Positions 1 through 64,000 of a DNA stretch of 64,000 bases are shown here, in pieces. The position numbers and the translations under genes are program-made. Position 1 is the stretch's first letter, and each line of letters begins with the position of its first letter. Source of the DNA: a virus. Below the pieces are notes generated by a model. That model was given only the letters and a program-made list of their open reading frames with translations. It was not told the DNA's origin and made no database searches. Location of the stretch: the IMG/VR virus record IMGVR_UViG_3300047284_000202, positions 23,170 to 87,169 of that record; one strand, 5' to 3'.

Positions 1-9
1 AGAGAATAA

Positions 10-1053
10 ATGAAAACATATACTCAGTTCATTGAAGAGTGTTATGAATATATTCTTGAAGGTGCTTATAACGACGAACATGCACTTAGAAAGACTTGGA
101 ATCACTTCATGGTTCATAAAAAGCACGGTGCTGAAGTAAGACAACATCTAGATGCTGGTGATCATAAAGCAGCACTAGATCATATGAAGTCTGAAGTTGA
201 GAAAGCAAAGTCAGATCCTAAGCATCCACTAAGTTTCGAGAAAGCTAAGAGAGGATTTAAAACTGGTAAGACTGATGCAGATAGAAAGTCATACCATCAA
301 GAGTTAGATAATGCTGTACATGGTGCACATACATTGGCAACTAAAGAAAGAAGAACTGCTAATGCTGCCAAGAAAGGTCTGCCAATGCAGAACACTGGAG
401 CAGGTAAAGCACCAGTAACAGCATCATGGGAAAAGACTGGTGCTAAGAATACAACTCCTAAGAGAGATGTTGAAATCCATGATCCTAAGAATAAGAAGCA
501 TGGTATTGGTATTAGTATGAAGAAACCTGGTGGTTCTCAACTAATGTCAGGTGGTCCAGAGGAAACACATGCAACTATCAAACATGCTGCTAAGAGACAT
601 GCTGCAGAACTAGTTAAGTCTGGTAAATCAAAAGAAGAAGCAGATGTAGCACATAAGGATATTGTCAATAGATCTGAAAGAATTTCATGGTTAGTGAAGG
701 GAATGGAGAAAGGATCTCCCGCAAGAAAGGCAGCAATTAAGCAAGCAGCACAGAGACACATTGACCACATGCATGACAATCATCCTGGACTAGAGAATCA
801 CATCGGCAGTGAGGCATCTAGTGGCAATCAGAAGTTCGGTAAGAGGGTCTCAGCAGGGTCTGGACAGGCATCTGTGGTTCTCAAGGGTGCAGACACCAAG
901 AAGGGTGTGGAGGCAAAGGCACAGGACATCAGCAGAAGAGAACGTGCCCGTGGATTCAAGGGTAAGTTGAGAGCAGCATTACCTAAGAGTGACAAAGTAA
1001 ATCCAAAGACAGGTAAGACTAGATCTGGTAACGTTAAATTAGATGAAAGATGA
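10..1053 (+). CDS. Basic putative internal head protein
   Basis: This is a 347-residue, very Lys/His/Ala-rich soluble protein with no membrane segment. Its first ten residues, MKTYTQFIEE, closely resemble the capsid-targeting leader MKTYQEFIAE of T4 internal head proteins, and ILE-G at residues 16-19 fits the gp21 prohead protease rule (L/I-x-E then cleavage). From family knowledge, such leaders send proteins into the prohead core. The basic character would suit a DNA-packing or injected protein. That role is inference. Bases 790-960 are clearly more GC-rich than the rest of the gene. The stop overlaps the next start (ATGA). No enzymatic domain is recognised. Confidence 0.75.
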   Translation: MKTYTQFIEECYEYILEGAYNDEHALRKTWNHFMVHKKHGAEVRQHLDAGDHKAALDHMKSEVEKAKSDPKHPLSFEKAKRGFKTGKTDADRKSYHQELDNAVHGAHTLATKERRTANAAKKGLPMQNTGAGKAPVTASWEKTGAKNTTPKRDVEIHDPKNKKHGIGISMKKPGGSQLMSGGPEETHATIKHAAKRHAAELVKSGKSKEEADVAHKDIVNRSERISWLVKGMEKGSPARKAAIKQAAQRHIDHMHDNHPGLENHIGSEASSGNQKFGKRVSAGSGQASVVLKGADTKKGVEAKAQDISRRERARGFKGKLRAALPKSDKVNPKTGKTRSGNVKLDER

Positions 1054-1199
1054 TTGATAGGAAAAAATTTACATGTCCTCATTGTGGTGGAGTATTTGGT
1101 ATAGGACCGAAAGGTGAAGCATCTATTTACTCCTATAAAATCTATACCTCTCACGTAAATAATTGTGAGAAGAAACCAAAACAATGTAAAAGTTGCTAA
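1050..1199 (+). CDS. Small zinc-finger protein
   Basis: This 49-residue ORF starts at an ATG that overlaps the stop of the preceding gene, so it is probably translationally coupled. It reads CPHCGG at residues 9-14, then H35-x3-C39, which is a CxxC...HxxxC zinc-binding layout, followed by two more cysteines at 46 and 49. It is too short for an enzyme. A nucleic-acid or protein-binding finger is plausible, but the function is unknown. Confidence 0.6.
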   Translation: MIDRKKFTCPHCGGVFGIGPKGEASIYSYKIYTSHVNNCEKKPKQCKSC

Positions 1200-1228
1200 C
1201 TAAATATCTCCATAACGGAGGTCTTTTA

Positions 1229-1663
1229 ATGGGTAGTTATGAAAATCCTTGGATGTTTAATTCAGAAGTTTTTGAATCGGATAACATTGAAGATTATTTT
1301 GGTTTTGTTTATCATATCTACTGCACTGCAACTGGTAAGTCGTATATTGGTAGAAAGTATTTCTGGAGTTTCCGCACACCGAAGGGCAAATCTAGAAAGG
1401 TTAAATCAGAGTCTGATTGGAAAAATTATTATGGATCATGTCCCGAACTCAAAACCGATGTTAAACTTTGGGGCAAAGCATCCTGCAACAGAACAATACT
1501 TAGCCTCCATAAAACAAAAGGACAGTGCAACTTCGAAGAAACAAAACAACTCTTCTTGAATAATGTACTGACAGAGGCACTGGAGGATGGAAGTCCTGCC
1601 TACTACAATTCAAATATTCTCGGAAGATACATGCGTAAAGATTACTTTGGGAAGGGGGCTTGA
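1229..1663 (+). CDS. GIY-YIG family (Seg-like) homing endonuclease
   Basis: The 144-residue protein has an N-terminal GIY-YIG-type module: GFVY at residues 25-28, SYIG at 38-41, and Arg42 in the position expected for the catalytic arginine. The C-terminal half (KSESDWKNYYGSCPEL and following) resembles proteins common in cyanophages and annotated as Seg-like endonucleases. Such enzymes cut related genomes and spread themselves by recombination. The ATG at 1229 is chosen because GGAGG lies at 1217-1221; an in-frame upstream start at 1193 has no such site. The -35 box of the next promoter lies over its stop codon. Confidence 0.7.
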   Translation: MGSYENPWMFNSEVFESDNIEDYFGFVYHIYCTATGKSYIGRKYFWSFRTPKGKSRKVKSESDWKNYYGSCPELKTDVKLWGKASCNRTILSLHKTKGQCNFEETKQLFLNNVLTEALEDGSPAYYNSNILGRYMRKDYFGKGA

Positions 1664-1689
1664 CAGGGCAGGCAGGGGTGCTATATAAT
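1660..1689 (+). promoter_or_regulatory. Sigma70-type promoter for small ORF and tRNA-Arg
   Basis: TTGACA at 1660-1665 and TATAAT at 1684-1689 are 18 bp apart. The -35 box overlaps the end of the GIY-YIG gene. It would drive the 52-residue ORF and tRNA-Arg. Confidence 0.8.
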
Positions 1690-1715
1690 TACTAGGTAAG
1701 CAACGGAGACGACCG

Positions 1716-1874
1716 ATGACTGACAAAGAGATTCAAGATTATTTCTACGATTCTCAAATTTATCAATCTACTGTTGATGAACTAGTCGATAAACTCCATG
1801 AACTTATCTCTCAGGGTGATTTCTGCAAAGCACAATTGGTTGCTGAGACTATCCGAGAGTTGCAATTGGGATAG
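1716..1874 (+). CDS. Small hypothetical protein
   Basis: The 52-residue ORF (MTDKEIQDYFYDSQIY...) follows the promoter by about 25 bases, with GGAG just upstream of the ATG. It is acidic and predicted helical. Its last two codons and stop lie inside the 5' acceptor strand of tRNA-Arg, so transcript processing at the tRNA would cut its 3' end. I do not recognise a family. Confidence 0.55.
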   Translation: MTDKEIQDYFYDSQIYQSTVDELVDKLHELISQGDFCKAQLVAETIRELQLG

Positions 1875-1941
1875 TAGCTCAGTGGAATAGAGCAACTGCC
1901 TTCTAAGCAGTCGGTCGATGGTTCGAATCCATCCTATCTCG
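1868..1941 (+). tRNA. tRNA-Arg (TCT)
   Basis: Acceptor GGGATAG pairs with CTATCTC. The anticodon loop is CTTCTAA (anticodon TCT) and the T-arm is GATGG-TTCGAAT-CCATC. No encoded CCA. It reads AGA/AGG codons. Its 5' end overlaps the preceding ORF. Confidence 0.95.
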
Positions 1942-2078
1942 TAGTCACGGAGAGACTTAAAAAGTACTGGTGGAGTCAATTTTGACCCTATTATGCCCGT
2001 CACGGATGGACGTTAACAGCACTGGTCGGGAACCCCCCTACGGAGTTTCTAGTTTCTCTCAAAAACTGGTGTATCCTA

Positions 2079-2086
2079 TATAAATA
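2079..2086 (+). promoter_or_regulatory. T4-type late promoter
   Basis: TATAAATA lies 22 bases before the HNH gene start. It matches the late promoter box recognised by the gp55/gp33 system of T4-like phages. Confidence 0.6.
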
Positions 2087-2107
2087 AATATAGTTATATA
2101 GGATACA

Positions 2108-2542
2108 ATGGCAACTAGAGAACAAAAGTTAGAAGCAAAAAGACGCTACTATCAAAAAAATAAAAACAAACTAAACTCAGAATCAAGAGAACTCAATACT
2201 AGATTGAGATATGAAAAGAAAAACTTTATCATAGAATCTCTTGGATCTAAGTGTTGTGAGTGTGGGATTACTGATTGTCTAGAAATAGATCATATCAATC
2301 CTGGATTAAAAAAAGATAGAAGATGTCTTTATGTTTGTTCTTGGGACAGAATCAAAAGTGAAATGGACAACCTCCAACTTCTCTGTAGTGCATGTCACCA
2401 TGAAAGATCTCAACTTCAAAAAGATGCTTCGTGGTTTTATTTTAAAAATCTTCCCCTAGAAGAACAAAATAAAATAATGAAGCAGTTTAAAGAGGGAGGT
2501 TCTAACTTGCCTTCCTGGTCCCCGCAAGATAAGGGACAATAA
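2108..2542 (+). CDS. HNH homing endonuclease
   Basis: The 144-residue protein has a basic N-terminus followed by a Cys-bounded HNH module: C49/C52, the catalytic LEIDH block with D61-H62, and LLCSACHHER with C93, C96 and H97. This is the beta-beta-alpha-metal fold of freestanding phage homing endonucleases. It sits at the 5' edge of the tRNA array, a frequent insertion spot for such elements. A late promoter lies just upstream. The target site cannot be inferred. Confidence 0.8.
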   Translation: MATREQKLEAKRRYYQKNKNKLNSESRELNTRLRYEKKNFIIESLGSKCCECGITDCLEIDHINPGLKKDRRCLYVCSWDRIKSEMDNLQLLCSACHHERSQLQKDASWFYFKNLPLEEQNKIMKQFKEGGSNLPSWSPQDKGQ

Positions 2543-2629
2543 AAATTCTTGCTGGTGCGGATGGGACTCTCTCCCGCCTGGTTTCCAATTTCCAGTCAAA
2601 GAATTGGTGGCGAGCCTGGAACTTAAGTT

Positions 2630-3073
2630 ATGGAATTCTCTATTGTTGGACAGTACTTGAATCAAAAACAAGCATTTTCTAACCCTGCTTTTTATGCCAT
2701 GATTCGTGTCATATATAAACAGGTGGGAGATAACAAACTTAAGTCCGAAAACTGGTACGAATATTTGTACCCCTCAGGGGAACCTTATAAACAGGAATAT
2801 CATTCTTATGATATAATATCCCCTACAGAAGTTGATTTTCAATCCTATAATATGGACTGGGAACCAACCTGTAAATTTAAGTTCACATGGGATGGGAACT
2901 TCTGGGTTGCTGAACCATGTGGTGAGTGCGTAGTAAAGGATATAAAAATAAACAGTACGGTCAAGTTCAATGATCAGGTTTACATTTCCGAAGATGTAGG
3001 TTATGATCGAACAGGAAACGTAGTGTTTGGTCGAGTGGGAATGCCTTTCATTTTTGATAGGATTCCCATTTGA
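2630..3073 (+). CDS. cpeT: CpeT-like phycobiliprotein lyase
   Basis: The 147-residue protein follows the CpeT/CpcT pattern: an N-terminal GQYLNQKQAF segment, EPYKQEYH at about residues 50-57, CKFKFTWDG at about 81-89, GECVVKD, then D-x-GYDRTG...FGR and a terminal FIFDR. The host family attaches bilins to phycoerythrin beta subunits. Phage copies are thought to help keep or alter light harvesting during infection. It is shorter than host CpeT (about 200 residues), as is usual in phages. Its presence points to a phycoerythrin-bearing Synechococcus-type host. tRNA genes follow directly. Confidence 0.82.
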   Translation: MEFSIVGQYLNQKQAFSNPAFYAMIRVIYKQVGDNKLKSENWYEYLYPSGEPYKQEYHSYDIISPTEVDFQSYNMDWEPTCKFKFTWDGNFWVAEPCGECVVKDIKINSTVKFNDQVYISEDVGYDRTGNVVFGRVGMPFIFDRIPI

Positions 3074-3078
3074 TTCCT

Positions 3079-3158
3079 GCCCAAGTGGTGAAATTGGTAT
3101 ACACGCTTGACTTAGGATCAAGTGCTTCGGCGTGGAGGTTCGAGTCCTCTCTTGGGTA
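3079..3158 (+). tRNA. tRNA-Leu (TAG)
   Basis: Class II tRNA. Acceptor GCCCAAG pairs with CTTGGGT, anticodon loop CTTAGGA gives TAG, and a long variable arm (TGCTTCGGCG) is present. It starts five bases after the cpeT stop. Confidence 0.93.
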
Positions 3159-3160
3159 TT

Positions 3161-3232
3161 ACTCTGGTAGTCTATTGGTAAGGACGGGTGGACAACACAC
3201 ATGGAAACTAGGTTCGATTCCTAGACAGAGGA
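3161..3232 (+). pseudogene. tRNA-like remnant with broken anticodon arm
   Basis: A D-arm (GTCT/GGAC) and a perfect T-arm (CTAGG-TTCGATT-CCTAG) are present, with five acceptor pairs (CTCTG/CAGAG). The middle part cannot form a normal five-pair anticodon stem, and no loop has T at position 33. It looks like a decayed tRNA two bases after tRNA-Leu. An unusual functional RNA cannot be excluded. Confidence 0.5.
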
Positions 3233-3240
3233 AATAAGGT

Positions 3241-3339
3241 AAGGAAAGTAAAAGGAGCATGGGAACCGTATGGAGATACCGCACCTGCCTTGTTAACACC
3301 CCTCAAGCCTATCAACGATGCTCAAACAGAGGGGTCACT
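3241..3339 (+). ncRNA. Pseudoknot-capable RNA segment between tRNAs
   Basis: There is no ORF here. GAGCAT (3255-3260) pairs with ATGCTC (3318-3323). ACCCCTC (3298-3304) pairs with GAGGGGT (3329-3335). The two stems interleave, which is H-type pseudoknot topology. It sits between the tRNA remnant and tRNA-Gly and is probably co-transcribed with them. Function unknown. Confidence 0.4.
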
Positions 3340-3411
3340 GCGGATTTAATTCAGTGGTAGAATGGCTGCCTTCCAAGCAGTTCGTCAGGGGTTCGAATCC
3401 CCTAATCCGCT
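3340..3411 (+). tRNA. tRNA-Gly (TCC)
   Basis: Acceptor GCGGATT pairs with AATCCGC. The anticodon loop CTTCCAA gives TCC. D- and T-arms are standard; no encoded CCA. Confidence 0.95.
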
Positions 3412-3426
3412 TGAGTTCTAAACTCT

Positions 3427-3434
3427 TATAAATA
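3427..3434 (+). promoter_or_regulatory. T4-type late promoter inside the tRNA array
   Basis: TATAAATA, 25 bases before a short ORF and upstream of the tRNA-Lys to tRNA-Arg run. It suggests that part of the array is also transcribed late. Confidence 0.5.
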
Positions 3435-3458
3435 AATTCATTAAAGGTCGAAAATCAT

Positions 3459-3557
3459 GAACACTGCATTTATCCAAGAGCATATTAAGTTTAACGATTA
3501 CCGTTGGTATATCGTGGGAACCCCCTTTTGCGATAAATCAGTAAAACTTATGTAAGA
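3459..3557 (+). CDS. Possible 32-residue leader peptide
   Basis: A short ORF (MNTAFIQEHIKF...) lies between a late promoter and a strong hairpin, with AAAGG upstream of the ATG. Its codons for T-P-F-C cover the CCCCCTTTTGC segment that can pair with the 5' arm of the following terminator. The position suggests a leader peptide. Coding by chance is also possible. Confidence 0.3.
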
Positions 3558-3578
3558 CCACTGATACATCAGCAAAAC

Positions 3579-3614
3579 TTAAGGGGGGCAGGTTGCAAAA
3601 CCACCCCCCTTTTG
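3579..3614 (+). terminator. Strong hairpin terminator in tRNA array
   Basis: AAGGGGGGCAGGTT pairs with AACCACCCCCCTT across a short GCAAA loop and is followed by TTTT, a rho-independent layout. The GGGGG arm can also pair with CCCCC at 3521-3525 upstream. A further small hairpin, GGTGGG-AGA-CCCACC, lies at 3631-3645. Confidence 0.65.
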
Positions 3615-3670
3615 CTATGGTAGATTCATCGGTGGGAGACCCACCAGCACCTCGAAAATTTAAACCTCAT

Positions 3671-3742
3671 GGGTCTGTAACTCAACGGTAGAGTAACGGG
3701 CTTTTAACCTGGAAGTTGTGGGTTCGAGTCCCACCAGACCCA
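3671..3742 (+). tRNA. tRNA-Lys (TTT)
   Basis: Acceptor GGGTCTG pairs with CAGACCC. The loop CTTTTAA gives anticodon TTT. Standard class I shape. Confidence 0.95.
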
Positions 3743-3745
3743 TAT

Positions 3746-3836
3746 GAGAGAGTGGCTACTGTTGGCAATACGTGTGGCTGCGGTCTGTAAAACCGTTACA
3801 TAAGAACCATCGGGGGTTCAATTCCCTCCTCTCTCA
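3746..3836 (+). tRNA. tRNA-Tyr (GTA)
   Basis: Acceptor GAGAGAG pairs with CTCTCTC. Loop CTGTAAA gives anticodon GTA. The long variable arm is as expected for bacterial tyrosine tRNA, and the D-arm is enlarged. Confidence 0.88.
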
Positions 3837-3840
3837 CCTT

Positions 3841-3912
3841 GGCCCTATAGTGAAGTGGCTATCACGCATCTCTGTCCAAGATGTATCACGAGTTCGAATC
3901 TCGTTAGGGTCG
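3841..3912 (+). tRNA. tRNA-Asp (GTC)
   Basis: Acceptor GGCCCTA pairs with TAGGGTC. Loop CTGTCCA gives GTC. T-arm ACGAG-TTCGAAT-CTCGT. Confidence 0.95.
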
Positions 3913-4090
3913 TTGAGAGTCAGTATTCTAACTCTCACGCATTTCTTAGAGTTTGCCAGTGTGTAGAGAAATGTTGTAGCAAGAACTGGAATTGGGGAGG
4001 GATTTCTAACCACCATCGGATGATGGCAGGATTCATAAGGCTACGAAGCGTAATCCGTAAGTAACTTCGTGTGGGATACCCCTCCCATCT
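3913..4090 (+). ncRNA. Candidate structured RNA with two interleaved stem pairs
   Basis: This 178-base gap between tRNA-Asp and tRNA-Glu has no credible ORF but many complementary segments. TGAGAGT/ACTCTCA forms a hairpin at 3914-3937. CATTTCT (3940-3946) pairs with AGAAATG (3967-3973), interleaved with CCAGT (3956-3960) and ACTGG (3985-3989). GGGAGGG (3995-4001) pairs with CCCTCCC (4080-4086) and encloses CCATC/GATGG. It also encloses GGATT/AATCC interleaved with CGAAG/CTTCG. Known cyanophage RNA motifs such as manA or wcaG are possible matches but were not tested. Confidence 0.5.
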
Positions 4091-4162
4091 GGTCCTATCG
4101 TCTAGTGGTGAGGACATCACTCTTTCACAGTGAAGACACGGGTTCAAATCCCGTTAGGACTA
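4091..4162 (+). tRNA. tRNA-Glu (TTC)
   Basis: Acceptor GGTCCTA pairs with TAGGACT. Loop CTTTCAC gives TTC. Standard arms. Confidence 0.95.
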
Positions 4163-4165
4163 TAT

Positions 4166-4241
4166 CGGGGAGTAGCTCAGTTGGTAGAGCACATGTCTGA
4201 AGAACATGGTGTCGGTGGTTCAATTCCACCCTCTTCGACCA
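4166..4241 (+). tRNA. tRNA-Phe (GAA)
   Basis: Acceptor CGGGGAG pairs with CTCTTCG. Loop CTGAAGA gives GAA. The CCA end is encoded and the next tRNA begins at the following base. Confidence 0.95.
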
Positions 4242-4314
4242 GGAAACATAGCTTAGTTGGTAAAGCATTCGACTGATAATCGAAAGAGCACTGGTTCGAG
4301 TCCAGTTGTTTCCA
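4242..4314 (+). tRNA. tRNA-Ile (GAT)
   Basis: Acceptor GGAAACA pairs with TGTTTCC. Loop CTGATAA gives GAT. No spacer separates it from tRNA-Phe. Confidence 0.95.
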
Positions 4315-4316
4315 TT

Positions 4317-4399
4317 GGAAGATTGGCAGAGTGGTTAATGCAGAGGTTTGCTAAACCTTGAGGGTCACACCTCCGTTGGTTCGAATCCAACATCTTCCG
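4317..4399 (+). tRNA. tRNA-Ser (GCT)
   Basis: Class II tRNA with acceptor GGAAGAT/ATCTTCC. Loop TTGCTAA gives GCT, with a long variable arm. Confidence 0.93.
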
Positions 4400-4402
4400 T
4401 TT

Positions 4403-4476
4403 GGCAGTATAGCTCAGTCTGGTAGAGCACGGGTCTCATATTCCTATGGACGGTGGTTCAAATCCATCTACTGTCA
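4403..4476 (+). tRNA. tRNA-Met-type (CAT), weak anticodon stem
   Basis: Acceptor GGCAGTA pairs with TACTGTC and loop CTCATAT gives CAT. The anticodon stem CGGGT/TCCTA keeps only three pairs, with mismatches at both ends, so the gene may be impaired. It could be elongator Met or a CAT-anticodon Ile tRNA. Confidence 0.75.
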
Positions 4477-4477
4477 T

Positions 4478-4548
4478 GTGACGTTAGCCTAGTGGTAAGG
4501 CAGTGGTTTGTGGAACCACCTAGATGGGTTCAATTCCCATACGTCACC
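4478..4548 (+). tRNA. tRNA-His (GTG)
   Basis: Acceptor GTGACGT pairs with ACGTCAC. Loop TTGTGGA gives GTG. CCA is encoded at 4549-4551. The base before position 1 is T, not the usual G-1. Confidence 0.93.
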
Positions 4549-4552
4549 CCAT

Positions 4553-4623
4553 TGAGAAATCGTCTAACGGTAGGACACCTCCCTTTGAAGGAGTTTATCT
4601 AGGTTCGAGTCCTAGTTTCTCAG
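4553..4623 (+). tRNA. tRNA-Gln (TTG)
   Basis: Acceptor TGAGAAA pairs with TTTCTCA. Loop CTTTGAA gives TTG. CCA is encoded at 4624-4626. Confidence 0.95.
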
Positions 4624-4626
4624 CCA

Positions 4627-4698
4627 GTTGGGTTGGTCTAATGGTAAGATGCAGGTCTCCAAAACCTTGCGATGGGGGTTCAAATCCCTCACCCTTCG
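4627..4698 (+). tRNA. tRNA-Trp (CCA)
   Basis: Loop CTCCAAA gives anticodon CCA, with an encoded 3' CCA at 4699-4701. The acceptor GTTGGGT/ACCCTTC has two adjacent T-T mismatches at positions 2 and 3, which is unusual for a functional tRNA. Confidence 0.85.
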
Positions 4699-4702
4699 CC
4701 AT

Positions 4703-4777
4703 CCTCTCTTAGCTCAGTGGATATAGAGCACTTGACTACGGATCAAGGTGTCCTAGGTTCGAATCCTAGAGAGAGGG
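4703..4777 (+). tRNA. tRNA-Arg (ACG)
   Basis: Acceptor CCTCTCT pairs with AGAGAGG. Loop CTACGGA gives ACG, which after A-to-I editing reads CGN codons. Confidence 0.94.
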
Positions 4778-4778
4778 C

Positions 4779-4807
4779 TTGACAGACTGCTTCTGGTCTG
4801 TTACTAT
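4779..4807 (+). promoter_or_regulatory. Sigma70-type promoter after tRNA array
   Basis: TTGACA at 4779-4784 directly follows tRNA-Arg. TACTAT at 4802-4807 is a 17-bp-spaced -10 candidate. It would drive two small ORFs and tRNA-Met/tRNA-Asn. Confidence 0.6.
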
Positions 4808-4832
4808 ATACTATGTGATCAGGGACAAATTT

Positions 4833-4988
4833 ATGTCACTATTATCAAAACAAGATCGAGACCTAACGGTTGAAGCAATTGAGTTCTATCTTTTTAATAA
4901 AAAGTTTGATCTCTCTGAGGAGAAAATCATGCAACTCAATGCCCTTAGGAACTGGATCCAATTAGAAAATTTTAAGCATGAAAATTAA
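4833..4988 (+). CDS. Small hypothetical protein
   Basis: The 51-residue ORF (MSLLSKQDRDLTVEAIEFYL...) is preceded by AGGGA and the promoter at 4779. The ATG at 4833 is preferred to an upstream TTG lying in the -35 box. It is mainly helical by composition, and the following gene overlaps its 3' end. No family recognised. Confidence 0.6.
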   Translation: MSLLSKQDRDLTVEAIEFYLFNKKFDLSEEKIMQLNALRNWIQLENFKHEN

Positions 4989-5151
4989 TCTCTGGTATTG
5001 TGAAACGATGAAACAATGGAGGTGGACTCTAATTGATGATCATCGTCCAATTGTTAAAATGGAATCTGGTCAACAACCAGATCTTCGAGTAGCAATGAAT
5101 GACATTGCTACTACTGTTGAATATATGTTAGAAAATAGTGGGGAAGTGTAA
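4978..5151 (+). CDS. Small conserved hypothetical protein
   Basis: This 57-residue ORF has a W-Y-C...W-R-W-T aromatic N-terminal half and a DLRVAMNDIATTVEYML helix. It overlaps the previous gene by 11 bases, and its last 15 bases lie inside the tRNA-Met acceptor. It looks like a short family repeated in cyanophage genomes. Function unknown. Confidence 0.6.
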   Translation: MKINLWYCETMKQWRWTLIDDHRPIVKMESGQQPDLRVAMNDIATTVEYMLENSGEV

Positions 5152-5208
5152 CGGTTGCACAGAAGTCTCATAAGCTTCAGGTAGATGGTTCAATTCCATC
5201 CCCCGCCA
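5137..5208 (+). tRNA. tRNA-Met-type (CAT)
   Basis: Anticodon stem GAAGT/GCTTC with loop CTCATAA gives CAT. Acceptor AGTGGGG pairs with CCCCGCC except for an A-C mismatch at the first pair, an initiator-like feature. CCA is encoded at 5209-5211. It overlaps the 3' end of a small ORF. Confidence 0.88.
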
Positions 5209-5217
5209 CCAAATCAT

Positions 5218-5289
5218 TCCCCTATAGCTCAACGGCAGAGCAGAGAGCTGTTAACTCTAAGGTTCCTCGTTCGAATCGAGGTGGGGGAG
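5218..5289 (+). tRNA. tRNA-Asn (GTT)
   Basis: Acceptor TCCCCTA pairs with TGGGGGA. Loop CTGTTAA gives GTT. T-arm CCTCG-TTCGAAT-CGAGG. Last tRNA of the main array. Confidence 0.94.
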
Positions 5290-5324
5290 TCCGTGTGAAG
5301 GAAGTGTTAAAGGAGAAGTAAACT

Positions 5325-5672
5325 ATGAATTCAAATAATTTTGAGCAACTTGATTTTAAAAACTTAGAATCAAAATCTAGGTTTGCTTCTCTTTTTCCAA
5401 AAGATATTAAATTCTTAATTAAAGCAGTTGAGAATTTTTCAGTAGGGTCTGATACAGACCCTATTTCTGGATTCAGTGATTCTGTTATGATGAAAGAAAG
5501 AGTTCTTCTTAAACTTGAAGCATATCTAGAACTCTTCGGAGGCAAAGATCCAGAAATGATTGATCCAGAATTTATTAAACATCATATGCCCGATGAATTC
5601 AAACAAAAATATTTTGAACAAATTCAAAATCTTCATCAAAAGCACACTAAGAAATTTCCTGCGAGATACTGA
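5325..5672 (+). CDS. Hypothetical protein
   Basis: The 115-residue protein (MNSNNFEQLDFKNLESKSR...) has AAAGGAGAAG upstream, so the start is well supported. It is soluble, mixed charge and predicted helical, ending HTKKFPARY. I see no motif that fixes a function. It opens a chain of overlapping small genes that leads to hli. Confidence 0.7.
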   Translation: MNSNNFEQLDFKNLESKSRFASLFPKDIKFLIKAVENFSVGSDTDPISGFSDSVMMKERVLLKLEAYLELFGGKDPEMIDPEFIKHHMPDEFKQKYFEQIQNLHQKHTKKFPARY

Positions 5673-5829
5673 TAGTATAAATTCCAGTTCAAGCAGACAG
5701 TGCTCAAAGTGTCATGAGGTGAAACCCCTTGACAGGGACCACTACCAGGTGGTAAAGTACTTTCGTACAGGATTCTCCTACTACTGCAATGAGTGTAGCA
5801 AACCTAAACCCCGTGAAAGTTCTTCTTGA
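5593..5829 (+). CDS. Small zinc-ribbon protein, start uncertain
   Basis: The C-terminal 40 residues read CSKCHEVKPLDRDHYQ, then a GFSYYC-NEC segment: a CxxC...CxxC zinc ribbon with the KPLD signature seen in short phage proteins. The ATG at 5593 lies deep inside the previous gene in another frame, so a non-ATG start nearer 5670 is possible. A TTGACA at 5729-5734 inside the ORF may be a weak promoter. Confidence 0.5.
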   Translation: MNSNKNILNKFKIFIKSTLRNFLRDTDSINSSSSRQCSKCHEVKPLDRDHYQVVKYFRTGFSYYCNECSKPKPRESSS

Positions 5830-6052
5830 AAGAGAAGGTTATCGATTTGTAGAAAAAGGTATTCTAGAAATTAATGGTAAACCAGACTTTCGTTTGCAGA
5901 AACAAAACTACTATACCAAACGGTGGTATGACATTTATCTTTTTGATAATGGTATGCAATGCTCTCTAGCAATGGAGGATATTGAATATGCAAAATGGTT
6001 AGATCCTGATCGAGTTCCATGTTACATTAAGGGAGATGACGACGATGAATGA
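5789..6052 (+). CDS. Hypothetical protein
   Basis: The 87-residue acidic protein (MSVANLNPVKVLLEREGYRF...) ends GDDDDE. Its start lies within the zinc-ribbon ORF and its end overlaps the next start. No family recognised. Confidence 0.65.
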   Translation: MSVANLNPVKVLLEREGYRFVEKGILEINGKPDFRLQKQNYYTKRWYDIYLFDNGMQCSLAMEDIEYAKWLDPDRVPCYIKGDDDDE

Positions 6053-6248
6053 TCGTGCTTTGTATCAACTTGAACGTGCTATTGATGCACTTTCACAAAT
6101 GGCAAAATATCTAAGGGAAGAACAGACACCTGTTTCATTTACTGATCTGAGTTCTGGATATAATCATTCTTCTTACTGGTATGATTTTGATCGAAATCAA
6201 CCAATCAATTTTGCTTCTTCTAGTTCTCCTGATGTTATTGTTTTCTAA
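6045..6248 (+). CDS. Small hypothetical protein
   Basis: The 67-residue ORF starts ATGAATGA across the previous stop; an ATG nine bases upstream is also in frame. The N-terminal 35 residues are helical (LYQLERAIDALSQMAKYL) and the rest is Ser/Tyr-rich. Function unknown. Confidence 0.6.
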   Translation: MNDRALYQLERAIDALSQMAKYLREEQTPVSFTDLSSGYNHSSYWYDFDRNQPINFASSSSPDVIVF

Positions 6249-6250
6249 TT

Positions 6251-6496
6251 ATGCTCCGTATCAAAGTCGAACTTGAACCTTTCGGTATGACGATTGGTGG
6301 TAAACAACTTGCAGAGATTCGTATCTGGAATTCCACTGGAAAGGGTCTCACTGCAAAACATAATTATGAATATGAAGTATACGAACCAACTCCTCTGAAT
6401 GGAGAACCTATCATGAAACGTGGTAGTGTGAAAGGTTACGATAGACAGCAACCAGTTCTCAATCTGGTCAAAGAGGTCTTGACAGATTTGGACTGA
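6251..6496 (+). CDS. Conserved small hypothetical protein
   Basis: The 81-residue protein (MLRIKVELEPFGMTIGGKQL...) alternates beta-type segments and looks like a compact single domain. The -35 box of the hli promoter lies in its 3' end. No function can be read. Confidence 0.65.
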   Translation: MLRIKVELEPFGMTIGGKQLAEIRIWNSTGKGLTAKHNYEYEVYEPTPLNGEPIMKRGSVKGYDRQQPVLNLVKEVLTDLD

Positions 6497-6508
6497 TCTC
6501 TATATAAT
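6479..6508 (+). promoter_or_regulatory. Sigma70-type promoter for hli-petF
   Basis: TTGACA at 6479-6484 and TATAAT at 6503-6508, 18 bp apart, 23 bases before the hli ATG. This is a near-consensus promoter readable by host RNA polymerase. Confidence 0.85.
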
Positions 6509-6530
6509 ACAGTCTGTTAAAAAACTTAAC

Positions 6531-6749
6531 ATGACCACAACGACTAATGAATTTGGCCAACAAAACATGTTTGCCAAAGAACCAACAATGTACATTTCTG
6601 AAGAGGTAATTGAAGCTATGGATAACGGTGTATACGAAACTCACAACGAAAAAGCAGAACGTCTGAATGGTCGTCTTGCCATGATTGGATTTGTTGCTGC
6701 TGTCGGTGCATATCTAATGACTGGTCAGATTATTCCTGGGATTCTCTGA
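6531..6749 (+). CDS. hli: High-light-inducible protein
   Basis: The 72-residue protein carries the chlorophyll-binding helix of the HLIP/CAB family, AERLNGRLAMIGF, with E43, N46 and R48, followed by a hydrophobic segment to about residue 70. HLIPs sit in the thylakoid membrane and protect or help assemble photosystem II under light stress. Phage copies are expressed in infection with psbA. It has its own strong promoter and is followed closely by a tiny membrane ORF and ferredoxin. Confidence 0.95.
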   Translation: MTTTTNEFGQQNMFAKEPTMYISEEVIEAMDNGVYETHNEKAERLNGRLAMIGFVAAVGAYLMTGQIIPGIL

Positions 6750-6762
6750 CATTCGATTGACA

Positions 6763-6849
6763 ATGACAGAACTCTTATTTACAATGACTAGTGTTGCCTT
6801 CTTTGTATTGTTGGCAGCATCCGTAGAAAAACTTTGTGAAACTTACTAA
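6763..6849 (+). CDS. 28-residue membrane miniprotein
   Basis: [20 protein letters not shown] followed by VEKLCETY is a single hydrophobic helix with a short charged tail. The stop shares its last base with the ferredoxin start (TAATG), indicating translational coupling. Being between hli and petF, it may act in the thylakoid membrane; this is inference. Confidence 0.5.
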
Positions 6850-7139
6850 TGACCTATCAAATTACTCTTCGTTCCCCTGATGGAACCGAACAAACTATTC
6901 AGTGTGCTGAGGATCAATACATTCTCGAAGCAGCAGAAGAAGCAGGAGTAGATCTTCCTTCGTCATGTAAAGCTGGTGCCTGCTCTGCTTGTGCTGGCAA
7001 ACTGATTGAAGGTGAAGTTGATAACGAGGAGCAATCGTTCCTTGATGATGATCAAATGGCAGATGGATGGGTGCTTACCTGTGTAGCATATCCTAAATCT
7101 GATTGTGTAATTCTAACCGAACAGGAAGAGAATCTGTGA
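6849..7139 (+). CDS. petF: Plant-type [2Fe-2S] ferredoxin
   Basis: The 96-residue protein has the complete cluster motif C40-x4-C45-x2-C48 and C78, with the acidic surface typical of photosynthetic ferredoxins and full family length. It carries electrons from photosystem I to reductases. In phage infection it may feed bilin reductases or ribonucleotide reduction. It is coupled to the miniprotein upstream and overlapped downstream by a GTG-start ORF. Confidence 0.95.
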
Positions 7140-7297
7140 TTACAACTGGAGATATGTTAGGGCAATTTAGTCTTGCCCTTCAACAACTTATAGAAGAAGG
7201 TATCTGGGATAAAGACGACGAACTAGAAGTCAAAGTCGCAGGTACGTTAAAGAAAGATAAATTCATTGTCATTCAGAATAAAACCAAGAGGGGGTGA
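7136..7297 (+). CDS. Small hypothetical protein, GTG start
   Basis: The 53-residue ORF starts GTGA over the ferredoxin stop and ends just inside the following terminator. [20 protein letters not shown] is helical and the C-terminal half is beta-like (DELEVKVAG...FIVIQN). No family recognised. Confidence 0.6.
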
Positions 7298-7309
7298 CCC
7301 CTCTTTTTT
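7287..7309 (+). terminator. Terminator after the petF operon
   Basis: AGAGGGG (7287-7293) pairs with CCCCTCT (7298-7304) and runs into TTTTTT. It separates the hli-petF unit from psbA. Confidence 0.88.
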
Positions 7310-7323
7310 CTTGTCCAGCCCCC

Positions 7324-7357
7324 TTGACAGGGTTTCCTGACCGTGCTATTATAAATA
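7324..7357 (+). promoter_or_regulatory. Overlapping sigma70 and late promoters of psbA
   Basis: TTGACA (7324-7329), 17 bp and TATTAT (7347-7352) form a host-type promoter. TATAAATA at 7350-7357 overlaps its -10 box and matches the T4-like late promoter. psbA can thus be transcribed both early and late. The transcript would have a leader of about 55-60 bases before the ATG at 7420. Confidence 0.8.
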
Positions 7358-7419
7358 AATGTTAAGGGATGGAAACATTCTTTAATAATTTATTCCCCCA
7401 ATTACTCGGAGTATTATCT

Positions 7420-8499
7420 ATGGTTGCTACTATTGCTCAACGTAGGCAAGAAAGCACATGGGAACAGTTCTGTGAGTGGGTAACATCAACCGATAACCGT
7501 CTTTATGTCGGTTGGTTCGGAGTCCTGATGATTCCTTGCCTGCTTGCTGCTACTATCTGTTTCATTGTTGCTTTTATTGCTGCACCTCCCGTCGATATTG
7601 ACGGTATCCGTGAACCTGTTGCTGGTTCACTCATGTACGGAAACAACATTATCTCTGGTGCTGTTGTTCCCTCGTCTAATGCTATTGGACTGCACTTTTA
7701 TCCCATTTGGGAAGCACTTAGCCTCGATGAGTGGCTATATAATGGTGGACCATTCCAACTGGTCGTCTTCCATTTTCTAATTGGTATCTATGCCTACATG
7801 GGTCGTGAATGGGAACTATCTTACCGACTGGGTATGCGTCCTTGGATTTGTGTTGCCTACTCTGCACCCGTTGCTGCTGCTAGCGCAGTGTTTCTGGTCT
7901 ATCCCTTCGGTCAAGGATCCTTCTCTGATGCAATGCCTCTGGGGATTTCGGGAACTTTCAACTACATGCTTGTTTTCCAGGCAGAACACAACATTCTCAT
8001 GCATCCTTTCCACATGCTGGGAGTTGCTGGGGTCTTCGGTGGTTCTCTTTTCTCTGCTATGCACGGATCTCTTGTCACCTCTAGTCTTGTACGTGAGACT
8101 ACAGAAACTGAATCCCAAAACTACGGATACAAGTTTGGACAAGAAGAAGAGACCTACAACATTGTCGCAGCTCATGGATACTTTGGACGACTCATTTTCC
8201 AGTATGCAAGCTTCAACAACAGTCGCAGTCTTCACTTTTTCCTTGCTGCTTGGCCTGTTGTTGGTATTTGGTTTACTGCTCTTGGTGTTAGCACTATGGC
8301 ATTCAACTTGAATGGTTTCAACTTTAACCAGTCGATCGTTGATAGTCAGAACCGTGTGATTCCTACTTGGGCAGACATCCTGAACCGTGGTGGTCTGGGT
8401 ATGGAAGTGATGCATGAACGTAATGCTCACAACTTCCCTCTTGACCTTGCTGCTGCTGATATGACTCCTGTAGCACTCACAGCACCTGCAATCGGTTGA
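7420..8499 (+). CDS. psbA: Photosystem II D1 protein
   Basis: This is a full-length 359-residue D1 with the usual five membrane helices, [12 protein letters not shown] near the start, the redox tyrosine and quinone/manganese regions (for example [23 protein letters not shown], and a C-terminus ending [10 protein letters not shown]). D1 is the fast-turnover reaction-centre subunit, and phage copies keep photosynthesis running after host shut-off. The ATG at 7420 follows GGAG at 7408-7411 and gives the family's normal N-terminus; an in-frame ATG at 7369 would add an unusual extension. The frame is continuous, so there is no intron. Confidence 0.98.
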
Positions 8500-8512
8500 T
8501 ACTCGGATTCCT

Positions 8513-8569
8513 AATAAACGACGTTTATTGAGAAAACAACTAAACCACTCCTTCGGGGGTGGTTTTTTT
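8513..8569 (+). terminator. psbA terminator with TTCG tetraloop
   Basis: AAACCACTCC (8542-8551) pairs with GGGGTGGTTT (8556-8565) across a TTCG tetraloop, followed by a T-run. Just upstream, AATAAACG/CGTTTATT at 8513-8529 forms a second palindrome. Confidence 0.9.
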
Positions 8570-8574
8570 GTAAC

Positions 8575-8582
8575 AATAAATA
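8575..8582 (+). promoter_or_regulatory. Late promoter before HNH gene
   Basis: AATAAATA, one base off the TATAAATA late box, 20 bases before the ATG at 8603. Confidence 0.45.
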
Positions 8583-8602
8583 AATGTAAGTTGCAAATAC
8601 TT

Positions 8603-8977
8603 ATGGGTCCCCAACACTCGTTTAAGTCCTACTTGTACAATCTGGAAACAACAAGTAAAGCAGAAGCAAAACGAATGTGGAAAAGAAGTATAAAAGAACA
8701 ATGGGAACATAAGTGTGCCTACTGTGAGTCAGAAGAAAATATCACACTAGATCATATTCTTCCTCAGTGTAAGGGTGGACTTGATGTTAAGACTAACGTA
8801 GTTGCTTGCTGTCATTCTTGCAATCAGGATAAGGGACATACACCTTGGGAAGAGTGGTACTTCAATCAACATTTCTTTTCTCATGAAAATTATGAGAAGA
8901 TTAATAACTGGATGAAACCAGATAGACCTACTAATCTTTATGCATATCCACCCAGAAAGAATTACATTCCAAAGTAA
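8603..8977 (+). CDS. Freestanding HNH homing endonuclease next to psbA
   Basis: The 124-residue protein has an HNH module: C38-x2-C41, ITLDHILPQCKGG with D50-H51, N65, and C70-x2-C73. It is the zinc-bounded McrA-like form. ATG 8603 is used because the longer in-frame extension runs back through the terminator. Freestanding HNH enzymes beside cyanophage psbA are known to target the psbA intron-insertion site (F-CphI of S-PM2). Here psbA is intronless, so an F-CphI-like role is plausible but not shown. Confidence 0.8.
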   Translation: MGPQHSFKSYLYNLETTSKAEAKRMWKRSIKEQWEHKCAYCESEENITLDHILPQCKGGLDVKTNVVACCHSCNQDKGHTPWEEWYFNQHFFSHENYEKINNWMKPDRPTNLYAYPPRKNYIPK

Positions 8978-8984
8978 CTAAATA
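8977..8984 (+). promoter_or_regulatory. Possible late promoter before speD
   Basis: ACTAAATA lies 28 bases before the speD ATG and right at the HNH stop. It is a weak match to the late box. Confidence 0.35.
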
Positions 8985-9011
8985 TTGTACACAGAATTTG
9001 GTGATTATGAA

Positions 9012-9356
9012 ATGAGAAATGGAATTAAAGTGGGTCGTCATGCTATCTTTGAATTATATGGTTGTGAATCATCACTCTTGGATGATGAACAATATATCGT
9101 AGATAGTCTTACTAGAGTTGCAGAAGAATTAGGTGCAACAGTATTGTCCACTTCAAGCCATAAATTTTCACCACAAGGAGTAACAGCAATACTGCTGTTA
9201 TCGGAAAGTCATATAAGTATTCATACATGGCCAGAGAAACAATTTGCCACATGTGATATCTTTACTTGTGGAACATGTGTCCCCGAGGATGGAATTGAAA
9301 TTTTTAAATCAAAGTTCAAAGCAACAGAAACAAACTCTATAGTTTTCGATAGATAA
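9012..9356 (+). CDS. speD: S-adenosylmethionine decarboxylase proenzyme
   Basis: The 114-residue protein has the SpeD signature SESHISIHTWPE. Autocleavage between E65 and S66 would generate the pyruvoyl group, and C81/C86 lie in CDIFTCG. The enzyme makes decarboxylated SAM for spermidine synthesis. In cyanophages it is linked to polyamine supply for DNA packing or photosystem stability. ATG 9012 is chosen over an upstream TTG because it matches the family start. Its stop shares a base with the next gene's start. Confidence 0.95.
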   Translation: MRNGIKVGRHAIFELYGCESSLLDDEQYIVDSLTRVAEELGATVLSTSSHKFSPQGVTAILLLSESHISIHTWPEKQFATCDIFTCGTCVPEDGIEIFKSKFKATETNSIVFDR

Positions 9357-12313
9357 TGGCAGATACAAACAAAGGACAAACTAATAATCCAGATCAGCAT
9401 TGTTATACCAATGAGGAACCAACACAAGATGCTGGTGAATACTATAGAAGTTTTGTGCGTGATCCAAGGACTGTTTTTAGTCCTGCTCCACAAATGCCTG
9501 ACCCTGTGCGTGGGTTGTCAGATAACTTGGATCAACTTTGTTATCCATCTGAAGCACCAATGTCTATTGCTTCTTATGTACCAGAAGAGGAAGGACTTAA
9601 ATTACCTTCTTTTACTTTCGAAGGTCCAATAGATATCTGTAAATGGATTCCTGACCTTTGTGATAAACTACCAAAAACATTTTCCATTGACTTTGATGGT
9701 GTCAAACCATGCATAGTTCTTGAGGGTGATGAATGTTATGATCCAACTGAGTGGGATTTTGAACCAAACTCTTGTATTCAAGATGCAATTGAATGTATCT
9801 TCAAACCATTTTCTCAGGCTGGTGGATGGTTGCCAACTGCTTCTGACTGTGACACATTTTATCCACCAGGTTTTAATAGAAACCCAGACAATAAGACTTG
9901 TATTTTGAATTGTGTTCCAGAAAGAATTCCAGTCTATGAATGGAAGTGGAATGGTAGTGATAAAACAGATTACTACTACACAACAAATGAAAATGAAACT
10001 CCTTCTGGATATGTGAGAGTTAGACCTGCATCATCTGGTGGTTCTGTTGCTAAGATTTCCATCTCCACTGCACAATCTGCTGGTGTATATCAGCAAGGTA
10101 ATTGGAAAGAGATGAAAATTGACAAGTCATATGTCAACGAGGCAGGTAATTTGTGGTGGCCAAGTCTTCCTAATAAAAAATTTGAAGGTAAGTTTAGACT
10201 TGGAAATAAAGGTGCAGTGGTCGAGATGATCATTGCTGGAAAACGTGATGGTGGTGAATGGGATACCAGATATGTTCTGAAAGGATTTGAGAATAGAGGT
10301 GACGGATATACAGTTGGGGAAACATATGAACTCAGATCTTTAGATAGTAGTAATACTCTTCTTGGGTATGTTCAAATCTCAGAAATCAAATCCCAAGAAC
10401 CTAGTTTTTACATTCTCAAAAATGCACAGATGAATTCATCTGGAAATGTCGTTCCCCTATATCATCTGTTCTCTTCCAGCAGACAGGATAGTTTGTTAAC
10501 GACAGATTTATCTGCAGAATCTAATAGAATTAGTAATGGATCATATGTAGTTAAGGGTATTTTGGGTTATGTTTTCAAGAACAAAGATAATGTAGATGAT
10601 TATCTTTGTGAAGGTGAGACTATTACTAGTCTCTATCGTTATTATCAAAGTTCTGCTGCAGGTGGTGGGCAGACTCATGTTGACCATAGGTACAGTACTA
10701 TTCCCCTTGCTGTTAATGAACAACTAAAACCAGGTGAGAAAAAGTTATACTATAAAATTCCATTTCAACCTTTGAGTCCTATTATAATTCGTTATAAGGC
10801 ACAAAGAGGAAGTGCAGGAAAGAAAAGTTCCTGGGGATATTATTTTGCAAATGAATCTGGAATCCCTCAAGTTGGTTATGTCCTCAGAAAGAACATGACA
10901 GACTCTGTTGCATCAGCTAATGTTGAACTATCCGTAAATACGTTGTCAACGTATGCTGGTGGATATATTGGATTCTTTTTAATTCCTGGTGGAAATGCAG
11001 ATACAAATATTTCTGATGGATCTCAGGTAACTTTTACTGAGGTCTCAATTAATGGTCAACGAGGATATCGAGCTTATGTGAATGGCAACTTAGTATATGC
11101 TAGAGCAGGTGTTTCTGGAAATTCTAATGGAGGGGAAAATTATATTTTCTTCAGTGATAATCAATTAAATCCATATCAAAAAACCTGGACTCGTTGGAGT
11201 GGTAAGATTCAGGGATGGGAGGATTGGTATGGTGGAGATGATGATTATGATGATATTAAAGTTGACTACAATGTAAAGTGGAAAACTGGTACAAATTACA
11301 AGGCAGAAGGAATTCAATGCTATCTGTTTAAAGATGATGTACTACCAAAAGTTTACATGACATCTCAAGTTAGAGTTGGTTGTGAGGCTGATAGACTATT
11401 CAAAACTTCATTTAAAGATCCAATTATAAAAAGATTAGGATGTGGATCTACGGTTGATGGCACATATCAATCTGGAACTTGCACAGGAAATTATGTTGTA
11501 ACCACAAACTGTGATCAAACAATCACATGTAGAATGGATGGTGATATTACATTAATGTCTTGGGGTTGTGATGTTCTCAGTGATTTCAAAGAAACATCTT
11601 GGAGAATGAGGTTCACTAAAAATGGTGAATATATTTTAGATGAAGTTTATTCCGCAGCAACCTTCCCCAAAAAGGGAAGAGTTTTGCATCCAACATTTGA
11701 TGTGAAGGCTGGTGATAGTTTGAGGTTTGAATTGTTAGAGATTCAATCTGGATCTCCCAATGGAATCGTATTCCCTAAAATTAGTTTGTATGATGAATTG
11801 AATGAGATTCATGAATCAGTTATCAACATAACTATTAATACAAAATCACATGATACAACATCATACACAACATCAGTTGCTAATGATGGAACTGGCATTA
11901 AACAGATTAGAATTGAGAGCAGTGATGGAACACAATCTGTAATTGGATATGATAATAATGCTACTCAAGCATCACTGATTGTAAATGATGGTGATAACTT
12001 ATGGAGAAAAATTAAAGCATCTGATAGAAACGATACTTTATATCAAAGAGTTTCTTATTCTTTCCAGAAGAGTAATCAGGGAACCAATGGTCCTCTCGAT
12101 GCAATTATTCAAGTTAGAGTTGAACCTGTTATGGGATCTAATAATAGATACCAAACAAAAGTCACTATCGAACAGGTAGTATTCAAAGGAAGAGGATTTG
12201 CAGTTGGAGATAAAATTGTGTTAGACTGGCCCAATGCCATGTATGTTGGTACGACAAGGATTCCTCAGAATAAAAAATTTCAATTTAAATTGACAGTAAC
12301 AGGTGTTAACTAA
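9356..12313 (+). CDS. Large Cys-containing structural-type protein
   Basis: A 985-residue protein with a duplicated N-terminal motif (NPDQHCYTNEEP near residue 11 and NLDQLCYPSEAP near 58) and many Cys pairs to about residue 190. Two segments resemble DUF5648-like sugar- or surface-protein repeats (about 194-222 and 365-405). ENYIFFSDN...GWEDWYGGDDDYDDIKV at about 590-640 resembles the Asp-rich DUF4114 motif of secreted adhesins. It is probably a virion surface or fibre protein. It overlaps speD (TAATGG). No signal peptide is seen. Confidence 0.6.
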   Translation: MADTNKGQTNNPDQHCYTNEEPTQDAGEYYRSFVRDPRTVFSPAPQMPDPVRGLSDNLDQLCYPSEAPMSIASYVPEEEGLKLPSFTFEGPIDICKWIPDLCDKLPKTFSIDFDGVKPCIVLEGDECYDPTEWDFEPNSCIQDAIECIFKPFSQAGGWLPTASDCDTFYPPGFNRNPDNKTCILNCVPERIPVYEWKWNGSDKTDYYYTTNENETPSGYVRVRPASSGGSVAKISISTAQSAGVYQQGNWKEMKIDKSYVNEAGNLWWPSLPNKKFEGKFRLGNKGAVVEMIIAGKRDGGEWDTRYVLKGFENRGDGYTVGETYELRSLDSSNTLLGYVQISEIKSQEPSFYILKNAQMNSSGNVVPLYHLFSSSRQDSLLTTDLSAESNRISNGSYVVKGILGYVFKNKDNVDDYLCEGETITSLYRYYQSSAAGGGQTHVDHRYSTIPLAVNEQLKPGEKKLYYKIPFQPLSPIIIRYKAQRGSAGKKSSWGYYFANESGIPQVGYVLRKNMTDSVASANVELSVNTLSTYAGGYIGFFLIPGGNADTNISDGSQVTFTEVSINGQRGYRAYVNGNLVYARAGVSGNSNGGENYIFFSDNQLNPYQKTWTRWSGKIQGWEDWYGGDDDYDDIKVDYNVKWKTGTNYKAEGIQCYLFKDDVLPKVYMTSQVRVGCEADRLFKTSFKDPIIKRLGCGSTVDGTYQSGTCTGNYVVTTNCDQTITCRMDGDITLMSWGCDVLSDFKETSWRMRFTKNGEYILDEVYSAATFPKKGRVLHPTFDVKAGDSLRFELLEIQSGSPNGIVFPKISLYDELNEIHESVINITINTKSHDTTSYTTSVANDGTGIKQIRIESSDGTQSVIGYDNNATQASLIVNDGDNLWRKIKASDRNDTLYQRVSYSFQKSNQGTNGPLDAIIQVRVEPVMGSNNRYQTKVTIEQVVFKGRGFAVGDKIVLDWPNAMYVGTTRIPQNKKFQFKLTVTGVN

Positions 12314-12600
12314 TGAATGATTTTAATTTAGAACCAGAAATTGAATCTGCTGCCAAACGCAACAGTAACTGGGATAGGAAACTTGCAAGTTCGATTATGG
12401 AACTTCAGGATCTCCAATCCGTAATGAAAAAATATGAAAGTGATCCAGCAGAGATGCGAAAGCAAATCAAAAAGGTAAGAAAGTATCACAAGTCTCCCCT
12501 TGCCGCAATTAAAGTTTTGGATATCCCCAAAGAGAGCTTGACAAATCCTGTGGACCTTGCTATGCTAGATAATGTGGATGAAAATCCATTACAACCTTAA
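12313..12600 (+). CDS. Hypothetical protein coupled to the large protein
   Basis: The 95-residue, charged, helix-rich ORF (MNDFNLEPEIESAAKRNSNW...) starts directly at the stop of the 985-residue gene (TAATGA), suggesting a co-expressed partner. Its 3' end contains the porin promoter. No family recognised. Confidence 0.65.
   Translation: MNDFNLEPEIESAAKRNSNWDRKLASSIMELQDLQSVMKKYESDPAEMRKQIKKVRKYHKSPLAAIKVLDIPKESLTNPVDLAMLDNVDENPLQP
12538..12566 (+). promoter_or_regulatory. Sigma70-type promoter for the porin
   Basis: TTGACA at 12538-12543 and TATGCT at 12561-12566, 17 bp apart, lie inside the preceding gene and 49 bases before the preferred porin start. Confidence 0.7.
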
Positions 12601-12614
12601 TGATACTAATGTTT

Positions 12615-14093
12615 ATGAAACTCAATCAACTGATGCTTGCACCTGTTGCTCTGGGAATGGTTGCTCCTGTTGCTGCGAATGCCGCAGACCTTAATATGGC
12701 AGCAGTCAATCAATATTCCTCAGAACAGGTTACAAGTGTTTCGCAACTGTCTGATGTCCGTCCTACCGATTGGGCATATCAGGCACTCACTAATCTCGTT
12801 GACCGTTATGGTTGCGTTGCTGGTTATCCTAACGGCACCTATGGTGGTGGTCGTGCTATGACTCGTTATGAGGCAGCAGCACTTCTGAATGCTTGTCTCG
12901 ATCGTGTGACTGAAGTTACTGATGAACTCAAACGTCTTACTAGTGAGTTTGCTGCTGAACTTACTGTTCTTCGTGGTCGTGTTGACGGACTTGAAGCTAA
13001 AGTTGGTCAACTGGAAGCAACTCAATTCTCTACCACTACCAAACTGAAGGGTGAAGCAAATTTCATTCTCGGTGGTGTTCCTGGTGCTCGTACCACGAAC
13101 GGTGCTAATGTTGGAAACACTGCTTTCAACTATGATCTTCGTCTGAACTTTGATACTTCGTTTACTGGTAAGGACTTGCTCCGTACTCGTCTTCGTTCTG
13201 GCAACTTCAGTGCTCAACCTTTCGGTTCCAGTTCTTCAATCCTGAAACTGGATAAGGCAGAGACTTACGAAAATCAAGTTACTCTTGACCGTCTGTACTA
13301 CAGTTTCCCTGCACTTGCTAAGGGTGTAACTCTTACTGCAGGTCCTCTGGTTCGTAACACTGAGATGGCATGGATTCCTACTGCCTACCGTTCAGAAATC
13401 CTTGACTTCTTCACCACTGCTGGTGTTCCTGGTGTCTATAACAAGGCAACTGGAGCTGGTTTCGGTGCTCAGTATGTTCAACCTGGTAAGAAAGGTGGAT
13501 TTGTTGCTGGTGTAAACTATGTTGCCCAAAATGGTGATAACAGTGACACTGGTGTGTTCAATGAGCAAGGTGCTCTGAATACCCTGGCACAAATCGGTTA
13601 TCGTGCCCCTCAGTACGGTATTGCTTTTGGTTATCGTTATGGTACTCAAGGCACCCGTGTTCGTACCTACAATGGTCTTCTCGGTGCTAACGGTACTCTT
13701 GCTGCTAACCAAACCTCGAATGGTTATGCTGTGAATGCTTACTGGCAACCCAAGACATCTGGCATCATTCCTTCTGTGAGTGGTGGTTATGGTTGGAACA
13801 CTGTCAGTGGACCTTCGACTCCTAGAAATGCAACCAACACCTCTACTTGGTTTGCTGGTCTTCAGTGGAGTGATGTGTTCGGCAAAGGCAATGGTGCTGG
13901 TATTGCTTATGGTCAACCTGGCAATGCTGCTGGTCTCAGTGAGAAAGCTGGTCTGCTTGAAATTTTCTATAAGTATCGTGTAAGTGATAACATCAGCATT
14001 ACTCCTGCTGTTATCTACGTTGCTAATAACCAAGCATTCCAAGGTTCTTCCTCTAACTGGGGTGGTGTGATTCAGACGAAGTTTACGTTCTGA
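12615..14093 (+). CDS. Cyanobacterial SomB-like outer-membrane porin
   Basis: The 492-residue protein has a signal peptide ending in ANA-A at about residues 22-23, then an SLH-type domain (DVRPTDWAYQALTNLV...GYPNGTYGGGRAMTRYEAAALLN), a coiled-coil linker (about 85-125), STTTKLKGEANF, and a long beta-rich barrel ending in the outer-membrane-type TKFTF. This is the domain order of SomA/SomB porins, the main outer-membrane proteins of marine Synechococcus. ATG 12615 matches the host-type N-terminus MKLNQL; ATG 12600 is the alternative. It is more GC-rich than its neighbours, consistent with host origin. The role could be nutrient uptake, envelope remodelling or receptor masking. Confidence 0.88.
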   Translation: MKLNQLMLAPVALGMVAPVAANAADLNMAAVNQYSSEQVTSVSQLSDVRPTDWAYQALTNLVDRYGCVAGYPNGTYGGGRAMTRYEAAALLNACLDRVTEVTDELKRLTSEFAAELTVLRGRVDGLEAKVGQLEATQFSTTTKLKGEANFILGGVPGARTTNGANVGNTAFNYDLRLNFDTSFTGKDLLRTRLRSGNFSAQPFGSSSSILKLDKAETYENQVTLDRLYYSFPALAKGVTLTAGPLVRNTEMAWIPTAYRSEILDFFTTAGVPGVYNKATGAGFGAQYVQPGKKGGFVAGVNYVAQNGDNSDTGVFNEQGALNTLAQIGYRAPQYGIAFGYRYGTQGTRVRTYNGLLGANGTLAANQTSNGYAVNAYWQPKTSGIIPSVSGGYGWNTVSGPSTPRNATNTSTWFAGLQWSDVFGKGNGAGIAYGQPGNAAGLSEKAGLLEIFYKYRVSDNISITPAVIYVANNQAFQGSSSNWGGVIQTKFTF

Positions 14094-14099
14094 TACCTT

Positions 14100-14123
14100 C
14101 GGGGGGTTGACGGACCCCCCTTC
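14100..14123 (+). terminator. Hairpin after porin
   Basis: GGGGGGT and ACCCCCC flank a short loop six bases after the porin stop and are followed only by TT. The loop side contains the -35 box of the next promoter, so termination and initiation signals overlap. Confidence 0.45.
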
Positions 14124-14143
14124 CACCATATATAATGTGGTGG
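14107..14143 (+). promoter_or_regulatory. Promoter for tRNA-Ser with palindrome over the -10
   Basis: TTGACG at 14107-14112 and TATAAT at 14131-14136 are 18 bp apart. CCACCA (14123-14128) and TGGTGG (14138-14143) form an inverted repeat around the -10 box, which could be an operator or a transcript hairpin. Confidence 0.65.
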
Positions 14144-14153
14144 TCAAACAAAT

Positions 14154-14238
14154 GGAAGTGTGGCCGAGTGGTTGAAGGCACTTGTCTTGAAAACAAGCAT
14201 GGTGAAAGCCATCGTGGGTTCGAATCCTACCACTTCCG
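14154..14238 (+). tRNA. tRNA-Ser (TGA)
   Basis: Class II tRNA with acceptor GGAAGTG/CACTTCC. Loop CTTGAAA gives TGA, with a long variable arm. Confidence 0.95.
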
Positions 14239-14372
14239 TTGGTACTCGTTAGGCAGATAGCCTAGAAGGAGACCAAATTATCACATGCGCCTGGAGATAA
14301 ACTTGTCTGCTGTGATAAGATAGAGGGTAAGTCACTGTTATATCCTTGAGGTATATCACACTTACTCCATCT
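14239..14372 (+). ncRNA. Structured non-coding gap between tRNA-Ser and tRNA-Pro
   Basis: There is no ORF. TTGGT (14239-14243) pairs with ACCAA (14272-14276) around TAGGC/GCCTA. TTATCACA (14278-14285) pairs perfectly with TGTGATAA (14311-14318). GTAAGT (14327-14332) pairs with ACTTAC (14360-14365). Three consecutive closed stems suggest a folded RNA cut out with the tRNAs. Function unknown. Confidence 0.45.
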
Positions 14373-14446
14373 CGGAATGTAGCTCAGTTTGGTAGAGCAC
14401 TGCTTTTGGGAAGCAGGGGCCGTAGGTTCGAATCCTATCATTCCGA
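14373..14446 (+). tRNA. tRNA-Pro (TGG)
   Basis: Acceptor CGGAATG pairs with CATTCCG. Loop TTTGGGA gives TGG. Standard arms. Confidence 0.95.
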
Positions 14447-14468
14447 TTCCGTAAATAATGGAGCAAAG

Positions 14469-14717
14469 ATGTCAACACCTAACGTAACTGTAATTTATAC
14501 CAAGAAAGGTTGTCCCTTTTGCGATAAGATTAAAGAGGTTTATAATCTCAAGGGGTGGAGTTATACTGAGTATGTTCTTGATGAACAATTCAATAGGGAC
14601 CAATTCTATAATGAGTTCGGACCTGGTGCGACATTCCCACAAGTCATTATTGATAATAAGAAGACTGGTGGAGCATCCGATACTATTCAATACTTTAAAA
14701 ATAATGGTTTAGTCTGA
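14469..14717 (+). CDS. Glutaredoxin
   Basis: The 82-residue thioredoxin-fold protein has the redox motif C15-P-F-C18 and the cis-proline/TFPQVII region expected of glutaredoxins (compare T4 NrdC). It probably reduces ribonucleotide reductase using glutathione. ATG 14469 follows GGAG at 14460; the longer frame runs through tRNA-Pro and is rejected. GTAAATA at 14451-14457 could be a weak late promoter. Confidence 0.92.
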   Translation: MSTPNVTVIYTKKGCPFCDKIKEVYNLKGWSYTEYVLDEQFNRDQFYNEFGPGATFPQVIIDNKKTGGASDTIQYFKNNGLV

Positions 14718-14718
14718 C

Positions 14719-14726
14719 AATAAATA
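14719..14726 (+). promoter_or_regulatory. Late promoter
   Basis: AATAAATA immediately after the glutaredoxin stop, 65 bases before the next gene. Confidence 0.4.
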
Positions 14727-14790
14727 GTTTTGCCATTACAAAAACAAGGAGGTTGGGTTTCGTAATAGAGGTAGTTTAACGGAGGAACCC

Positions 14791-15030
14791 ATGAGCAGTA
14801 TTGAGTTTTTATACCTGTCATTCTTTATGACAGTCGGAACATTTATTGGTGGATTTATTTTATCTTGGATCACCAAAGATTACGTAGAGGCATTCATTGA
14901 TAATGCCTCATACGCAAAGGCAATTGTGCATCCCGAAATGCTAGACGATGATGGAAGTGTTTTAAGGGATGAGTTGATTTACTTGCATTTCTCAGATGAG
15001 GATGCTATGATGGATGAGGAAGACGATTAA
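14791..15030 (+). CDS. Small membrane protein with acidic tail
   Basis: The 79-residue protein has one transmembrane helix at about residues 5-26 (FLYLSFFMTVGTFIGGFILS) and an acidic C-terminus (EDAMMDEEDD). ACGGAGGA just upstream supports the start. It precedes rnh by eight bases and is probably co-transcribed. Function unknown. Confidence 0.7.
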   Translation: MSSIEFLYLSFFMTVGTFIGGFILSWITKDYVEAFIDNASYAKAIVHPEMLDDDGSVLRDELIYLHFSDEDAMMDEEDD

Positions 15031-15038
15031 GGTCTATT

Positions 15039-15917
15039 ATGATTCTCATTGACATGAATCAGGTGATGATTTCAAACCTGATGGTGCACTTGACACAAAA
15101 TCAAGAAATTGAAGAAGGACTAGTTCGACATATGGTTCTGAATTCACTTCGAATGTTTCGTTCGAAGTTTTACAAGGAATATGGTGAACTGGTCCTTTGT
15201 TATGACTCCAAAAATTATTGGAGGAAGAAAGTATTTCCTTTCTATAAAGGAACCCGAAAACGAGATAGGGAAAAGTCAGCACACAACTGGTCGAATATTT
15301 TTGATACTCTGAATAAACTTCGAGATGAGTTTAGAGAGAATCTTCCTTATCCGATTATGGATGTTGATGGTGCTGAGGCAGATGATATTATTGCTGTACT
15401 CTGTAAGTATCAAGGCACAATTAATATTCGTCTGCAGAAAGATATGCAGCCTGCAGTAAAAGTCCTCATTTTATCTGGTGATAAAGACTTTATTCAATTG
15501 CAGAAGTATAAGTTTGTGAGACAGTACAATCCAATCCAGAAGAAATTTGTTTCTGGAATTGATCCAAAACTATACATTCTTGAACACACTATCAAGGGTG
15601 ATAGGTCTGATGGAATTCCTAATTTCCTTTCAGAGGATGATACTTTTGTAGAAAACAAAAGACAGAAACCATTGTCCAAAAAGAACATTGAACGATGGTT
15701 GGAAATGTCACCAGAGCAGTTTTGTCAAACTGATGAAATCCTGCAACAGTACAATAGAAATAAACAACTGATTGATTTCACTTGTATACCAAATGACGTA
15801 GAGCAAAATATTATAGATAGTTATGAATCCATTACCCTGAACAAAAAGGGTAGACTTTACGAATACTTCATTAGGTATGGTCTTAATGAAATGCTTGACA
15901 AAATAGGAGATTTTTAA
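15039..15917 (+). CDS. rnh: RNase H / 5'-3' exonuclease
   Basis: The 292-residue FEN-family nuclease has the acidic metal-binding sites in order: MILIDMNQ (D5), CYDSKNYWRKKVFPFYKGTR, DVDGAEADDIIAVL, and ILSGDKDFIQLQ. It matches T4 Rnh, which removes RNA primers on the lagging strand together with gp32. Length is close to T4 Rnh (305). The following gene starts two bases after its stop. Confidence 0.93.
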   Translation: MILIDMNQVMISNLMVHLTQNQEIEEGLVRHMVLNSLRMFRSKFYKEYGELVLCYDSKNYWRKKVFPFYKGTRKRDREKSAHNWSNIFDTLNKLRDEFRENLPYPIMDVDGAEADDIIAVLCKYQGTINIRLQKDMQPAVKVLILSGDKDFIQLQKYKFVRQYNPIQKKFVSGIDPKLYILEHTIKGDRSDGIPNFLSEDDTFVENKRQKPLSKKNIERWLEMSPEQFCQTDEILQQYNRNKQLIDFTCIPNDVEQNIIDSYESITLNKKGRLYEYFIRYGLNEMLDKIGDF

Positions 15918-15918
15918 A

Positions 15919-16356
15919 ATGAGATTGTTAATTTCTGAAGTGCTACAAAAAGTATCTAACGCAAAAACAAAGGCAGAGAAAATTTCTCTCCTTCAAAAGT
16001 ATAATACCCAAACTCTCAGATCAATTTTGATTTGGAATTTTGATGAGTCGGTCGTATCACTTATTCCAGATGGGGAAGTTCCCTACCGTCCCAATGAAGC
16101 ACCAATTGGAACTGAACATACTCTACTGGAACAAGAGTCAAAGAGATTTTATTATTTCGTTGCAAATGGTAGGACCAACATCCCCCAGATGAAAAGGGAA
16201 AACATGTTCATCCAAATGCTAGAGGGTCTTCATAAAGATGAAGCTGAGGTGATGGTTCTGATTAAGGATCAAAAACTTGGAACTAAGTATCGGATTACAA
16301 AGGCAACCGTTCAGGAAGCATTTCCTGAGATTGTTTGGGGGAATCGTGGTGCATGA
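15919..16356 (+). CDS. Conserved cyanophage protein of unknown function
   Basis: The 145-residue protein (MRLLISEVLQKVSNAKTKAE...) has helical N- and C-terminal parts, with YNTQTLRSILIWNFD and MFIQMLEGLHKDEAEVMV segments that recur in cyanophage replication regions (DUF6433-like). Its position between rnh and thyX suggests a DNA-metabolism accessory role, by inference only. Confidence 0.7.
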   Translation: MRLLISEVLQKVSNAKTKAEKISLLQKYNTQTLRSILIWNFDESVVSLIPDGEVPYRPNEAPIGTEHTLLEQESKRFYYFVANGRTNIPQMKRENMFIQMLEGLHKDEAEVMVLIKDQKLGTKYRITKATVQEAFPEIVWGNRGA

Positions 16357-16637
16357 AGTATAATTGCAAAGTTTTTAGACATGATTGCTCCCCATCGGAT
16401 GCCGAAGATAAATCTCTTCCAACTAATTCTTATCTTGTGAAATATGTTATAGAGGGATATATCAAATATGACATTGCAATTTCACATAAGAGGGTAGAAA
16501 TTTTTGATTATTACTATGACCTTTTAAAAGATGATGAGAACAGTGAAATTCTATCAATTGAATGGACATCGGGTAGGATAAATCCAAGACTTTGGAATAA
16601 TCCGAACGATAAGAAACAAGAAAAGAAAAAGAAATGA
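16353..16637 (+). CDS. Hypothetical protein
   Basis: The 94-residue protein starts ATGA over the previous stop; an in-frame ATG at 16335 is the alternative. The body is aromatic- and charge-rich (IFDYYYDLLKDDEN, IEWTSGRINPRLWN) and the tail is Lys-rich (KKQEKKKK). It overlaps the next start by four bases. No family recognised. Confidence 0.65.
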   Translation: MKYNCKVFRHDCSPSDAEDKSLPTNSYLVKYVIEGYIKYDIAISHKRVEIFDYYYDLLKDDENSEILSIEWTSGRINPRLWNNPNDKKQEKKKK

Positions 16638-17035
16638 ACTTTAATTTTGGGAAAAAGAAACCAGACATTAAGCAGTATGCGATTATTGGAATTGTTTTAT
16701 CAACAATAATCGCAACTCTATCTCAATGTACTGGTGTTTCCGAAATTAAACTCTGGGATCTTTTCGATGAAGTCCAAAGAAAATATTTCCCAGGAACAAT
16801 TCTCAATGAGTTTGTGATTAAAGATCCTGAAAAATTAGATAGAAGGATCAAACGTGATGTTGACAAAGCCATTGATGATTACTGGGAATCTATTGGAGAA
16901 AGACCTGCTGAGGTTTCACCTCCAGTGTATTCAGAAAAAGCACCTGATGGATCTAAGGCACAAGAATTATTAGGTGGAGAAATGAGATTGTGTGCCCCAT
17001 GGGTTCCTGATTGTCCTAAAGAAAATGAAAAATAA
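16634..17035 (+). CDS. Membrane-anchored hypothetical protein
   Basis: The 133-residue protein has an N-terminal hydrophobic segment at about residues 16-32 (YAIIGIVLSTIIATLSQC), then a soluble charged domain ending in a Cys-containing LCAPWVPDCPK. The cysteine at the end of the hydrophobic stretch is not a clear lipobox. Function unknown. Confidence 0.65.
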   Translation: MNFNFGKKKPDIKQYAIIGIVLSTIIATLSQCTGVSEIKLWDLFDEVQRKYFPGTILNEFVIKDPEKLDRRIKRDVDKAIDDYWESIGERPAEVSPPVYSEKAPDGSKAQELLGGEMRLCAPWVPDCPKENEK

Positions 17036-17303
17036 GACTACAATTTTCCTCGATCCCAGAGCACTTGATGTTAAGGAAGAAGAGGAACGACAAAAACAAT
17101 TAGAAGAACAAAAAGAACAAGAAGAAAAAGAAGAAGCTGCATTGCTAGGATATTCCTTCGTAATGTTCCTTGCCAAACCATTGGTTCTTATGTTATTATG
17201 GAACTGGACATTACCAGCACTTGCACCGATTGCAGCAATCAATTACTTGCAGAGCATGTCAATCTACGTTATGTCCCATATTATTTTTAGAGGTAAAAAA
17301 TGA
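17025..17303 (+). CDS. Small membrane protein with coiled-coil
   Basis: The 92-residue protein has a Glu/Lys/Gln-rich coiled-coil (about residues 15-40) followed by a hydrophobic region with two possible helices (about 42-82). ATG 17025 is preferred over an upstream in-frame start inside the previous gene. It overlaps thyX by four bases. Function unknown. Confidence 0.65.
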   Translation: MKNKTTIFLDPRALDVKEEEERQKQLEEQKEQEEKEEAALLGYSFVMFLAKPLVLMLLWNWTLPALAPIAAINYLQSMSIYVMSHIIFRGKK

Positions 17304-17995
17304 GCAAAGTTTGTTTAGTTTCGGTGACCCCAGATGCAGAAAAGACAATGGCATATATTGCTAGAGTTAGCAATCCTGCGAATCAAGACAACGAAAACTA
17401 TGCCAAGTTGCTTGGTTATTGCATTAAGCATAATCATTGGTCTGTGTTTGAACAGGCTACTATGAGCTTGGAGATTGAAACGAATCGTGGCATCGCAGCT
17501 CAGATTTTGCGTCATCGTTCGTTTACATTTCAAGAGTTTTCGCAACGATATGCAGATGCTTCTCTTTTGACTGAAGAGATTCCTGTTCCCGAACTTCGTA
17601 AGCAGGACACTAAGAATCGTCAGAACTCTACTGATGATCTTGATCCCGAACTAAAGAGAAGTTTTGAACGTCGTACTAAGCATCTCTTTGCAGATATTAT
17701 GGATCTGTATGATGATATGCTTTCTGCAGGAGTGGCAAAGGAGTCTGCTCGTTTTGTATTGCCTTTGGCAACTCCAACTCGTATCTATATGACTGGATCA
17801 TGCAGGTCGTGGATCCATTATATCAATCTTCGTTCTGCCAACGGAACTCAGAAAGAACATATGGATATTGCTCAAGCAGCAAAGAAAGTGTTCATCTGTC
17901 AGTTCCCTACTGTTGCTGAAGCACTTGGATGGTGTGACGGTAAGTGTGACTGTAGGGATTGGGAAACTGTTCAACCTTGTATTAGGATCGACTGA
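17300..17995 (+). CDS. thyX: FAD-dependent thymidylate synthase
   Basis: The 231-residue protein has the ThyX signature RHRSFTFQEFSQRY at residues 71-84 (RHRx7S) and the CRSWIHYINLR substrate region. It makes dTMP from dUMP using methylenetetrahydrofolate and FADH2, supplying thymidine for AT-rich phage DNA. A Cys cluster at the C-terminus (CDGKCDCRDW) is a notable extra. Confidence 0.96.
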   Translation: MSKVCLVSVTPDAEKTMAYIARVSNPANQDNENYAKLLGYCIKHNHWSVFEQATMSLEIETNRGIAAQILRHRSFTFQEFSQRYADASLLTEEIPVPELRKQDTKNRQNSTDDLDPELKRSFERRTKHLFADIMDLYDDMLSAGVAKESARFVLPLATPTRIYMTGSCRSWIHYINLRSANGTQKEHMDIAQAAKKVFICQFPTVAEALGWCDGKCDCRDWETVQPCIRID

Positions 17996-17996
17996 T

Positions 17997-18182
17997 ATGT
18001 ACTATGAATATCTACATCAGGAAGGTATGTTTACCGAATGGATAACATGCCAAGTATTAGATAATCTATCAGACAAAACTAAAATTTATATTCGATATAA
18101 ATTAGGTCATGGTGAGTATGAAACTTGGGTTCCTGGTAATAGAATTCGATTAGTTATAAATTCAATGGAGACATCACAATGA
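17997..18182 (+). CDS. Small hypothetical protein
   Basis: The 61-residue ORF (MYYEYLHQEGMFTEWITCQV...) begins one base after the thyX stop. A small beta-type domain is likely (KIYIRYKLGHGEYETWVPGNRIRLV). It overlaps the next ORF (CAATGA). No family recognised. Confidence 0.6.
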   Translation: MYYEYLHQEGMFTEWITCQVLDNLSDKTKIYIRYKLGHGEYETWVPGNRIRLVINSMETSQ

Positions 18183-18319
18183 ACAATCAAGAAGTAATTC
18201 AAATGGCAAAAGATTGTGGATTAATTTACAATAACAATCATGACATCCTTGAATTTTACCAAAAGATCCGCAAGGAACTGAAAAAAGAATTTGCAGAGCC
18301 CGCAAAAACCAATAAATAA
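18179..18319 (+). CDS. Small hypothetical protein
   Basis: The 46-residue ORF (MNNQEVIQMAKDCGLIYNNN...) overlaps the previous stop and is strongly helical with a basic C-terminus. The late box AATAAATA lies across its stop. Function unknown. Confidence 0.55.
   Translation: MNNQEVIQMAKDCGLIYNNNHDILEFYQKIRKELKKEFAEPAKTNK
18311..18318 (+). promoter_or_regulatory. Late promoter before phoH unit
   Basis: AATAAATA, 19 bases before the ATG at 18337, overlapping the preceding stop codon. Confidence 0.4.
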
Positions 18320-18336
18320 AACCAAGGAGTGTTGAT

Positions 18337-18567
18337 ATGCCTACTTATCCCGTAAAACATAAAGAAACTGGAGAAACTCAAGATCTCTACATGTCAGTAG
18401 CTGATTATGAGCAATGGAGAAAAGACAATCCTGACTGGGATAAAGACTGGTCTAAGGGTATTGGTGGTGTAACCTATGGTGAACCAAAACAATCCGATGG
18501 TTTCAAAGAAGTTATGAGAAAAGTGCAAGACGCACATCCAAGAGCAAACCTTAGTAGATTTACATAA
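18337..18567 (+). CDS. FmdB-like small protein lacking cysteines
   Basis: The 76-residue protein begins MPTYPVKHKETGE and has the MSVADYEQW...NPDW pattern of FmdB-type zinc-ribbon proteins, but it contains no cysteine, so zinc binding must be lost. AAGGAG precedes the ATG. It is one base from phoH. Function unknown. Confidence 0.7.
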   Translation: MPTYPVKHKETGETQDLYMSVADYEQWRKDNPDWDKDWSKGIGGVTYGEPKQSDGFKEVMRKVQDAHPRANLSRFT

Positions 18568-18568
18568 C

Positions 18569-19327
18569 ATGCCAGTAAGAACTCGCAAGAACAAGGTTAA
18601 CGGCAACGGCAATGGAATGAGTGCTAAACAAATGAGACGAAAGAAACCCATTAATAATGAGCATTTAATCAATATTACACCACTAACCGAAGGACAGAAA
18701 AGAGTCTTTGAGTGTTGGGAAGATGGAAAAAATATGATTCTTCATGGTGCAGCTGGAACTGGTAAAACATTTGTTAGTTTGTATCTTGCTCTTAGGGAAG
18801 TCTTGAATCCCAATACACCATACGATAAAATTTATGTTGTACGTTCCCTAGTTCCAACTAGAGAAATTGGATTCCTGCCTGGAGACCATGAAGATAAATC
18901 AGCACTTTATCAGATTCCATACAAACATATGGTCAAATATATGTTTGAGATGCCAGATGACAACTCATTTGAAATGCTTTATGATAATCTTAGGGGTCAG
19001 GAGACAATCTCTTTTTGGAGTACCTCTTATATTCGTGGTGTCACTCTTGATAATTGCATTATTATTGTTGATGAATTCTCAAACTTGAATTTCCATGAAC
19101 TTGACTCAATGATTACCCGTGTCGGTCAAGATGCCAAAATTATTTTCTCGGGTGATATTAGTCAGTCCGATCTCGTCAAGCAGAATGAGAAGAATGGAGT
19201 TCTAGACTTCATGAAAATTCTAGAAACTATGGATGAGTTTTCTTGTATTGAATTTGGTGTTGAGGATATTGTTCGTTCTGGTCTGGTTCGTTCGTATCTT
19301 ATTAGTAAAATTAATCTTGGATTTTAA
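18569..19327 (+). CDS. phoH: PhoH-like ATPase
   Basis: The 252-residue P-loop protein has Walker A GAAGTGKT at residues 60-67 and Walker B IIIVDE at about 164-169, after a basic N-terminal tail. PhoH proteins are common in cyanophages; some have ATPase/helicase or RNA-related activity and the host gene is phosphate-regulated. No pho box was recognised upstream. It is three bases from the nuclease gene. Confidence 0.93.
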   Translation: MPVRTRKNKVNGNGNGMSAKQMRRKKPINNEHLINITPLTEGQKRVFECWEDGKNMILHGAAGTGKTFVSLYLALREVLNPNTPYDKIYVVRSLVPTREIGFLPGDHEDKSALYQIPYKHMVKYMFEMPDDNSFEMLYDNLRGQETISFWSTSYIRGVTLDNCIIIVDEFSNLNFHELDSMITRVGQDAKIIFSGDISQSDLVKQNEKNGVLDFMKILETMDEFSCIEFGVEDIVRSGLVRSYLISKINLGF

Positions 19328-19329
19328 TT

Positions 19330-19998
19330 ATGTTTAAATTTGTCGGGACTCCAGTTGAATTAAAAGAACTGGAGTCTTTTGAACGTGATGGTAAACGGTA
19401 TTATGCTGTTCACGATAACATTGAGTATCGTTCTGTTACAACTGTAACCTCCATCAGAAGTAAGAAAAGTATTGATGCATGGAGAAAACGAGTTGGTGAC
19501 GAGGTAGCAGATAATATTTCTGAACGTGCCACTAGACGAGGGACTGCATTACATGCTATAATTGAGACATACCTCAAGAATGAACTCAAAGAAATTAATG
19601 AAGACCCTCTCCCGACTACTCTCTTCAAAGTATGTAAGAGTACTCTTGATAGGATTAATAATATTCATGCTCTTGAAGCCCCTCTTTACTCTGATTATTT
19701 ACGTCTTGCTGGTCGGGTTGATTGTATTTGTGAGTTTGATGGCATCCTTTCTGTAGTTGACTTCAAATCGGCAAGTAAAAGCAAAGAAGAAGAGTGGATT
19801 GAGAATTATTTTGTTCAGGAAACTGCATATGCAGCAATGTATTATGAAAGAACTGGCATTAAAGTAGAACAGATTGTCACTATCATCGCAACTGAAGATG
19901 GGGAGTGTCAAGTATTCATCAAGAATAATCTCGATGAATATTTTTCTTTATTAAAAGAGTACATTAAAGAGTTTGAGGTCTATAACTCACATGAATGA
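19330..19998 (+). CDS. PD-(D/E)XK (RecB/Cas4-like) exonuclease
   Basis: The 222-residue protein has RRGTALHAIIETYL at about residues 70-83, GRVDCICEFDGILSVVDFKSAS at about 132-153 (the D...D-x-K catalytic core) and QETAYAAMYYE (the Q-x3-Y motif). This is the RecB-type nuclease layout. In T4-like cyanophages such genes sit beside gp33/gp59 and probably act in recombination or DNA degradation. Confidence 0.85.
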   Translation: MFKFVGTPVELKELESFERDGKRYYAVHDNIEYRSVTTVTSIRSKKSIDAWRKRVGDEVADNISERATRRGTALHAIIETYLKNELKEINEDPLPTTLFKVCKSTLDRINNIHALEAPLYSDYLRLAGRVDCICEFDGILSVVDFKSASKSKEEEWIENYFVQETAYAAMYYERTGIKVEQIVTIIATEDGECQVFIKNNLDEYFSLLKEYIKEFEVYNSHE

Positions 19999-20239
19999 TT
20001 TTGAAGAAAAATTTATGACTCAAGCAAGATTTAGTGACGAAGTTGAACGTGTCGTCAAAGACAGTAATGGTTTGACCAATTATATTGATGCAGTTCTTTC
20101 AGTTTGTGATAACTATGAAATTGAAATTGATACTGTAAACAAACTAATTTCTAAACCACTGAAAGATAAACTTAAATATGATGCTCAGCAATTGAACTTC
20201 ATCAAAAGAACTACGATGGGAGTTCTACCTATTGTATGA
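19991..20239 (+). CDS. 33: Late-transcription coactivator gp33
   Basis: The 82-residue protein (MNDFEEKFMTQARFSDEVER...) with LISKPLKDKLKYDAQQLNFI fits the cyanophage form of gp33, which binds RNA polymerase beta-flap and links the gp55 sigma to the sliding clamp at TATAAATA promoters. Position between the nuclease and gp59 agrees. ATG 19991 is chosen because it lies at the coupled junction. Confidence 0.75.
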   Translation: MNDFEEKFMTQARFSDEVERVVKDSNGLTNYIDAVLSVCDNYEIEIDTVNKLISKPLKDKLKYDAQQLNFIKRTTMGVLPIV

Positions 20240-20856
20240 CTGGGTATGATGTATACAAATTATATTTGTCTGTGAAGTTGCATTTCACCACAGATAACTA
20301 TAATTTTTTTCAGTATCAAGGAAAAACGAATGCATCTAAGGTGACATTCGATAAAAGAAAGGACAAGTATTTTTTTGAGAAGTTAGCAAATAAATATAAT
20401 CAGGAGGCACTCATAGAATATTTTGTCTCCCAATTTGTTACACAGCAGGATGTTTGGGTTGGTGATATTGTAAAAGGTCAAGGTGAGAAAAACTATTACT
20501 CTTGGAAGAAAAAAACACAATCACTAGAAGAAACTTTTACAAATGAGTTAGATAATTTATTGTCTCTTATTCAAGAACCATACCAGAATAATTTTGATAA
20601 ATTATTTCAATGCAATCAAGGCAGCACACATCCACTTATACTCAGAGCATATTTTAAAAAGACGATTGGATTAGAGACCTTGGTTATTTTCAATAAAGTA
20701 TTACCTTTTATCAAAGACTTGGACAAGAAATTGTCAGATCCAATGTGGTTGACAACTAAAAATAAAATCTTGAGATATGCCCCATTCCTGCATGTGAATA
20801 GTATGGAGTATAGAAACATCATCAAGAATAAGGTAATTAAATGTCAGAGTTTTTAA
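20236..20856 (+). CDS. 59: gp41 helicase loader gp59
   Basis: The 206-residue protein opens MTGYDVYKLYLSVKLHFTTD with YQGKTNASKVTFDKRKDKYFFEKLA, the pattern of T4 gp59, which recognises forks and loads the gp41 helicase onto gp32-coated DNA. Length is close to T4 gp59 (217). It overlaps both neighbours by 4-16 bases. Confidence 0.88.
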   Translation: MTGYDVYKLYLSVKLHFTTDNYNFFQYQGKTNASKVTFDKRKDKYFFEKLANKYNQEALIEYFVSQFVTQQDVWVGDIVKGQGEKNYYSWKKKTQSLEETFTNELDNLLSLIQEPYQNNFDKLFQCNQGSTHPLILRAYFKKTIGLETLVIFNKVLPFIKDLDKKLSDPMWLTTKNKILRYAPFLHVNSMEYRNIIKNKVIKCQSF

Positions 20857-21161
20857 GATCGGAAATTGTACAAAAAGAATTGTACGAAATGCAAAGGTTA
20901 TACGATCGTCTTTCGAATATTGTTGAGCATCTAGCAAACTTAAGTAAAGAAGAAAAGACGGAATTTTTAGAACAAACTAAGATGCTAATCGAAAAGCAAA
21001 AAGTTTTTCATGCAAGATTGAAACTTGCTTCTTACGACGACGAAAAAATTAAAGAGATCGTGGATAATATGGATAGATTGTCTATGGTGTTTTGTGGTTC
21101 ACCCATGACCACTGTTCTCAACACGATGTCTGATAAGTTAAACTCATACCTCCCCTCTTGA
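20841..21161 (+). CDS. DUF1825 family protein
   Basis: The 106-residue, all-helical protein (FLRSEIVQKELYEMQRLYDR...) matches the DUF1825 family shared by cyanobacteria and cyanophages. Function unknown. It lies directly before the gp32 promoter. Confidence 0.8.
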   Translation: MSEFLRSEIVQKELYEMQRLYDRLSNIVEHLANLSKEEKTEFLEQTKMLIEKQKVFHARLKLASYDDEKIKEIVDNMDRLSMVFCGSPMTTVLNTMSDKLNSYLPS

Positions 21162-21186
21162 CGGAGGCTAAATAGTGTGCTATCCT
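21158..21186 (+). promoter_or_regulatory. Sigma70-type promoter for gp32
   Basis: TTGACG (21158-21163), 17 bp, TATCCT (21181-21186). A GCTAAATA late-like box overlaps the spacer. There is a 59-base leader before the gp32 ATG. Confidence 0.6.
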
Positions 21187-21244
21187 TAATGGGTGGCACA
21201 CAGACAAACCACAGGCCAAATACTAAAACAATACGGAGAAATAC

Positions 21245-22201
21245 ATGTCTTTTTCTAATCTCAAGCGCAATTCTGGTTCGGCATTCGACAAACTCACTAA
21301 AGAAATCGAAAAGATTTCAAACCCCGAAAGTGGTTCTAGTGCAGATACTCGATTCTGGAAACCAGAAATGGACAAATCTGGTAATGGATTCGCAGTGATT
21401 CGATTCCTTCCAGAACCTGAAGGTGAAGATATTCCTTGGGCAAAAGTGTGGTCCCATGCTTTCCAAGGTCCTGGTGGATGGTATATTGAAAACTCACTCA
21501 CCACTATGGGTAAGAAAGATCCAGTTGGTGAAATGAATCGTGAACTCTGGAACTCAGGTCATGATTCTGATAAGGAGATTGCACGTAAGCAAAAACGTAA
21601 ACTCTCCTACTACACGAACATCTATGTTGTAAGTGATCCTCTTCATCCCGAAAATGAAGGCAAAGTGTTCCTTTATAAGTTCGGTAAGAAGATCTTTGAT
21701 AAGATCATGGAAACCATGCAACCTCAGTTTGCAGATGAAACTCCCATCAATCCTTTTGATTTCTGGCAGGGTGCAAACTTCAAACTGAAGATTGTTAAGA
21801 AGGATGGTTATTGGAACTACGATAAGTCCGAGTTTGCCTCTCCTTCGGTTCTTGGTGATTTCTCTGACGATAAGTTGGAGAGTATTTGGAAGACCCAATA
21901 CTCCCTTAAGGAGTTCACCGATGAAAGTAATTTCAAAACTTACGAAGAACTTGAAGCACGTCTTAACATCGTTCTTAATACGGTTAAGAAAGCATCTCGT
22001 CGTGTGGATCAAGAAACTGAAGAGGACGAAGAGTGGACCCCAAGCACCTCAACTTCGACTGCATTCGGTGCACGGAAAGAGTCATCCTGGAACGAGGAGA
22101 TTACATCCTTCCGAAATACAACGGTTGCTTCAGTTGCAGAAACTGATGATGATGAGGAAGACAAAATGAGTTACTTTGCTCGTCTTGCGGAGGAAGACTG
22201 A
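21245..22201 (+). CDS. 32: Single-stranded DNA-binding protein gp32
   Basis: The 318-residue protein has the T4 gp32 order: basic N-terminal cooperativity region (SNLKRNSGSAFDKL), OB-fold core, and an acidic C-terminal tail (ETDDDEEDKM...EED). The region around WSHAFQGPGGWYIENSL aligns with the T4 zinc subdomain. H71 remains, but the positions of the zinc cysteines are S84, D92/P93 and G95, and the whole protein has no cysteine. The zinc site is therefore lost. It coats ssDNA in replication and recombination. Confidence 0.94.
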   Translation: MSFSNLKRNSGSAFDKLTKEIEKISNPESGSSADTRFWKPEMDKSGNGFAVIRFLPEPEGEDIPWAKVWSHAFQGPGGWYIENSLTTMGKKDPVGEMNRELWNSGHDSDKEIARKQKRKLSYYTNIYVVSDPLHPENEGKVFLYKFGKKIFDKIMETMQPQFADETPINPFDFWQGANFKLKIVKKDGYWNYDKSEFASPSVLGDFSDDKLESIWKTQYSLKEFTDESNFKTYEELEARLNIVLNTVKKASRRVDQETEEDEEWTPSTSTSTAFGARKESSWNEEITSFRNTTVASVAETDDDEEDKMSYFARLAEED

Positions 22202-22365
22202 TGTATATTGCAACGAGAGAAGTGGGTCAAACCAAACTCTATTACCAGAACGATGGTCAATGGACGATAGATAGATCTAGGGCAATGGAATTTGAAACTT
22301 CAGACGAAGCACATGTGACTTCTAATTTCCATCAAATGTATGATGTTCTTGTGGAATCGGTATGA
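22201..22365 (+). CDS. Small hypothetical protein
   Basis: The 54-residue ORF (MYIATREVGQTKLYYQNDGQ...) begins at the last base of the gp32 stop (TGATG) and ends overlapping the next start. The sequence looks like a small beta-sheet domain with WTIDRSRAMEFETSDEA. Function unknown. Confidence 0.6.
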   Translation: MYIATREVGQTKLYYQNDGQWTIDRSRAMEFETSDEAHVTSNFHQMYDVLVESV

Positions 22366-22622
22366 AACACATTCTTATTTCCTTTGGTGCCCTACTCTCT
22401 CTTTGCACTCCTGCATATGCTCAGTACATACCTGGTACTATTCCTGGATGCGATAGATTTAATGGAGTCTATGTCTGCGGAGATGGATATGGAAGACGAT
22501 GGATTCCCCTCCCGAGACAAAGATATGTGCGGGAGTATTATGAATATGCACCTCCTTGCAGTTCATCGACTCTTACTATTCTAGGAGTACCAATCATTGG
22601 ATCGACAACCATATGTCAGTAA
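22362..22622 (+). CDS. Small secreted Cys-containing protein
   Basis: The 86-residue protein has a signal peptide (MKHILISFGALLSLCTPAYA, cleavage before QYIPG), then a Tyr/Arg/Pro-rich mature part with four Cys in the exported region (C29, C39, C66, C85 by count) that could form disulfides. It would reach the periplasm. It is coupled to the gene upstream (TATGA). Function unknown. Confidence 0.65.
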   Translation: MKHILISFGALLSLCTPAYAQYIPGTIPGCDRFNGVYVCGDGYGRRWIPLPRQRYVREYYEYAPPCSSSTLTILGVPIIGSTTICQ

Positions 22623-22702
22623 CACCTAAGGAACAGTTTGAATACATTTGGATTTGTCTTAAGGAAACTATAAAAATTCTTAGGACCCCAAAACGAAAAT
22701 GA
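22613..22702 (+). CDS. Possible 29-residue ORF
   Basis: MSVTPKEQFEYIWICLKETI and a basic tail. It overlaps the secreted-protein gene and ends 31 bases before the bidirectional terminator. It is plausible as a coupled miniprotein but weakly supported. Confidence 0.35.
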   Translation: MSVTPKEQFEYIWICLKETIKILRTPKRK

Positions 22703-22733
22703 CCCTTTAATTCCCAAAAGGTGCCGAAAAATT

Positions 22734-22764
22734 CCCCAGGAAAAAATCGTTCCTGGGGTTTTTT
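22734..22764. terminator. Bidirectional terminator between gp32 and gp53 units
   Basis: CCCCAGGAA (22734-22742) pairs with TTCCTGGGG (22750-22758), with TTTTTT on the right and an A-run on the left that is a T-run on the - strand. It ends both the gp32 unit and the convergent gp48-gp53 unit. Confidence 0.9.
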
Positions 22765-22779
22765 AGTAATTTATACTTA

Positions 22780-23451
22780 TTAAATATAATTCTCAGTGAT
22801 ACTTGTTGGAGTTAGTGGAACATCATCATATTCATCCTTTCTCTTATCATATGCAACAAGTTTTTCAAATTCAGAAATGAATTGACCCAAGTATTGTTTC
22901 TTAAGTAGGAAGATATCTCTTTTCTTCTCATTCTCAGAAACTAGATATTCGTAGTTTGTAACTGCTGTTCTTACAGCATTTCCAGTAAGAAGTATTCCTG
23001 TGGTTGGATGTCGATATGTAAAATCGTGATTGACAATCAGACCACCTTCTAATATCTCAATACCATTATTAGTTGTTATTTGTACAGTTTCATAATGATG
23101 AACAGAATTCAACTCATCTAAATTTTTGAATCTCTTTTGTGCGTAGTTGTATAATTCAGATGAACTTAATGGCCATTGATCATACACATCAGTAATATTG
23201 TTGCATAGTAAGATAACCCACTCATAGGCAGCATCTCCATAATACTCGTATGCAATTTGATATGGCTTTTCACCGTCACCAATTTGGATAGGAGTGAATA
23301 CTAAATATTCTTTCTGTAGATTGTTTACTAGAGCAACGTTTCTAAAGATATTTTTGGCAAGTACATATGGCTGATCAATACCCTTTGCTGGACCCATTCG
23401 GACCCAAACATCAGGTAATTGAGAAAAGTAGAAATTATTGAGAATTGCCAT
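22780..23451 (-). CDS. 53: Baseplate wedge protein gp53
   Basis: The 223-residue protein (FYFSQLPDVWVRMGPAKGID...) contains the gp53 family block GEKPYQIAYEYYGDAAYEWVILLCNNITD...DQWPLSS. gp53 joins adjacent wedges in the inner baseplate, and the T4 protein is of similar size. It is transcribed on the - strand with gp48, seven bases downstream of it, and ends at the bidirectional terminator. Confidence 0.9.
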   Translation of the reverse strand: MAILNNFYFSQLPDVWVRMGPAKGIDQPYVLAKNIFRNVALVNNLQKEYLVFTPIQIGDGEKPYQIAYEYYGDAAYEWVILLCNNITDVYDQWPLSSSELYNYAQKRFKNLDELNSVHHYETVQITTNNGIEILEGGLIVNHDFTYRHPTTGILLTGNAVRTAVTNYEYLVSENEKKRDIFLLKKQYLGQFISEFEKLVAYDKRKDEYDDVPLTPTSITENYI

Positions 23452-23457
23452 TTGATG

Positions 23458-24588
23458 TTACTTTTGAGTTTTTTGTGCTTTTGCATTATCAATCAAAGAT
23501 TGGGCAACATTTTGAGAAACGAGATTAGTTGCCTTTTTTCCACCAAAATTTGCTTTTGTTAGCATTGCTGTCTCTTTGAATTGTAGATCTATTTGAACTG
23601 CTACAACTCCATAGTCACCTTTGGATGAATTGTTGTATTCGTTATTTAGATTTTTTAGAGGTGCATATGTACCATCAGGGGTATAATTCACTGACATGCC
23701 CTCTAAGACACAAAATGTTGGTAGTTGAATTAATTTATTTAATGTATAACGATCATCTACACTTGAACTATCTCCAGAACCAATAACTCTAACTAATTCT
23801 AATTTGAAAAAGTCTGGAAGAGTCAACCAACGTTCAGAACTTACATTCACGTCACCGTTCTTGAATTTGTCAGTTAGATTTCCTTCAAATTGCTCATCAG
23901 CACCAACTCCTGCAATTCCAGGGTGCATTGCATATCTCAAAGATGCAATGATGTTGTTAATAGTTTCTGCATCTTTGAATGATCTAGCAATTAATTTAAA
24001 AGAAAACTGGTGAGATCTGAATTCAGTTCCTTGGTAGATTAATTCTTTGTATGGATTGAGGATAGCACCTTTGGTTAGTTGAGTTACTCCTTTAGTTGAG
24101 AGTGAACTTTCTGTTCCAATTAATTGGTTAATACCACCAATAGCACCAGACATTGCGTTGATTGCAACTTCTGGTTTTAAACCTTTTGCAGCATCTTTTA
24201 ATTCTGATGCCATGGAACCCATATCACTTCTACCACTCATCATATTAAGGATGCCAGCACCCAACATTCCAATACTTTCAGTATTATATCCTTGCTGGAA
24301 TGTTTCTGACAGTTGCTGAGGCATGTATAAATAAATGGTGTCACCTCTGCCAATAACATTAGTTGTTCCTGCCAATACAGAATTTAAAGTTGCTCCTGTA
24401 GAGTTGTTTCCCCTATTTACGTAATTTGAATATGAATTGCTCTCTGAGTTTATGATTTGAATTTTTAAATAATCTCTTGGCTCGTCACTTAGTTCTGCTG
24501 TTCCCTCAATAAAGTTCCTCTGCGGATCATCTTTAAAACGAAGATCCGCAGGACTTGGATACACATATACTTGACCTGAATCTGCCAT
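23458..24588 (-). CDS. 48: Baseplate tail-tube cap gp48
   Basis: The 376-residue protein opens with YPSPADLRF and GDTIYLYMPQQLS. It has the tube-protein-like block ELIYQGTEFRSHQFSFKLIARSFKDAETINNIIASLRYAMHPG, which is typical of gp48, the cap on the baseplate from which the tube grows with gp54. The start codon is one base from the divergent gp4 start. A - strand late promoter lies inside gp4. Confidence 0.88.
   Translation of the reverse strand: MADSGQVYVYPSPADLRFKDDPQRNFIEGTAELSDEPRDYLKIQIINSESNSYSNYVNRGNNSTGATLNSVLAGTTNVIGRGDTIYLYMPQQLSETFQQGYNTESIGMLGAGILNMMSGRSDMGSMASELKDAAKGLKPEVAINAMSGAIGGINQLIGTESSLSTKGVTQLTKGAILNPYKELIYQGTEFRSHQFSFKLIARSFKDAETINNIIASLRYAMHPGIAGVGADEQFEGNLTDKFKNGDVNVSSERWLTLPDFFKLELVRVIGSGDSSSVDDRYTLNKLIQLPTFCVLEGMSVNYTPDGTYAPLKNLNNEYNNSSKGDYGVVAVQIDLQFKETAMLTKANFGGKKATNLVSQNVAQSLIDNAKAQKTQK
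24326..24333 (+). promoter_or_regulatory. Late promoter inside gp48, facing gp4
   Basis: TATAAATA on the + strand, 257 bases before gp4 and inside the antisense gp48 gene. It is the only late box noticed that could serve gp4, so the transcript would be antisense to the gp48 5' region. Confidence 0.5.
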
Positions 24589-24589
24589 T

Positions 24590-25021
24590 ATGTCCTACCG
24601 AGGAAGATATTTACCATCAAATCCCAAAAAGTACAGGGGAGATTACAATAATATTATTTATAGGAGTTTATGGGAACGAAAGTTCATGATTTACTGTGAT
24701 CTGAGTGCTCACATTGTTGAGTGGGCTTCAGAAGAAATTATTATTCCCTATAGATCACCTCTAGATGGTAAAGTTCACAGATATTTTCCAGACTTTTATG
24801 TGAAAGTAAGAACTGAAAATGAAACCAAAATTTATATCGTAGAGATTAAACCACTTAGGCAGACTAGAGAACCAAAACCACCAAAAAGGAAGACAAAGCA
24901 ATATTTGAATGAGGTATTTGAGTATACTAAAAATCAAGCAAAATGGAAAGCAGCAAGAGAATGGTGTGCTGACAGAAGATATGAATTTAAAGTAATTACT
25001 GAAGTAGAATTAAAGGTATGA
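24590..25021 (+). CDS. 4: Head completion protein gp4 (TnsA-like nuclease fold)
   Basis: The 143-residue protein has RSLWERKFMIYCDLS, ASEEIIIPYRSPLDGKVHRYFPDFYVKV and IYIVEIKP. The PD...E-x-K order is a TnsA-type nuclease core, as in the T4 head completion protein gp4 (50/65), and the length is similar to T4 (150). It acts on filled heads before tail joining. It overlaps the next gene by four bases. Confidence 0.88.
   Translation: MSYRGRYLPSNPKKYRGDYNNIIYRSLWERKFMIYCDLSAHIVEWASEEIIIPYRSPLDGKVHRYFPDFYVKVRTENETKIYIVEIKPLRQTREPKPPKRKTKQYLNEVFEYTKNQAKWKAAREWCADRRYEFKVITEVELKV
24655..24662 (-). promoter_or_regulatory. Late promoter for gp48-gp53, inside gp4
   Basis: The + strand TATTTATA reads TATAAATA on the - strand, 67 bases upstream of the gp48 start and inside gp4. 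Confidence 0.6.
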
Positions 25022-25488
25022 CACTATATCAAGAGATCAAAAAAGAAATGAAGGGTTTTGGTAAAACAAATACTTGGTATCGTGACTGGTTATTTGGCAA
25101 AGTTAGTGGACATTATACTCAAAAACCAAAACCAGGGCAGATGCTCTTTTTCTCATACTTTGCAACTACTTTAAAAGTACCATATTTTGATAAGTATCCC
25201 TTAGTTATGGTATCTGAGATCGGAGAAGATTACTTTGCTGGTGGAAATCTTCATTATATGGAACCGACACTAAGAACTTCTATTGGCAAATCATTTAAAA
25301 ATGGTGGAATGTCATATCCACTTAAGATGCATCATAAATACTTAAAGATAAATGCTAATTCCCCCTTATTTGTTATTGATGAAGTAGAATGGGCTGATAT
25401 TGGTCTCATTCCAGTAGAAGAATTTGTTAAATTTGTTGATGGGAGAACAGTGAAAATTCCATCATCAAAGGTTTGGAACGACTCATGA
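25018..25488 (+). CDS. Conserved cyanophage protein of unknown function
   Basis: The 156-residue protein (MTLYQEIKKEMKGFGKTNTW...) has motifs such as KPGQMLFFSYFATTLKVPYF, GGNLHYMEPTLR and WADIGLIPVEEFVKFVDGR that look strongly conserved. It is probably an SH3-like or PemK-like beta fold. Its place between gp4 and gp54 suggests a morphogenesis role. I cannot assign it to a T4 gene. Confidence 0.75.
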   Translation: MTLYQEIKKEMKGFGKTNTWYRDWLFGKVSGHYTQKPKPGQMLFFSYFATTLKVPYFDKYPLVMVSEIGEDYFAGGNLHYMEPTLRTSIGKSFKNGGMSYPLKMHHKYLKINANSPLFVIDEVEWADIGLIPVEEFVKFVDGRTVKIPSSKVWNDS

Positions 25489-26228
25489 GTTTTAACAATT
25501 TTGAAAATTTTAGACAGAGAATTACTGGGGAGGCAACATGGAATCCTGCCACCAGTAATTTGTATGGGGTTAGTATATCGAAACCAAAAGTTGCTCAACA
25601 AAAGTATCTGGGAACAATCACTCAAAGAGAGTGGGATGATAGAATAAATCTACTTGCTGATGAGGTTACGGTTCCAAGCAGACAGTTGACGACTGGTGAA
25701 GGAAGAACCTTCGGTGCAATGTATAGGTATACAACTGGAACAACCTTCAGTGAAATTACGATCAGTTTTCTATTGACAAAGGATTTATCTATTCGTCTGT
25801 GGTTTGAGAGATGGATGAATTTCACTCAGTCAGACTCTTCTAATTTCGTTCTACCTCACGAAGATTATACAGCACAATTGAGAATATCTAAGTGGGAAGC
25901 AGGATCTAATATCGTAGTGCAACAAAAGAATACTGAAGGTAAAGTCATAGGTCAGAAGAGACTGAGAACATGTACTGGTAATTGGATTGTTCAGAATGCA
26001 TTCCCATTCAATATTAGTACCATGACATTTAATAATGCAGAAACAACTCTACTGAAGTGTGATGTTTCTTTTTATTATGATAGATATAGATTTGATAATG
26101 CTGGAAATGCTTCTAGTGGATTAGCAGGTGGTACAACATATATTGATAACTCAAACAATGCACTATCTGACTACATTTCTACAGTTAGAAGTAGAGGTGA
26201 TGTATTTGGAAGTGTTGAGTATGAGTGA
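25485..26228 (+). CDS. 54: Baseplate tail-tube initiator gp54
   Basis: The 247-residue protein (MSFNNFENFRQRITGEATWN...) has a tube-type beta sandwich feel, with FLLTKDLSIRLWFERWMNF and NAFPFNISTMTFNNAETTLLKCDVSFYYDRYRF, as in gp54/gp19-related proteins. gp54 nucleates the tail tube on gp48. ATG 25485 overlaps the previous stop (ATGA). A divergent gp19 copy is the alternative. Confidence 0.75.
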   Translation: MSFNNFENFRQRITGEATWNPATSNLYGVSISKPKVAQQKYLGTITQREWDDRINLLADEVTVPSRQLTTGEGRTFGAMYRYTTGTTFSEITISFLLTKDLSIRLWFERWMNFTQSDSSNFVLPHEDYTAQLRISKWEAGSNIVVQQKNTEGKVIGQKRLRTCTGNWIVQNAFPFNISTMTFNNAETTLLKCDVSFYYDRYRFDNAGNASSGLAGGTTYIDNSNNALSDYISTVRSRGDVFGSVEYE

Positions 26229-26234
26229 TAAATA
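26227..26234 (+). promoter_or_regulatory. Late promoter before gp26
   Basis: GATAAATA, overlapping the gp54 stop, 28 bases before the gp26 ATG. Confidence 0.5.
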
Positions 26235-26261
26235 AAAATATGAATTAGTAGTTGAGTAATT

Positions 26262-26978
26262 ATGCCTTTACCTAAATTATCTGTTCCTGAGTATGAGTTG
26301 GAACTCCCTACAACAAAGGAGAAAGTAAAATATAGACCATTTCTCGTTCGTGAAGAGAAGATTCTATTCATGGCAATGGAATCTCAAGATGAAAAGGAAA
26401 TGGTCAATGCAGTAAAAACTATTATTAAAAATTGTACGAATGTAAAAAGAAAGGTTGAGGAACTTGCAACTTTTGAAATTGAATATCTCTTCCTGAAAAT
26501 TCGTGCTAAGTCTGTGGGTGAGGGTAGTAATTTTATGGTTACCTGCCCAGATGATGGTGAAACTCAAGTCGAAGTTAAGATCAATCTAGATGAAATTGAA
26601 CTTGAGATGGATGATAATCATAGTAGAAAAATCATGCTAGATGATTCTGTGGGTGTGATGATGAAGTATCCTTCTCTAGATACCTTCGTCAAACTAAATC
26701 TTTCTACAGAAGATACTCCATCAATGGATAACATGTTTGAACTTGCTGCAGGTAGCATTGAGCAAATTTTCTCTGGAGATGAAGTTTGGGAAGCAAAGGG
26801 AACACCAAAGAAGGAAATCTTGGATTTCTTGGAGGGCATGAATAATGAACAATTCCAACTAATTCAATCTTTCTTTGAAACCATGCCAAAACTCAAGAAA
26901 GTTATTAATGTGAAGAATCCAAATACTGGAGTTGTATCTGAAGTTGTGCTTGAGGGATTAGCATCTTTTTTCGCATAG
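26262..26978 (+). CDS. 26: Baseplate hub assembly protein gp26 (tail-chaperone position)
   Basis: The 238-residue protein starts LPKLSVPEYELELPTTKEKV and has KYRPFLVREEKILFMAMESQ and FEIEYLFLKIRAKSVGEGS, the T4 baseplate (gp26/gp51) family pattern. It sits just before the tape-measure-like gene, where long-tailed phages encode tail assembly chaperones. Its last codons TCT-TTT-TTC-GCA-TAG contain a canonical -1 slippery heptamer, so a fraction of ribosomes may extend it. Confidence 0.85.
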   Translation: MPLPKLSVPEYELELPTTKEKVKYRPFLVREEKILFMAMESQDEKEMVNAVKTIIKNCTNVKRKVEELATFEIEYLFLKIRAKSVGEGSNFMVTCPDDGETQVEVKINLDEIELEMDDNHSRKIMLDDSVGVMMKYPSLDTFVKLNLSTEDTPSMDNMFELAAGSIEQIFSGDEVWEAKGTPKKEILDFLEGMNNEQFQLIQSFFETMPKLKKVINVKNPNTGVVSEVVLEGLASFFA

Positions 26979-27051
26979 CACTGTTGCATGATAATCTTGG
27001 AAACTATTACAAGACTAATTTCGCACTCATGCAGCACCACAAATATAGTCT
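26966..27051 (+). promoter_or_regulatory. Candidate -1 ribosomal frameshift signal
   Basis: The heptamer T-TTT-TTC occupies 26966-26972 in the gp26 zero frame. A 9-base spacer follows. Stem 1 is TGTTGCATGA (26982-26991) with TCATGCAGCA (27027-27036), ten pairs with one G-U. The loop segment AGACTA (27012-27017) pairs with TAGTCT (27046-27051), giving an H-type pseudoknot. All three elements of a -1 frameshift site are present with normal spacing. Confidence 0.75.
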
Positions 27052-27175
27052 GACTGAATTGGAGGATATGATACCTTGGGAAAGGGATATCTACGTTAGA
27101 ATGCTTATGAAATGGTTAAAAGAAGAAGAACAACGTCAGAGATCTGCACAAGCACAAGGTAAAGTTAGTCTCTAA
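26972..27175 (+). CDS. Frameshift extension of gp26 / small hub-assembly ORF
   Basis: The -1 frame is open from the slippery site and reads RIALLHDNLGNYYKTNFALM, then a helical domain LTELEDMIPWERDIYVRMLM and a Gln-rich tail, about 67 residues. A -1 shift would give a gp26 fusion of about 304 residues, like the lambda G-GT chaperone pair. Independent starts at TTG 26984 or ATG 27029 are possible, but no strong ribosome site is seen. It shares its last base with the tape-measure start. Confidence 0.7.
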   Translation, partial: RIALLHDNLGNYYKTNFALMQHHKYSLTELEDMIPWERDIYVRMLMKWLKEEEQRQRSAQAQGKVSL

Positions 27176-30100
27176 TGGCACAGATTAAAGTTAGGTCATT
27201 CGTAAAGGTAAATCCCACTACTAAAGCTAGTAGTGGGATTGCTGCGTCTTATGCAGCAACTATAAAAGGTATCAATAGAATGGGAGGGGCAGTAGAATCC
27301 CTCGGTAAAAATTTAGAAACGGTAGATAAGTTATTTAAATTTAGAAATGAATTCTTGATTCAATCGCAGGCAAAACGAATCAAGTTAGAAGATAGGTTAA
27401 GTGCAGCAGATGCAAGAGATGAAAAACTATCTGAGCAGAAACAGAAACGTTGGTGGAGACGTTTCTTAGATCAAAAAGCAGAAGATGCTAGTGAGAAAGC
27501 AGTTAAGGATCCTGAAAAGGTAATTGATAAGAAGGCAGATATAATCAAAAAAGCATTATCACCACTTGAGAAGTTCTTCAAGGTCTTCAATGGTGTGTTG
27601 GAACCAATCATGAGAATGTTTGTTCTCATGCCAATTCTCAATTGGATCACAGGGCAGGATACTGGAAAGTTAGCAAAAACAATAGGTAATGTAATAACCA
27701 TTGTTAGTTTTGTTCGAAAACTTGTTGGATTTGGTGTAGGTACATTATTAGATGGACTATCAAATCTATTTGGTGGTTTTGATAGAATTAAGCATGGAAA
27801 TGTTGCTGGTGTACTGCAGGGATTTGTTGGTGCATTACAATTAGTCAGTGGTGTTGCTTTAGTTAAGGCAGCACAGTATATCTTCATGCCTTGGAAACTC
27901 ATTGGTGATGTTAAGTGGGTAACCAGTCTGTTCACCGAATGGGGTAAGATTACTGGTGAGGCACAAGGTGCCGCAATGAATAAAGACATTGCTGGGTATG
28001 TTGATAAGAATGGTAATGTAATCTCTAAGGAAGATTTTGAGAAAGCAAAAGCAAAAGCACGAAAGCATGATGAAAAGGTTGCCAAAAGGCAAGGTAAGGG
28101 ATGGGCATACAGTGGTGGTCAAGATTACCTAGGTGATAGGTATCGTGCACAATATGGTGGACGTAAGAAAGGATTCCTAGCACGAAATGCTCAACGTGGT
28201 AGAATTGCATTTAAACGTGGAACTAGAGGAATTCGTGGTCAATTTAAAATGGCTGGGAATTGGATGGCAGCCAATCCAACAAAGGGTAATGCTATTTTCT
28301 CAGTTGTAGGTGGTGTAACTAGAGCAGCTACTGGTTTAATGTCTGGTGAAGGTGGTGCAGCAGTTGGTGCTGGAGTTGGACAGGCTGCAGGTGGCATTGC
28401 TGGTTTTGCTCTTGGTAATATGCTTCTTCCTGGTATTGGAGGAATCATTGGTTCTGCTTTAGGATCATTCTTAGGTGAATGGGTTGGGACCAAATTGGGT
28501 CCAATGATTGAACCAATTATCAAACCAATTGGTAATGCATTTAAACTTGGATTTGATATTATTTCTCCTGCTGTTGGGTTTATTGCTGGTGAAGCAGGAG
28601 AGATGTTCTCTGCATTATTTGATGGTCTCGGTGCTCTATTCCAACTTTCAGGGTATATTGCTAAAGTTGGAATGGATGTGCTCAAATTTGCTTGGGAAAG
28701 TTCATTAATCAAAAAGGCAGTTGATGGATTGGTTTGGATTTGGAAAAATAAAGATAATATTGGTGGTGCAGTAAGAGATGTTTTAGCTACTGGTGCTAAG
28801 GGACTTGCTGATAGTTTGACCTTTAACGTATTTGATTTTGATAGACAAAATAAGAAAGCAATTGGTGGTCCTGTTCCAATAATGGCAGCAGGTGGTGTTC
28901 TGGAAACAGATAGTCCAGAAGTGATGGGATTGAAGTATGCTGGATCTGCTATCATTGCAACTACTTCTTCTACACTGGACAGACTTGGTATTGTTGGTAA
29001 TATTGTCAAGTCTGCAATTGCACCTCAAGTTAGTTTTTATGGTAATTTATTTGGTGTGAGTAAGGTTGCAATTTCTGGTGACAGAATGCAATCTCAGATC
29101 AATAAACCTTCTGCAGACCTAAACGTTGGAAGTCAAAGTGCTCCATCATCAGATAACAGTGCTGCGAGAAAATTAATTGGTGAAGGATCTGTAAATATTC
29201 TTACGGCACAACCAGATAAATTTAGTCCAATAAATCAAAAAACCACCAGAGGATTACTTGCTGACATTTATAATGCTTTTGTGTCTGCACGTTTTGGTGG
29301 AGGTGGTGGAACTACCAACAATCCTGCTGTTCCAGGTACAGATGCCGCATTAACTGCAGCAGATTTAAAAGCAATTCAGGCATCTTCTGCAGATAAGAGG
29401 GCAGCAGCACACCTAGCAACTTTGGAAGCTAGTGCACCTCAACATGTTGCTGATGTTTATCAGGTAATTTTAAACAGAGCAGCAAAACAATCTGGTGGTA
29501 TTCCAGCAGTTATTACGGCAAGAGAGCAGTTCTCCCCATATTCTGCGGCATTATATGGTTCCAGTGCTGATGGTGCTGCAGCATCTAAGTATGGGTCATT
29601 GAAGTTAACTAAGAAGGAACTGTTTGAACTTGCTGCTAAACCAGATGGAATACAGCAATTAACAAAGAGATTCCAAGCAGGCAATCCCAGTGTTGCTGCA
29701 AAAGTTCTTGCTGACTTTGAAATGAATGGTCCACTATCACAATCTGCTAAGAAATTTGTTGGTGGTGCTCAATATTTTATGGGGTACAAAGTTACTGCTG
29801 TTGATAGAAGAAGACCAGATGGTGGAAACTGGATTCGTGATAAGTATGCAGTTGGTGGTGTTTACAAGTATGATAATTTGATGGATTATTATGGAAGCAG
29901 AGGTAAAACTGGGCAGCAACTGAAGAAAGCATATATGATACAGGACATTGAAGGTACAGAACTAAAAAGAAAATTTGCTGCTGGTGGTGTTTATAATTAC
30001 AATTTAATACCAGCACAGGCATATGGTGCTTCTAGAGATGGTGGTCGTAGACAACATGCTGGACAGGATTTAGATATTTCTGGTAATGAAGCAGTACAAA

Positions 30101-30828
30101 CATTTGGTGGTGGAGTTGTTGTTGGTGTATATCACCAAAGTGGTGGTTATGGCAAATATATTGATATCTGGAATGATAAATTAAAAGTTGTAGAAAGAAT
30201 TGCAGAACTAAGTAGTTTCAGTGTCAAGAAAGGTGATACTCTACAACCAGGTCAAATTGTAGGTAGAGGTGAGACGGACACTGGAGTTGCTCACATTGAA
30301 GTTCGTCCAATGAGTTCATATGCAGAAAAATATGGATTCAGTGGAACCAGAAATCCATTAGCATTTTGGAAGTCTGTGGGAGCTGCTGTTGATGTTGGTG
30401 GTAATAAAATCAAACTTACATCAAAGGTAACTGGATCTGCAGATTTTGTCCCTTCCGATATTGCTGGTGGTGGAACTGGTGGTAAATCACTATTAGAGGG
30501 TGGTGGGGGAGTATCTGATCCATTTATTGGTGCACAACAAGATTTAGATAAAGCACTGAAATTGTGGGCAGAAGCATTTGGTGGATCTACTGCAAGTACG
30601 TCCAATTCTCTATCACCAAAGGCATCACCTTCTGTAAGTGCAGCTCCAGTGTCAACATCAACTTCATCTACAGTTCAGAGAGGTTCTGAACAACATGTAT
30701 CTAGAGAAGCAACTAAACCAGGTGTGGCTGCTGTTGTTCCAGTTCCATTAGTTGCACAGGTAGGATCACCACAACCACTACCTACATTTGTTAAGAGTAC
30801 AGCACTTCCAAAGGCAACAGTTAACTAA
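27175..30828 (+). CDS. Tape-measure-like tail protein with peptidoglycan-hydrolase domains
   Basis: The 1217-residue protein has a helical N-terminus (residues 1-110), hydrophobic segments (about 135-260), and a Gly/Ala zipper region (about 370-450). Around residues 740-850 is a SleB-type cell-wall hydrolase pattern (ADVYQVILNRAAK...REQFSPYSA). At about 955-1045 is an M23-like metallopeptidase with QHAGQDLD and GVAHIEVRP; the second motif has HIE where HxH is usual. The C-terminus is Ser/Thr/Pro-rich. It is probably the tape measure (gp29 role) and opens the cell wall. It is paralogous to the next gene. Confidence 0.75.
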   Translation: MAQIKVRSFVKVNPTTKASSGIAASYAATIKGINRMGGAVESLGKNLETVDKLFKFRNEFLIQSQAKRIKLEDRLSAADARDEKLSEQKQKRWWRRFLDQKAEDASEKAVKDPEKVIDKKADIIKKALSPLEKFFKVFNGVLEPIMRMFVLMPILNWITGQDTGKLAKTIGNVITIVSFVRKLVGFGVGTLLDGLSNLFGGFDRIKHGNVAGVLQGFVGALQLVSGVALVKAAQYIFMPWKLIGDVKWVTSLFTEWGKITGEAQGAAMNKDIAGYVDKNGNVISKEDFEKAKAKARKHDEKVAKRQGKGWAYSGGQDYLGDRYRAQYGGRKKGFLARNAQRGRIAFKRGTRGIRGQFKMAGNWMAANPTKGNAIFSVVGGVTRAATGLMSGEGGAAVGAGVGQAAGGIAGFALGNMLLPGIGGIIGSALGSFLGEWVGTKLGPMIEPIIKPIGNAFKLGFDIISPAVGFIAGEAGEMFSALFDGLGALFQLSGYIAKVGMDVLKFAWESSLIKKAVDGLVWIWKNKDNIGGAVRDVLATGAKGLADSLTFNVFDFDRQNKKAIGGPVPIMAAGGVLETDSPEVMGLKYAGSAIIATTSSTLDRLGIVGNIVKSAIAPQVSFYGNLFGVSKVAISGDRMQSQINKPSADLNVGSQSAPSSDNSAARKLIGEGSVNILTAQPDKFSPINQKTTRGLLADIYNAFVSARFGGGGGTTNNPAVPGTDAALTAADLKAIQASSADKRAAAHLATLEASAPQHVADVYQVILNRAAKQSGGIPAVITAREQFSPYSAALYGSSADGAAASKYGSLKLTKKELFELAAKPDGIQQLTKRFQAGNPSVAAKVLADFEMNGPLSQSAKKFVGGAQYFMGYKVTAVDRRRPDGGNWIRDKYAVGGVYKYDNLMDYYGSRGKTGQQLKKAYMIQDIEGTELKRKFAAGGVYNYNLIPAQAYGASRDGGRRQHAGQDLDISGNEAVQTFGGGVVVGVYHQSGGYGKYIDIWNDKLKVVERIAELSSFSVKKGDTLQPGQIVGRGETDTGVAHIEVRPMSSYAEKYGFSGTRNPLAFWKSVGAAVDVGGNKIKLTSKVTGSADFVPSDIAGGGTGGKSLLEGGGGVSDPFIGAQQDLDKALKLWAEAFGGSTASTSNSLSPKASPSVSAAPVSTSTSSTVQRGSEQHVSREATKPGVAAVVPVPLVAQVGSPQPLPTFVKSTALPKATVN

Positions 30829-30834
30829 TAAATA
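30827..30834 (+). promoter_or_regulatory. Late promoter between the two tape-measure-like genes
   Basis: AATAAATA at the stop of the first gene, 22 bases before the second gene's ATG; GGAAAGGGG follows as ribosome site. Confidence 0.5.
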
Positions 30835-30855
30835 CTTACGGAAAGGGGAATCTAA

Positions 30856-33800
30856 ATGGCAACACCCACAGATAGACCAGCAAAACCTAAACTTTATAAG
30901 ATGGTTTCTGTACCAAAGGTAACTGGTGGTGCTACTATTAAAGTTGGTGGTAGCACCATTACTGGTGGTGGTGCATCAATGACTGGAATCATCAAGGCAA
31001 TGAATAGTCTTGGTGCAACTGTTAATAGTGTTGCTATTATTACGGAGTCTATTGCTAAGCAAACTCAAAGAACAATTGCTACTGAAATTAGACAGCAGAG
31101 TGAACTAATTCGTAGGCAAGAAAGACTCAGAAAAGTAAAAGCAAAAACTGACAAAGATAAGGAAGACAGAAAGAGAAAAGAAGCACAAAGACAGAGGGAT
31201 GCAGAATCCGAAAAGAAATCTGAAGCAGGTGGTAAATTCTTAGTTAAGTTCACTAAATTTGCAACTGCAGCAGCAGGAGGATTCTTTCAAGGATTGGCAA
31301 CATTACTTGGTGGTATTTTCAAGGCATTTGTAGTAACTGCTGTACTTGATTGGATTAGTAAACCAGGAAATACTGATAAGGTTGCTAACATCATTAAAGG
31401 TATTGTTGGTATCTTTAAGGTTTTCCAGAGACTATTATCTTTTGGTGTAAGTAGTGCTTTAGAGGGACTTGCAAAATTAATTGAGAATCCAATATCATTC
31501 AAGGGATTATTTGGTGCAGTACAATTTATTGTAGGTGCTGCTATATTAATGAAGGGAATGAAGTGGATGATGAATCCAGCTTCCCTAGCAAAAGATTTTG
31601 TTTCGGTTCTATCCTTTGTTGCTAAGGGCATCATTAACCTGAAGAAAGGTGTTGGTGTATATGGTGCCATAAAGAAACTTGCCTCCACCAGAGCAGGCAA
31701 ATATGCCATGGCAGGTGCCGTGGGAGTCGGTGCTGGGATGGGTTCTGCCCTGCTGGGTGGCACTAAGGAGGAAGCAATCGGCACGGGTCTCGGTGCTGCA
31801 GCAGGCACCATCGGTGGGGAGATGCTCGGCACTGCGTTGGGTGGTGAGGCTGGTGGAAAGGTTGGAGCAGCTGCTGGAGGTCTCCTAGGGGGTCTTGTGG
31901 GTGGTCCTGTGGGCAAAGCACTCAAGCCAGTTACGGATGCCATCGGTAAATTCTTCGGATTGATTGGTCAGATTCTGAAACCAGTATTTGATTTTGTAAT
32001 GAATATTGGTAAAGAATTCTTCAGTGCAATTGGTGATCTAATTCAATCTGTTGTCAATTTACTTGAACCACACAAGGAAACTCTATCTTGGATTGCAAAG
32101 GGATCTCTCTTTGTTGCATTCATGCCTTTGATCATGTTGATGAAGGGCATAACAAGTTTAATTAGATTATTCGTACCAAAAGGTTCTGCAGATAAGGGAA
32201 GAAGTGATACTACAAAAAGAGCAATAGGTGGTCCAGTTGTTGTGCCTAAGATGGCAACAGGTGGAATGATTGGAAATACTGTCATGGCAAATCCAATCAC
32301 CCAACAGTTACAGCAAGCACTTTCAAATGCAATCCTATTACCATTCAAAGCAGTTGGTATTGGATTAATTTCTGCTATGAGTATGGTCGGTAGTGTCTTT
32401 GGTGCTTTCCTACCAGGACCAATGCAAATGCTCTTAGGATCAGTATTGGCACCTATTGCATCTATGTTTGGTGTTCCTAATTCAGTCTTTAAGAAGGTTG
32501 CTGGATTTGCACTGAAAGGAATTAAGAATGCAGGACAAGCTGTAGTTGGATTTGCCAATACTGCTTCTGATGCATTATCTGATCTTTTTGATGCTTCTAG
32601 AGGTGATAGTGTTAATGGATTATTATCTAAGATTCTTGATGCTGTTATGAAGATGGGTGGTCATACCACTCCACAAGCATCTATTGGTGGTGTAATTCCC
32701 CAAGCAGCTGCAGGTGGTTGGATTAACGGTCCTATGTCTGGTTATCCAGTATCATTGGATGGTGGAAGATCAACTGCATTTATTGGTCACGGTAGAGAAT
32801 GGGTAGGATTTAAAGGTCGTGCTGCTGGTGGTGGTGCAGGATCTGCTTTTGTCATCCCATTTAATACACCAGCAACTGTCAGAACACCTAGTTTGACTTC
32901 ATTGAGAATGAGTCAGGCACGTGCTGGTGGATATGCATTACCTAGATCTATCGGTGGTGTTGTTCCACAATTTGCAACTGGTGGGGAGTTTGATCCAGCA
33001 AAATATAGAGAAGGAATTAAATCTAGTGATAGAGTTAAGATTCGTTCTCTAGATAAATCATATGTTTTTGGATATACTGTTGGTGAAGATGCACAAGTAA
33101 ATATCAAACAACTCAACAAGTATACTGGTGGATTCCTATCAAATGATCTAGTCGGAGTACAACCAGGATCACCAGAATGGAAAAAGGTAGTTAATTCTAC
33201 AGATGCAATTGATTGGTTTAAATCACATTCTGTACCTGCGATCAAGTCAAGTCAAGTCAAGATTAAAGTAGATCCTCAGGCAGATCTTGGATACTGGTAT
33301 AATCAAGCATATCAGACACATTATAATGATTGGAAGAAAAAGGGACTCTCCCATAGTGAAGCATCTGCTCTAGCATCTAAAGCAGCAAAGGAATTTGCTA
33401 TTTCTAAAAAGGCTGGTTCATTGTTACCAGGAGCAAAGGGTGGATCTGCACCTGCTGATCTTAAGAATGTTGAAGTTGCTTCAGGTGGTCCTGCATCTGG
33501 TGATGCATTATCATCAAAAACAGAATCTGATCCATTTGCATCGGCACAAACAACTTTAGATGAAGCACTTAAGAAATGGCAGGAAGCATTTGGTCCTAAA
33601 ACTGGAGACCAATTAGATAAGCAATCTCAGGACACCAAGAGTGCTCAGGAGAGAGCACAAATGGATGCAACTCAAGCAGCTGCAAATAAACTATCAGCAA
33701 CTGCGACTGCAACTGCTGCTAATGTTGCTAATGCAAAACCACAAGCAGCAGGGGCAATTCCATTAAATAGTACTGGTGAAAGACCTTCTTCTGATATTAA

Positions 33801-33870
33801 TCCATTCTTAAGGTCTCAATTTGGTGTTGTTTCTCAAGCAAATTATGCACCCCAAAATATTGTAGTCTAA
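30856..33870 (+). CDS. Second tape-measure-like tail protein (paralogue)
   Basis: The 1004-residue protein shares its plan with the preceding gene: a charged coiled-coil (about 75-125), then AVLDWISKPGNTDKVANIIK...LLSFGVSSALEGL (compare LNWITGQDTGKLAKTIGN...VGFGVGTLLDGL), a glycine zipper (about 285-355), and a DPFASAQTTLDEALKKWQEAFG segment near the end (compare DPFIGAQQDLDKALKLWAEAFG). The hydrolase domains are missing. Bases about 31680-31940 are strikingly GC-rich compared with the rest. It is probably a tail-core or tape-measure partner. Confidence 0.7.
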   Translation: MATPTDRPAKPKLYKMVSVPKVTGGATIKVGGSTITGGGASMTGIIKAMNSLGATVNSVAIITESIAKQTQRTIATEIRQQSELIRRQERLRKVKAKTDKDKEDRKRKEAQRQRDAESEKKSEAGGKFLVKFTKFATAAAGGFFQGLATLLGGIFKAFVVTAVLDWISKPGNTDKVANIIKGIVGIFKVFQRLLSFGVSSALEGLAKLIENPISFKGLFGAVQFIVGAAILMKGMKWMMNPASLAKDFVSVLSFVAKGIINLKKGVGVYGAIKKLASTRAGKYAMAGAVGVGAGMGSALLGGTKEEAIGTGLGAAAGTIGGEMLGTALGGEAGGKVGAAAGGLLGGLVGGPVGKALKPVTDAIGKFFGLIGQILKPVFDFVMNIGKEFFSAIGDLIQSVVNLLEPHKETLSWIAKGSLFVAFMPLIMLMKGITSLIRLFVPKGSADKGRSDTTKRAIGGPVVVPKMATGGMIGNTVMANPITQQLQQALSNAILLPFKAVGIGLISAMSMVGSVFGAFLPGPMQMLLGSVLAPIASMFGVPNSVFKKVAGFALKGIKNAGQAVVGFANTASDALSDLFDASRGDSVNGLLSKILDAVMKMGGHTTPQASIGGVIPQAAAGGWINGPMSGYPVSLDGGRSTAFIGHGREWVGFKGRAAGGGAGSAFVIPFNTPATVRTPSLTSLRMSQARAGGYALPRSIGGVVPQFATGGEFDPAKYREGIKSSDRVKIRSLDKSYVFGYTVGEDAQVNIKQLNKYTGGFLSNDLVGVQPGSPEWKKVVNSTDAIDWFKSHSVPAIKSSQVKIKVDPQADLGYWYNQAYQTHYNDWKKKGLSHSEASALASKAAKEFAISKKAGSLLPGAKGGSAPADLKNVEVASGGPASGDALSSKTESDPFASAQTTLDEALKKWQEAFGPKTGDQLDKQSQDTKSAQERAQMDATQAAANKLSATATATAANVANAKPQAAGAIPLNSTGERPSSDINPFLRSQFGVVSQANYAPQNIVV

Positions 33871-33871
33871 T

Positions 33872-35335
33872 ATGTTACAGTCACACGGTTATAAATTAGC
33901 ATCTATTGATATTACTTTGGCTGATAATAAGCAGTACAATATCAAAGGTATTGTCAGTGAATTTACTATATTTGAAAGTATTGATTCACCAGCAGTTCGT
34001 GCAGAATTTCTAATTGCTGATGCTACGGATTTCATTAGTAGCATTTATGGAAATGAGACGATTGAATTAGAGTTGGCAACTGATTCTGACACAACAGTAT
34101 CTTATAAGTTGAAGCAAAAGATTTATAAGATTGGTTCCAATGTCAAGAATGAAAGAATGCAGATGTATGTCTTACATACTGTAAGTGAGGAGGCAATTAG
34201 GAATGAAACCAACAGAGTATTCAAAACTTTTAAGGGTACTGCTTCAGATACTGTAAGAAAAGTATTAACTGATAATCTTCAAACAAGGAAAAAAGTTATT
34301 GTAGAAAATACACAATCTTCTTTCCCATTCATTTCCCCTAGCTGGAGACCATTTGATGTGATTTCTTATCTAACCGATAAGTCAGTTAGAGTTGGTAGAG
34401 AGAAGATTCAAAGTTCATTCATGTTCTTTGAGAACAGAGATGGGATACACTTTGAGTCGATTGATTCACTGATCGAAAAATCACAAAACATGGTTCCTAG
34501 TGGAAATGTTGTGAAGGGTCTTTTGACAGGTGATAGATCAAAGGCACAGATGAAGAAATTTGTCTATGCTCAAAAGAATGTTGGATCTCCAGGTAACAAC
34601 TATTATAATATTCAGAGAGTTACCTATCCAGACAAGTATGATGTAATTAACAACCTAAGAACTGGTGTTTTAGGAAACTCAATTATTGGAATTGATTTGC
34701 ATTCATTTAATGATTCTGCACTTCCAAAAGCATCTGCAACGTCTTCATCATCAACTGCAACACCAATTGGACCAGGTGGTGGTAATTATTTTATTGCTTC
34801 TAGATCTGCAGACTCATATTGGAAAGAGTTTTCTCACATTGATAAGAATAATCCATTTGCAGTTTCTTCAAAATCTCTACTGCCAGGTAAAGGACATCGC
34901 AAAAGACTAAAGTATATTGCTGGATCTGGTTTTGCTGATACTAGTCAAGCATCTGTAACACCCAATCAACAGACTGCAAATCAGGCAGCAAAAAATCCAA
35001 CAACTTCAATATCACCTCTCACCCAAGGTACAAATAATAAAGGTGGTGCTGCTATACAACCACAGCAGATTTTAGAATCTGCATTATATTCTCTGATGAG
35101 GTATCAGGCAATCAATTTAATTAAGCTAAATATAGTAGTACCTGGGAATGTCGGTGTTACTGTTGGTGATGTAATTGAAGTTGAATTGCCTGCTGCGAAT
35201 GAGTCTGGTAAATCCCTACCAAAAGAATCAACATACAGTGGTTATTATTTAGTTTTAGGAGTTGTACATGTGTGGAGACCAGAGGGTGTTACTACCAATA
35301 TAGATATCGGTAGGGATAGTGTTAAAGACTATTGA
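33872..35335 (+). CDS. 27: Baseplate hub gp27
   Basis: The 487-residue protein (GYKLASIDITLADNKQYNIK...) has the tandem hub-domain features FESIDSPAVRAEFLIADA and SWRPFDVISYLTDKSVR, and the C-terminal VPGNVGVTVGDVIEVELPA seen in gp27-type hubs. gp27 forms the trimeric hub torus that holds gp5. It overlaps nothing upstream (two-base gap) and is followed by CP12. Confidence 0.82.
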   Translation: MLQSHGYKLASIDITLADNKQYNIKGIVSEFTIFESIDSPAVRAEFLIADATDFISSIYGNETIELELATDSDTTVSYKLKQKIYKIGSNVKNERMQMYVLHTVSEEAIRNETNRVFKTFKGTASDTVRKVLTDNLQTRKKVIVENTQSSFPFISPSWRPFDVISYLTDKSVRVGREKIQSSFMFFENRDGIHFESIDSLIEKSQNMVPSGNVVKGLLTGDRSKAQMKKFVYAQKNVGSPGNNYYNIQRVTYPDKYDVINNLRTGVLGNSIIGIDLHSFNDSALPKASATSSSSTATPIGPGGGNYFIASRSADSYWKEFSHIDKNNPFAVSSKSLLPGKGHRKRLKYIAGSGFADTSQASVTPNQQTANQAAKNPTTSISPLTQGTNNKGGAAIQPQQILESALYSLMRYQAINLIKLNIVVPGNVGVTVGDVIEVELPAANESGKSLPKESTYSGYYLVLGVVHVWRPEGVTTNIDIGRDSVKDY

Positions 35336-35346
35336 GGCATCAAGAA

Positions 35347-35559
35347 ATGAAAAACATAAACGATCATATTCAAAAGGATCAAAACATTTTAGAAGATCCA
35401 TTAACTTCATCTCAACAGAGAAGACATGTTGAAGATGAATTGCAATCACTAAAAGCATATAAGGATAGGCATCCAAACGATGATCATGATCCATCTCCTC
35501 TAGAACTTTTCTGCGATGAGAATCCAGACGCAAAGGAGTGCAAGGTATTTGATCTATAG
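35347..35559 (+). CDS. cp12: CP12 Calvin-cycle inhibitor
   Basis: The 70-residue, highly charged protein ends LELFCDENPDAKECKVFDL, the CP12 C-terminal loop with C56 and C65. The N-terminal Cys pair of host CP12 is absent. CP12 ties GAPDH and phosphoribulokinase into an inactive complex, so the phage copy should slow CO2 fixation and free NADPH/ATP for nucleotide synthesis. The usual terminal Y-D-D is F-D-L here. ATG 35347 is preferred to a TTG over the gp27 stop. Confidence 0.9.
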   Translation: MKNINDHIQKDQNILEDPLTSSQQRRHVEDELQSLKAYKDRHPNDDHDPSPLELFCDENPDAKECKVFDL

Positions 35560-35562
35560 GGA

Positions 35563-35591
35563 TTGACACCCAAACCAAAATTTGCTACAAT
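35563..35591 (+). promoter_or_regulatory. Sigma70-type promoter for tRNA-Val and RlpA-like gene
   Basis: TTGACA (35563-35568), 17 bp, TACAAT (35586-35591), 12 bases before tRNA-Val. Confidence 0.8.
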
Positions 35592-35603
35592 ACTTTCAAA
35601 TCT

Positions 35604-35675
35604 GGGCAATTAACTCAGCGGTAGAGTGCCTCCTTTACACGGAGAAGGTCACTGGTTCGAATCCAGTATTGCCCA
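35604..35675 (+). tRNA. tRNA-Val (TAC)
   Basis: Acceptor GGGCAAT pairs with ATTGCCC. Anticodon stem CCTCC/GGAGA (the outermost pair a C-A mismatch) with loop TTTACAC gives TAC. Confidence 0.94.
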
Positions 35676-35676
35676 T

Positions 35677-35770
35677 TGATAGTAGCAAATTTTTTTATGA
35701 GAAAGTGACTACTATCAGTAGAGCCCAGGAAGGTGCCCCCCGAGAGGGGTGGTGGACCCCCCTTCTATTG
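35677..35770 (+). other. Hairpin-rich leader between tRNA-Val and RlpA-like gene
   Basis: TGATAGTAG (35677-35685) pairs with CTACTATCA (35709-35717), nine pairs. GC-rich short hairpins follow (CCCC-CGAGA-GGGG and GGGGT/ACCCC at about 35735-35765). There is no good T-run, so it may be a processing or regulatory leader. Confidence 0.4.
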
Positions 35771-35794
35771 GGATGTAGAGTTCAATCAAAATTA

Positions 35795-36157
35795 ATGCTT
35801 CTTAAAACAGTTTCAATTATTGCTTTTGGTCTTGTCGGACTGGCACCCGTAACAGCAAAAGCAGCGAGCGGATGTTCCCTCGCATCACATTATGGAATCG
35901 GTGATGGATATCATGGGCAGACAACTGCTAACGGAGAACGATATAATGCCTATGGGAAATCGGTAGCACATAAGTGGTTGCCATTTGGTACACGGTTGAG
36001 AGTGACGAATCAACGAAATGGCAAATCCGTGATTGTGCGTGTGAATGATCGTGGTCCTTATGTAGGTGGTAGGGATCTAGATCTATCCTATGGTGCGTTT
36101 TCTACTATTGCTTCACCAAGTCAAGGTGTAGCAAGTATTTGTTACAGTAGAGTTTGA
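35795..36157 (+). CDS. Secreted RlpA-like double-psi beta-barrel protein
   Basis: The 120-residue protein has a signal peptide ending AKA-A at about residues 22-23. The mature part matches the RlpA domain: ASHYGIGDGYHGQTTANGE, VAHKWLPFGTRLRVTN, and SVIVRVNDRGPYVGGRDLDLS. RlpA-type proteins bind or cleave denuded peptidoglycan. There is no lipobox, so it would be soluble in the periplasm. Possible roles are lysis help or wall remodelling. ATG 35795 is used; the longer frame runs through tRNA-Val. Confidence 0.85.
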   Translation: MLLKTVSIIAFGLVGLAPVTAKAASGCSLASHYGIGDGYHGQTTANGERYNAYGKSVAHKWLPFGTRLRVTNQRNGKSVIVRVNDRGPYVGGRDLDLSYGAFSTIASPSQGVASICYSRV

Positions 36158-36162
36158 TTATC

Positions 36163-36185
36163 GGGAGGGAGACCTCCCTTTTTTT
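36163..36185 (+). terminator. Terminator after RlpA-like gene
   Basis: GGGAGG-GAGA-CCTCCC hairpin plus seven T. Confidence 0.9.
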
Positions 36186-36186
36186 G

Positions 36187-36194
36187 TATAAATA
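36187..36194 (+). promoter_or_regulatory. Late promoter for gp5-like gene
   Basis: TATAAATA right after the terminator, 28 bases before the ATG at 36222. Confidence 0.7.
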
Positions 36195-36221
36195 TTTTGA
36201 CGTAGTAGTAATAAATTCATA

Positions 36222-38654
36222 ATGTCAATTCTTAATGTTCCAGGAAAAGTTGACTATGCTGGCAGAGATGGATTTTTCTGGTGGTTAGGGGAAGTTGAGA
36301 AAGTTGATCTAGGTGAGCATAGATGTAAAGTAAGAGTTATCGGATGGTATACGGGTCACCAAGGTATTGACCCAAAGGACGGAACATCTGGTATTAGAAA
36401 GGAAGCTGGTTATCTCAAAGATATTCCAACTGATGATTTGCCTTGGGCATACATCATGCTGCCAAATGACCAGGAAGGTATTCATAATAGTGGCACCAGA
36501 GTACAGTTACAAGTAGGTGCTATTGTTATTGGATTCTTTGCTGATGGTGAGGAAGCACAAATTCCAATTGTACTTGGAAACATCAAAGGATACAAAACAG
36601 TTCCAGGTACTGTAGTTGCAGATCCAGAGAATAAATTAAACTATCCAGAGAACTCTGCTGCAACTGGCATTACTGATAGAACATCGAAGGATATTGGTAA
36701 TCCACAAACTACTCCATCAACAGCAAATTCACCTGGTGGAGAAACTGGTCCAGGACCATCAAGAGGAGTTCCATCTGTTATTGCTACTGTTGCTCCAGGG
36801 CAAACTCAGACTAACCCAACAAAACCACCAAGTGAAATTAATCCAGTAGCTGATGGCATCATGGGTCCAGCTGGTGCTGGAATGGAGGCAGATCTTAAGA
36901 GAATGCTAGTTGATATTGGACAAGCATTTTCTTCAGTAATTCAAAACGAAAACGGTGAATTCATTTCTATTGTTACTGGTAAAATTGTTAAACTTAATCA
37001 CTTAATTGATAACGTCAGGGCATTCATCAGTAGAGCAATCACTGGTATCATGTCCTGGTTGAAAGAAATCATTGCCAAAATTATTCAAACAATTATTGAT
37101 AAGATTGTTTCCTTAATCTCCACTTTCATTCCTATTGGTGCAACTGTTGCTATTCTTGAATTAATTGAATTTATTCTCAGTTTGTTCTGTAATTTCGAAG
37201 GTGCTTATATTATTGGATATATACGAGGTGCTTTGGGCAATTTGAATGGATTTATTAATAGTGTTGTCAATAATACTTTCAATAAAGTTGCATCACCAGC
37301 AATTGCTCTAGCACAGAAAGCAGAAGAGACTGTTAATAAAGTAATCGGTCAGATTCAGACTGGATTGAATCAAGCAATTCAGACTGGACAAACTCTAGTG
37401 AGTGTAATCAATACAGTTAAAGGTGTAGCAAAAGTTGCATCTTCATTCAAAGATATTTTTAGAGTTGACTTCACTAAATTAAATTGGACAAGCATTGTTT
37501 CAATTATCAAAATGCTTCTCGGTCTTTTGATGAAGAAGGATTGTGGTAGAGAAGCAAAGAGTGCTAAACCGAAGTTCTGGTTACCACTTCTAGGATCTAC
37601 AGAATGTGATGATATTTCTGATGCACTAAAGAATGATTATAAACTTCCAGCAACTAAATCACAATATACAAAAAGCCCTGGGTCAGTAGTATCAAATTAT
37701 TTTGATAATTACTATGTTGGGATGGACCCCAATTTGATGAACATCACTTCTTATTTGAATGGTGCTTACATTCTAAATGATGCAACTCCAGGAAAAGAAA
37801 AGAGAGTCGAACAAGGTCCAGGTGGTGTTAGTAAATTTGAAGACACTAAAGGTAATATTCACCATGCAGTTCCAAACAATGAAACTAAGATCATTGGTAA
37901 GGACTCTTGTGAGACAACCAAAGGACATAAGATTCTAACAATTGAAGGTGATCTAACTCTGAAGGTTATGGGTAACTTTAATCTTGAGGTTGGTGGAACA
38001 GTCAATAAGCATATCTCTGCTGGTATGGATGTTGCCAAGGGTGATACCAAGCAACCTAAGTTAGTTACTACAGAAGCAAGTGATAAGAATATTAACCAAC
38101 AGGGTGACATTACTCTACAGGCACCAAATATTAAACTGACTGCAATTTCTACGATTGGATTGAAAGCAGCAACCATCAAGAACGAAGCAGTTACTATTAA
38201 TAATAGTGCTGATGGTGAGATTCTTAATGAGTGTGGTTGTGAGACAACCCTAGTGAACAGTCTGCAGACCACTATTATAGCACTATTCAACCCATTAGCA
38301 CCAGTTACTGGAAGACTCACCTATATGCAGGGTGCTGATATGACCATCGTACAGGAGAAACTAATTGGTATCCCTGGTGTTCCACCTGTTAAGTTTGATG
38401 TGACACTAGGTGTCAAGCAACCAACAGGATTCATTCGTCTTGCTACTGGTGCTGTGAATGCCTCAAGCATTGATCTATGCCAGGGAGCAACAGCAGCAGC
38501 AGGAAGATTCGTTCAGGGTGGTTCTGGTCTCATCTGTGATGCTAACAACTCTGGTGGTGGTGCTTCAATCTACCACAATGCTATTGGTATCTTTGCTGCA
38601 GGATGTTTGGTTGGTCCTGCTCAATTTTACGGTTTGCCAATCTTCCTGAACTGA
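36222..38654 (+). CDS. 5: gp5-like baseplate hub/spike protein without lysozyme domain
   Basis: The 810-residue protein has an N-terminal OB-fold region (about 1-130) with DGFFWWLGEVEKVDLGEHRC, DDLPWAYIMLPNDQEG and GTRVQLQVGAIVIGFFADGE, as in T4 gp5. A Pro/Thr linker and a hydrophobic helical region (about 260-420) follow. About residues 560-660 carry short beta repeats (ILTIEGDLTLKVMGNFNLEV) like a spike. No T4-lysozyme motif is present. It would form the central spike on gp27. Confidence 0.82.
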   Translation: MSILNVPGKVDYAGRDGFFWWLGEVEKVDLGEHRCKVRVIGWYTGHQGIDPKDGTSGIRKEAGYLKDIPTDDLPWAYIMLPNDQEGIHNSGTRVQLQVGAIVIGFFADGEEAQIPIVLGNIKGYKTVPGTVVADPENKLNYPENSAATGITDRTSKDIGNPQTTPSTANSPGGETGPGPSRGVPSVIATVAPGQTQTNPTKPPSEINPVADGIMGPAGAGMEADLKRMLVDIGQAFSSVIQNENGEFISIVTGKIVKLNHLIDNVRAFISRAITGIMSWLKEIIAKIIQTIIDKIVSLISTFIPIGATVAILELIEFILSLFCNFEGAYIIGYIRGALGNLNGFINSVVNNTFNKVASPAIALAQKAEETVNKVIGQIQTGLNQAIQTGQTLVSVINTVKGVAKVASSFKDIFRVDFTKLNWTSIVSIIKMLLGLLMKKDCGREAKSAKPKFWLPLLGSTECDDISDALKNDYKLPATKSQYTKSPGSVVSNYFDNYYVGMDPNLMNITSYLNGAYILNDATPGKEKRVEQGPGGVSKFEDTKGNIHHAVPNNETKIIGKDSCETTKGHKILTIEGDLTLKVMGNFNLEVGGTVNKHISAGMDVAKGDTKQPKLVTTEASDKNINQQGDITLQAPNIKLTAISTIGLKAATIKNEAVTINNSADGEILNECGCETTLVNSLQTTIIALFNPLAPVTGRLTYMQGADMTIVQEKLIGIPGVPPVKFDVTLGVKQPTGFIRLATGAVNASSIDLCQGATAAAGRFVQGGSGLICDANNSGGGASIYHNAIGIFAAGCLVGPAQFYGLPIFLN

Positions 38655-38658
38655 CCCC

Positions 38659-38687
38659 TTGACAGCCCCCCAGCACCCTGCTACAAT
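38659..38687 (+). promoter_or_regulatory. Sigma70-type promoter after gp5
   Basis: TTGACA (38659-38664), 17 bp, TACAAT (38682-38687), 26 bases before the next ATG. Confidence 0.8.
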
Positions 38688-38712
38688 AACCTTGTACCCG
38701 AGGTCAAGACCC

Positions 38713-38910
38713 ATGGAGCCTAATTCCAATTCTACCCTTCACCATGTCGTGATAAATATCAAAGAACGAACCATTGAACTACATGGTGATGATGGTGAAG
38801 TTAAGATTGAAAAATGTTCTTGGGACGAAAGGGGTTGCCAACAGTTCGAGAATATGGTAAAATTCTGTCAAGACACACTTCCCCCTGAGATGAGGACTTA
38901 CGAACTATGA
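38713..38910 (+). CDS. Small hypothetical protein
   Basis: The 65-residue protein (MEPNSNSTLHHVVINIKERT...) has a beta-hairpin-like centre (TIELHGDDGEVKIEKCSWDE) and a helical end. The longer frame starts in the -35 box and is rejected. It overlaps the antitoxin-like gene. Function unknown. Confidence 0.6.
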   Translation: MEPNSNSTLHHVVINIKERTIELHGDDGEVKIEKCSWDERGCQQFENMVKFCQDTLPPEMRTYEL

Positions 38911-39167
38911 TGATGACCACTATTACTCCTGAAGAGCTTGCGGGTAACCTGGGTTTTCTGCTAGAATTGGTACAACGAGGTCACACCTTTAAGATCGTAA
39001 AAGAGGGTGCTCGTTCAATTATGTTAACAAGTATTAATAATCCTATGATTCCAGATGTTGAACCTATTCCTTTGACTGGTGTTCCACCTGCTATGGATCT
39101 TGTGCCTGAGACTGAGATCCGTAACTATGTCCATGAAACTCTTGCGGACATACAAAAAGAGATGTAA
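38907..39167 (+). CDS. Phd/YefM-like antitoxin-type protein
   Basis: The 86-residue protein starts TTITPEELAGNLGFLLELVQ and has FKIVKEGARSIMLTSIN, close to the Phd/YefM N-terminal DNA-binding fold (S-x-E-x-R/G-N...G...I...G...A-L-x-S). The C-terminal part is Pro-rich and then helical. No Doc- or YoeB-like toxin gene is next to it; tRNAs follow. It could be an orphan antitoxin or a repressor. Confidence 0.55.
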   Translation: MMMTTITPEELAGNLGFLLELVQRGHTFKIVKEGARSIMLTSINNPMIPDVEPIPLTGVPPAMDLVPETEIRNYVHETLADIQKEM

Positions 39168-39176
39168 TAATCTCTT

Positions 39177-39248
39177 GGGACTGTTGCTTATTGGTTAAAG
39201 CCCACTGCTTATAACGGTGTGAACAGAGTTCAATTCTCTGCAGTCCTA
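39177..39248 (+). tRNA. tRNA-Ile (TAT)
   Basis: Acceptor GGGACTG pairs with CAGTCCT. Anticodon stem CACTG/CGGTG with loop CTTATAA gives TAT, reading AUA codons, which bacteria usually read with a modified CAT tRNA. Confidence 0.88.
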
Positions 39249-39253
39249 CCTAT

Positions 39254-39326
39254 GGGAGTGTAGCCCAGCGGAAGAGGCAAACGACTTAAAATCGTTCAAG
39301 GGTGGGTTCGAATCCCACCACTCCTA
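39254..39326 (+). tRNA. tRNA-Leu (TAA), class I shape
   Basis: Acceptor GGGAGTG pairs with CACTCCT. Anticodon stem AACGA/TCGTT with loop CTTAAAA gives TAA. The variable region is only five bases (CAAGG) instead of the long arm usual for bacterial leucine tRNA, which makes the amino-acid identity less certain. Confidence 0.8.
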
Positions 39327-39329
39327 TTG

Positions 39330-39344
39330 CACATATATAATGTG
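39330..39344 (+). promoter_or_regulatory. Palindromic TATAAT element before tRNA-Thr
   Basis: CACAT-ATATA-ATGTG contains TATAAT at 39336-39341. It resembles the palindrome over the -10 of the tRNA-Ser promoter at 14123-14143. No clear -35 is seen. Confidence 0.4.
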
Positions 39345-39349
39345 TAAAT

Positions 39350-39423
39350 GCCTGAGTAGCTCAGCTGGATAGAGCAACGGTTTTGTAAACCGTAGGTCGT
39401 CGGTTCAAGTCCGACCTTGGGCT
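39350..39423 (+). tRNA. tRNA-Thr (TGT)
   Basis: Acceptor GCCTGAG pairs with CTTGGGC. Loop TTTGTAA gives TGT. T-arm GTCGG-TTCAAGT-CCGAC. Confidence 0.93.
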
Positions 39424-39441
39424 TTAATGTTCTACAACTTG

Positions 39442-39449
39442 TATAAATA
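39442..39449 (+). promoter_or_regulatory. Late promoter for tail-fibre genes
   Basis: TATAAATA, 29 bases before the GTG-start gene at 39478; AAGGAAGG lies between. Confidence 0.7.
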
Positions 39450-39477
39450 AAACTGTATGAAAGGAAGGTAATACTAA

Positions 39478-40809
39478 GTGGCAGTTAAAAGAATATCACA
39501 ACTTGCTACAATCTCTGATGCGGCTCTCACTGGAGAAGCAATTCTTCCTGTCGTTGTTTCCGATCCATTACTTCCAAACAGAAAGTCAAAAGTCAGTCAA
39601 CTCTTTCGTGGAGTTGCTGCAGGATCAAAAACAGCACCAGGACTTGCTTTTGACTTAGACCGTGATACGGGATTGTATCAAAATTCGTATAATGAACTTG
39701 GAGTTTCATTTGGAACTGCTTCTCTTTATCACAGAAAGAATAGCAACAGTGATGGTTCAACTACAGTTATTATTGCAGCTGGTGATTCTGTAGCAACTAA
39801 CGTTAATGTCCAGTACCAACCACAAGGTGCTGGATTTTTTACAGTAAATGGTGTTTCTAGATTTACTGATGCAAACTTCTATCTTGTAGACGATACAGAT
39901 CAGAATAAGAGAGCACAGTTTCAGATTTCTGGTATCTCTACTGGTGGTGGTATTAAGACTTTTAACTTACCTTCGGTTGGATCTCAAACAGGTACTACAT
40001 TACTTGGTACTGATACAGCACAGACACTTACAAACAAATCAATTGTAATTGTAGATGCTAACTTACAACTTACTGGATCATTAAATGCAAGTAAAATTGC
40101 AAAATTTGAAGTTGATAGTTGGGATTCTGTTGGCACCAAAACTTATAAATTACCTGACCTAGGTGTGAGTGTAATTGAAGCAGTCTTAGTTGATGATAGA
40201 ACTGTACAATATGTTTCAAATAAATTTTATGTAAATCCTTTGATTAGTGATACACCATCTAATGATCCCCAAAACCCAACACCATATGTTGCATTAGATA
40301 GTGCTAACATTACAGCAAATAGAGTTGCTGTATTTCCAGATCAAAACATTGTATTTGTTGGTGAGGATTCAAACCAAGTTTTAACTAACAAAATTTATAG
40401 AGGTGCAGTTTTTGCTGACACTACAACTCTAAGTAAAAGAGTTACTTTTGATCTTTCGAACTATCTGCCACTACAGAATGCTATTGTTGGATTTCCGTCA
40501 ACAAACCTAAACACTCAAACAACAGAAGTTAACTATTTTGTTTGGGAGAGAGCAAGACAAAACCTATATAATAAAACAGCAGTTGGTTTGACAATTGCTA
40601 GTCCAACGGCACCTGCTTCTAGACAAGTTGTAATTGATACGAGTAACTTGACATCTATTCGTAATATTCAATTTCCAGATGCAGATGCTACATTACTTTC
40701 TACTAATAACGCAGGATCATTGCAGGGAATTTCATTCGGTGGTGCCCTTGGTGCCGATTCCTTTGGTGGTAGATTAAGATTACAAACTTATTTTCAGGCA
40801 GGATGGTAA
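39478..40809 (+). CDS. Tail fibre or baseplate-peripheral structural protein, GTG start
   Basis: The 443-residue protein starts with GTG (V/MAVKRISQLATIS), preceded by AAGGAAGG. It is rich in short beta segments with TGLYQNSYNELGVSF-type motifs and TLTNK repeats (about residues 180 and 300), common in trimeric phage fibre shafts. No enzymatic motif. It is the first of six consecutive fibre-like genes. Confidence 0.65.
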   Translation: MAVKRISQLATISDAALTGEAILPVVVSDPLLPNRKSKVSQLFRGVAAGSKTAPGLAFDLDRDTGLYQNSYNELGVSFGTASLYHRKNSNSDGSTTVIIAAGDSVATNVNVQYQPQGAGFFTVNGVSRFTDANFYLVDDTDQNKRAQFQISGISTGGGIKTFNLPSVGSQTGTTLLGTDTAQTLTNKSIVIVDANLQLTGSLNASKIAKFEVDSWDSVGTKTYKLPDLGVSVIEAVLVDDRTVQYVSNKFYVNPLISDTPSNDPQNPTPYVALDSANITANRVAVFPDQNIVFVGEDSNQVLTNKIYRGAVFADTTTLSKRVTFDLSNYLPLQNAIVGFPSTNLNTQTTEVNYFVWERARQNLYNKTAVGLTIASPTAPASRQVVIDTSNLTSIRNIQFPDADATLLSTNNAGSLQGISFGGALGADSFGGRLRLQTYFQAGW

Positions 40810-40816
40810 TTAAAAA

Positions 40817-43213
40817 ATGGCAGCAGGAAGACTAGCATCATCAAAACCAGCAGCAACCACTAATACTACGTTGTATTCATGTCCAGTGGGATATGCAGCA
40901 TCTGTAGTATTAAATGTTTGTAACCAGAGTTCCTCAGCAACTTCTTATCGTGTTGCTTTGAGAAATTATACACAAATTATTACAACCAGTGGAAGTTCAC
41001 ATACCTTCAACAGAGGTAATCCAATTTCTACTTATAGAATGACGATTTCTCCAGGAATTTCTATCTCTTCATTTGCACCTGGAGATACATACACCGACAG
41101 CAATACTAAGTGGTCCTTAAAAATTCTTGATATCTATAAAGATACATCTACTATTAATGTAAATACTAAAGTTGCTAGAGTTGGTACAGTAAATTATACA
41201 GACATTAACCCTGCTCTAGCAACTTTTGTGGTAGGTAATACAATTACTGATTCTACCAATGGTTTAACTGCTACCGTTTTGGGTATGAATTCCACTAGTG
41301 CTAGTTTGTATATTCAATTAGAGCCTCTTTCTACATCTGCTACAACTTTAAAACTTGCGTCTGCACCCGCATACATTGCTGCAGGAACTAATGAGTTCTT
41401 GGCAATTCCAAGTGGAACATCGTATGAAATTGTTAGAGTAAGTGCTTGGACTGCTGCTACCTATACAGCAACGATTGTTAGGGCTCAGCAAGGAACCACT
41501 GCTGCTGCTATTTTGCCTTCTTCAAATGCAATCTCACTTACATTAACTGCAACTACTAAAACTATTAATGAGGGTGCAGTATTTAGTGATACGGATACTG
41601 CTTTAACACTAAGTGATGCTACGGGATTATTCACTGGTGACTACTTAAAAGTTGATAATGAGTTTCTTCTTGTGCAAACTGTTGATACTGGTACATCAAC
41701 TGTAAATGTGCTTAGAGGGCAGTTATCGTCAACAGCTGCTACGCATACTGACGGTGCAACTGTAACTAGAATTTCAAATAATGGTACTGTATATGCACAT
41801 TACTTTGGTGACACTCCAACTCCAGCAGCTGCTACAAAGAATTATACTCTAACTGCTAATTTAACAAACGATTTTGTATTCTCTGGTGATGCTACAGGAA
41901 ATGATCCTACAATTACTGTTAATGTTGGAGATACTTTGAATTTTGTCAATAATGTAGCTGGAGCTCCACTACACATTACTAATACTGCTGGTGCGTACAA
42001 CGTTGCAAATCTAGTTTCGACTGGTGTAACTGGTGATGGTGCAAATGGAGGAGCAACATTAACTTGGGATACAACTGGATTGCCTGCTGGAACTTATTTT
42101 TATGTCAATGAGTTTCAGTCCACGATGCAAGGTCAAATTGTTGTAGTTGTACCATCCACAAATCCAACAATTTCTAATGGAACGACAACTGCAAGAATTA
42201 GCACAACACCTACTACCTTCAATTCATCGAATGAGTTTATTCACGATTTCAATGGTGATGGAAGTTATGAATGGGATTCTGAAGGATTTAGTCTAGATCT
42301 AGGTAGAATTTATAGATTTAGTCAATCTGATTCTTCAAATACTGCTCATCCTTTTGTATTTTCTGATCAAGTTTCATTAACACCAGTGTATACAACTGGT
42401 GTAATTACATCTGGTACACCAGGATCTGCTGGAGCATATACTCAGATTGACTTGACTGCTTCATCACCAACGGTGTTGTATTCACTATCAACAAGTACTG
42501 GTGAAAGTGGATATGGATCTAGTTTCAACGTTAACAATGATCCTCTCTATACTCAGATTTATGTTTATGATGTATCAGCAACACCAACGGCTGCTGATAC
42601 CTTTACTAGTGGTATTACAACTACAACCACTCAAACTATCTCTGCAGTACAACCTGGACCCTATGGTTATGTTCAAGAATTTAGTGGAACCACATTGAAG
42701 GTTTCTCTAGGAAATAAATCAACTCCATTTACAACATACACAACTTCAATTACTGGAACTTCTGGGCAATTCACAATTACTGTTGGTTCAAATGCAAATC
42801 TTGCAGTTGGTATGGCAGTGTCTGGAACTGGAGTTGCCACGGGTGCAAAAATTACAAATATCTCTGGAACAACAGTTACACTTGACATTGTAAATTCTGG
42901 TGCTGTTTCTGGTACAGGAACATTTAATTATACTTTCCTAGATACTCCATTGACAGTAGCAGGAACAAAATCTATTGCAACTGTTAGTTCTATTACTGAT
43001 GTGGATGTTGCTGATTATATCTTATATGATAAATCAATTTCTGGAAATGTAACTGATAAGAATAGTGGTATTGTTGTTGGTCCAGGATCTAGCATCATGG
43101 TTTATTCTACTGCCAATACACTTAGTTACGTTGTTAATGGTTTTGAGGATGTCACAAGTGATTGGACAACAGTTCAATATGAATATACCTCACAAGGTAC
43201 TACAGCTCCTTAA
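40817..43213 (+). CDS. Structural protein with cupredoxin-like domain
   Basis: The 798-residue Thr/Ser-rich beta protein contains, at about residues 335-450, a segment like plastocyanin/azurin: TVNVGDTLNFVNNVAGAPLH, then LTWDTTGLPAGTYFYVNEFQ and STMQGQIVVVV. The first ligand His is kept (PLHIT), but the Cys and second His of a blue-copper site appear as Asn and Gln, so the fold may be structural only. Repeated Thr-rich modules around it suggest a surface fibre. It is seven bases downstream of the preceding fibre gene. Confidence 0.62.
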   Translation: MAAGRLASSKPAATTNTTLYSCPVGYAASVVLNVCNQSSSATSYRVALRNYTQIITTSGSSHTFNRGNPISTYRMTISPGISISSFAPGDTYTDSNTKWSLKILDIYKDTSTINVNTKVARVGTVNYTDINPALATFVVGNTITDSTNGLTATVLGMNSTSASLYIQLEPLSTSATTLKLASAPAYIAAGTNEFLAIPSGTSYEIVRVSAWTAATYTATIVRAQQGTTAAAILPSSNAISLTLTATTKTINEGAVFSDTDTALTLSDATGLFTGDYLKVDNEFLLVQTVDTGTSTVNVLRGQLSSTAATHTDGATVTRISNNGTVYAHYFGDTPTPAAATKNYTLTANLTNDFVFSGDATGNDPTITVNVGDTLNFVNNVAGAPLHITNTAGAYNVANLVSTGVTGDGANGGATLTWDTTGLPAGTYFYVNEFQSTMQGQIVVVVPSTNPTISNGTTTARISTTPTTFNSSNEFIHDFNGDGSYEWDSEGFSLDLGRIYRFSQSDSSNTAHPFVFSDQVSLTPVYTTGVITSGTPGSAGAYTQIDLTASSPTVLYSLSTSTGESGYGSSFNVNNDPLYTQIYVYDVSATPTAADTFTSGITTTTTQTISAVQPGPYGYVQEFSGTTLKVSLGNKSTPFTTYTTSITGTSGQFTITVGSNANLAVGMAVSGTGVATGAKITNISGTTVTLDIVNSGAVSGTGTFNYTFLDTPLTVAGTKSIATVSSITDVDVADYILYDKSISGNVTDKNSGIVVGPGSSIMVYSTANTLSYVVNGFEDVTSDWTTVQYEYTSQGTTAP

Positions 43214-43250
43214 TTTAAGATTATTTCCGAAATCTCTAGGGTAAAATAAT

Positions 43251-46200
43251 ATGGCATTAACAAGACTTAAGAATATTATTACATCAAGAACTGGTCGTAT
43301 TATCTACGTTAACCCAGATGATTTTGATGCTTCAGATGCTTTTGATAATAGAGGTAACTCATCCCTTCGTCCGTTTAAAACATTACAACGTGCTTTCCTT
43401 GAAGTAGCACGTTTCTCGTATCGTGTTGGTCTTTCAAACGACGAATTTGATGCATTTACCGTTTACCTCTTTCCATCAGATTATGTGATTGATAATCGTC
43501 CTGGTACGTCAACATATAACGACATTGTACCATTTGACGCAAATACTAATTTTGATATTAATAGTCCATCGAATGTCTTGTATAGATTTAACTCCACAGA
43601 TGGTGGAGTTATTGTCCCTAGAGGTTGTTCGATCGTTGGTACTGATCTTAGAAGAACCAAAATTACTCCTAAGTATGTTCCATACCCAACGACAAGTTCA
43701 GCACTTGCAATTACATCACTTAATGAACCAGCAACTGCAGCAATCTTCCGTGTAACTGGTGGTTGCTATTTCTGGCAGATGTCATTCTTTGATGGTGACT
43801 CAAATGGTGTTTATTACAAACCAAATGATGCATCACAAATTGCACCTAACTTCTCTCACCATAAACTAACCTGTTTTGAATTTGCTAATAAAGCAGACCT
43901 AGATCTATACTATCAGAAGATTTCGAAAGGTTATGCATCTATTCCAGATACTTCTGGTATTGTTGCACAAGACCAATTGCAGGCACGTGTTGAGGAAAAC
44001 AGAATCGTTGGTCCTATCTCTGACGAATATAGAGTTTCTCAGATTATCCGTAATGGTCAGACTGTAACTGCATTTACTGTTGACGAACTAGGAAACCCAG
44101 TAAACCATGGATTCTCAGTTGGTGTTGCTGTTAATATTTCTGGTGTTACTGGTCCTACAGAAACTGATGCACTTCTCTACAATGGATCTTTCCTATTGAC
44201 ATCTGCATCTGGTAACCAGTTCACCTATCAGGTATCTGCAGAACCATCTGGTAATGCTATTGGATCTAACATCCTAGTTAAGGTTGAGATTGATACTGTA
44301 GACTCTGCATCACCATATATCTTCAACTGTTCACTCCGTTCTACTTGGGGTGTGAATGGAATGCACGCTGATGGTGCACGTGCAACTGGTTTCAAATCAA
44401 TGGTTGTTGCACAGTTCACTGGTATTTCTCTACAGAAAGATGACCGTGCATTTGTAAGATATAATGCATCAACTGGTGCATACGATGATGCTGGATCTGG
44501 TGCACACATTGATGGTACAGCAAGGTATAAGAAAGGATGGAGACACTGCCACATTAAAGCATCGAATGACGCATTCATTCAGGTCGTTTCGGTGTTTGCT
44601 GTGGGATTTGGTGATCACTTCTTTGCTGACAGTGGTGGTGACATGTCTATCACCAACTCTAACTCTAACTTTGGTTCATTGGCATTGCGTTGTAAAGGAT
44701 TTAAGGCAGCTGCATTCACCAAAGATAAAGCAGGACAGATTACTCACATCATCCCACCTAAGTCACTTGCTGATGTAAGTGAAATCTCTATCAACTGGAC
44801 AACAATTGACATTCAAAAGACTAAGCAGGTTGGTAACACTGGAAGACTATACTTGTATGGTTATACGACACAAACAGGTGCACCACCAACTAAGGTTCAG
44901 GGATACAATATTGGTGCAAGACAGGATGGAACTGTTCCTGATAAGATCTATGTACAATTAGTTGTTTCTGGTCAGACTGCAGCAACTACACAATCTGCAC
45001 GTATTACACCATATGGTCCTACAGTAACTGGTACTACCGCAAATAGTTCTGGTAATCCCATTAAGTGGGATTCTGCAAATTCTCAGTGGTATCTACAGGT
45101 TGAAGGTGCAACTAATACCATCTATACAACTTTAGTTGGTAATACTAAGTACAACACAGTTGCATTTACCCCAACCACATTTATTAAGAGAATTCCTGAT
45201 GCTCGTGTTCTCAAGGACAGAATCTATAGATTTAGATATGTTCTTGATAAAGATGCATTCCCAATTCCACGTGCTCCAATCACTGGTTTCGTGATGCAAC
45301 CACGTTCATCAGAGGTTAACTCTCCATCATATCAAAAGGTATATTATGTCTACGAAGTAGAAACTTATCAGACATTTGAAAGAGGTGTTGCTGATGGTAT
45401 TTACTACTTGACTGTACTAGAGGCATCTGTAACTCCATCTACATCTAACTATAATGACTATAAGTTCTCACAGCAAGTAACAGAAGTATATCCTTCATTC
45501 GACCGTGATAATCCAAATGCAGATCCAACTGCTGCTGTTTCTGTTGCAGATAACATCATCATTGGTCAGGTGTATTCAACTGACGGTGCAACCCCAACAC
45601 CAAATAAGGATCCAAAACTGAGCATCACAAAAGAAGCAGTTTTACACTATGTTGCAGAAACCGAGAACAATCTTGGATACAACCCAACAAACCAGTCACT
45701 TTCTGGTACTGTTATCACTGCTAGAATTGGTGATGCAGAGGCAAGAAAGATTCCAGTTAAAGTGAACGCAGATGGATCTACAGCACCTATTCTGGTTGAA
45801 CTTCGTAGGCACTCAATTCTACGTTCTGGTAACCATACCTTTGAATATCTAGGTTTCGGTCCTGGTAACTACTCAACTGCATTCCCACAAACACAGGTAG
45901 AAGTTCTAACACAAGAGCAGGTTAAACTATCTCAGTCACTCAGAGAGGCAGCAGGTGTTGCATTCTATTCTGGATTGAACTCAAACGGTGACCTATTCAT
46001 TGGTAACCAGGTAGTTAACCCAGTTACTGGACAGATTACTAACTCTGATATTGCACAGTTGAATGTTATTGGTGAAGAGAACACTACAATTCAGACATTC
46101 TCTGAACTGATTCTTACTGATAAGTTGACTGTTCTTGGTGGTGCATCTAACCAGTTAGAATCACTATTTGTTGGTCCTGTTACTTTCTCAAGCAAAGTTA

Positions 46201-46817
46201 CATCAACCAATAATCTTCAGGCAATTAAACTAACTTATGCAAACGATGATGGTACTGTTCTTAAGCAGACATTCTTAGCAAAAGAAAATACATCTACTGG
46301 TCTTCCAATTATTGTTGGTGCTCCTGCATTTAACGAAGGTGACATCATTTATAATATTGACTGGACTCCAGGTTCTGCTATGGGATGGATTTATGGATCT
46401 GGAACATGGTATAAGTGGGGTCTAACTGATACTGCAGGATTTAAGTCCACTCGTTCTGGAATTAATACATATTGGGGTATTGATGCCACCCCATCATCTT
46501 CATATAAGTTGAATGTTGGTGGTAACTTAAATGTTACTGGTAACCTTAGTGTCACTGGAACATATGGACTTGCAGGTAGATATAAGTTGGCAACTGGTCA
46601 AGCAAATAATAATAATGGTGTTACTTATTCTGGTAATGGTGCAACTTCCAGTTTTGCAATTAGTTCTGGTCACACTTCATTCTCTGTTATTGTTCTACTG
46701 AATGGTGTTATGCAAATGCCAACAGTTGACTATAATGTATCTGGTAATGCTGTTGTGTTTGTTGGAACACCTCCAGCAACTGGTGATATGATTCAGATTC
46801 GTGAATTACCTATCTAA
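43251..46817 (+). CDS. Large structural protein with beta-helix-like region
   Basis: The 1188-residue protein opens MALTRLKNIITSRTGRIIYV, NPDDFDASDAFDNRGNSSLR, PFKTLQRAFLEVARFSY. It contains VPRGCSIVGTDLRRTKITPK and ITGGCYFWQ-type repeats like pectin-lyase-fold fibres. The C-terminus (SSGHTSFSVIVLLNGVMQMP...) resembles fibre tips. Similar large genes are common virion components in cyanophages. The exact baseplate or fibre role is not fixed here. Confidence 0.68.
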   Translation: MALTRLKNIITSRTGRIIYVNPDDFDASDAFDNRGNSSLRPFKTLQRAFLEVARFSYRVGLSNDEFDAFTVYLFPSDYVIDNRPGTSTYNDIVPFDANTNFDINSPSNVLYRFNSTDGGVIVPRGCSIVGTDLRRTKITPKYVPYPTTSSALAITSLNEPATAAIFRVTGGCYFWQMSFFDGDSNGVYYKPNDASQIAPNFSHHKLTCFEFANKADLDLYYQKISKGYASIPDTSGIVAQDQLQARVEENRIVGPISDEYRVSQIIRNGQTVTAFTVDELGNPVNHGFSVGVAVNISGVTGPTETDALLYNGSFLLTSASGNQFTYQVSAEPSGNAIGSNILVKVEIDTVDSASPYIFNCSLRSTWGVNGMHADGARATGFKSMVVAQFTGISLQKDDRAFVRYNASTGAYDDAGSGAHIDGTARYKKGWRHCHIKASNDAFIQVVSVFAVGFGDHFFADSGGDMSITNSNSNFGSLALRCKGFKAAAFTKDKAGQITHIIPPKSLADVSEISINWTTIDIQKTKQVGNTGRLYLYGYTTQTGAPPTKVQGYNIGARQDGTVPDKIYVQLVVSGQTAATTQSARITPYGPTVTGTTANSSGNPIKWDSANSQWYLQVEGATNTIYTTLVGNTKYNTVAFTPTTFIKRIPDARVLKDRIYRFRYVLDKDAFPIPRAPITGFVMQPRSSEVNSPSYQKVYYVYEVETYQTFERGVADGIYYLTVLEASVTPSTSNYNDYKFSQQVTEVYPSFDRDNPNADPTAAVSVADNIIIGQVYSTDGATPTPNKDPKLSITKEAVLHYVAETENNLGYNPTNQSLSGTVITARIGDAEARKIPVKVNADGSTAPILVELRRHSILRSGNHTFEYLGFGPGNYSTAFPQTQVEVLTQEQVKLSQSLREAAGVAFYSGLNSNGDLFIGNQVVNPVTGQITNSDIAQLNVIGEENTTIQTFSELILTDKLTVLGGASNQLESLFVGPVTFSSKVTSTNNLQAIKLTYANDDGTVLKQTFLAKENTSTGLPIIVGAPAFNEGDIIYNIDWTPGSAMGWIYGSGTWYKWGLTDTAGFKSTRSGINTYWGIDATPSSSYKLNVGGNLNVTGNLSVTGTYGLAGRYKLATGQANNNNGVTYSGNGATSSFAISSGHTSFSVIVLLNGVMQMPTVDYNVSGNAVVFVGTPPATGDMIQIRELPI

Positions 46818-46818
46818 T

Positions 46819-46826
46819 AATAAATA
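46819..46826 (+). promoter_or_regulatory. Late promoter
   Basis: AATAAATA overlapping the end of the large structural gene, 24 bases before the ATG at 46850. Confidence 0.5.
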
Positions 46827-46849
46827 GTTAAAAGAAATAGGGATCAAAT

Positions 46850-47722
46850 ATGGCAACCCAGATTATAGGAAACCAGATTGCATCCTCAACTGTTGCATTA
46901 ATGACATCTTTGACGTTGAGTGGAAATTTTAGGTTACCAGCACTCACAACTGCAAATAGACCGTCATCTCCAAACGCAGGTCAATTAATTTTTGATACTG
47001 ATTTGGATAATGTTATTGTTTGGAGACTTAAAACAGGACCAACTAAAACAACAGCAGCATGGACAGTTGTTGGTGCTGGTGGACCTTCTGTTGGTACTAA
47101 CTCAATTGTTCGTACCAATGCTCCAACTATTAGTGAAAACATTACTATTGGACCAACAGCAAATGGTGGGGCTGAATTTACCAATGGTTTCTCTGGTGGT
47201 CCAATTACACTTGCAAATGGTTACACTTTAACTATTGAATCTGGTGCAAGTTATGTTGTTATTGGTAATGATGACTTCTCTGGTTCTGGGGCATTCTTTG
47301 AAACATTTGAAAATGTAGCAGTATATAATACATTAAAGTTACCAGATGCACTATTGGAGTTTGGTAAGACACGTGAATACGTCACAATGACAAACTCTCC
47401 ATCTGGAACTGTCGTTTATAATTTTAATAGTTCTAATATTTGGTATGGAACCAATCCACCATTAGGTAATTGGACTGCAAACTTAGTTAATGTTCCTACT
47501 GACAATATGTTTGCATTTGGTATTACTATAATTACATTCCAGGGTACTGCAGCTGGATTGCCAACTTCATTACAAATTAATGGAGCTGCTCAAACTATTA
47601 GATGGAATGGTAACTCAACACCAACGGCATCAACCTCTGGTAAATACGATATTACAAGTTTTAGTTTTATTAGAATTTCTGATAATTGGATTGTTCAAGG
47701 ATCTAACTCAAGTTTTGGGTAA
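46850..47722 (+). CDS. Tail fibre protein
   Basis: The 290-residue protein has a fibre-type N-terminus (RLPALTTANRPSSPNAGQLI, a motif found in phage fibres before the tip), then beta-rich low-complexity sequence and a C-terminal domain ending ITSFSFIRISDNWIVQGSNS. It follows a late promoter. No signal or membrane segment. Host-recognition role inferred. Confidence 0.65.
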   Translation: MATQIIGNQIASSTVALMTSLTLSGNFRLPALTTANRPSSPNAGQLIFDTDLDNVIVWRLKTGPTKTTAAWTVVGAGGPSVGTNSIVRTNAPTISENITIGPTANGGAEFTNGFSGGPITLANGYTLTIESGASYVVIGNDDFSGSGAFFETFENVAVYNTLKLPDALLEFGKTREYVTMTNSPSGTVVYNFNSSNIWYGTNPPLGNWTANLVNVPTDNMFAFGITIITFQGTAAGLPTSLQINGAAQTIRWNGNSTPTASTSGKYDITSFSFIRISDNWIVQGSNSSFG

Positions 47723-47732
47723 TTGATATAAC

Positions 47733-48344
47733 ATGTTTAAACATAAATTTGCAGCAAATAGTACTAAAAATGGTTCTCCAGCTGGATCTGCATCTGGTGG
47801 AGAGAGATTATATTGGTATTATGAAAATAATGATTGTAGAAGTTTCATGGGGAATTGGAACTACAATTCCGAACAATATAATATGACATCTCTTGCAGAA
47901 TTTGGAAATAGTTGGGTTCATGGTTGGGGTGGTAGTGGAAGAACTTATATTCTTACTGTGAATAGTCTTCCAGTACACACTCAACTTAGATATACGTGCA
48001 ATATTCATATGATTGACTCTTGGGATAACGAATATAATAATGTTAGAGTCAATAATTCTGCTGGTAGTGAAGTTCAAATTGCAGAGTGGAGAAAAAACTA
48101 TCAAAATGCTTATGTTGATAGTTTATCAACAACTAATGGTGGATCTGTAATGCAGTATTTTAATAGAAATTATTCTTATCAACCATGGGGTGGACAACGT
48201 TCTGGAAATGGATACATCACTGTTACCAGTAATTGGTATAACCATAACAGATCACAATTTCAAGCTTGGCATAGAACAGATCTAAATCAAGGTGCTAGTG
48301 ATGAGGCATATTACATCAGCCACGTCCAAATAGATTTGAAATAA
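47733..48344 (+). CDS. Putative fibre-associated aromatic-rich protein
   Basis: The 203-residue protein is rich in Asn, Trp and Tyr (WYYENNDCRSFMGNWNYNSE, NYSYQPWGGQRSGNGYITVT) and looks like a beta-sandwich carbohydrate-binding or adhesin domain with an immunoglobulin/galectin-like pattern. It is placed among fibre genes. I do not recognise a named family. Confidence 0.55.
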   Translation: MFKHKFAANSTKNGSPAGSASGGERLYWYYENNDCRSFMGNWNYNSEQYNMTSLAEFGNSWVHGWGGSGRTYILTVNSLPVHTQLRYTCNIHMIDSWDNEYNNVRVNNSAGSEVQIAEWRKNYQNAYVDSLSTTNGGSVMQYFNRNYSYQPWGGQRSGNGYITVTSNWYNHNRSQFQAWHRTDLNQGASDEAYYISHVQIDLK

Positions 48345-48352
48345 TATAAATA
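48345..48352 (+). promoter_or_regulatory. Late promoter for adhesin gene
   Basis: TATAAATA directly after the preceding stop, 34 bases before the ATG at 48386. Confidence 0.65.
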
Positions 48353-48385
48353 AATAAAGGAAAACGTTACTTGGATTTATAACTC

Positions 48386-49192
48386 ATGAGTACACTTAAG
48401 GTAGCAAATATCCGAGATTTGGCAGGTACTGGAGGATTTTACCTAAACTCTGGTACTATTTCGGCACAAGGTACACTTACAGTGTCCAACCTTGTAATTA
48501 ACGGTACAATCTCTGGTACTAATAAACAATATCTTCCATCACAATCTGGAAACTCTGGTAAGTATCTAACCACTGACGGAACTAACCCATCCTGGGGAAC
48601 TCTATCACTTGATGCTGGTCCTGTATCAATGCAAGTATTTACTGGAAACGGCACTTGGAATAGACCAGCAAATATTAAATATATTCGTGTTCAGTGTCAG
48701 GCTGCAGGTGGTGGTGGATCTGGTCACGGTGAATCTGGCGGTGCTGGTGGATATTCGGAAGTTCATGTAAATGTCCAATCTGTATCATCGGTTGGTGTTA
48801 CAGTAGGTGGAGGTGGTGGAGGAACATATTATGCAAACGCAGGTGCTAATGGATCTGGTTCATCATTTGGTGGATATTGCTCAGCTCAAGGTGGATGGGG
48901 AGCAAATCAACAGGCTCAGCATTGTGGTGGTGCTTCTGGTGGTGCTTCTGGTGGTTCCTTAAATATCCACGGTGGTGGTGGACAAGGGCACGAACATTAT
49001 GGTGGTGGTGGAGATGGTGGAGCATCTTATTTTGGTGGTTCTGGACCATCTGGACACCCTAGAGGTGGTAACTATGCACACAACCACCAAGGTCATTCTG
49101 CACCAGGAACAGGAGGTTCTTCTGGTTGGCAAAGTGGTCACCGTGGTGCAGACGGCAGACCTGGAATTGTAGTAATCACGGAGTACAAATAA
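48386..49192 (+). CDS. Fibre with glycine-rich adhesin tip
   Basis: The 268-residue protein begins with a shaft-type repeat (STLKVANIRDLAGTGGFYLN...). From about residue 107 it is dominated by Gly-rich runs (AAGGGGSGHGESGGAGGY, GGASGGASGGSLNIHGGGGQ) with His/Tyr between them, ending GIVVITEYK. This recalls the polyglycine-II sandwich of gp38-type adhesins of T-even phages, which carry variable host-binding loops. It is likely a receptor-binding tip. Confidence 0.7.
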   Translation: MSTLKVANIRDLAGTGGFYLNSGTISAQGTLTVSNLVINGTISGTNKQYLPSQSGNSGKYLTTDGTNPSWGTLSLDAGPVSMQVFTGNGTWNRPANIKYIRVQCQAAGGGGSGHGESGGAGGYSEVHVNVQSVSSVGVTVGGGGGGTYYANAGANGSGSSFGGYCSAQGGWGANQQAQHCGGASGGASGGSLNIHGGGGQGHEHYGGGGDGGASYFGGSGPSGHPRGGNYAHNHQGHSAPGTGGSSGWQSGHRGADGRPGIVVITEYK

Positions 49193-49193
49193 A

Positions 49194-49676
49194 ATGAAAA
49201 AAGTATTATTAGACTACAAAGGTATTATTTCTGAAATTTGTGATCCTGGACAAGAATATGAAATTTATGAAGGTTCTGATGCTAATTGTTCCTGGGTAGA
49301 TGCACCCGATGATGTTACATATTTTTGGTCTCTTGAGTGGAGTCCATCTAAAAATGCGATGGTTTGGATTGAAAGGGAGCAACCTTTTGCTGATCCTACA
49401 CTAAAGAGACAAATTGCATATGGATCAATTGGTGAGCAATTAGATATGTTGTATCGTGATATCAAAAGTGGTAAGATTTCTGAGGGAGAGTGGGTTTCTC
49501 ATATTGATACTATCAAAGAGACTGTTCCAAAACCATATGATGATGAAGTTAGTATGGAAGAAATCCAACAAAAACTAGCAGATAATGAACCAGATTCGTC
49601 CAAACCAGTGATTTATTCAAATAGAGATCTTCCTGCATGGGTAAGATATTCTGGATGGAAAGGATTCACAGCTTGA
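49194..49676 (+). CDS. Probable tail-fibre assembly chaperone
   Basis: The 160-residue protein has the central RQIAYGSIGEQLDMLYRDIK followed by SGKISEGEWVSHIDTIKETV, typical of proteins encoded after phage fibres and of fibre-assembly (XkdW/Tfa-like) helpers. It is one base after the adhesin stop, with which it is probably co-translated. Its last bases overlap the halogenase promoter. Confidence 0.6.
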   Translation: MKKVLLDYKGIISEICDPGQEYEIYEGSDANCSWVDAPDDVTYFWSLEWSPSKNAMVWIEREQPFADPTLKRQIAYGSIGEQLDMLYRDIKSGKISEGEWVSHIDTIKETVPKPYDDEVSMEEIQQKLADNEPDSSKPVIYSNRDLPAWVRYSGWKGFTA

Positions 49677-49701
49677 CATAATATCGTCTTATAACTATAA
49701 T
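49673..49701 (+). promoter_or_regulatory. Consensus sigma70 promoter for halogenase-oxygenase block
   Basis: TTGACA (49673-49678), exactly 17 bp, TATAAT (49696-49701), 23 bases before the halogenase ATG. I noticed no TATAAATA late box from here to 57.4 kb. Confidence 0.85.
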
Positions 49702-49724
49702 AGTAATGTAGGTTTGAGCATAGT

Positions 49725-51341
49725 ATGAAAATTGAAAGTATTTGTATTGTTGGTGGTGGATCTTCTGGATGGATGACTGCTGCGGCACTCAGTAAATTAT
49801 GTCCAAATATGCAGATTGCTTTAGTTGAGTCTGCAAATGTAAAAACTGTTGGTGTAGGTGAATCTACTCTCGGACATATCAATCGTTTTCTTGATCTTCT
49901 AGATCTTAAAGATGAAGATTGGATGTCAGCATGTAATGCAACCTACAAAAACTCCATTCGTTTTACCAACTTTAGAGAAAATGATGGTACTCATTTTGAG
50001 TATCCATTTGCTGCTGGATTTGATTATACTGATAAGTATGCTGGGTTGTTGACCTGGGCAGATTTATCTTCTCTATATCCAGAAGAATACACTCCTGAAA
50101 CTTTTGCAGAATTTTATGCTACTGGAAATACTTTTCTGGCAAAATACAATAAACAGTCTAAGAACGAAGATCAAGTTTTTAGAAATTTCAATTTTAAGTA
50201 TGACACTGCATACCATATGGATGCAGAGAAGTTTGGTCAATATTTAAAAAATAATATTGCAATTCCAAATGGAGTTGTGCATGTTATTGGAGATGTATGT
50301 AAATATCAAGTGGATGAATCCACAGGAAATATTACTTCTATCCTGACTGAAGATTCTATATCAATTGAAGCAGATTTGTATATTGATTGTACTGGATTTA
50401 AATCTTTGCTTCTAGAGAACTGGATGGGATCTAGATTTGTATCATTCTCAGACATGCTTGCAAATAATAAAGCAATGGCATGTAGAATTCCCTATGTGGA
50501 TAGGGAAGAGGAAATGGAAAATGTTACAAACTGTACTGCAATCGAAAATGGTTGGGTATGGAACATTCCTCTTTGGAATAGGATTGGAACAGGATACGTT
50601 TATTCCGATAGATTTGTTGATAAGGAAACTGCAGAGAAAGAGTTTCGTGCACACTTAGCAAGAGATCCAAGATTTGAAAAACGTGCTGAAGAAGCAGAAA
50701 TGTTCCATATCAACATCAGACATGGTAAAAGAGCTCGAGCATGGGTCAATAATGTTGTTGGTGTTGGACTATCTTATGCATTTGTAGAACCATTAGAATC
50801 AACAGGTCTTCTAACAACACATGAAAACATTGTCAAACTGGTAGAAACTCTAAATCGTAGAAATGGATTTGTCGGTCGTCCTGATATTGATGCTTTCAAT
50901 TTTGCTTGTGATTATGAAATGAATGGATGGAAGCAATTTGTTGCTATTCATTATGCTCTTTCCATGAGAACTGATACTCCATATTGGAGGTGGTGTACTG
51001 AAATTAATGAGTACGTTCCTGACATTTTTGATAGTAATGTCCGTGAACCAAGAGGAATACAGAATTTTTATTATCAAACTAATATCGCACATTTCTGGAA
51101 TGAAGATCTACAAGGTATTAATTACATTGCAGCAGGAATGGGTCACAAACCACATGCTACTAAGAAAGTTGTACTTTCCAGTATGCAGAGAGCAGGTTAC
51201 TCGATGGATGTTGTTGATGATACAAAGAGAAAATATGAACAATATCGTGATTATGTGATTGAGTATGTCAAGAATCTTCCCTCACATTACGAGTATTTGA
51301 AAAATAACATTTATGGTGGTGTTGATGAATTTATTCAATAA
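49725..51341 (+). CDS. FAD-dependent tryptophan-type halogenase
   Basis: The 538-residue flavoenzyme has the FAD motif GGGSSGW at residues 10-16, GVGEST at 43-48, the halogenase tunnel motif WVWNIP at 277-282, K75 where the catalytic lysine lies in PrnA-type enzymes, and PLES with E358-S359 at the glutamate site. It should halogenate an activated aromatic through HOX and Lys-haloamine. Cyanophage VirX1 is a known relative with a broad substrate range. A reduced-flavin supply is needed and no flavin reductase is seen nearby. Its substrate is unknown. Confidence 0.92.
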   Translation: MKIESICIVGGGSSGWMTAAALSKLCPNMQIALVESANVKTVGVGESTLGHINRFLDLLDLKDEDWMSACNATYKNSIRFTNFRENDGTHFEYPFAAGFDYTDKYAGLLTWADLSSLYPEEYTPETFAEFYATGNTFLAKYNKQSKNEDQVFRNFNFKYDTAYHMDAEKFGQYLKNNIAIPNGVVHVIGDVCKYQVDESTGNITSILTEDSISIEADLYIDCTGFKSLLLENWMGSRFVSFSDMLANNKAMACRIPYVDREEEMENVTNCTAIENGWVWNIPLWNRIGTGYVYSDRFVDKETAEKEFRAHLARDPRFEKRAEEAEMFHINIRHGKRARAWVNNVVGVGLSYAFVEPLESTGLLTTHENIVKLVETLNRRNGFVGRPDIDAFNFACDYEMNGWKQFVAIHYALSMRTDTPYWRWCTEINEYVPDIFDSNVREPRGIQNFYYQTNIAHFWNEDLQGINYIAAGMGHKPHATKKVVLSSMQRAGYSMDVVDDTKRKYEQYRDYVIEYVKNLPSHYEYLKNNIYGGVDEFIQ

Positions 51342-52104
51342 GAAGAGTTGGGTTAGATTTTATTCCCTAGAACCCGCAGTAGTTGATTTATTTCCAGTTG
51401 TTCCTGCAAGTTCTCTTCACCGAACTTGGAAAGAACCAGAAGTTAAAAAGAAAAAATGTCCATTTTCTGGACTTGTATCATCATCAAACTGTCCAGCAAT
51501 TACTACATTTTCTAGTTTGGGATATGTAGTAGTTGCTCCAGCAGATTTTATCATCACAACGAATGGTGATGGAATTAATTTTCAATGGCAAACCAATCAT
51601 ATTTTTACCAAAGGTATGAATGGATATATTGCTAGTCACGAAGAAGAACAAACTGTTCCACTATTAGATGATGTGAATACTACACTGAATACTGTAGTTA
51701 AAATTGAGACACCATGGAGAATTAAATCTTCAGATGATGTTGTTTTTCTACAGACTCCAGTTCACTATATGAATGAGAGTAGATTTACAGTTGCAACTGG
51801 AATCTTGGATCCAAGATTTGCTCATGTTGTCCATGTTCAATTATTTTGGAAAGTTTTAGAAGGAGAAACTTTAATCAAAGCAGGAACACCATTGGCTCAA
51901 TATATACCATTGAGTAGGAAGTACCTATCTCCAAAGAACTACGATCTTATCGTTGACAAAGCAACACAAATAGAGTATGATCTTGAAGAGTCGTTTCAGT
52001 ATGCCAATAGTGCAAACATATTAAAATACGACTCTATTCAGAATAGATTAAATAGAGTCGTAAAAGTTCTTAATTCCTATAGGAACGGTAAAAATAAATT
52101 ATAA
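51325..52104 (+). CDS. Conserved hypothetical protein next to halogenase
   Basis: The 259-residue protein overlaps the halogenase end by 17 bases. The region VVKIETPWRIKSSDDVVFLQ...HVVHVQLFWKVLEGETLIKAGTPLAQYIPLSRK resembles DUF6065-type beta-barrel proteins often found near modification genes. The CPFSG and SSNCP motifs near residues 45-60 contain its only two cysteines. ATG 51313 is an alternative start. Substrate binding or chaperone function is only a guess. Confidence 0.65.
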   Translation: MNLFNKKSWVRFYSLEPAVVDLFPVVPASSLHRTWKEPEVKKKKCPFSGLVSSSNCPAITTFSSLGYVVVAPADFIITTNGDGINFQWQTNHIFTKGMNGYIASHEEEQTVPLLDDVNTTLNTVVKIETPWRIKSSDDVVFLQTPVHYMNESRFTVATGILDPRFAHVVHVQLFWKVLEGETLIKAGTPLAQYIPLSRKYLSPKNYDLIVDKATQIEYDLEESFQYANSANILKYDSIQNRLNRVVKVLNSYRNGKNKL

Positions 52105-52125
52105 AAACATTGGAGGTTCACTAAA

Positions 52126-52362
52126 ATGACTATTGATGAATTAATTGTTGATTTTCAGTATCAACATGGACAAAAGATGGAAGAATTTGAAAAAATGAAT
52201 GAGGAACTGTCAAATCCAGTTCTCAATCCATATGGAGTAACTAAGATTGATTTTAGTCAAAGAGAAAATCTTAGAACTGAAATTATTAAACTGGAGGGTG
52301 CAATTGAGGGATTAGAATTGTATAATCAACTTAATAGCACAAGTGCGGAGGATGCTGAATAA
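52126..52362 (+). CDS. Small helical protein
   Basis: The 78-residue, Glu/Asn-rich coiled-coil-like protein (KMEEFEKMNEELSNPVLNPY...) has TGGAGG upstream. It overlaps the first oxygenase gene (TGAATAA). No function recognised. Confidence 0.65.
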   Translation: MTIDELIVDFQYQHGQKMEEFEKMNEELSNPVLNPYGVTKIDFSQRENLRTEIIKLEGAIEGLELYNQLNSTSAEDAE

Positions 52363-53119
52363 TTTTAAATTTTGCCAACCAGATGCTTTTACATTTTCTG
52401 ATTGGATTAAAATAAAATCAATACATGAGATTGATTTTGAATATACCTACTTTGATACTGACATTGGTTATTGGACTATTTCTTCCCCATTTCATGATAA
52501 TGGATTTGAATTATTTCAAAATTTAGTGGGGCAGTTTCCAATTGAAAAACATACTAATTCAATTGAACCAAATCAATTTTGTTGTATACATTTACCGTAC
52601 TGGATAACAAATAATATGTTATTTCTTATTAAAGAATTTTTTGATTCTCATGTAAGAAAATATTATAACAATTATTCTTTTGGTGAATGGGGCAATATTT
52701 TCATCAGGGAGATGATTAAACCACTAAAATGTTATTCTTTACCTCATTTTGACCATAAAATTGGGATAGTTGGTAATTTATGGTTTAGTGATCATAGTGG
52801 AGATAGGGGAACTTATTTGTATAAGTATACTGGAAAAATTCATGGAGATTACTATGATTTTCAAATTGATCCAGAACACAAAAAATTTAACGAATACAGA
52901 ATGTTAGTTGAGTCAAAAGATAGATATTCCGAATGGATTAATATCTCAGATTCAGAGTGTGGAGAATGGGGATTTGTTCAACTTGGACTTGCACCTGCGA
53001 AGAAAAATACCATAACTTTATATGAGTCTAGTGTTTCACATTCTCCGTTCATATCAAATAAATGTAATTATAGTTGGTCACACACATTTGCATTAGAATG
53101 TACTGGGGGAATAATATGA
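52352..53119 (+). CDS. Fe(II)/2OG oxygenase-like protein 1
   Basis: The 255-residue protein carries the facial-triad layout H132-x-D134 in SLPHFDHKIG and a distal histidine H230 in YESSVSHSPF. No clear 2OG-binding Arg is seen ten residues after H230, unlike the relatives downstream, so activity is less certain. Similar to DUF6445-type proteins. ATG 52352 is preferred to a GTG nine bases upstream. Confidence 0.65.
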   Translation: MLNNFKFCQPDAFTFSDWIKIKSIHEIDFEYTYFDTDIGYWTISSPFHDNGFELFQNLVGQFPIEKHTNSIEPNQFCCIHLPYWITNNMLFLIKEFFDSHVRKYYNNYSFGEWGNIFIREMIKPLKCYSLPHFDHKIGIVGNLWFSDHSGDRGTYLYKYTGKIHGDYYDFQIDPEHKKFNEYRMLVESKDRYSEWINISDSECGEWGFVQLGLAPAKKNTITLYESSVSHSPFISNKCNYSWSHTFALECTGGII

Positions 53120-53691
53120 TAGAAGAAGTGCATTTATGGAAACCACTTATATGGAGGTTTCAATATGAGTTTAATTGTGAAGCACTTTTACCTAAAATTG
53201 ATGGTCTGCGTGAAAGAATAATCAATCCCTCAAACTTAGAAATTGGTGCCGCAATTTCAACAGTCGGAGTCGATGCTAAAGATAGACCTCATCACTGGTC
53301 AGAACTACAACATTTTAATAATTTCCTCAAACATAAAATTGCTTATGTTTGGGATCAGTATGAATTCAAAACAAAAACACATTCTTCTATTGAACAATCT
53401 TGGTTTAATATTCACTTAAATAGTGGTATAACTTTAGAGCATTATCACAACAATGTATTATTAATTGTTGTTTGTTATATTCAACTTCCAGAAAATTCTG
53501 GTTACATTCAATTTAGAGATCCTTTAGAGTACCATTGGGGAAATACTCCAATAATTCCTGAAGAAAAAACATGGAAAACATTACCATGTAAGACAAATGA
53601 TGTTTTAATTTTTCCTGGGTGGATTCGTCATAGAGTTGAGGAAAGTTGTAGTCCAGAAAAAAGAGTTGTTATGACATACAATATTGTTTAA
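53116..53691 (+). CDS. Fe(II)/2OG oxygenase 2 (TIGR02466-like)
   Basis: The 191-residue protein reads SWFNIHLNSGITLEHYHNN with H109 and H111. The distal ligand is H172 in GWIRHRVEES, and R183 in EKRVVMTYN fits the 2-oxoglutarate contact. This is the small phage/marine-bacterial oxygenase type, with H-x-H where H-x-D is usual. It starts ATGA over the previous stop. Confidence 0.78.
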   Translation: MIEEVHLWKPLIWRFQYEFNCEALLPKIDGLRERIINPSNLEIGAAISTVGVDAKDRPHHWSELQHFNNFLKHKIAYVWDQYEFKTKTHSSIEQSWFNIHLNSGITLEHYHNNVLLIVVCYIQLPENSGYIQFRDPLEYHWGNTPIIPEEKTWKTLPCKTNDVLIFPGWIRHRVEESCSPEKRVVMTYNIV

Positions 53692-53699
53692 GAAGTACT

Positions 53700-54278
53700 A
53701 TGAGATTAGAATTTTGGTTTCCAACTCCGATATGGTCTTGCAATTTGGACTATGATACTAATAAAATTTTAGATTATGCATTAAATTTATTCTCAGTTGA
53801 TGATGGCAGAGATGCAACTAATGTTGGTGGATGGCAATCTAATGATTTGTATTATGAAAATGATAGTCCAATCAAAGATTTCCTGGATATTATTAACATC
53901 AAACTAACTGAGTGTATTTTTGAGTATAATTATGAAATTTCTGGTATTGAACTGGGAAATTTTTGGTTTAATATAAATGGACATGGTAATTATAATCTAA
54001 CCCATACACATCCAGGATCATTCCTTTCTGGTGTTTATTATATTAAAGTCCCAGAAGATTGTGGAGTTATTACATTTGATAATGACTCAAAATCTAATTT
54101 TATATTACAATCACATAGGACAACTGGAGACAGTGTTTTATCTCATAGTCAATGCAAATATCCACCACATGAAGGAATGTTGATAATTTTCCCATCTTGG
54201 TTACCACATTCAGTAACAGCAAACAATTCTCATGAAAGTAGGATATCTTTTTCTTTCAACTCTAGGATTTTAAAATAA
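53700..54278 (+). CDS. Fe(II)/2OG oxygenase 3 (TIGR02466-like)
   Basis: The 192-residue protein begins with the family hallmark FWFPTPIW. It contains NLTHTHPGSFLSGVYYIKVP with H102 and H104, LPHSV with H170, and R181 in SRISFSFN. It is a paralogue of the preceding gene by motif order. It shares its last base with the next start. Confidence 0.85.
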   Translation: MRLEFWFPTPIWSCNLDYDTNKILDYALNLFSVDDGRDATNVGGWQSNDLYYENDSPIKDFLDIINIKLTECIFEYNYEISGIELGNFWFNINGHGNYNLTHTHPGSFLSGVYYIKVPEDCGVITFDNDSKSNFILQSHRTTGDSVLSHSQCKYPPHEGMLIIFPSWLPHSVTANNSHESRISFSFNSRILK

Positions 54279-54919
54279 TGGAATCTATACCAACAATTAT
54301 TATTGATAAATTTTTTGAAACTCCTTCATTGGTTCGTCAATATGCTCTCGGCCTTGACTTTTATAAGGGTGATAGGGGAAACTGGCCAGGCACAAGAACA
54401 GATTTTATTGATAAATTAAATCCAGAACTCTTTGAAGTTGTTGCAAAGAATCTAATTAAATATCTTAAAGGTTATACTGGATTTTCTGAGCTACAAATCT
54501 CTTTTCAGTTGGTTACTAAAATTCATGAAAAGGGATGGATACATACTGATGACACCAAATTTAATGTTGGTGCTGTAATTTTTCTAAATCCAGATTCACC
54601 AGTTGATAGTGGTTTTTCTGTATTCGATATGCAAAACTATGCTGGTGATGGATATTGGAATCAACATAGCAAACTAAAAGAAGAATACTTTTCTAAATTC
54701 CAAAAACAGGTTAAATCTGAGGATCCAGAAGAGATTAAAAAATATGTTGAATATAGAGATTTACACAATTCATCATATACTGAAAATATTTCTATTCAAA
54801 ATAGATTTAATAGAGCTTTAATTTTCTCTAGTAGTCAGTGTCATTCTGCTCAGAACTTTTTTGGTGATGGTAAAGATGATGCTAGATTGACTTTAGTATG
54901 TTTTGGGAGAGCAGTATGA
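54278..54919 (+). CDS. Fe(II)/2OG oxygenase 4 (DUF6445-like)
   Basis: The 213-residue protein has GWIHTDDTKFNVGAVIFLNP with H89-x-D91, QCHSAQNFF with H189, and ARLTLV with R203, the complete H-x-D...H...R set. The N-terminal KFFETPSLVRQYALGL is typical of the DUF6445-like branch. It overlaps the next gene by four bases. Confidence 0.78.
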   Translation: MESIPTIIIDKFFETPSLVRQYALGLDFYKGDRGNWPGTRTDFIDKLNPELFEVVAKNLIKYLKGYTGFSELQISFQLVTKIHEKGWIHTDDTKFNVGAVIFLNPDSPVDSGFSVFDMQNYAGDGYWNQHSKLKEEYFSKFQKQVKSEDPEEIKKYVEYRDLHNSSYTENISIQNRFNRALIFSSSQCHSAQNFFGDGKDDARLTLVCFGRAV

Positions 54920-55530
54920 ATAAAGTCAAACTTATCAGGGATGCAATTCCATTGCCTATTTGTGAATTACTATCCATAGAATTCCAATTGATCAAAGATA
55001 ATATGGATCTTGTAAATTATGATCATTCCTATAAAGATCCAATGTGCCCTGGTAGTTTTTCTTGGTATGCTCCTTTACCATTTGAATCTTTACTTGAGTA
55101 TCTCAAACCAAAAATTGAAGATGTCATGCAGATGACATTACATCCAACATATTCTTATGCTAGAATATACACTGAAGGTGCTTTCATGGAAAAGCACACT
55201 GACAGAAGATCTTCTGAAATTGCTGTTAGTTGCTGTATTGATAAAGATTCTGAGTGGCCATTAATTTTTGATATTGACGGTAAAGAAAATGAAGTATACA
55301 TGAATGTCGGTGATATTTGTGTGTATAAAGGTATGGAAGTTCCCCATTGGAGAAATGAATACCAAGGTAATAAACAAATTCAGGCATTTTTAATGTATGT
55401 GGATGTAAATGGTCCCTATGATTATTTTAAATATGATACCAGACCAATGCTCGCAGCACCTTTTTCTACAGTTAAACAAGTAGTCATTGATGAAATGAAC
55501 GGTAAAGTAAATGACCCACAAAATTATTAA
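54916..55530 (+). CDS. Fe(II)/2OG oxygenase 5 (prolyl-hydroxylase-like)
   Basis: The 204-residue protein has YARIYTEGAFMEKHTDRRSS with H94-x-D96, VPHWR with H144 and K153 ten residues on as a possible 2OG contact. The pattern resembles P4H-type hydroxylases. ATG 54916 overlaps the previous stop; a start at 54898 is possible. Confidence 0.78.
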   Translation: MNKVKLIRDAIPLPICELLSIEFQLIKDNMDLVNYDHSYKDPMCPGSFSWYAPLPFESLLEYLKPKIEDVMQMTLHPTYSYARIYTEGAFMEKHTDRRSSEIAVSCCIDKDSEWPLIFDIDGKENEVYMNVGDICVYKGMEVPHWRNEYQGNKQIQAFLMYVDVNGPYDYFKYDTRPMLAAPFSTVKQVVIDEMNGKVNDPQNY

Positions 55531-56092
55531 TACAAAATCTAATAAAATTATTCATGTTTTTGATGAAGTGTTCAGTTATCAGACTAGAACACTTTTACAT
55601 CGTTATATGATGAACTCTAATTATCAACCAATAGGGTATGATAATGACATTCTTGAGTATAAATCTGATATTACTACAATATCACTTTATTCTGACAATG
55701 ACGTGAAAAATATGAATTTTTATGGAAATCCTGAGGGGCAATTCTTATCATCGCATTTAACTGGTTATGAAACCAATTCAATATCAGTAAATATGTGCAC
55801 ACCATCAGATAAGTATAGAATTCATATGGATGCTGCTGATGGATTGACACTTTTATATTATGCTAATCTTAAGTGGGATATTGAATGGGGTGGGGAAACA
55901 CTATTTTTTGATGAAGAATTGGATGATATCGAATTTACTTCAATATATAAACCTGGAAGAATCGTTCTATTTGATTCGTCAATTCCCCACATGGCAAGAA
56001 CTCCTACGGTAATTGCTCCATACTATAGATTTACTTTTGTGCACAGATTTCAGAGAGCAAAGATGGTGAAACTAAATGACGTTATCAATTAA
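55511..56092 (+). CDS. Fe(II)/2OG oxygenase 6
   Basis: The 193-residue protein has KYRIHMDAADGLTLLYYANL with H105-x-D107, then WDIEWGGETLFFDE, IPHMARTP with H160 and YYRFTF with R173, the full set of a prolyl 4-hydroxylase-type double-stranded beta helix. It overlaps both neighbours by 17-20 bases. Confidence 0.82.
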   Translation: MTHKIINTKSNKIIHVFDEVFSYQTRTLLHRYMMNSNYQPIGYDNDILEYKSDITTISLYSDNDVKNMNFYGNPEGQFLSSHLTGYETNSISVNMCTPSDKYRIHMDAADGLTLLYYANLKWDIEWGGETLFFDEELDDIEFTSIYKPGRIVLFDSSIPHMARTPTVIAPYYRFTFVHRFQRAKMVKLNDVIN

Positions 56093-56771
56093 CAAAATTA
56101 AAAACTTCCAAAATTTTATCATCAATGATAAACCATTTTATATCAAAAATGCTCTTACTGATGTTGATGACTACTTATCTTGGCAGACAGTAGAGGAATG
56201 CTTGAATGATCCAATAAAGTATAAATTTGAATGTATTGATAAAGATAATCAATCAAAAATACAGTTTGGGCAAATTAAACCATTCTGGAATGAAGTTGCT
56301 ATTCCTGATAAAAAGCACTTATTCAATATAGTTTCATCTGGTAATACTCTTGTTATACTTAATTATGGTCAATATAGCAAGAGCACCAACAATTTGTGTA
56401 AAACTATAGAAAATAATTTTCTTGTTGCCACAGATATACACGCATATTGTAGTTTTTCAAAATCAAAATCTTTCAAGATACACTGTGATTATGCCAGTAA
56501 TTTTATAATTCAATGTTATGGTACTACACACTGGAAAGTCTATGATAATAGATTATCCACTTTGTATCCAATTTCAAATTATGAAATTGATGAAAATGAG
56601 TTGGAGACTTTAATTGATATTGAATTGGTTCCTGGTGATTTAATTTACATACCATCTAGAATGTATCATAAAGCAGAACCTTCCGAAAAGAGATTATCAA
56701 TGAGTATTCCTTGTGTACCAATGATGTTTGATGTGACTAGATATGATAGAAATTACTACAGTTTACTATAG
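56076..56771 (+). CDS. JmjC/cupin-type oxygenase 7
   Basis: The 231-residue protein has FKIHCDYASNFIIQCYGTTH with H136-x-D138, then WKVYD, LVPGDLIYIPSRMYHKAEPS with H198. The GTTHWKVYD...PGDLIYIP order is characteristic of JmjC hydroxylases of the cupin-8 or RoxA kind, which usually hydroxylate proteins. It is a different subfamily from its neighbours. Confidence 0.82.
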   Translation: MTLSINKIKNFQNFIINDKPFYIKNALTDVDDYLSWQTVEECLNDPIKYKFECIDKDNQSKIQFGQIKPFWNEVAIPDKKHLFNIVSSGNTLVILNYGQYSKSTNNLCKTIENNFLVATDIHAYCSFSKSKSFKIHCDYASNFIIQCYGTTHWKVYDNRLSTLYPISNYEIDENELETLIDIELVPGDLIYIPSRMYHKAEPSEKRLSMSIPCVPMMFDVTRYDRNYYSLL

Positions 56772-56776
56772 ACAAA

Positions 56777-57376
56777 ATGGATGATATTTTAATATTTGAT
56801 AACATAATTCCCAAAAGGCAATCAGAATATATTTTAGACTCTATATTTACTGATTCATTTCCTTGGTACTTTATGCCAAAGATAGTAGATCCAAATGGAG
56901 AAAGCAACTATCAGAATGTTTCGGGATTCAATCATTTTCTATTAGAGGATAATAAAAAAGTATCTCAATACTTTGATATGTTCTATCCAATAGTCATGAA
57001 TGTTTTGGATAAGCAAGAGGTTACATGTAATCAAATTATCAGGATGAGATTAAATCTACATTCTTGTCATCCAGATACTAAAATGGAGTATCATCTACCT
57101 CATATTGATTCCTTTTTCCCACATATGAACATGATTTGCTATCTAAATGATAGTGATGGTGATACTTTTATCTTCAATGAAGTCAATGAGCATTTTAATA
57201 CTCAATACGACAGTGAAATAGTCTCTAACAATAAGTTTACTATTAAAAAAAGAATTACACCAAAGATGGGAAGATGTGTAGTATTTGATGGTAGGTATTA
57301 TCATTCATCATCTTATCCGAAAAAGTCCCTATCTAGATGTGTAATGAATGTAAATCTTGCAACAATTAAATTGTGA
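56777..57376 (+). CDS. Fe(II)/2OG oxygenase 8
   Basis: The 199-residue protein has LPHIDSFFPHMNMICYLNDS with H109-x-D111, DGRYYHSSSYP with H176, and SRCVMNVN with R187. It is the last gene of the block; a hairpin (GACCC/GGGTC) and a new promoter follow. Confidence 0.82.
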   Translation: MDDILIFDNIIPKRQSEYILDSIFTDSFPWYFMPKIVDPNGESNYQNVSGFNHFLLEDNKKVSQYFDMFYPIVMNVLDKQEVTCNQIIRMRLNLHSCHPDTKMEYHLPHIDSFFPHMNMICYLNDSDGDTFIFNEVNEHFNTQYDSEIVSNNKFTIKKRITPKMGRCVVFDGRYYHSSSYPKKSLSRCVMNVNLATIKL

Positions 57377-57396
57377 CCCTGGACTCCTAGGGGGTC

Positions 57397-57425
57397 TTGA
57401 CAGACCGATCCACATGACCTATAGT
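57397..57425 (+). promoter_or_regulatory. Sigma70-type promoter for the small-gene region
   Basis: TTGACA (57397-57402), 17 bp, TATAGT (57420-57425), 22 bases before the first small ORF. Confidence 0.75.
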
Positions 57426-57446
57426 ACCTGAAGAAACCACTCACCC

Positions 57447-57632
57447 ATGACACACTACGACAAACTTATGGATGCGATCAAAGATCATCTCTATACCTAC
57501 TACATTAGTGGTCAGCAGGGAGATGGTTGGGATGAAGCAGATGCTCAAGAATCTGCCCGTATGATTCTTGAAGCAGTAGAAGAATTTCAGACCAAACGTA
57601 CAAGGATTAATATGTGGAGAGCATCCGACTGA
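57447..57632 (+). CDS. Small hypothetical protein
   Basis: The 61-residue acidic helical ORF (MTHYDKLMDAIKDHLYTYYI...) is the first of the early-type chain. Its stop shares a base with the next start. No family recognised. Confidence 0.6.
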   Translation: MTHYDKLMDAIKDHLYTYYISGQQGDGWDEADAQESARMILEAVEEFQTKRTRINMWRASD

Positions 57633-57811
57633 TGACAAATAAAACCACACCAGAGAACGTTAAAGAGGCAAATGAGGGACTCTTTCGTGCTACAATGAAT
57701 CTTCCCTATGCTGCATATCATTGTGGTATGACGCAAAAGGAAATGAAAATGACCTTCCGTGAGTATCTAAAGTATCATGACCCAGACTACACTTACCAAG
57801 CTGACTCCTGA
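57632..57811 (+). CDS. Small hypothetical protein, possible HTH
   Basis: The 59-residue ORF contains LPYAAYHCGMTQKEMKMTFR, which could be a helix-turn-helix of a DNA-binding regulator. It overlaps both neighbours. The function is a guess. Confidence 0.55.
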   Translation: MTNKTTPENVKEANEGLFRATMNLPYAAYHCGMTQKEMKMTFREYLKYHDPDYTYQADS

Positions 57812-57956
57812 TCAACTTCAACTTGTTTATACTGCAGTACGTCGGTATCAACTTGAAAAGACTATTCTCGACTCGAATGATTATTGGGAGTGTTCAGAAA
57901 TTCTTGACATCATGTTCGATTCGGTCTATACTCAGACCAGAGAACAAGCAACCTAA
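57777..57956 (+). CDS. Small hypothetical protein
   Basis: The 59-residue ORF (MTQTTLTKLTPDQLQLVYTA...) is entirely helical, with YWECSEILDIMFDSVYTQ near the end. It overlaps the upstream gene by 35 bases and shares its last base with the next start. Confidence 0.55.
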   Translation: MTQTTLTKLTPDQLQLVYTAVRRYQLEKTILDSNDYWECSEILDIMFDSVYTQTREQAT

Positions 57957-58108
57957 TGAACCATCTAGACATTATGAAATTGTGTGACAAGTTACAAGAT
58001 GCAAGAGATCGCATGTTGGAACTTGACGAATCCGAAGATGCTGCTACACTAGAACTGCTCTACCAGAAGTACCTCCAACGTTATCATGAATATATTCGTA
58101 GTCGATGA
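57956..58108 (+). CDS. Small coiled-coil protein
   Basis: The 50-residue ORF (MNHLDIMKLCDKLQDARDRM...) is highly charged and helical throughout, with leucines spaced as in a coiled-coil. It overlaps the next gene by 23 bases. No family recognised. Confidence 0.55.
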   Translation: MNHLDIMKLCDKLQDARDRMLELDESEDAATLELLYQKYLQRYHEYIRSR

Positions 58109-58613
58109 AAATCCTCATGCTTCGGCACGGCAACTACCTGATAAACATGTGGTCAAAATGCCCCTAGAATCGTGCCAAATGCTCTCTATCGTATACTCTA
58201 AGTGGTATTACGATTGGGGCACCTTGCCGAAGAAGGACGGGTGCGATTATGAGACAAAAGGAGGTGCATTCCGTAACCATCCATGTACACAATGGGCAGC
58301 AAAGAATATCTATAATACTGCATGGTTGATTGTACATGGTCTTGCACTTTGTACAGAATACTATCATCGGTATGGTAAACATCATGCCTGCAGAAAGTCT
58401 TTGTTTGAGGCAAAGAAAATCTTTCATGAGAAGACAGGTAAGGCAATTACATGCTACTGTATGGCAGATCACTTTGCCCGTGCTATGCCTGACGAGTTTA
58501 AGTTAGACACTAATATAACTACTACTGATGCCTACAAAATGTATGTTGCATCTAAACCTTGGGTAAAGGATAATTACCTGCGAAAACCAGATAGGAAACC
58601 AGAATGGGTGTGA
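58086..58613 (+). CDS. Conserved phage protein with DKHVVKM signature
   Basis: The 175-residue protein opens MNIFVVDENPHASARQLPDK, then HVVKMPLESCQML, with later NHPCTQWAAKNIYN, HGLALCTEYYHRYGK and H-rich positions. This set of conserved His/Lys/Asp marks a family widespread in phages and sometimes linked to DNA glycosylase-like folds. I treat the function as unknown. It is the largest gene in its neighbourhood. Confidence 0.72.
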   Translation: MNIFVVDENPHASARQLPDKHVVKMPLESCQMLSIVYSKWYYDWGTLPKKDGCDYETKGGAFRNHPCTQWAAKNIYNTAWLIVHGLALCTEYYHRYGKHHACRKSLFEAKKIFHEKTGKAITCYCMADHFARAMPDEFKLDTNITTTDAYKMYVASKPWVKDNYLRKPDRKPEWV

Positions 58614-58837
58614 TGTGGAGACTGTGGGCTAAGGCACTAGGAGAAAAAGCACACAAGAAAGATTGTGTTGCTGATAAAGTTGCAATTATCAGAACCATTA
58701 TATTTGCAACATATTTAATTACAAACGTGTTTATTGTTGCTGGTGTGATTCGACACTGGAATGATGAACCAGCAAAGATTATTATCGAAGGAGTGCCTGA
58801 TGAGCAACCAGAACAACAACGAACGAACTTTCTATGA
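58613..58837 (+). CDS. Small membrane protein
   Basis: The 74-residue protein starts MWRLWAKALGEKAHKKD and has one transmembrane helix at about residues 26-46 (RTIIFATYLITNVFIVAGVI), then a hydrophilic tail. ATG 58613 overlaps the previous stop (TGATG). Function unknown. Confidence 0.65.
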   Translation: MWRLWAKALGEKAHKKDCVADKVAIIRTIIFATYLITNVFIVAGVIRHWNDEPAKIIIEGVPDEQPEQQRTNFL

Positions 58838-59030
58838 TGATGCCTTTTATGTTGAAGAAACTCCGTATAAACTGTGGCACTCTTTTGACAAAGATGGGAA
58901 GCCACTTATCACGTCCCTCACGAAAGAATTATGTATTTCTGCCACCAGGTTTTATCTTAAGGGAGTACAAGAAGGATGGGGTGACAATGTTGGGTCTTCG
59001 TATGAAGGAGTCGTAGGTGGAAAACTCTAA
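58800..59030 (+). CDS. Small hypothetical protein
   Basis: The 76-residue ORF (MSNQNNNERTFYDDAFYVEE...) is acidic with a helical TKELCISATRFYLKGVQEG segment. It overlaps the membrane protein by 38 bases. No family recognised. Confidence 0.6.
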   Translation: MSNQNNNERTFYDDAFYVEETPYKLWHSFDKDGKPLITSLTKELCISATRFYLKGVQEGWGDNVGSSYEGVVGGKL

Positions 59031-59187
59031 TCGTGAATATCCGTATCATGAATTAGATCCAACGACTCCATGGTACGAATTTCTGTGCTATAGTGAAATC
59101 TGCCATCAACTAAATGTCCCTGGGCAACCACACCTGGGACGTTTTATGGCATATCGTCGTTATCTTAAATCAGTAGGTATTCTATGA
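59017..59187 (+). CDS. Small hypothetical protein, GTG start
   Basis: The 56-residue ORF starts with GTG, with AAGGAG seven bases upstream, and reads VENSNREYPYHELDPTTPWY...GRFMAYRRYLKSVGIL. The clear ribosome site and the fit in the overlapping chain support it. Confidence 0.55.
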   Translation: MENSNREYPYHELDPTTPWYEFLCYSEICHQLNVPGQPHLGRFMAYRRYLKSVGIL

Positions 59188-59414
59188 CACACGACTTTGA
59201 ATGTATCTTCAAACCTGGAGATATGGTATCCTATTTGGGTTGTAGTCCTTCCCAGATTGCTTGGGGTTCGAATGATGATCCTGAAGATGTATTGGTTCAG
59301 GGTTATGTTTATGGTGTGGAGAAAGTTGATGTGCATTCTCAACATACCAAACTCAAACTGGTATCTAAACCAGGATGGTATAATTCTGTTTGTTTTGAAA
59401 AGTACCCGATGTGA
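59184..59414 (+). CDS. Small hypothetical protein
   Basis: The 76-residue ORF (MTHDFECIFKPGDMVSYLGC...) looks like a small SH3-like beta barrel (FKPGDMVSYLG...VYGVEKVDV). It overlaps both neighbours by four bases. Confidence 0.65.
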   Translation: MTHDFECIFKPGDMVSYLGCSPSQIAWGSNDDPEDVLVQGYVYGVEKVDVHSQHTKLKLVSKPGWYNSVCFEKYPM

Positions 59415-59857
59415 TTGACTACGGTAACGAGAAATTAAATCAAATTTTTAATGACACTTGGCCAAACTTAGGATGGGCAAAACGTATGACTGAACCAATT
59501 CACGCAAAAGTATCTGAAGAAGACTACCAGAAGGTTGTGGATCTTATGAACAATCAACAACCATATCCAGATGAGATGTTCGAAGAGGCAGAACGTCGTG
59601 AGAAGAGTAATCGTGTTCTTCAACGATATAATGACTTCTACAATATGGAATGTGCTGGTATGCCTCATGGGACACCCATCACACCAGAACATATGCAAAT
59701 GATTGCATTTGAGTCTATGATTGATGCTCTACGTTGTGAGAATCTCAATCGTGAGTATAATGAGATTGCGATTTCTGATATTGAGGATTTGATTGAAAGA
59801 CTTTGTGAACAATCAAATGAATTTCTTGAACGAGTGAGGAAACTGAAAAATGACTGA
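59411..59857 (+). CDS. Hypothetical helical protein, GTG start
   Basis: The 148-residue protein starts GTGA over the previous stop. It is helical and acidic (EEAERREKSNRVLQRYNDFY, AISDIEDLIERLCEQSNEFL). No recognised family. Confidence 0.65.
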   Translation: MIDYGNEKLNQIFNDTWPNLGWAKRMTEPIHAKVSEEDYQKVVDLMNNQQPYPDEMFEEAERREKSNRVLQRYNDFYNMECAGMPHGTPITPEHMQMIAFESMIDALRCENLNREYNEIAISDIEDLIERLCEQSNEFLERVRKLKND

Positions 59858-60032
59858 AGACATACAACAACCAAATGGAGACTTTCTGAAGAACTATCCA
59901 GATGTTACCCGTGTTGAAGTTATTACTAATAATGGCAGAGAGTTTGTTCAATATGAATGCTCTAATGTTCAGGTAAGTCTTCAAGATGACGGACAAACAA
60001 TTAAAGTATTTCTATTTTCCACTTATGACTGA
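59850..60032 (+). CDS. Small hypothetical protein
   Basis: The 60-residue ORF (MTEDIQQPNGDFLKNYPDVT...) has a beta-rich centre (RVEVITNNGREFVQYECSNV). It overlaps both neighbours by eight bases. Confidence 0.6.
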   Translation: MTEDIQQPNGDFLKNYPDVTRVEVITNNGREFVQYECSNVQVSLQDDGQTIKVFLFSTYD

Positions 60033-60327
60033 CAAACCTTTTTATCGTTTCTTTGCGATTGATTATCTTGCCACTGGTGAAGGTCATTCATTCTGGTTGA
60101 AGATCTGTCGCAACTATCAAAGAGTTGATGATAGGGATCGTGAATATGAAAAGTTTGCAAAGTTTGTTGACTGCGACTATTATATGCACGGATTTGAAGA
60201 ACTTACGGAGAGAGAGTTTCTGGACAAATATACGAGATTTATTCCTTACTTTGTCGCAGAAATGATGCAACGAAAAGATCAACCTGCATTTACTTGGGAA
60301 ACACATTTACACTTTAATTATTCATGA
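60025..60327 (+). CDS. Small hypothetical protein
   Basis: The 100-residue aromatic-rich protein (MTDKPFYRFFAIDYLATGEG...) contains HSFWLKICRNYQRVDDRDRE. ATG 60025 fits the overlapping junction; a longer frame from 59986 is less likely. Function unknown. Confidence 0.6.
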   Translation: MTDKPFYRFFAIDYLATGEGHSFWLKICRNYQRVDDRDREYEKFAKFVDCDYYMHGFEELTEREFLDKYTRFIPYFVAEMMQRKDQPAFTWETHLHFNYS

Positions 60328-60518
60328 CCGATAAAGAACTATACAACCCAGATGAATTCTTGCTGGATAATATCAAGAGCTACCACTATGAGGTGATGGA
60401 TGAGGGAGAGCACGTTTGGATGGCATTCTATTTTGAGGATGGTCGCACAGGCCACTTGAATATTTTCACCAACTGTGGTAAAATCAATACCAGATACGAG
60501 GAATGGGGAATGGGATGA
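60324..60518 (+). CDS. Small hypothetical protein
   Basis: The 64-residue acidic ORF (MTDKELYNPDEFLLDNIKSY...) has a beta-type HVWMAFYFEDGRTGHLNIF core. Four-base overlaps on both sides. Confidence 0.6.
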   Translation: MTDKELYNPDEFLLDNIKSYHYEVMDEGEHVWMAFYFEDGRTGHLNIFTNCGKINTRYEEWGMG

Positions 60519-60730
60519 GGTTTGAAGAACCAACAAAATGGGAATACTTTCTTGATGGATTTCGTAATGTGCTGTATATTCTCGACTCTTATGATACCAT
60601 TGAGCATTTTCCTGATGATTTCTGGGAATCTTTGAGTATAGGTTGGTATCAAGAATACATCTTCCCTTATGATGATCCATTTCTTATACACATCCCTTCA
60701 CCCGAACGTAAATTGAGGTTAGCAGCATGA
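60515..60730 (+). CDS. Small hypothetical protein
   Basis: The 71-residue aromatic, acidic ORF (MRFEEPTKWEYFLDGFRNVL...) starts ATGA over the previous stop. No family recognised. Confidence 0.6.
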   Translation: MRFEEPTKWEYFLDGFRNVLYILDSYDTIEHFPDDFWESLSIGWYQEYIFPYDDPFLIHIPSPERKLRLAA

Positions 60731-60930
60731 CTGATAGAGCACAAAAACTAATGGATGCTGTGTGGAACGAACGAAACACATGGGCAGATACAGAGCAAAA
60801 ACTTGTTGCTGCTATCATTCGCAAAACCATGGAACATGTTAAAACCATGACAGCACAAAAGTTAAACAACTTGACGGTGCTTGACAAGGGTGATATGATG
60901 ACCCTATCTAAAGAGGTGGAAAACCTATGA
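60727..60930 (+). CDS. Small hypothetical protein
   Basis: The 67-residue helical ORF (MTDRAQKLMDAVWNERNTWA...). Four-base overlaps at both ends. An internal TTGACGG...ACAAGG run is not a convincing promoter. Confidence 0.6.
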   Translation: MTDRAQKLMDAVWNERNTWADTEQKLVAAIIRKTMEHVKTMTAQKLNNLTVLDKGDMMTLSKEVENL

Positions 60931-61241
60931 AACTCCTTGATTACTGCCACTATGAAGATTATGGGCATGAATGGTACTTTCAAGTGCTATCATTTCCTCG
61001 TCGTTTTGCTCTAATTGATATGGTAGTTCAGTGGGATGATTATCCTGCTACTGAATGGTTTCCATTTCTAATTATTGGTATTGGACCCCGTGATGTTGGG
61101 TTCTCATTCAGATGGAAATGGTTTGAGATTCGTTTTGATGTATTAGACTTTGATCCACGTAATTTAGATAACTACCGAGAAGGTAGAACTGTATACTACA
61201 AAGTGAGAAAGCAAGATGAGCAGGAAACTGAACTGGTTTGA
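60927..61241 (+). CDS. Hypothetical aromatic-rich protein
   Basis: The 104-residue protein is Trp/Tyr/Phe-rich (HEWYFQVLSFPRRFALIDMV, FSFRWKWFEIRFDVLDFDPR), probably a compact beta fold. It overlaps the next gene by 26 bases. Confidence 0.65.
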   Translation: MKLLDYCHYEDYGHEWYFQVLSFPRRFALIDMVVQWDDYPATEWFPFLIIGIGPRDVGFSFRWKWFEIRFDVLDFDPRNLDNYREGRTVYYKVRKQDEQETELV

Positions 61242-61551
61242 TTATTATTTTGGTCACTGTCTCCAGACTGGTTGGAGAGAGATGTGGAACAACTTTAAGA
61301 TGTGGAGAGATCTCATCAGTGGAAACTATGCTGATTATGGTCTACTGAGTGGTGATGATCCATATCAAGAGTGTTATGAATGGTTCTGGTGTAGTATCAA
61401 CATGGATGAAACATATCCTAAAGAGTTTCTAGAATATCTGATGGAGATGTGTGATAGAATTGATAGAGGTGAAGAGAAGTTGATACCTATTGATGAAGAT
61501 TTCTTTAATAGAATGAAAGAACTTACTGATGGAGTTGAACTAGATGACTAA
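61216..61551 (+). CDS. Hypothetical aromatic-rich protein
   Basis: The 111-residue protein (MSRKLNWFDYYFGHCLQTGW...) is Trp-rich in its N-terminal half and helical in its acidic C-terminal half. No family recognised. Confidence 0.65.
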   Translation: MSRKLNWFDYYFGHCLQTGWREMWNNFKMWRDLISGNYADYGLLSGDDPYQECYEWFWCSINMDETYPKEFLEYLMEMCDRIDRGEEKLIPIDEDFFNRMKELTDGVELDD

Positions 61552-62080
61552 TCCATTGCTCGATACATTCGACGAAATGTATGGTGAAAAGAAAGAAGAA
61601 ATCGTAGAGGAAGTTGTAGAAGATAAAGAGGATGAACTTAGAGAAGAATTGAAGAGTAAGTTATCTGCACTTCATAGTGGTGCATTTACTACTGCAATTA
61701 CTAATGCTCCTATACATGGACAACTATCTTTTAATGCTTCTACTAACGAACTTTCAGTATATAATGGTTTAACTGATCAAGTCATTCCTACTGCTACTGT
61801 ATCGAATGGTAGAATGAATATGAATGGTGATTATATCAAAGCCGATGCACTGATTAGCAACGGCAAAACCACATCACCTGTTACTAGAACTTCAGTATCA
61901 ACATGTTTTGCTTTTCCTAAACCAACAACAGAAATGGAAAAACATTTTCTCAAGGTATTGGAAGAAGTTGCAAATGGAAAAGCTGTAGTATCAGATATTA
62001 GAGCAGACATAGATCCATCATTCACGGGATTTGGTGGACAGATAAGATATACTATTGGTATCGTCGGCAAATATCCGTAA
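61544..62080 (+). CDS. Hypothetical protein
   Basis: The 178-residue protein has a very acidic coiled-coil-like N-terminus (about residues 10-40) and a central beta-like part (APIHGQLSFNASTNELSVYN). The C-terminal helical/beta domain is FPKPTTEMEKHFLKVLEEVA...FTGFGGQIRYTIGIV. It is the longest gene in this part. Function unknown. Confidence 0.68.
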   Translation: MTNPLLDTFDEMYGEKKEEIVEEVVEDKEDELREELKSKLSALHSGAFTTAITNAPIHGQLSFNASTNELSVYNGLTDQVIPTATVSNGRMNMNGDYIKADALISNGKTTSPVTRTSVSTCFAFPKPTTEMEKHFLKVLEEVANGKAVVSDIRADIDPSFTGFGGQIRYTIGIVGKYP

Positions 62081-62097
62081 CACTTATCAATGACCCC

Positions 62098-62126
62098 TTG
62101 ACTTCACGGTTGAGGGGTGTTATATT
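62098..62126 (+). promoter_or_regulatory. Sigma70-type promoter
   Basis: TTGACT (62098-62103), 17 bp, TATATT (62121-62126), directly before the membrane-protein gene. Confidence 0.65.
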
Positions 62127-62130
62127 ATCA

Positions 62131-62349
62131 ATGTTGAACGAAACAAAGCAAATGTCTAGCAATTCTTCTTCTTCCTCCAGTGGTATCGGATTCCCTGGTC
62201 TGCTGACTGTTCTGTTTATTGGTTTGAAACTCACTGGTCATATTACTTGGCCTTGGGTCTGGGTTCTTTCTCCTCTGTGGATTAGTGCTCTAATTTTTCT
62301 TTGTGCTGTTGCTACCATCTTGATTGTTGCTATCATTGCTGACAAATGA
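62131..62349 (+). CDS. Small membrane protein with Ser-rich head
   Basis: The 72-residue protein has a Ser-rich start and two hydrophobic segments (FPGLLTVLFIGLKLTG and PLWISALIFLCAVATILIVA) around a TWPWVWVLSP turn. The start at 62131 lies five bases after the -10 box, which would give an almost leaderless mRNA; ATG 62152 is the alternative and perhaps better start. Confidence 0.65.
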   Translation: MLNETKQMSSNSSSSSSGIGFPGLLTVLFIGLKLTGHITWPWVWVLSPLWISALIFLCAVATILIVAIIADK

Positions 62350-62582
62350 GAAAGGTTATTGTAAAACCTAAATCTAGCAAGGCAAAGAATCGTTTGTCCA
62401 ACATCATGGAAAACAATCCTGTCTGCATTGTAGAGCAGGATACTGGTGGTGAGTTGTTCCTTGCTTCTGAAAACCGTAAATACTTTATGTGGGTCAGCAC
62501 TCGCACTGGAACTAATCGTTTCGGTGACAAAGCAGATGCTCACTGGGAAATCATTTCTGAAATCAAGGATGTAATCTTATGA
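62346..62582 (+). CDS. Small hypothetical protein
   Basis: The 78-residue protein is basic in its N-terminus (MRKVIVKPKSSKAKNRLSNI), then beta-rich (FLASENRKYFMWVSTRTGTN). A nucleic-acid-binding role is conceivable. Four-base overlaps. Confidence 0.65.
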   Translation: MRKVIVKPKSSKAKNRLSNIMENNPVCIVEQDTGGELFLASENRKYFMWVSTRTGTNRFGDKADAHWEIISEIKDVIL

Positions 62583-62779
62583 CTTACTCAATCACAAAAG
62601 AAATTCGTATTCACCACGAAGATGGTTGGTTCTACCAATTCACTGATGATGGTGAAGGTTGTATTGAAGTTTCTGCTTATGAAACACACGGTATTCAAGA
62701 AACAAAAACAGGGCAAACTCTTCACATTCCTAAAGATTGTATTGTTGATTTTATTGAAGTCCTGAATGAAATGCGATGA
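62579..62779 (+). CDS. Small hypothetical protein
   Basis: The 66-residue ORF (MTYSITKEIRIHHEDGWFYQ...) is beta-type with a helical end. Four-base overlaps with both neighbours. Confidence 0.6.
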   Translation: MTYSITKEIRIHHEDGWFYQFTDDGEGCIEVSAYETHGIQETKTGQTLHIPKDCIVDFIEVLNEMR

Positions 62780-62961
62780 ACTACCTCTGCCTCATTGATG
62801 GTGTTGTTGAGTTTGGCAGCACCAGTTTACACGAGTTTGCTCGTTACTTTGTGATGTATGATGAAGAAATTACAGAGGCAACTGAGAATGGCACCTTAGA
62901 GATTCTCACTGTCACTGATGAAGAATACACTGCTATGTTTCCTGTGGAGGATGAAGAATGA
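62776..62961 (+). CDS. Small hypothetical protein
   Basis: The 61-residue acidic ORF (MNYLCLIDGVVEFGSTSLHE...) has a C-terminal ILTVTDEEYTAMF. Four-base overlaps. Confidence 0.6.
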   Translation: MNYLCLIDGVVEFGSTSLHEFARYFVMYDEEITEATENGTLEILTVTDEEYTAMFPVEDEE

Positions 62962-63101
62962 AAAGCTTTTTTGAGGAATATGTTGCCATTCCACTTGGCA
63001 TTCTGTTGTTGATTTTTATTGCTCCAACTGCGGTGCTTGGTGGATTGAAACTTGCCGCAACCTTAGTTGATATGACTCCTGCTTGTGAGGTGAGGAAATG
63101 A
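62958..63101 (+). CDS. 47-residue membrane miniprotein
   Basis: It reads MKSFFEEYVAIPLGILLLIF, then IAPTAVLGGLKLAATLVDMT and PACEVRK: one or two hydrophobic helices. Start and stop both overlap neighbours by four bases, which supports it as a real gene. Confidence 0.55.
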   Translation: MKSFFEEYVAIPLGILLLIFIAPTAVLGGLKLAATLVDMTPACEVRK

Positions 63102-63277
63102 AACCTAAAACCCGTGTAATATTAGAAATGGCAATCGAAGAAGGTGTGCGTCGTGGGTATGCGTTAGCACACAAACATGTTGAGAATCCTTCTGAAGGTG
63201 CTATTATCGAGAGGATTGAAGATGCCGTGATGTCTGCAATCTACGAATATTTTACTTTTGACGAGGAGGATTTCTGA
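63098..63277 (+). CDS. Small hypothetical protein
   Basis: The 59-residue helical ORF (MKPKTRVILEMAIEEGVRRG...) ends in an acidic EYFTFDEEDF. It overlaps both neighbours. Confidence 0.55.
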   Translation: MKPKTRVILEMAIEEGVRRGYALAHKHVENPSEGAIIERIEDAVMSAIYEYFTFDEEDF

Positions 63278-63489
63278 TGACTTACGATCAACTCTACGAG
63301 CATATCGTCAACTATGTTGCCATGCCTCATACTACCATCACTGAGCATGATAAACGTCGTGCTTGTTTGATTCTTGGCACATTTATGGAGTTTCTCCTTG
63401 ATTGTGAGATTGAGGGCACAAACCCATACACCATTGACATGACTGGTTTTATCAACGAAAAGATTGACGAATACGAGGAAATGAAATGA
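63277..63489 (+). CDS. Small hypothetical protein
   Basis: The 70-residue helical ORF (MTYDQLYEHIVNYVAMPHTT...). It shares its first base with the previous stop. No family recognised. Confidence 0.6.
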   Translation: MTYDQLYEHIVNYVAMPHTTITEHDKRRACLILGTFMEFLLDCEIEGTNPYTIDMTGFINEKIDEYEEMK

Positions 63490-63782
63490 GTGGTGGACAC
63501 TTTAACGATTGTGGATACAAATACTACAGTGTATCCCAGTTTGCTGATGAGTTGGAAGTAGAGATTGAGAATAATGGTAAGGAAAGGAATGAAGACCGCA
63601 CTTATGGTGAGATGTGGTATCCTAACCACGACCCTGATGTGATTGATGTTCTACGGGAGCAAATCCCCAAACTGCGTAAGATGGCAGAGATTATGAAACA
63701 CATTGACTATCTCTATAGTGGTGACATTGGTGATGATAGTTTCCTGCTTCGTATGAAAGAAACGGAGGCTAAGTATGACTAA
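63486..63782 (+). CDS. Small conserved phage protein
   Basis: The 98-residue protein opens MSGGHFNDCGYKYYSVSQFA, a conserved-looking start of small proteins in many phages, followed by a helical region with DPDVIDVLREQIPKLRKMAE. Function unknown. Confidence 0.65.
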   Translation: MSGGHFNDCGYKYYSVSQFADELEVEIENNGKERNEDRTYGEMWYPNHDPDVIDVLREQIPKLRKMAEIMKHIDYLYSGDIGDDSFLLRMKETEAKYD

Positions 63783-63999
63783 CCAAGAAAGAGCAGAAGA
63801 ACTCCTAAAAGTTATTTGTAAAAGTGAAGCACACAATACTGCTTGGATGCTTCAAGAGGTTCTTCAACAACTTCGTAAGCAACTATCAGGAACCAATAAG
63901 ATTGATTTTACTGATGAACTGGATGTGATGTTTAACGCTGGGTGGGATGAATGTCTCAAAGAGATTGATGCTATTTGTGATGAATTGGAGTTGTTATGA
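63775..63999 (+). CDS. Small hypothetical protein at window edge
   Basis: The 74-residue helical ORF (MTNQERAEELLKVICKSEAH...) contains ELDVMFNAGWDECLKEIDAI. It is complete. An ATG at 63996 overlapping its stop probably begins another gene outside the window. Confidence 0.6.
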   Translation: MTNQERAEELLKVICKSEAHNTAWMLQEVLQQLRKQLSGTNKIDFTDELDVMFNAGWDECLKEIDAICDELELL

Positions 64000-64000
64000 C

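Follow-up and report, generated by a model that had tools for sequence, protein, structure and literature searches.

A tight operon was found at 49725-57376 of the window (the whole 64,000-nucleotide stretch of viral DNA analysed). It encodes a flavin halogenase, a protein with a predicted dUTPase-like fold, another small protein, and eight oxygenases of the 2OG-Fe(II) type (Table 1). This cassette is probably a late post-translational modification module, which hydroxylates and halogenates the phage's own Gly-rich adhesins, with the adhesin encoded just upstream as candidate substrate. What we observed is the gene set with its catalytic residues and their conservation, its obligate co-occurrence, a late promoter in half of the relatives, and exchange as a block.

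Table 1. Positions in the window of the adhesin gene, the promoter and the cassette genes, with the matches or residues on which each assignment is based.
Feature	Position	Strand	Evidence
Gly-rich tail-fibre adhesin, proposed substrate	48386..49192	+	PF21722 Gly_rich_2 E 1.5e-6; phrog_863 E 9e-57
160-aa phrog_1787 protein, between adhesin and halogenase	49194..49676	+	phrog_1787 E 3e-25
Sigma70-type promoter TTGACA-N17-TATAAT	49673..49701	+	perfect 12/12
Flavin-dependent halogenase, VirX1 orthologue by sequence	49725..51341	+	PF04820 E 1e-104; 6QGM VirX1 E 3e-200
Accessory protein, phrog_7084, predicted dUTPase-like fold	51313..52104	+	AlphaFold2 pLDDT 86.9
78-aa small protein, invariant NPYGxT...F..R core	52126..52362	+	alignment
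O1, 2OG-type oxygenase	52352..53119	+	H132-x-D134...H230; 2OG-binding Arg replaced by Ser241
O2, 2OG-FeII_Oxy_5 / TIGR02466	53116..53691	+	PF13759 E 1e-11; H123/H125/H186/R197, numbered from 53074
O3, 2OG-FeII_Oxy_5 / TIGR02466	53700..54278	+	PF13759 E 7.5e-27; PDB 3BVC E 6e-12; H102/H104/H170/R181
O4, DUF6445-type 2OG oxygenase	54278..54919	+	PF20043 E 5e-12; H89/D91/H189/R203
O5, prolyl-4-hydroxylase-like fold	54898..55530	+	AlphaFold2 and Foldseek; H100/D102/H150 invariant
O6, PF13640 / FlmC-like 2OG oxygenase	55511..56092	+	Pfam above cut-off
O7, JmjC_2 (ribosomal-oxygenase-like) hydroxylase	56076..56771	+	PF08007 E 1e-18; H136/D138/H198/R206
O8, PF13640-like 2OG oxygenase	56777..57376	+	phrog_274 E 8e-37; H109/D111/H176/R187

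Enzymes and accessory proteins of the operon

The ORFs were laid out as in the preliminary description, with the halogenase and two accessory genes followed by eight consecutive oxygenase-like genes (52352-57376). Most junctions, said there to overlap or nearly touch, overlapped by 1-28 nt or left gaps of 5-21 nt. The halogenase contains GGGSSG, the catalytic residues Lys75 and Glu358, and NGWVWNIP, and in 20 aligned sequences the catalytic residues as well as the two Trp and the Pro of NGWVWNIP were invariant. With GxGxxG, WxWxIP, the catalytic Lys and Glu, and homology over its full length, it falls among the tryptophan-type enzymes of PF04820 and in the VirX1 clade, in agreement with the earlier assignment to a tryptophan-type FAD halogenase with intact key motifs. 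By sequence it is an orthologue of VirX1 (PDB 6QGM), an iodinase from cyanophage Syn10 that has been characterised and has the same catalytic motifs. Within this clade, halogenating (iodinating) activity is known only for VirX1 (PMC8407142).

The phrog_7084 protein was present in 34/37 loci. Its AlphaFold2 model showed the dUTPase beta fold and matched dUTPases at E 2.4e-4, with target TM up to 0.75. However, a motif-3-like GxxDPxY segment was the only one of the five dUTPase catalytic motifs recognisable in most cassette members, and despite the predicted fold the protein is left unclassified as a dUTPase. The 78-aa protein, present in 36/37 loci, possibly forms a coiled coil; a RiPP precursor was considered, but conservation along the core, unlike a leader/core pattern, opposed this reading. 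Roles of these two proteins as scaffold or in substrate presentation are guesses.

Curated Pfam cut-offs were passed by five of the eight oxygenases: O2, O3 and O6 with 2OG models, O7 with JmjC_2, and O4 with DUF6445, which is tied to 2OG enzymes here through a weak PF13640 match only. O8 fell just under the cut-off (24.3 vs 27 bits), and O1 was tied to O4 by a weak profile-profile match (66.9%, E 5e-5) and by their common phrog_1644. A double-stranded beta-helix was predicted for O5 by AlphaFold2 (pLDDT 87.5), the nearest structure being the P. putida prolyl-4-hydroxylase (E 4e-10), and O7 matched NO66 and the L16 Arg hydroxylase (E 1e-5 to 6e-4). No PDB matches were found for O6 and O8. For O2, the ATG at 53116 is a more likely start than the TTG at 53074, which is also possible.

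The metal triad H-x-D/H...H, previously noted in seven of the oxygenases, was found in all eight and was 88-100% conserved within families, so that the ligands are retained, not lost, in relatives. The 2OG-binding Arg after the distal His was present in O2, O3, O4, O6, O7 and O8. In O1 of this phage the position is occupied by Ser241, whereas 94% of its relatives carry Arg there, the expected 2OG binder; the family alignment of O5 contained no conserved Arg at the usual 2OG-binding spacing. Absence of the double-stranded beta-helix had been named as possible counter-evidence, but this fold was supported by predicted structure for O5 and by Pfam matches above cut-off for O2, O3, O6 and O7, with the weaker profile links given above for O4, O8 and O1.

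Profile comparison placed the oxygenases in at least four subfamilies, the same number as first estimated, with O2 and O3 as close paralogues; O6 lies outside the core set of other cassettes. Apart from O2/O3, the genes form separate orthologous groups across phages, and tandem duplication was rejected as the origin of the array. The PHROG labels 'DNA endonuclease V' (phrog_274) and 'minor coat protein' (phrog_1644) were judged to be misannotations of 2OG-type proteins from the profile matches and the metal triad, and 'ferrochelatase' (phrog_2954, O5) was likewise unsupported given the predicted fold.

Linkage of the cassette to Gly-rich adhesin genes

In cyanophages the cassette comprises about eleven enzyme genes, one halogenase and up to nine oxygenases. 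Seven distinct oxygenase orthologues recurred in similar order, each in 33-36 of the 37 relatives with enough sequence. A reverse search with O1 found a halogenase upstream in 71/71 cases, and the O1 family occurred only with the halogenase. All tested genes were under purifying selection (dN/dS 0.08-0.41 vs the nearest relative). This synteny is far from the random, unlinked insertion that would have spoken against a dedicated modification system, and the long-range conservation of the gene set supports such a module.

Directly ahead of the cassette, one to three Gly-rich adhesin genes were found within 4 kb upstream in 48/48 dereplicated cassettes, and the phrog_1787 gene was upstream in 47/48. 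Among 1057 genes at the 48 cassette loci, 138 of the 140 Gly-rich genes fell within this 4 kb. The adhesin N-terminus was found in 14 of 50,697 phage records, every one of them halogenase-bearing, while a T4-like cyanophage structural gene, searched for comparison, was found in 296 of 50,697. Gly_rich_2 was above cut-off in all four cassette-positive phages tested (L001, L003, L004 and L101) and in Sf-CH11, and in none of five cassette-negative phages. The phrog_1787 protein had 20 well-covered homologues among phage records, all in halogenase-bearing phages; it is possibly an adhesin chaperone.

Two isolates named S-RIM44 were about 96% identical on both sides of a single swapped block, which holds tail-fibre genes, adhesins, phrog_1787 and the cassette. 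That the cassette always lies behind Gly-rich tail-tip genes and is swapped with them suggests that these phages decorate their own tail tips. The partnership was also seen in independent contexts, among unrelated phage types. In Sf-CH11, two 2OG genes, the halogenase, a further 2OG gene and O5 are flanked by two Gly_rich_2 genes; in two contigs with other phage structural genes (L088 and L089), Gly_rich_2 is paired with halogenase and 2OG genes; and in L072 a collagen-like protein adjoins the halogenase. Shared ancestry of this genome region could be a partial cause of the linkage. A bacterial origin of the cassette was not favoured, a genome scan having given distant halogenases only; the three MAG contigs with 2OG neighbours resembled phage contigs, and two of the three also carry the phrog_7084 type.

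Between -21 and -60 relative to the halogenase gene, 25/51 relatives have a T4-type late promoter (background 0.33%), and ATAAATA late-promoter elements lie at -40/-36 of the adhesin gene of this phage. Ahead of its halogenase, this phage has a sigma70-type and not a late promoter, which counts against modification of the adhesins. The consensus sigma70 promoter reported earlier is indeed perfect here, but it is mostly unconserved beyond the nearest relatives (5/52 cassettes reach 11/12, among them the close relative L047) and was rejected as a general cassette feature.

Candidate substrates and alternative explanations

The adhesins would be produced late in infection, together with the 160-aa protein, the halogenase and the oxygenases. 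The oxygenases, each with its own type of site, would hydroxylate side chains of the Gly-rich domains, and the VirX1-type halogenase would halogenate aromatic residues (Trp/Tyr/His), altering tail-tip stability or receptor-binding chemistry. The adhesin as substrate, the residues modified and the effect on adsorption are what we infer from the genomes. Among the targets first proposed, the genomic evidence points most strongly, and by a wide margin, to the adjacent tail-fibre proteins: the linkage holds in 48/48 cassettes, late promoters occur, adhesins and cassette are exchanged as one block, and the pairing recurs in other phage types; a host protein and a small molecule are retained as rivals. 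Protein modification is also favoured by O5 and O7, whose closest matches are known protein hydroxylases. Three further observations count against the adhesin as target: the characterisation of VirX1 used small free aromatics (PMC8407142), the S-H35 halogenase lies in the replication region and does not adjoin tail genes, and O5 homologues often occur where there is no halogenase (51/80 loci), although in 24 of these 51 a 2OG gene has a Gly-rich gene no more than 3 kb away.

Strict adhesin linkage, block exchange and late expression would also be accounted for if the adhesin moved as one block with enzymes that modify its host surface receptor (protein or glycan), blocking superinfection or re-adsorption to debris. 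This is unlikely, since the cassette has no recognisable signal or export function, and receptor conversion by phages is normally an early function of glycosyl- or acyltransferases. Synthesis or tailoring of a small molecule, such as a halogenated, hydroxylated amino acid or peptide, is improbable too. In its favour, FAD halogenases and 2OG enzymes both count as classical tailoring enzymes, VirX1 takes many small aromatics in vitro, a halogenated secondary metabolite was proposed for the different cluster of cyanophage S-SSM6a (Iyer et al., PMC7824862), and the S-CREM1 authors suggested an antibiotic role (PMC9964418). However, profile searches found no scaffold-forming or substrate-activating enzyme among the operon genes, nor is there a transport gene, the 78-aa protein is unlike a leader/core peptide, and the link to the tail-fibre block would be left unexplained.

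It is more doubtful still that the tail-fibre genes are simply followed by a recombination hot spot gathering auxiliary genes of unrelated function, such as the 2OG/nitrogen signalling and DNA repair roles proposed for cyanophage 2OG genes (Sullivan et al. 2010). The cassette is AT-rich (30-35% GC vs about 36-42% around it), and such genes are frequently gained and lost in cyanophages (PMC3037559), but a hot spot does not account for the recurring set of seven orthologues and their similar order, for an O1 never seen without halogenase, or for a Gly-rich partnership that recurs across other genome layouts.

Relation to known systems

Parts of the cassette, namely the VirX1 halogenase and the cyanophage 2OG genes, are already known, the latter being well documented; in the literature consulted, neither the whole cassette nor such a tail-tip protein-modification system was found described. 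The large 2OG sets of the T4-like cyanophages S-SCSM1 (24) and S-CREM1 (10) belong to the same families, and S-CREM1 carries an orthologous array behind its halogenase, but published accounts treat them as numerous individual auxiliary metabolic genes and not as an adhesin-linked halogenase operon. In the S-SSM6a-type cluster, too, 2OG and cupin enzymes accompany a halogenase, but this cluster differs in its carbamoyltransferases, methylase and phosphatases (Iyer et al. 2021, PMC7824862), and the S-SSM6a/S-SSM7 halogenase is distant (30% identity). O5 and O7 distantly resemble, in fold or sequence, the P. putida P4H acting on EF-Tu and the ribosomal oxygenases YcfD/NO66/MINA, whose substrates are host translation proteins, whereas the substrate proposed here is a phage adhesin. 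The tip adhesins of T-even tail fibres (e.g. PP01 gp38, PMC12892980) are also Gly-rich, encoded in the tail-fibre cluster and presumed to bind receptors. The present adhesin gave no sequence match to a solved structure in the PDB. We know of no modification cassette beside gp38-type adhesins in enteric phages.

VirX1, the product of CPUG_00131, sits in the same type of cassette in Syn10, but in the literature consulted is treated as a stand-alone biocatalyst without native substrate or operon context. The cassette supplies a concrete, testable candidate: VirX1 may natively serve, within a dedicated ten- to twelve-gene cassette, in the post-translational halogenation and hydroxylation of the phage's own Gly-rich receptor-binding adhesins, a proposal we hold tentatively. 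If true, it would explain the high numbers of 2OG oxygenases in some cyanophages, hitherto taken as scattered auxiliary metabolic genes. Recognition between phage and host would then gain a new layer, a tail-tip chemistry that extends past the twenty amino acids, in viruses abundant in the ocean and in fresh water.

Composition of the halogenase cassette

The window comes from an 87,169 bp virus sequence, and the psbA gene, many tRNA genes, and T4-like tail genes in this record indicate that the virus is a cyanophage. The halogenase cassette consists of eleven co-directional genes, and neighbouring genes either overlap or lie no more than 21 nt apart. The oxygenase array (O1-O8, of the 2OG-Fe(II) type) was AT-rich in comparison with the flanking DNA, with a GC content of 30-33% over 52-58 kb.

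Features of the window discussed in the text
Feature	Position	Remarks
tRNA genes (23)	1867-5292 and 14153-39423	17 of 23 clustered in the first 5.3 kb
Two long proteins	27175-33870	1217 and 1004 aa, both with Gly-rich stretches; N-terminus of the 1217-aa protein matches endolysin PHROGs
Gly-rich tail-fibre adhesin gene	48386-49192	
Eleven-gene cassette	49725-57376	flavin halogenase, phrog_7084 protein, small protein, O1-O8
sigma70-like promoter (11/12)	51953-51981	within the phrog_7084 gene
O1	52352-53119	
sigma70-like promoter (11/12)	57397-57425	directly behind the array

Alignment showed that all halogenase motifs were intact. The closest solved relative (E 3e-200) was VirX1, the second halogenase of cyanophage Syn10, around which Syn10 has the same gene order. 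VirX1 and cyanophage 2OG genes were already known (PMC8407142, PMC3037559, PMC9602691, PMC9964418, PMC10452541). Marine loci L025, L029, L131, L146, and others had two to three extra halogenase genes on the opposite strand, right of the array, so a single phage may carry four or five halogenases.

The H-x-D/H...H triad was present in all eight oxygenases and was 88-100% conserved within the respective families. Five of the eight reached curated cut-offs, O4 solely through DUF6445; O8 scored slightly below its cut-off, and O1 was tied to O4 by profile comparison. O5 was predicted to form a prolyl-hydroxylase-like beta-helix, O7 was similar to ribosomal oxygenases, and a dUTPase-like fold was predicted for the phrog_7084 protein. 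Residue 241 of O1, a presumed 2OG-binding Arg in 94% of relatives, is Ser in the window phage, whose O1, judged from this substitution, may be altered or inactive. The PHROG labels 'DNA endonuclease V' (phrog_274), 'ferrochelatase' (phrog_2954), and 'minor coat protein' (phrog_1644) were rejected, since these families contain 2OG-oxygenase-type proteins; the labels are misleading for phage annotation.

Conservation of the gene set

Conservation was counted in the 37 loci whose halogenase is at least 54% identical and that extend 8 kb downstream. Five oxygenases (O2, O3, O4, O5, and O8) each had an orthologue in 36 of them, as did the small protein; O1 was found in 35, phrog_7084 in 34, and O7 in 33. 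These loci held a mean of 9.1 oxygenases, versus 2.4 in 14 loci with more distant halogenases. The relatives largely keep the oxygenase order 2-1-3-7-8-4-8-5; the order is rearranged in the window phage and its closest relative, L047. In the reverse search from O1, a halogenase was present in all 71 loci having upstream sequence. The dN/dS values against L047 were 0.08-0.41 for all tested genes, with synonymous sites near saturation. On this comparative sequence evidence, the cassette is a conserved set and not a chance run.

Linkage to Gly-rich adhesins

Gly-rich tail-fibre adhesin genes lay directly upstream of all 48 dereplicated cassettes, with a phrog_1787 gene in 47, and 138 of the 140 Gly-rich genes of cassette loci occupied this position. 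Among 50,697 phage records, 296 of which have a T4-like cyanophage structural gene, the adhesin N-terminus occurred in 14 and phrog_1787 (at least 69% coverage) in 20, all of them halogenase-bearing. Every cassette-positive phage tested had a Gly_rich_2 match above the cut-off; of five cassette-negative phages, none did. Late-promoter elements were found at -40/-36 of the window adhesin, and a late promoter stood immediately before the halogenase in 25 of 51 cassettes (background 0.33%). The cassette loci share ancestry, so neither the linkage counts nor this promoter count represent independent trials.

Two isolates named S-RIM44 (NC_047734 and KU594607) were about 96% identical except within one block. 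In NC_047734 (block at about 87.1-112.6 kb), tail-fibre structural genes and three Gly-rich genes are accompanied by phrog_1787, phrog_7084, two halogenases, and oxygenase genes. The KU594607 block has the tail-fibre genes in different versions, together with two hypothetical proteins and one short gene, annotated as a 2OG oxygenase in the near-identical Syn1.

Other layouts were also seen. The halogenase and 2OG enzymes of Sf-CH11 lie between two Gly_rich_2 genes, and L088 and L089 combine a Gly_rich_2 tail gene, halogenase, and 2OG genes with phage structural genes of a different type. Of 51 loci with O5-type 2OG genes and no halogenase, 24 also had a Gly-rich gene no more than 3 kb away. 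S-H35 departs from this pattern, as its halogenase lies among replication genes. L087, L088, and L089, filed in Maricaulis and Dehalococcoidia MAGs, carry phage-like genes, a halogenase, and several 2OG genes, with a phrog_7084-type gene in L087 and L089; they are probably misbinned phage contigs.

Candidate targets of the enzymes

PMC7824862 interprets a separate cyanophage cluster with halogenase and 2OG enzymes as a metabolite pathway. A metabolite role for the present cassette, or a gathering of unrelated genes at a hot spot, would account for the adhesin linkage less well than modification of either adhesin or receptor. The halogenase passages of PMC2984593 and PMC7824862 do not mention a link between halogenase and tail fibre; an earlier description of the cassette is possible in the subscription literature, which was partly covered. 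Modification of the receptor would be nearly as good an explanation of the linkage as modification of the adhesins. The cassette is probably late, is exchanged together with the adhesins, and draws its enzymes partly from protein-hydroxylase families, which points to the adhesins as target; the simplest account of these sequence data would be that the cassette enzymes act on the Gly-rich adhesins.
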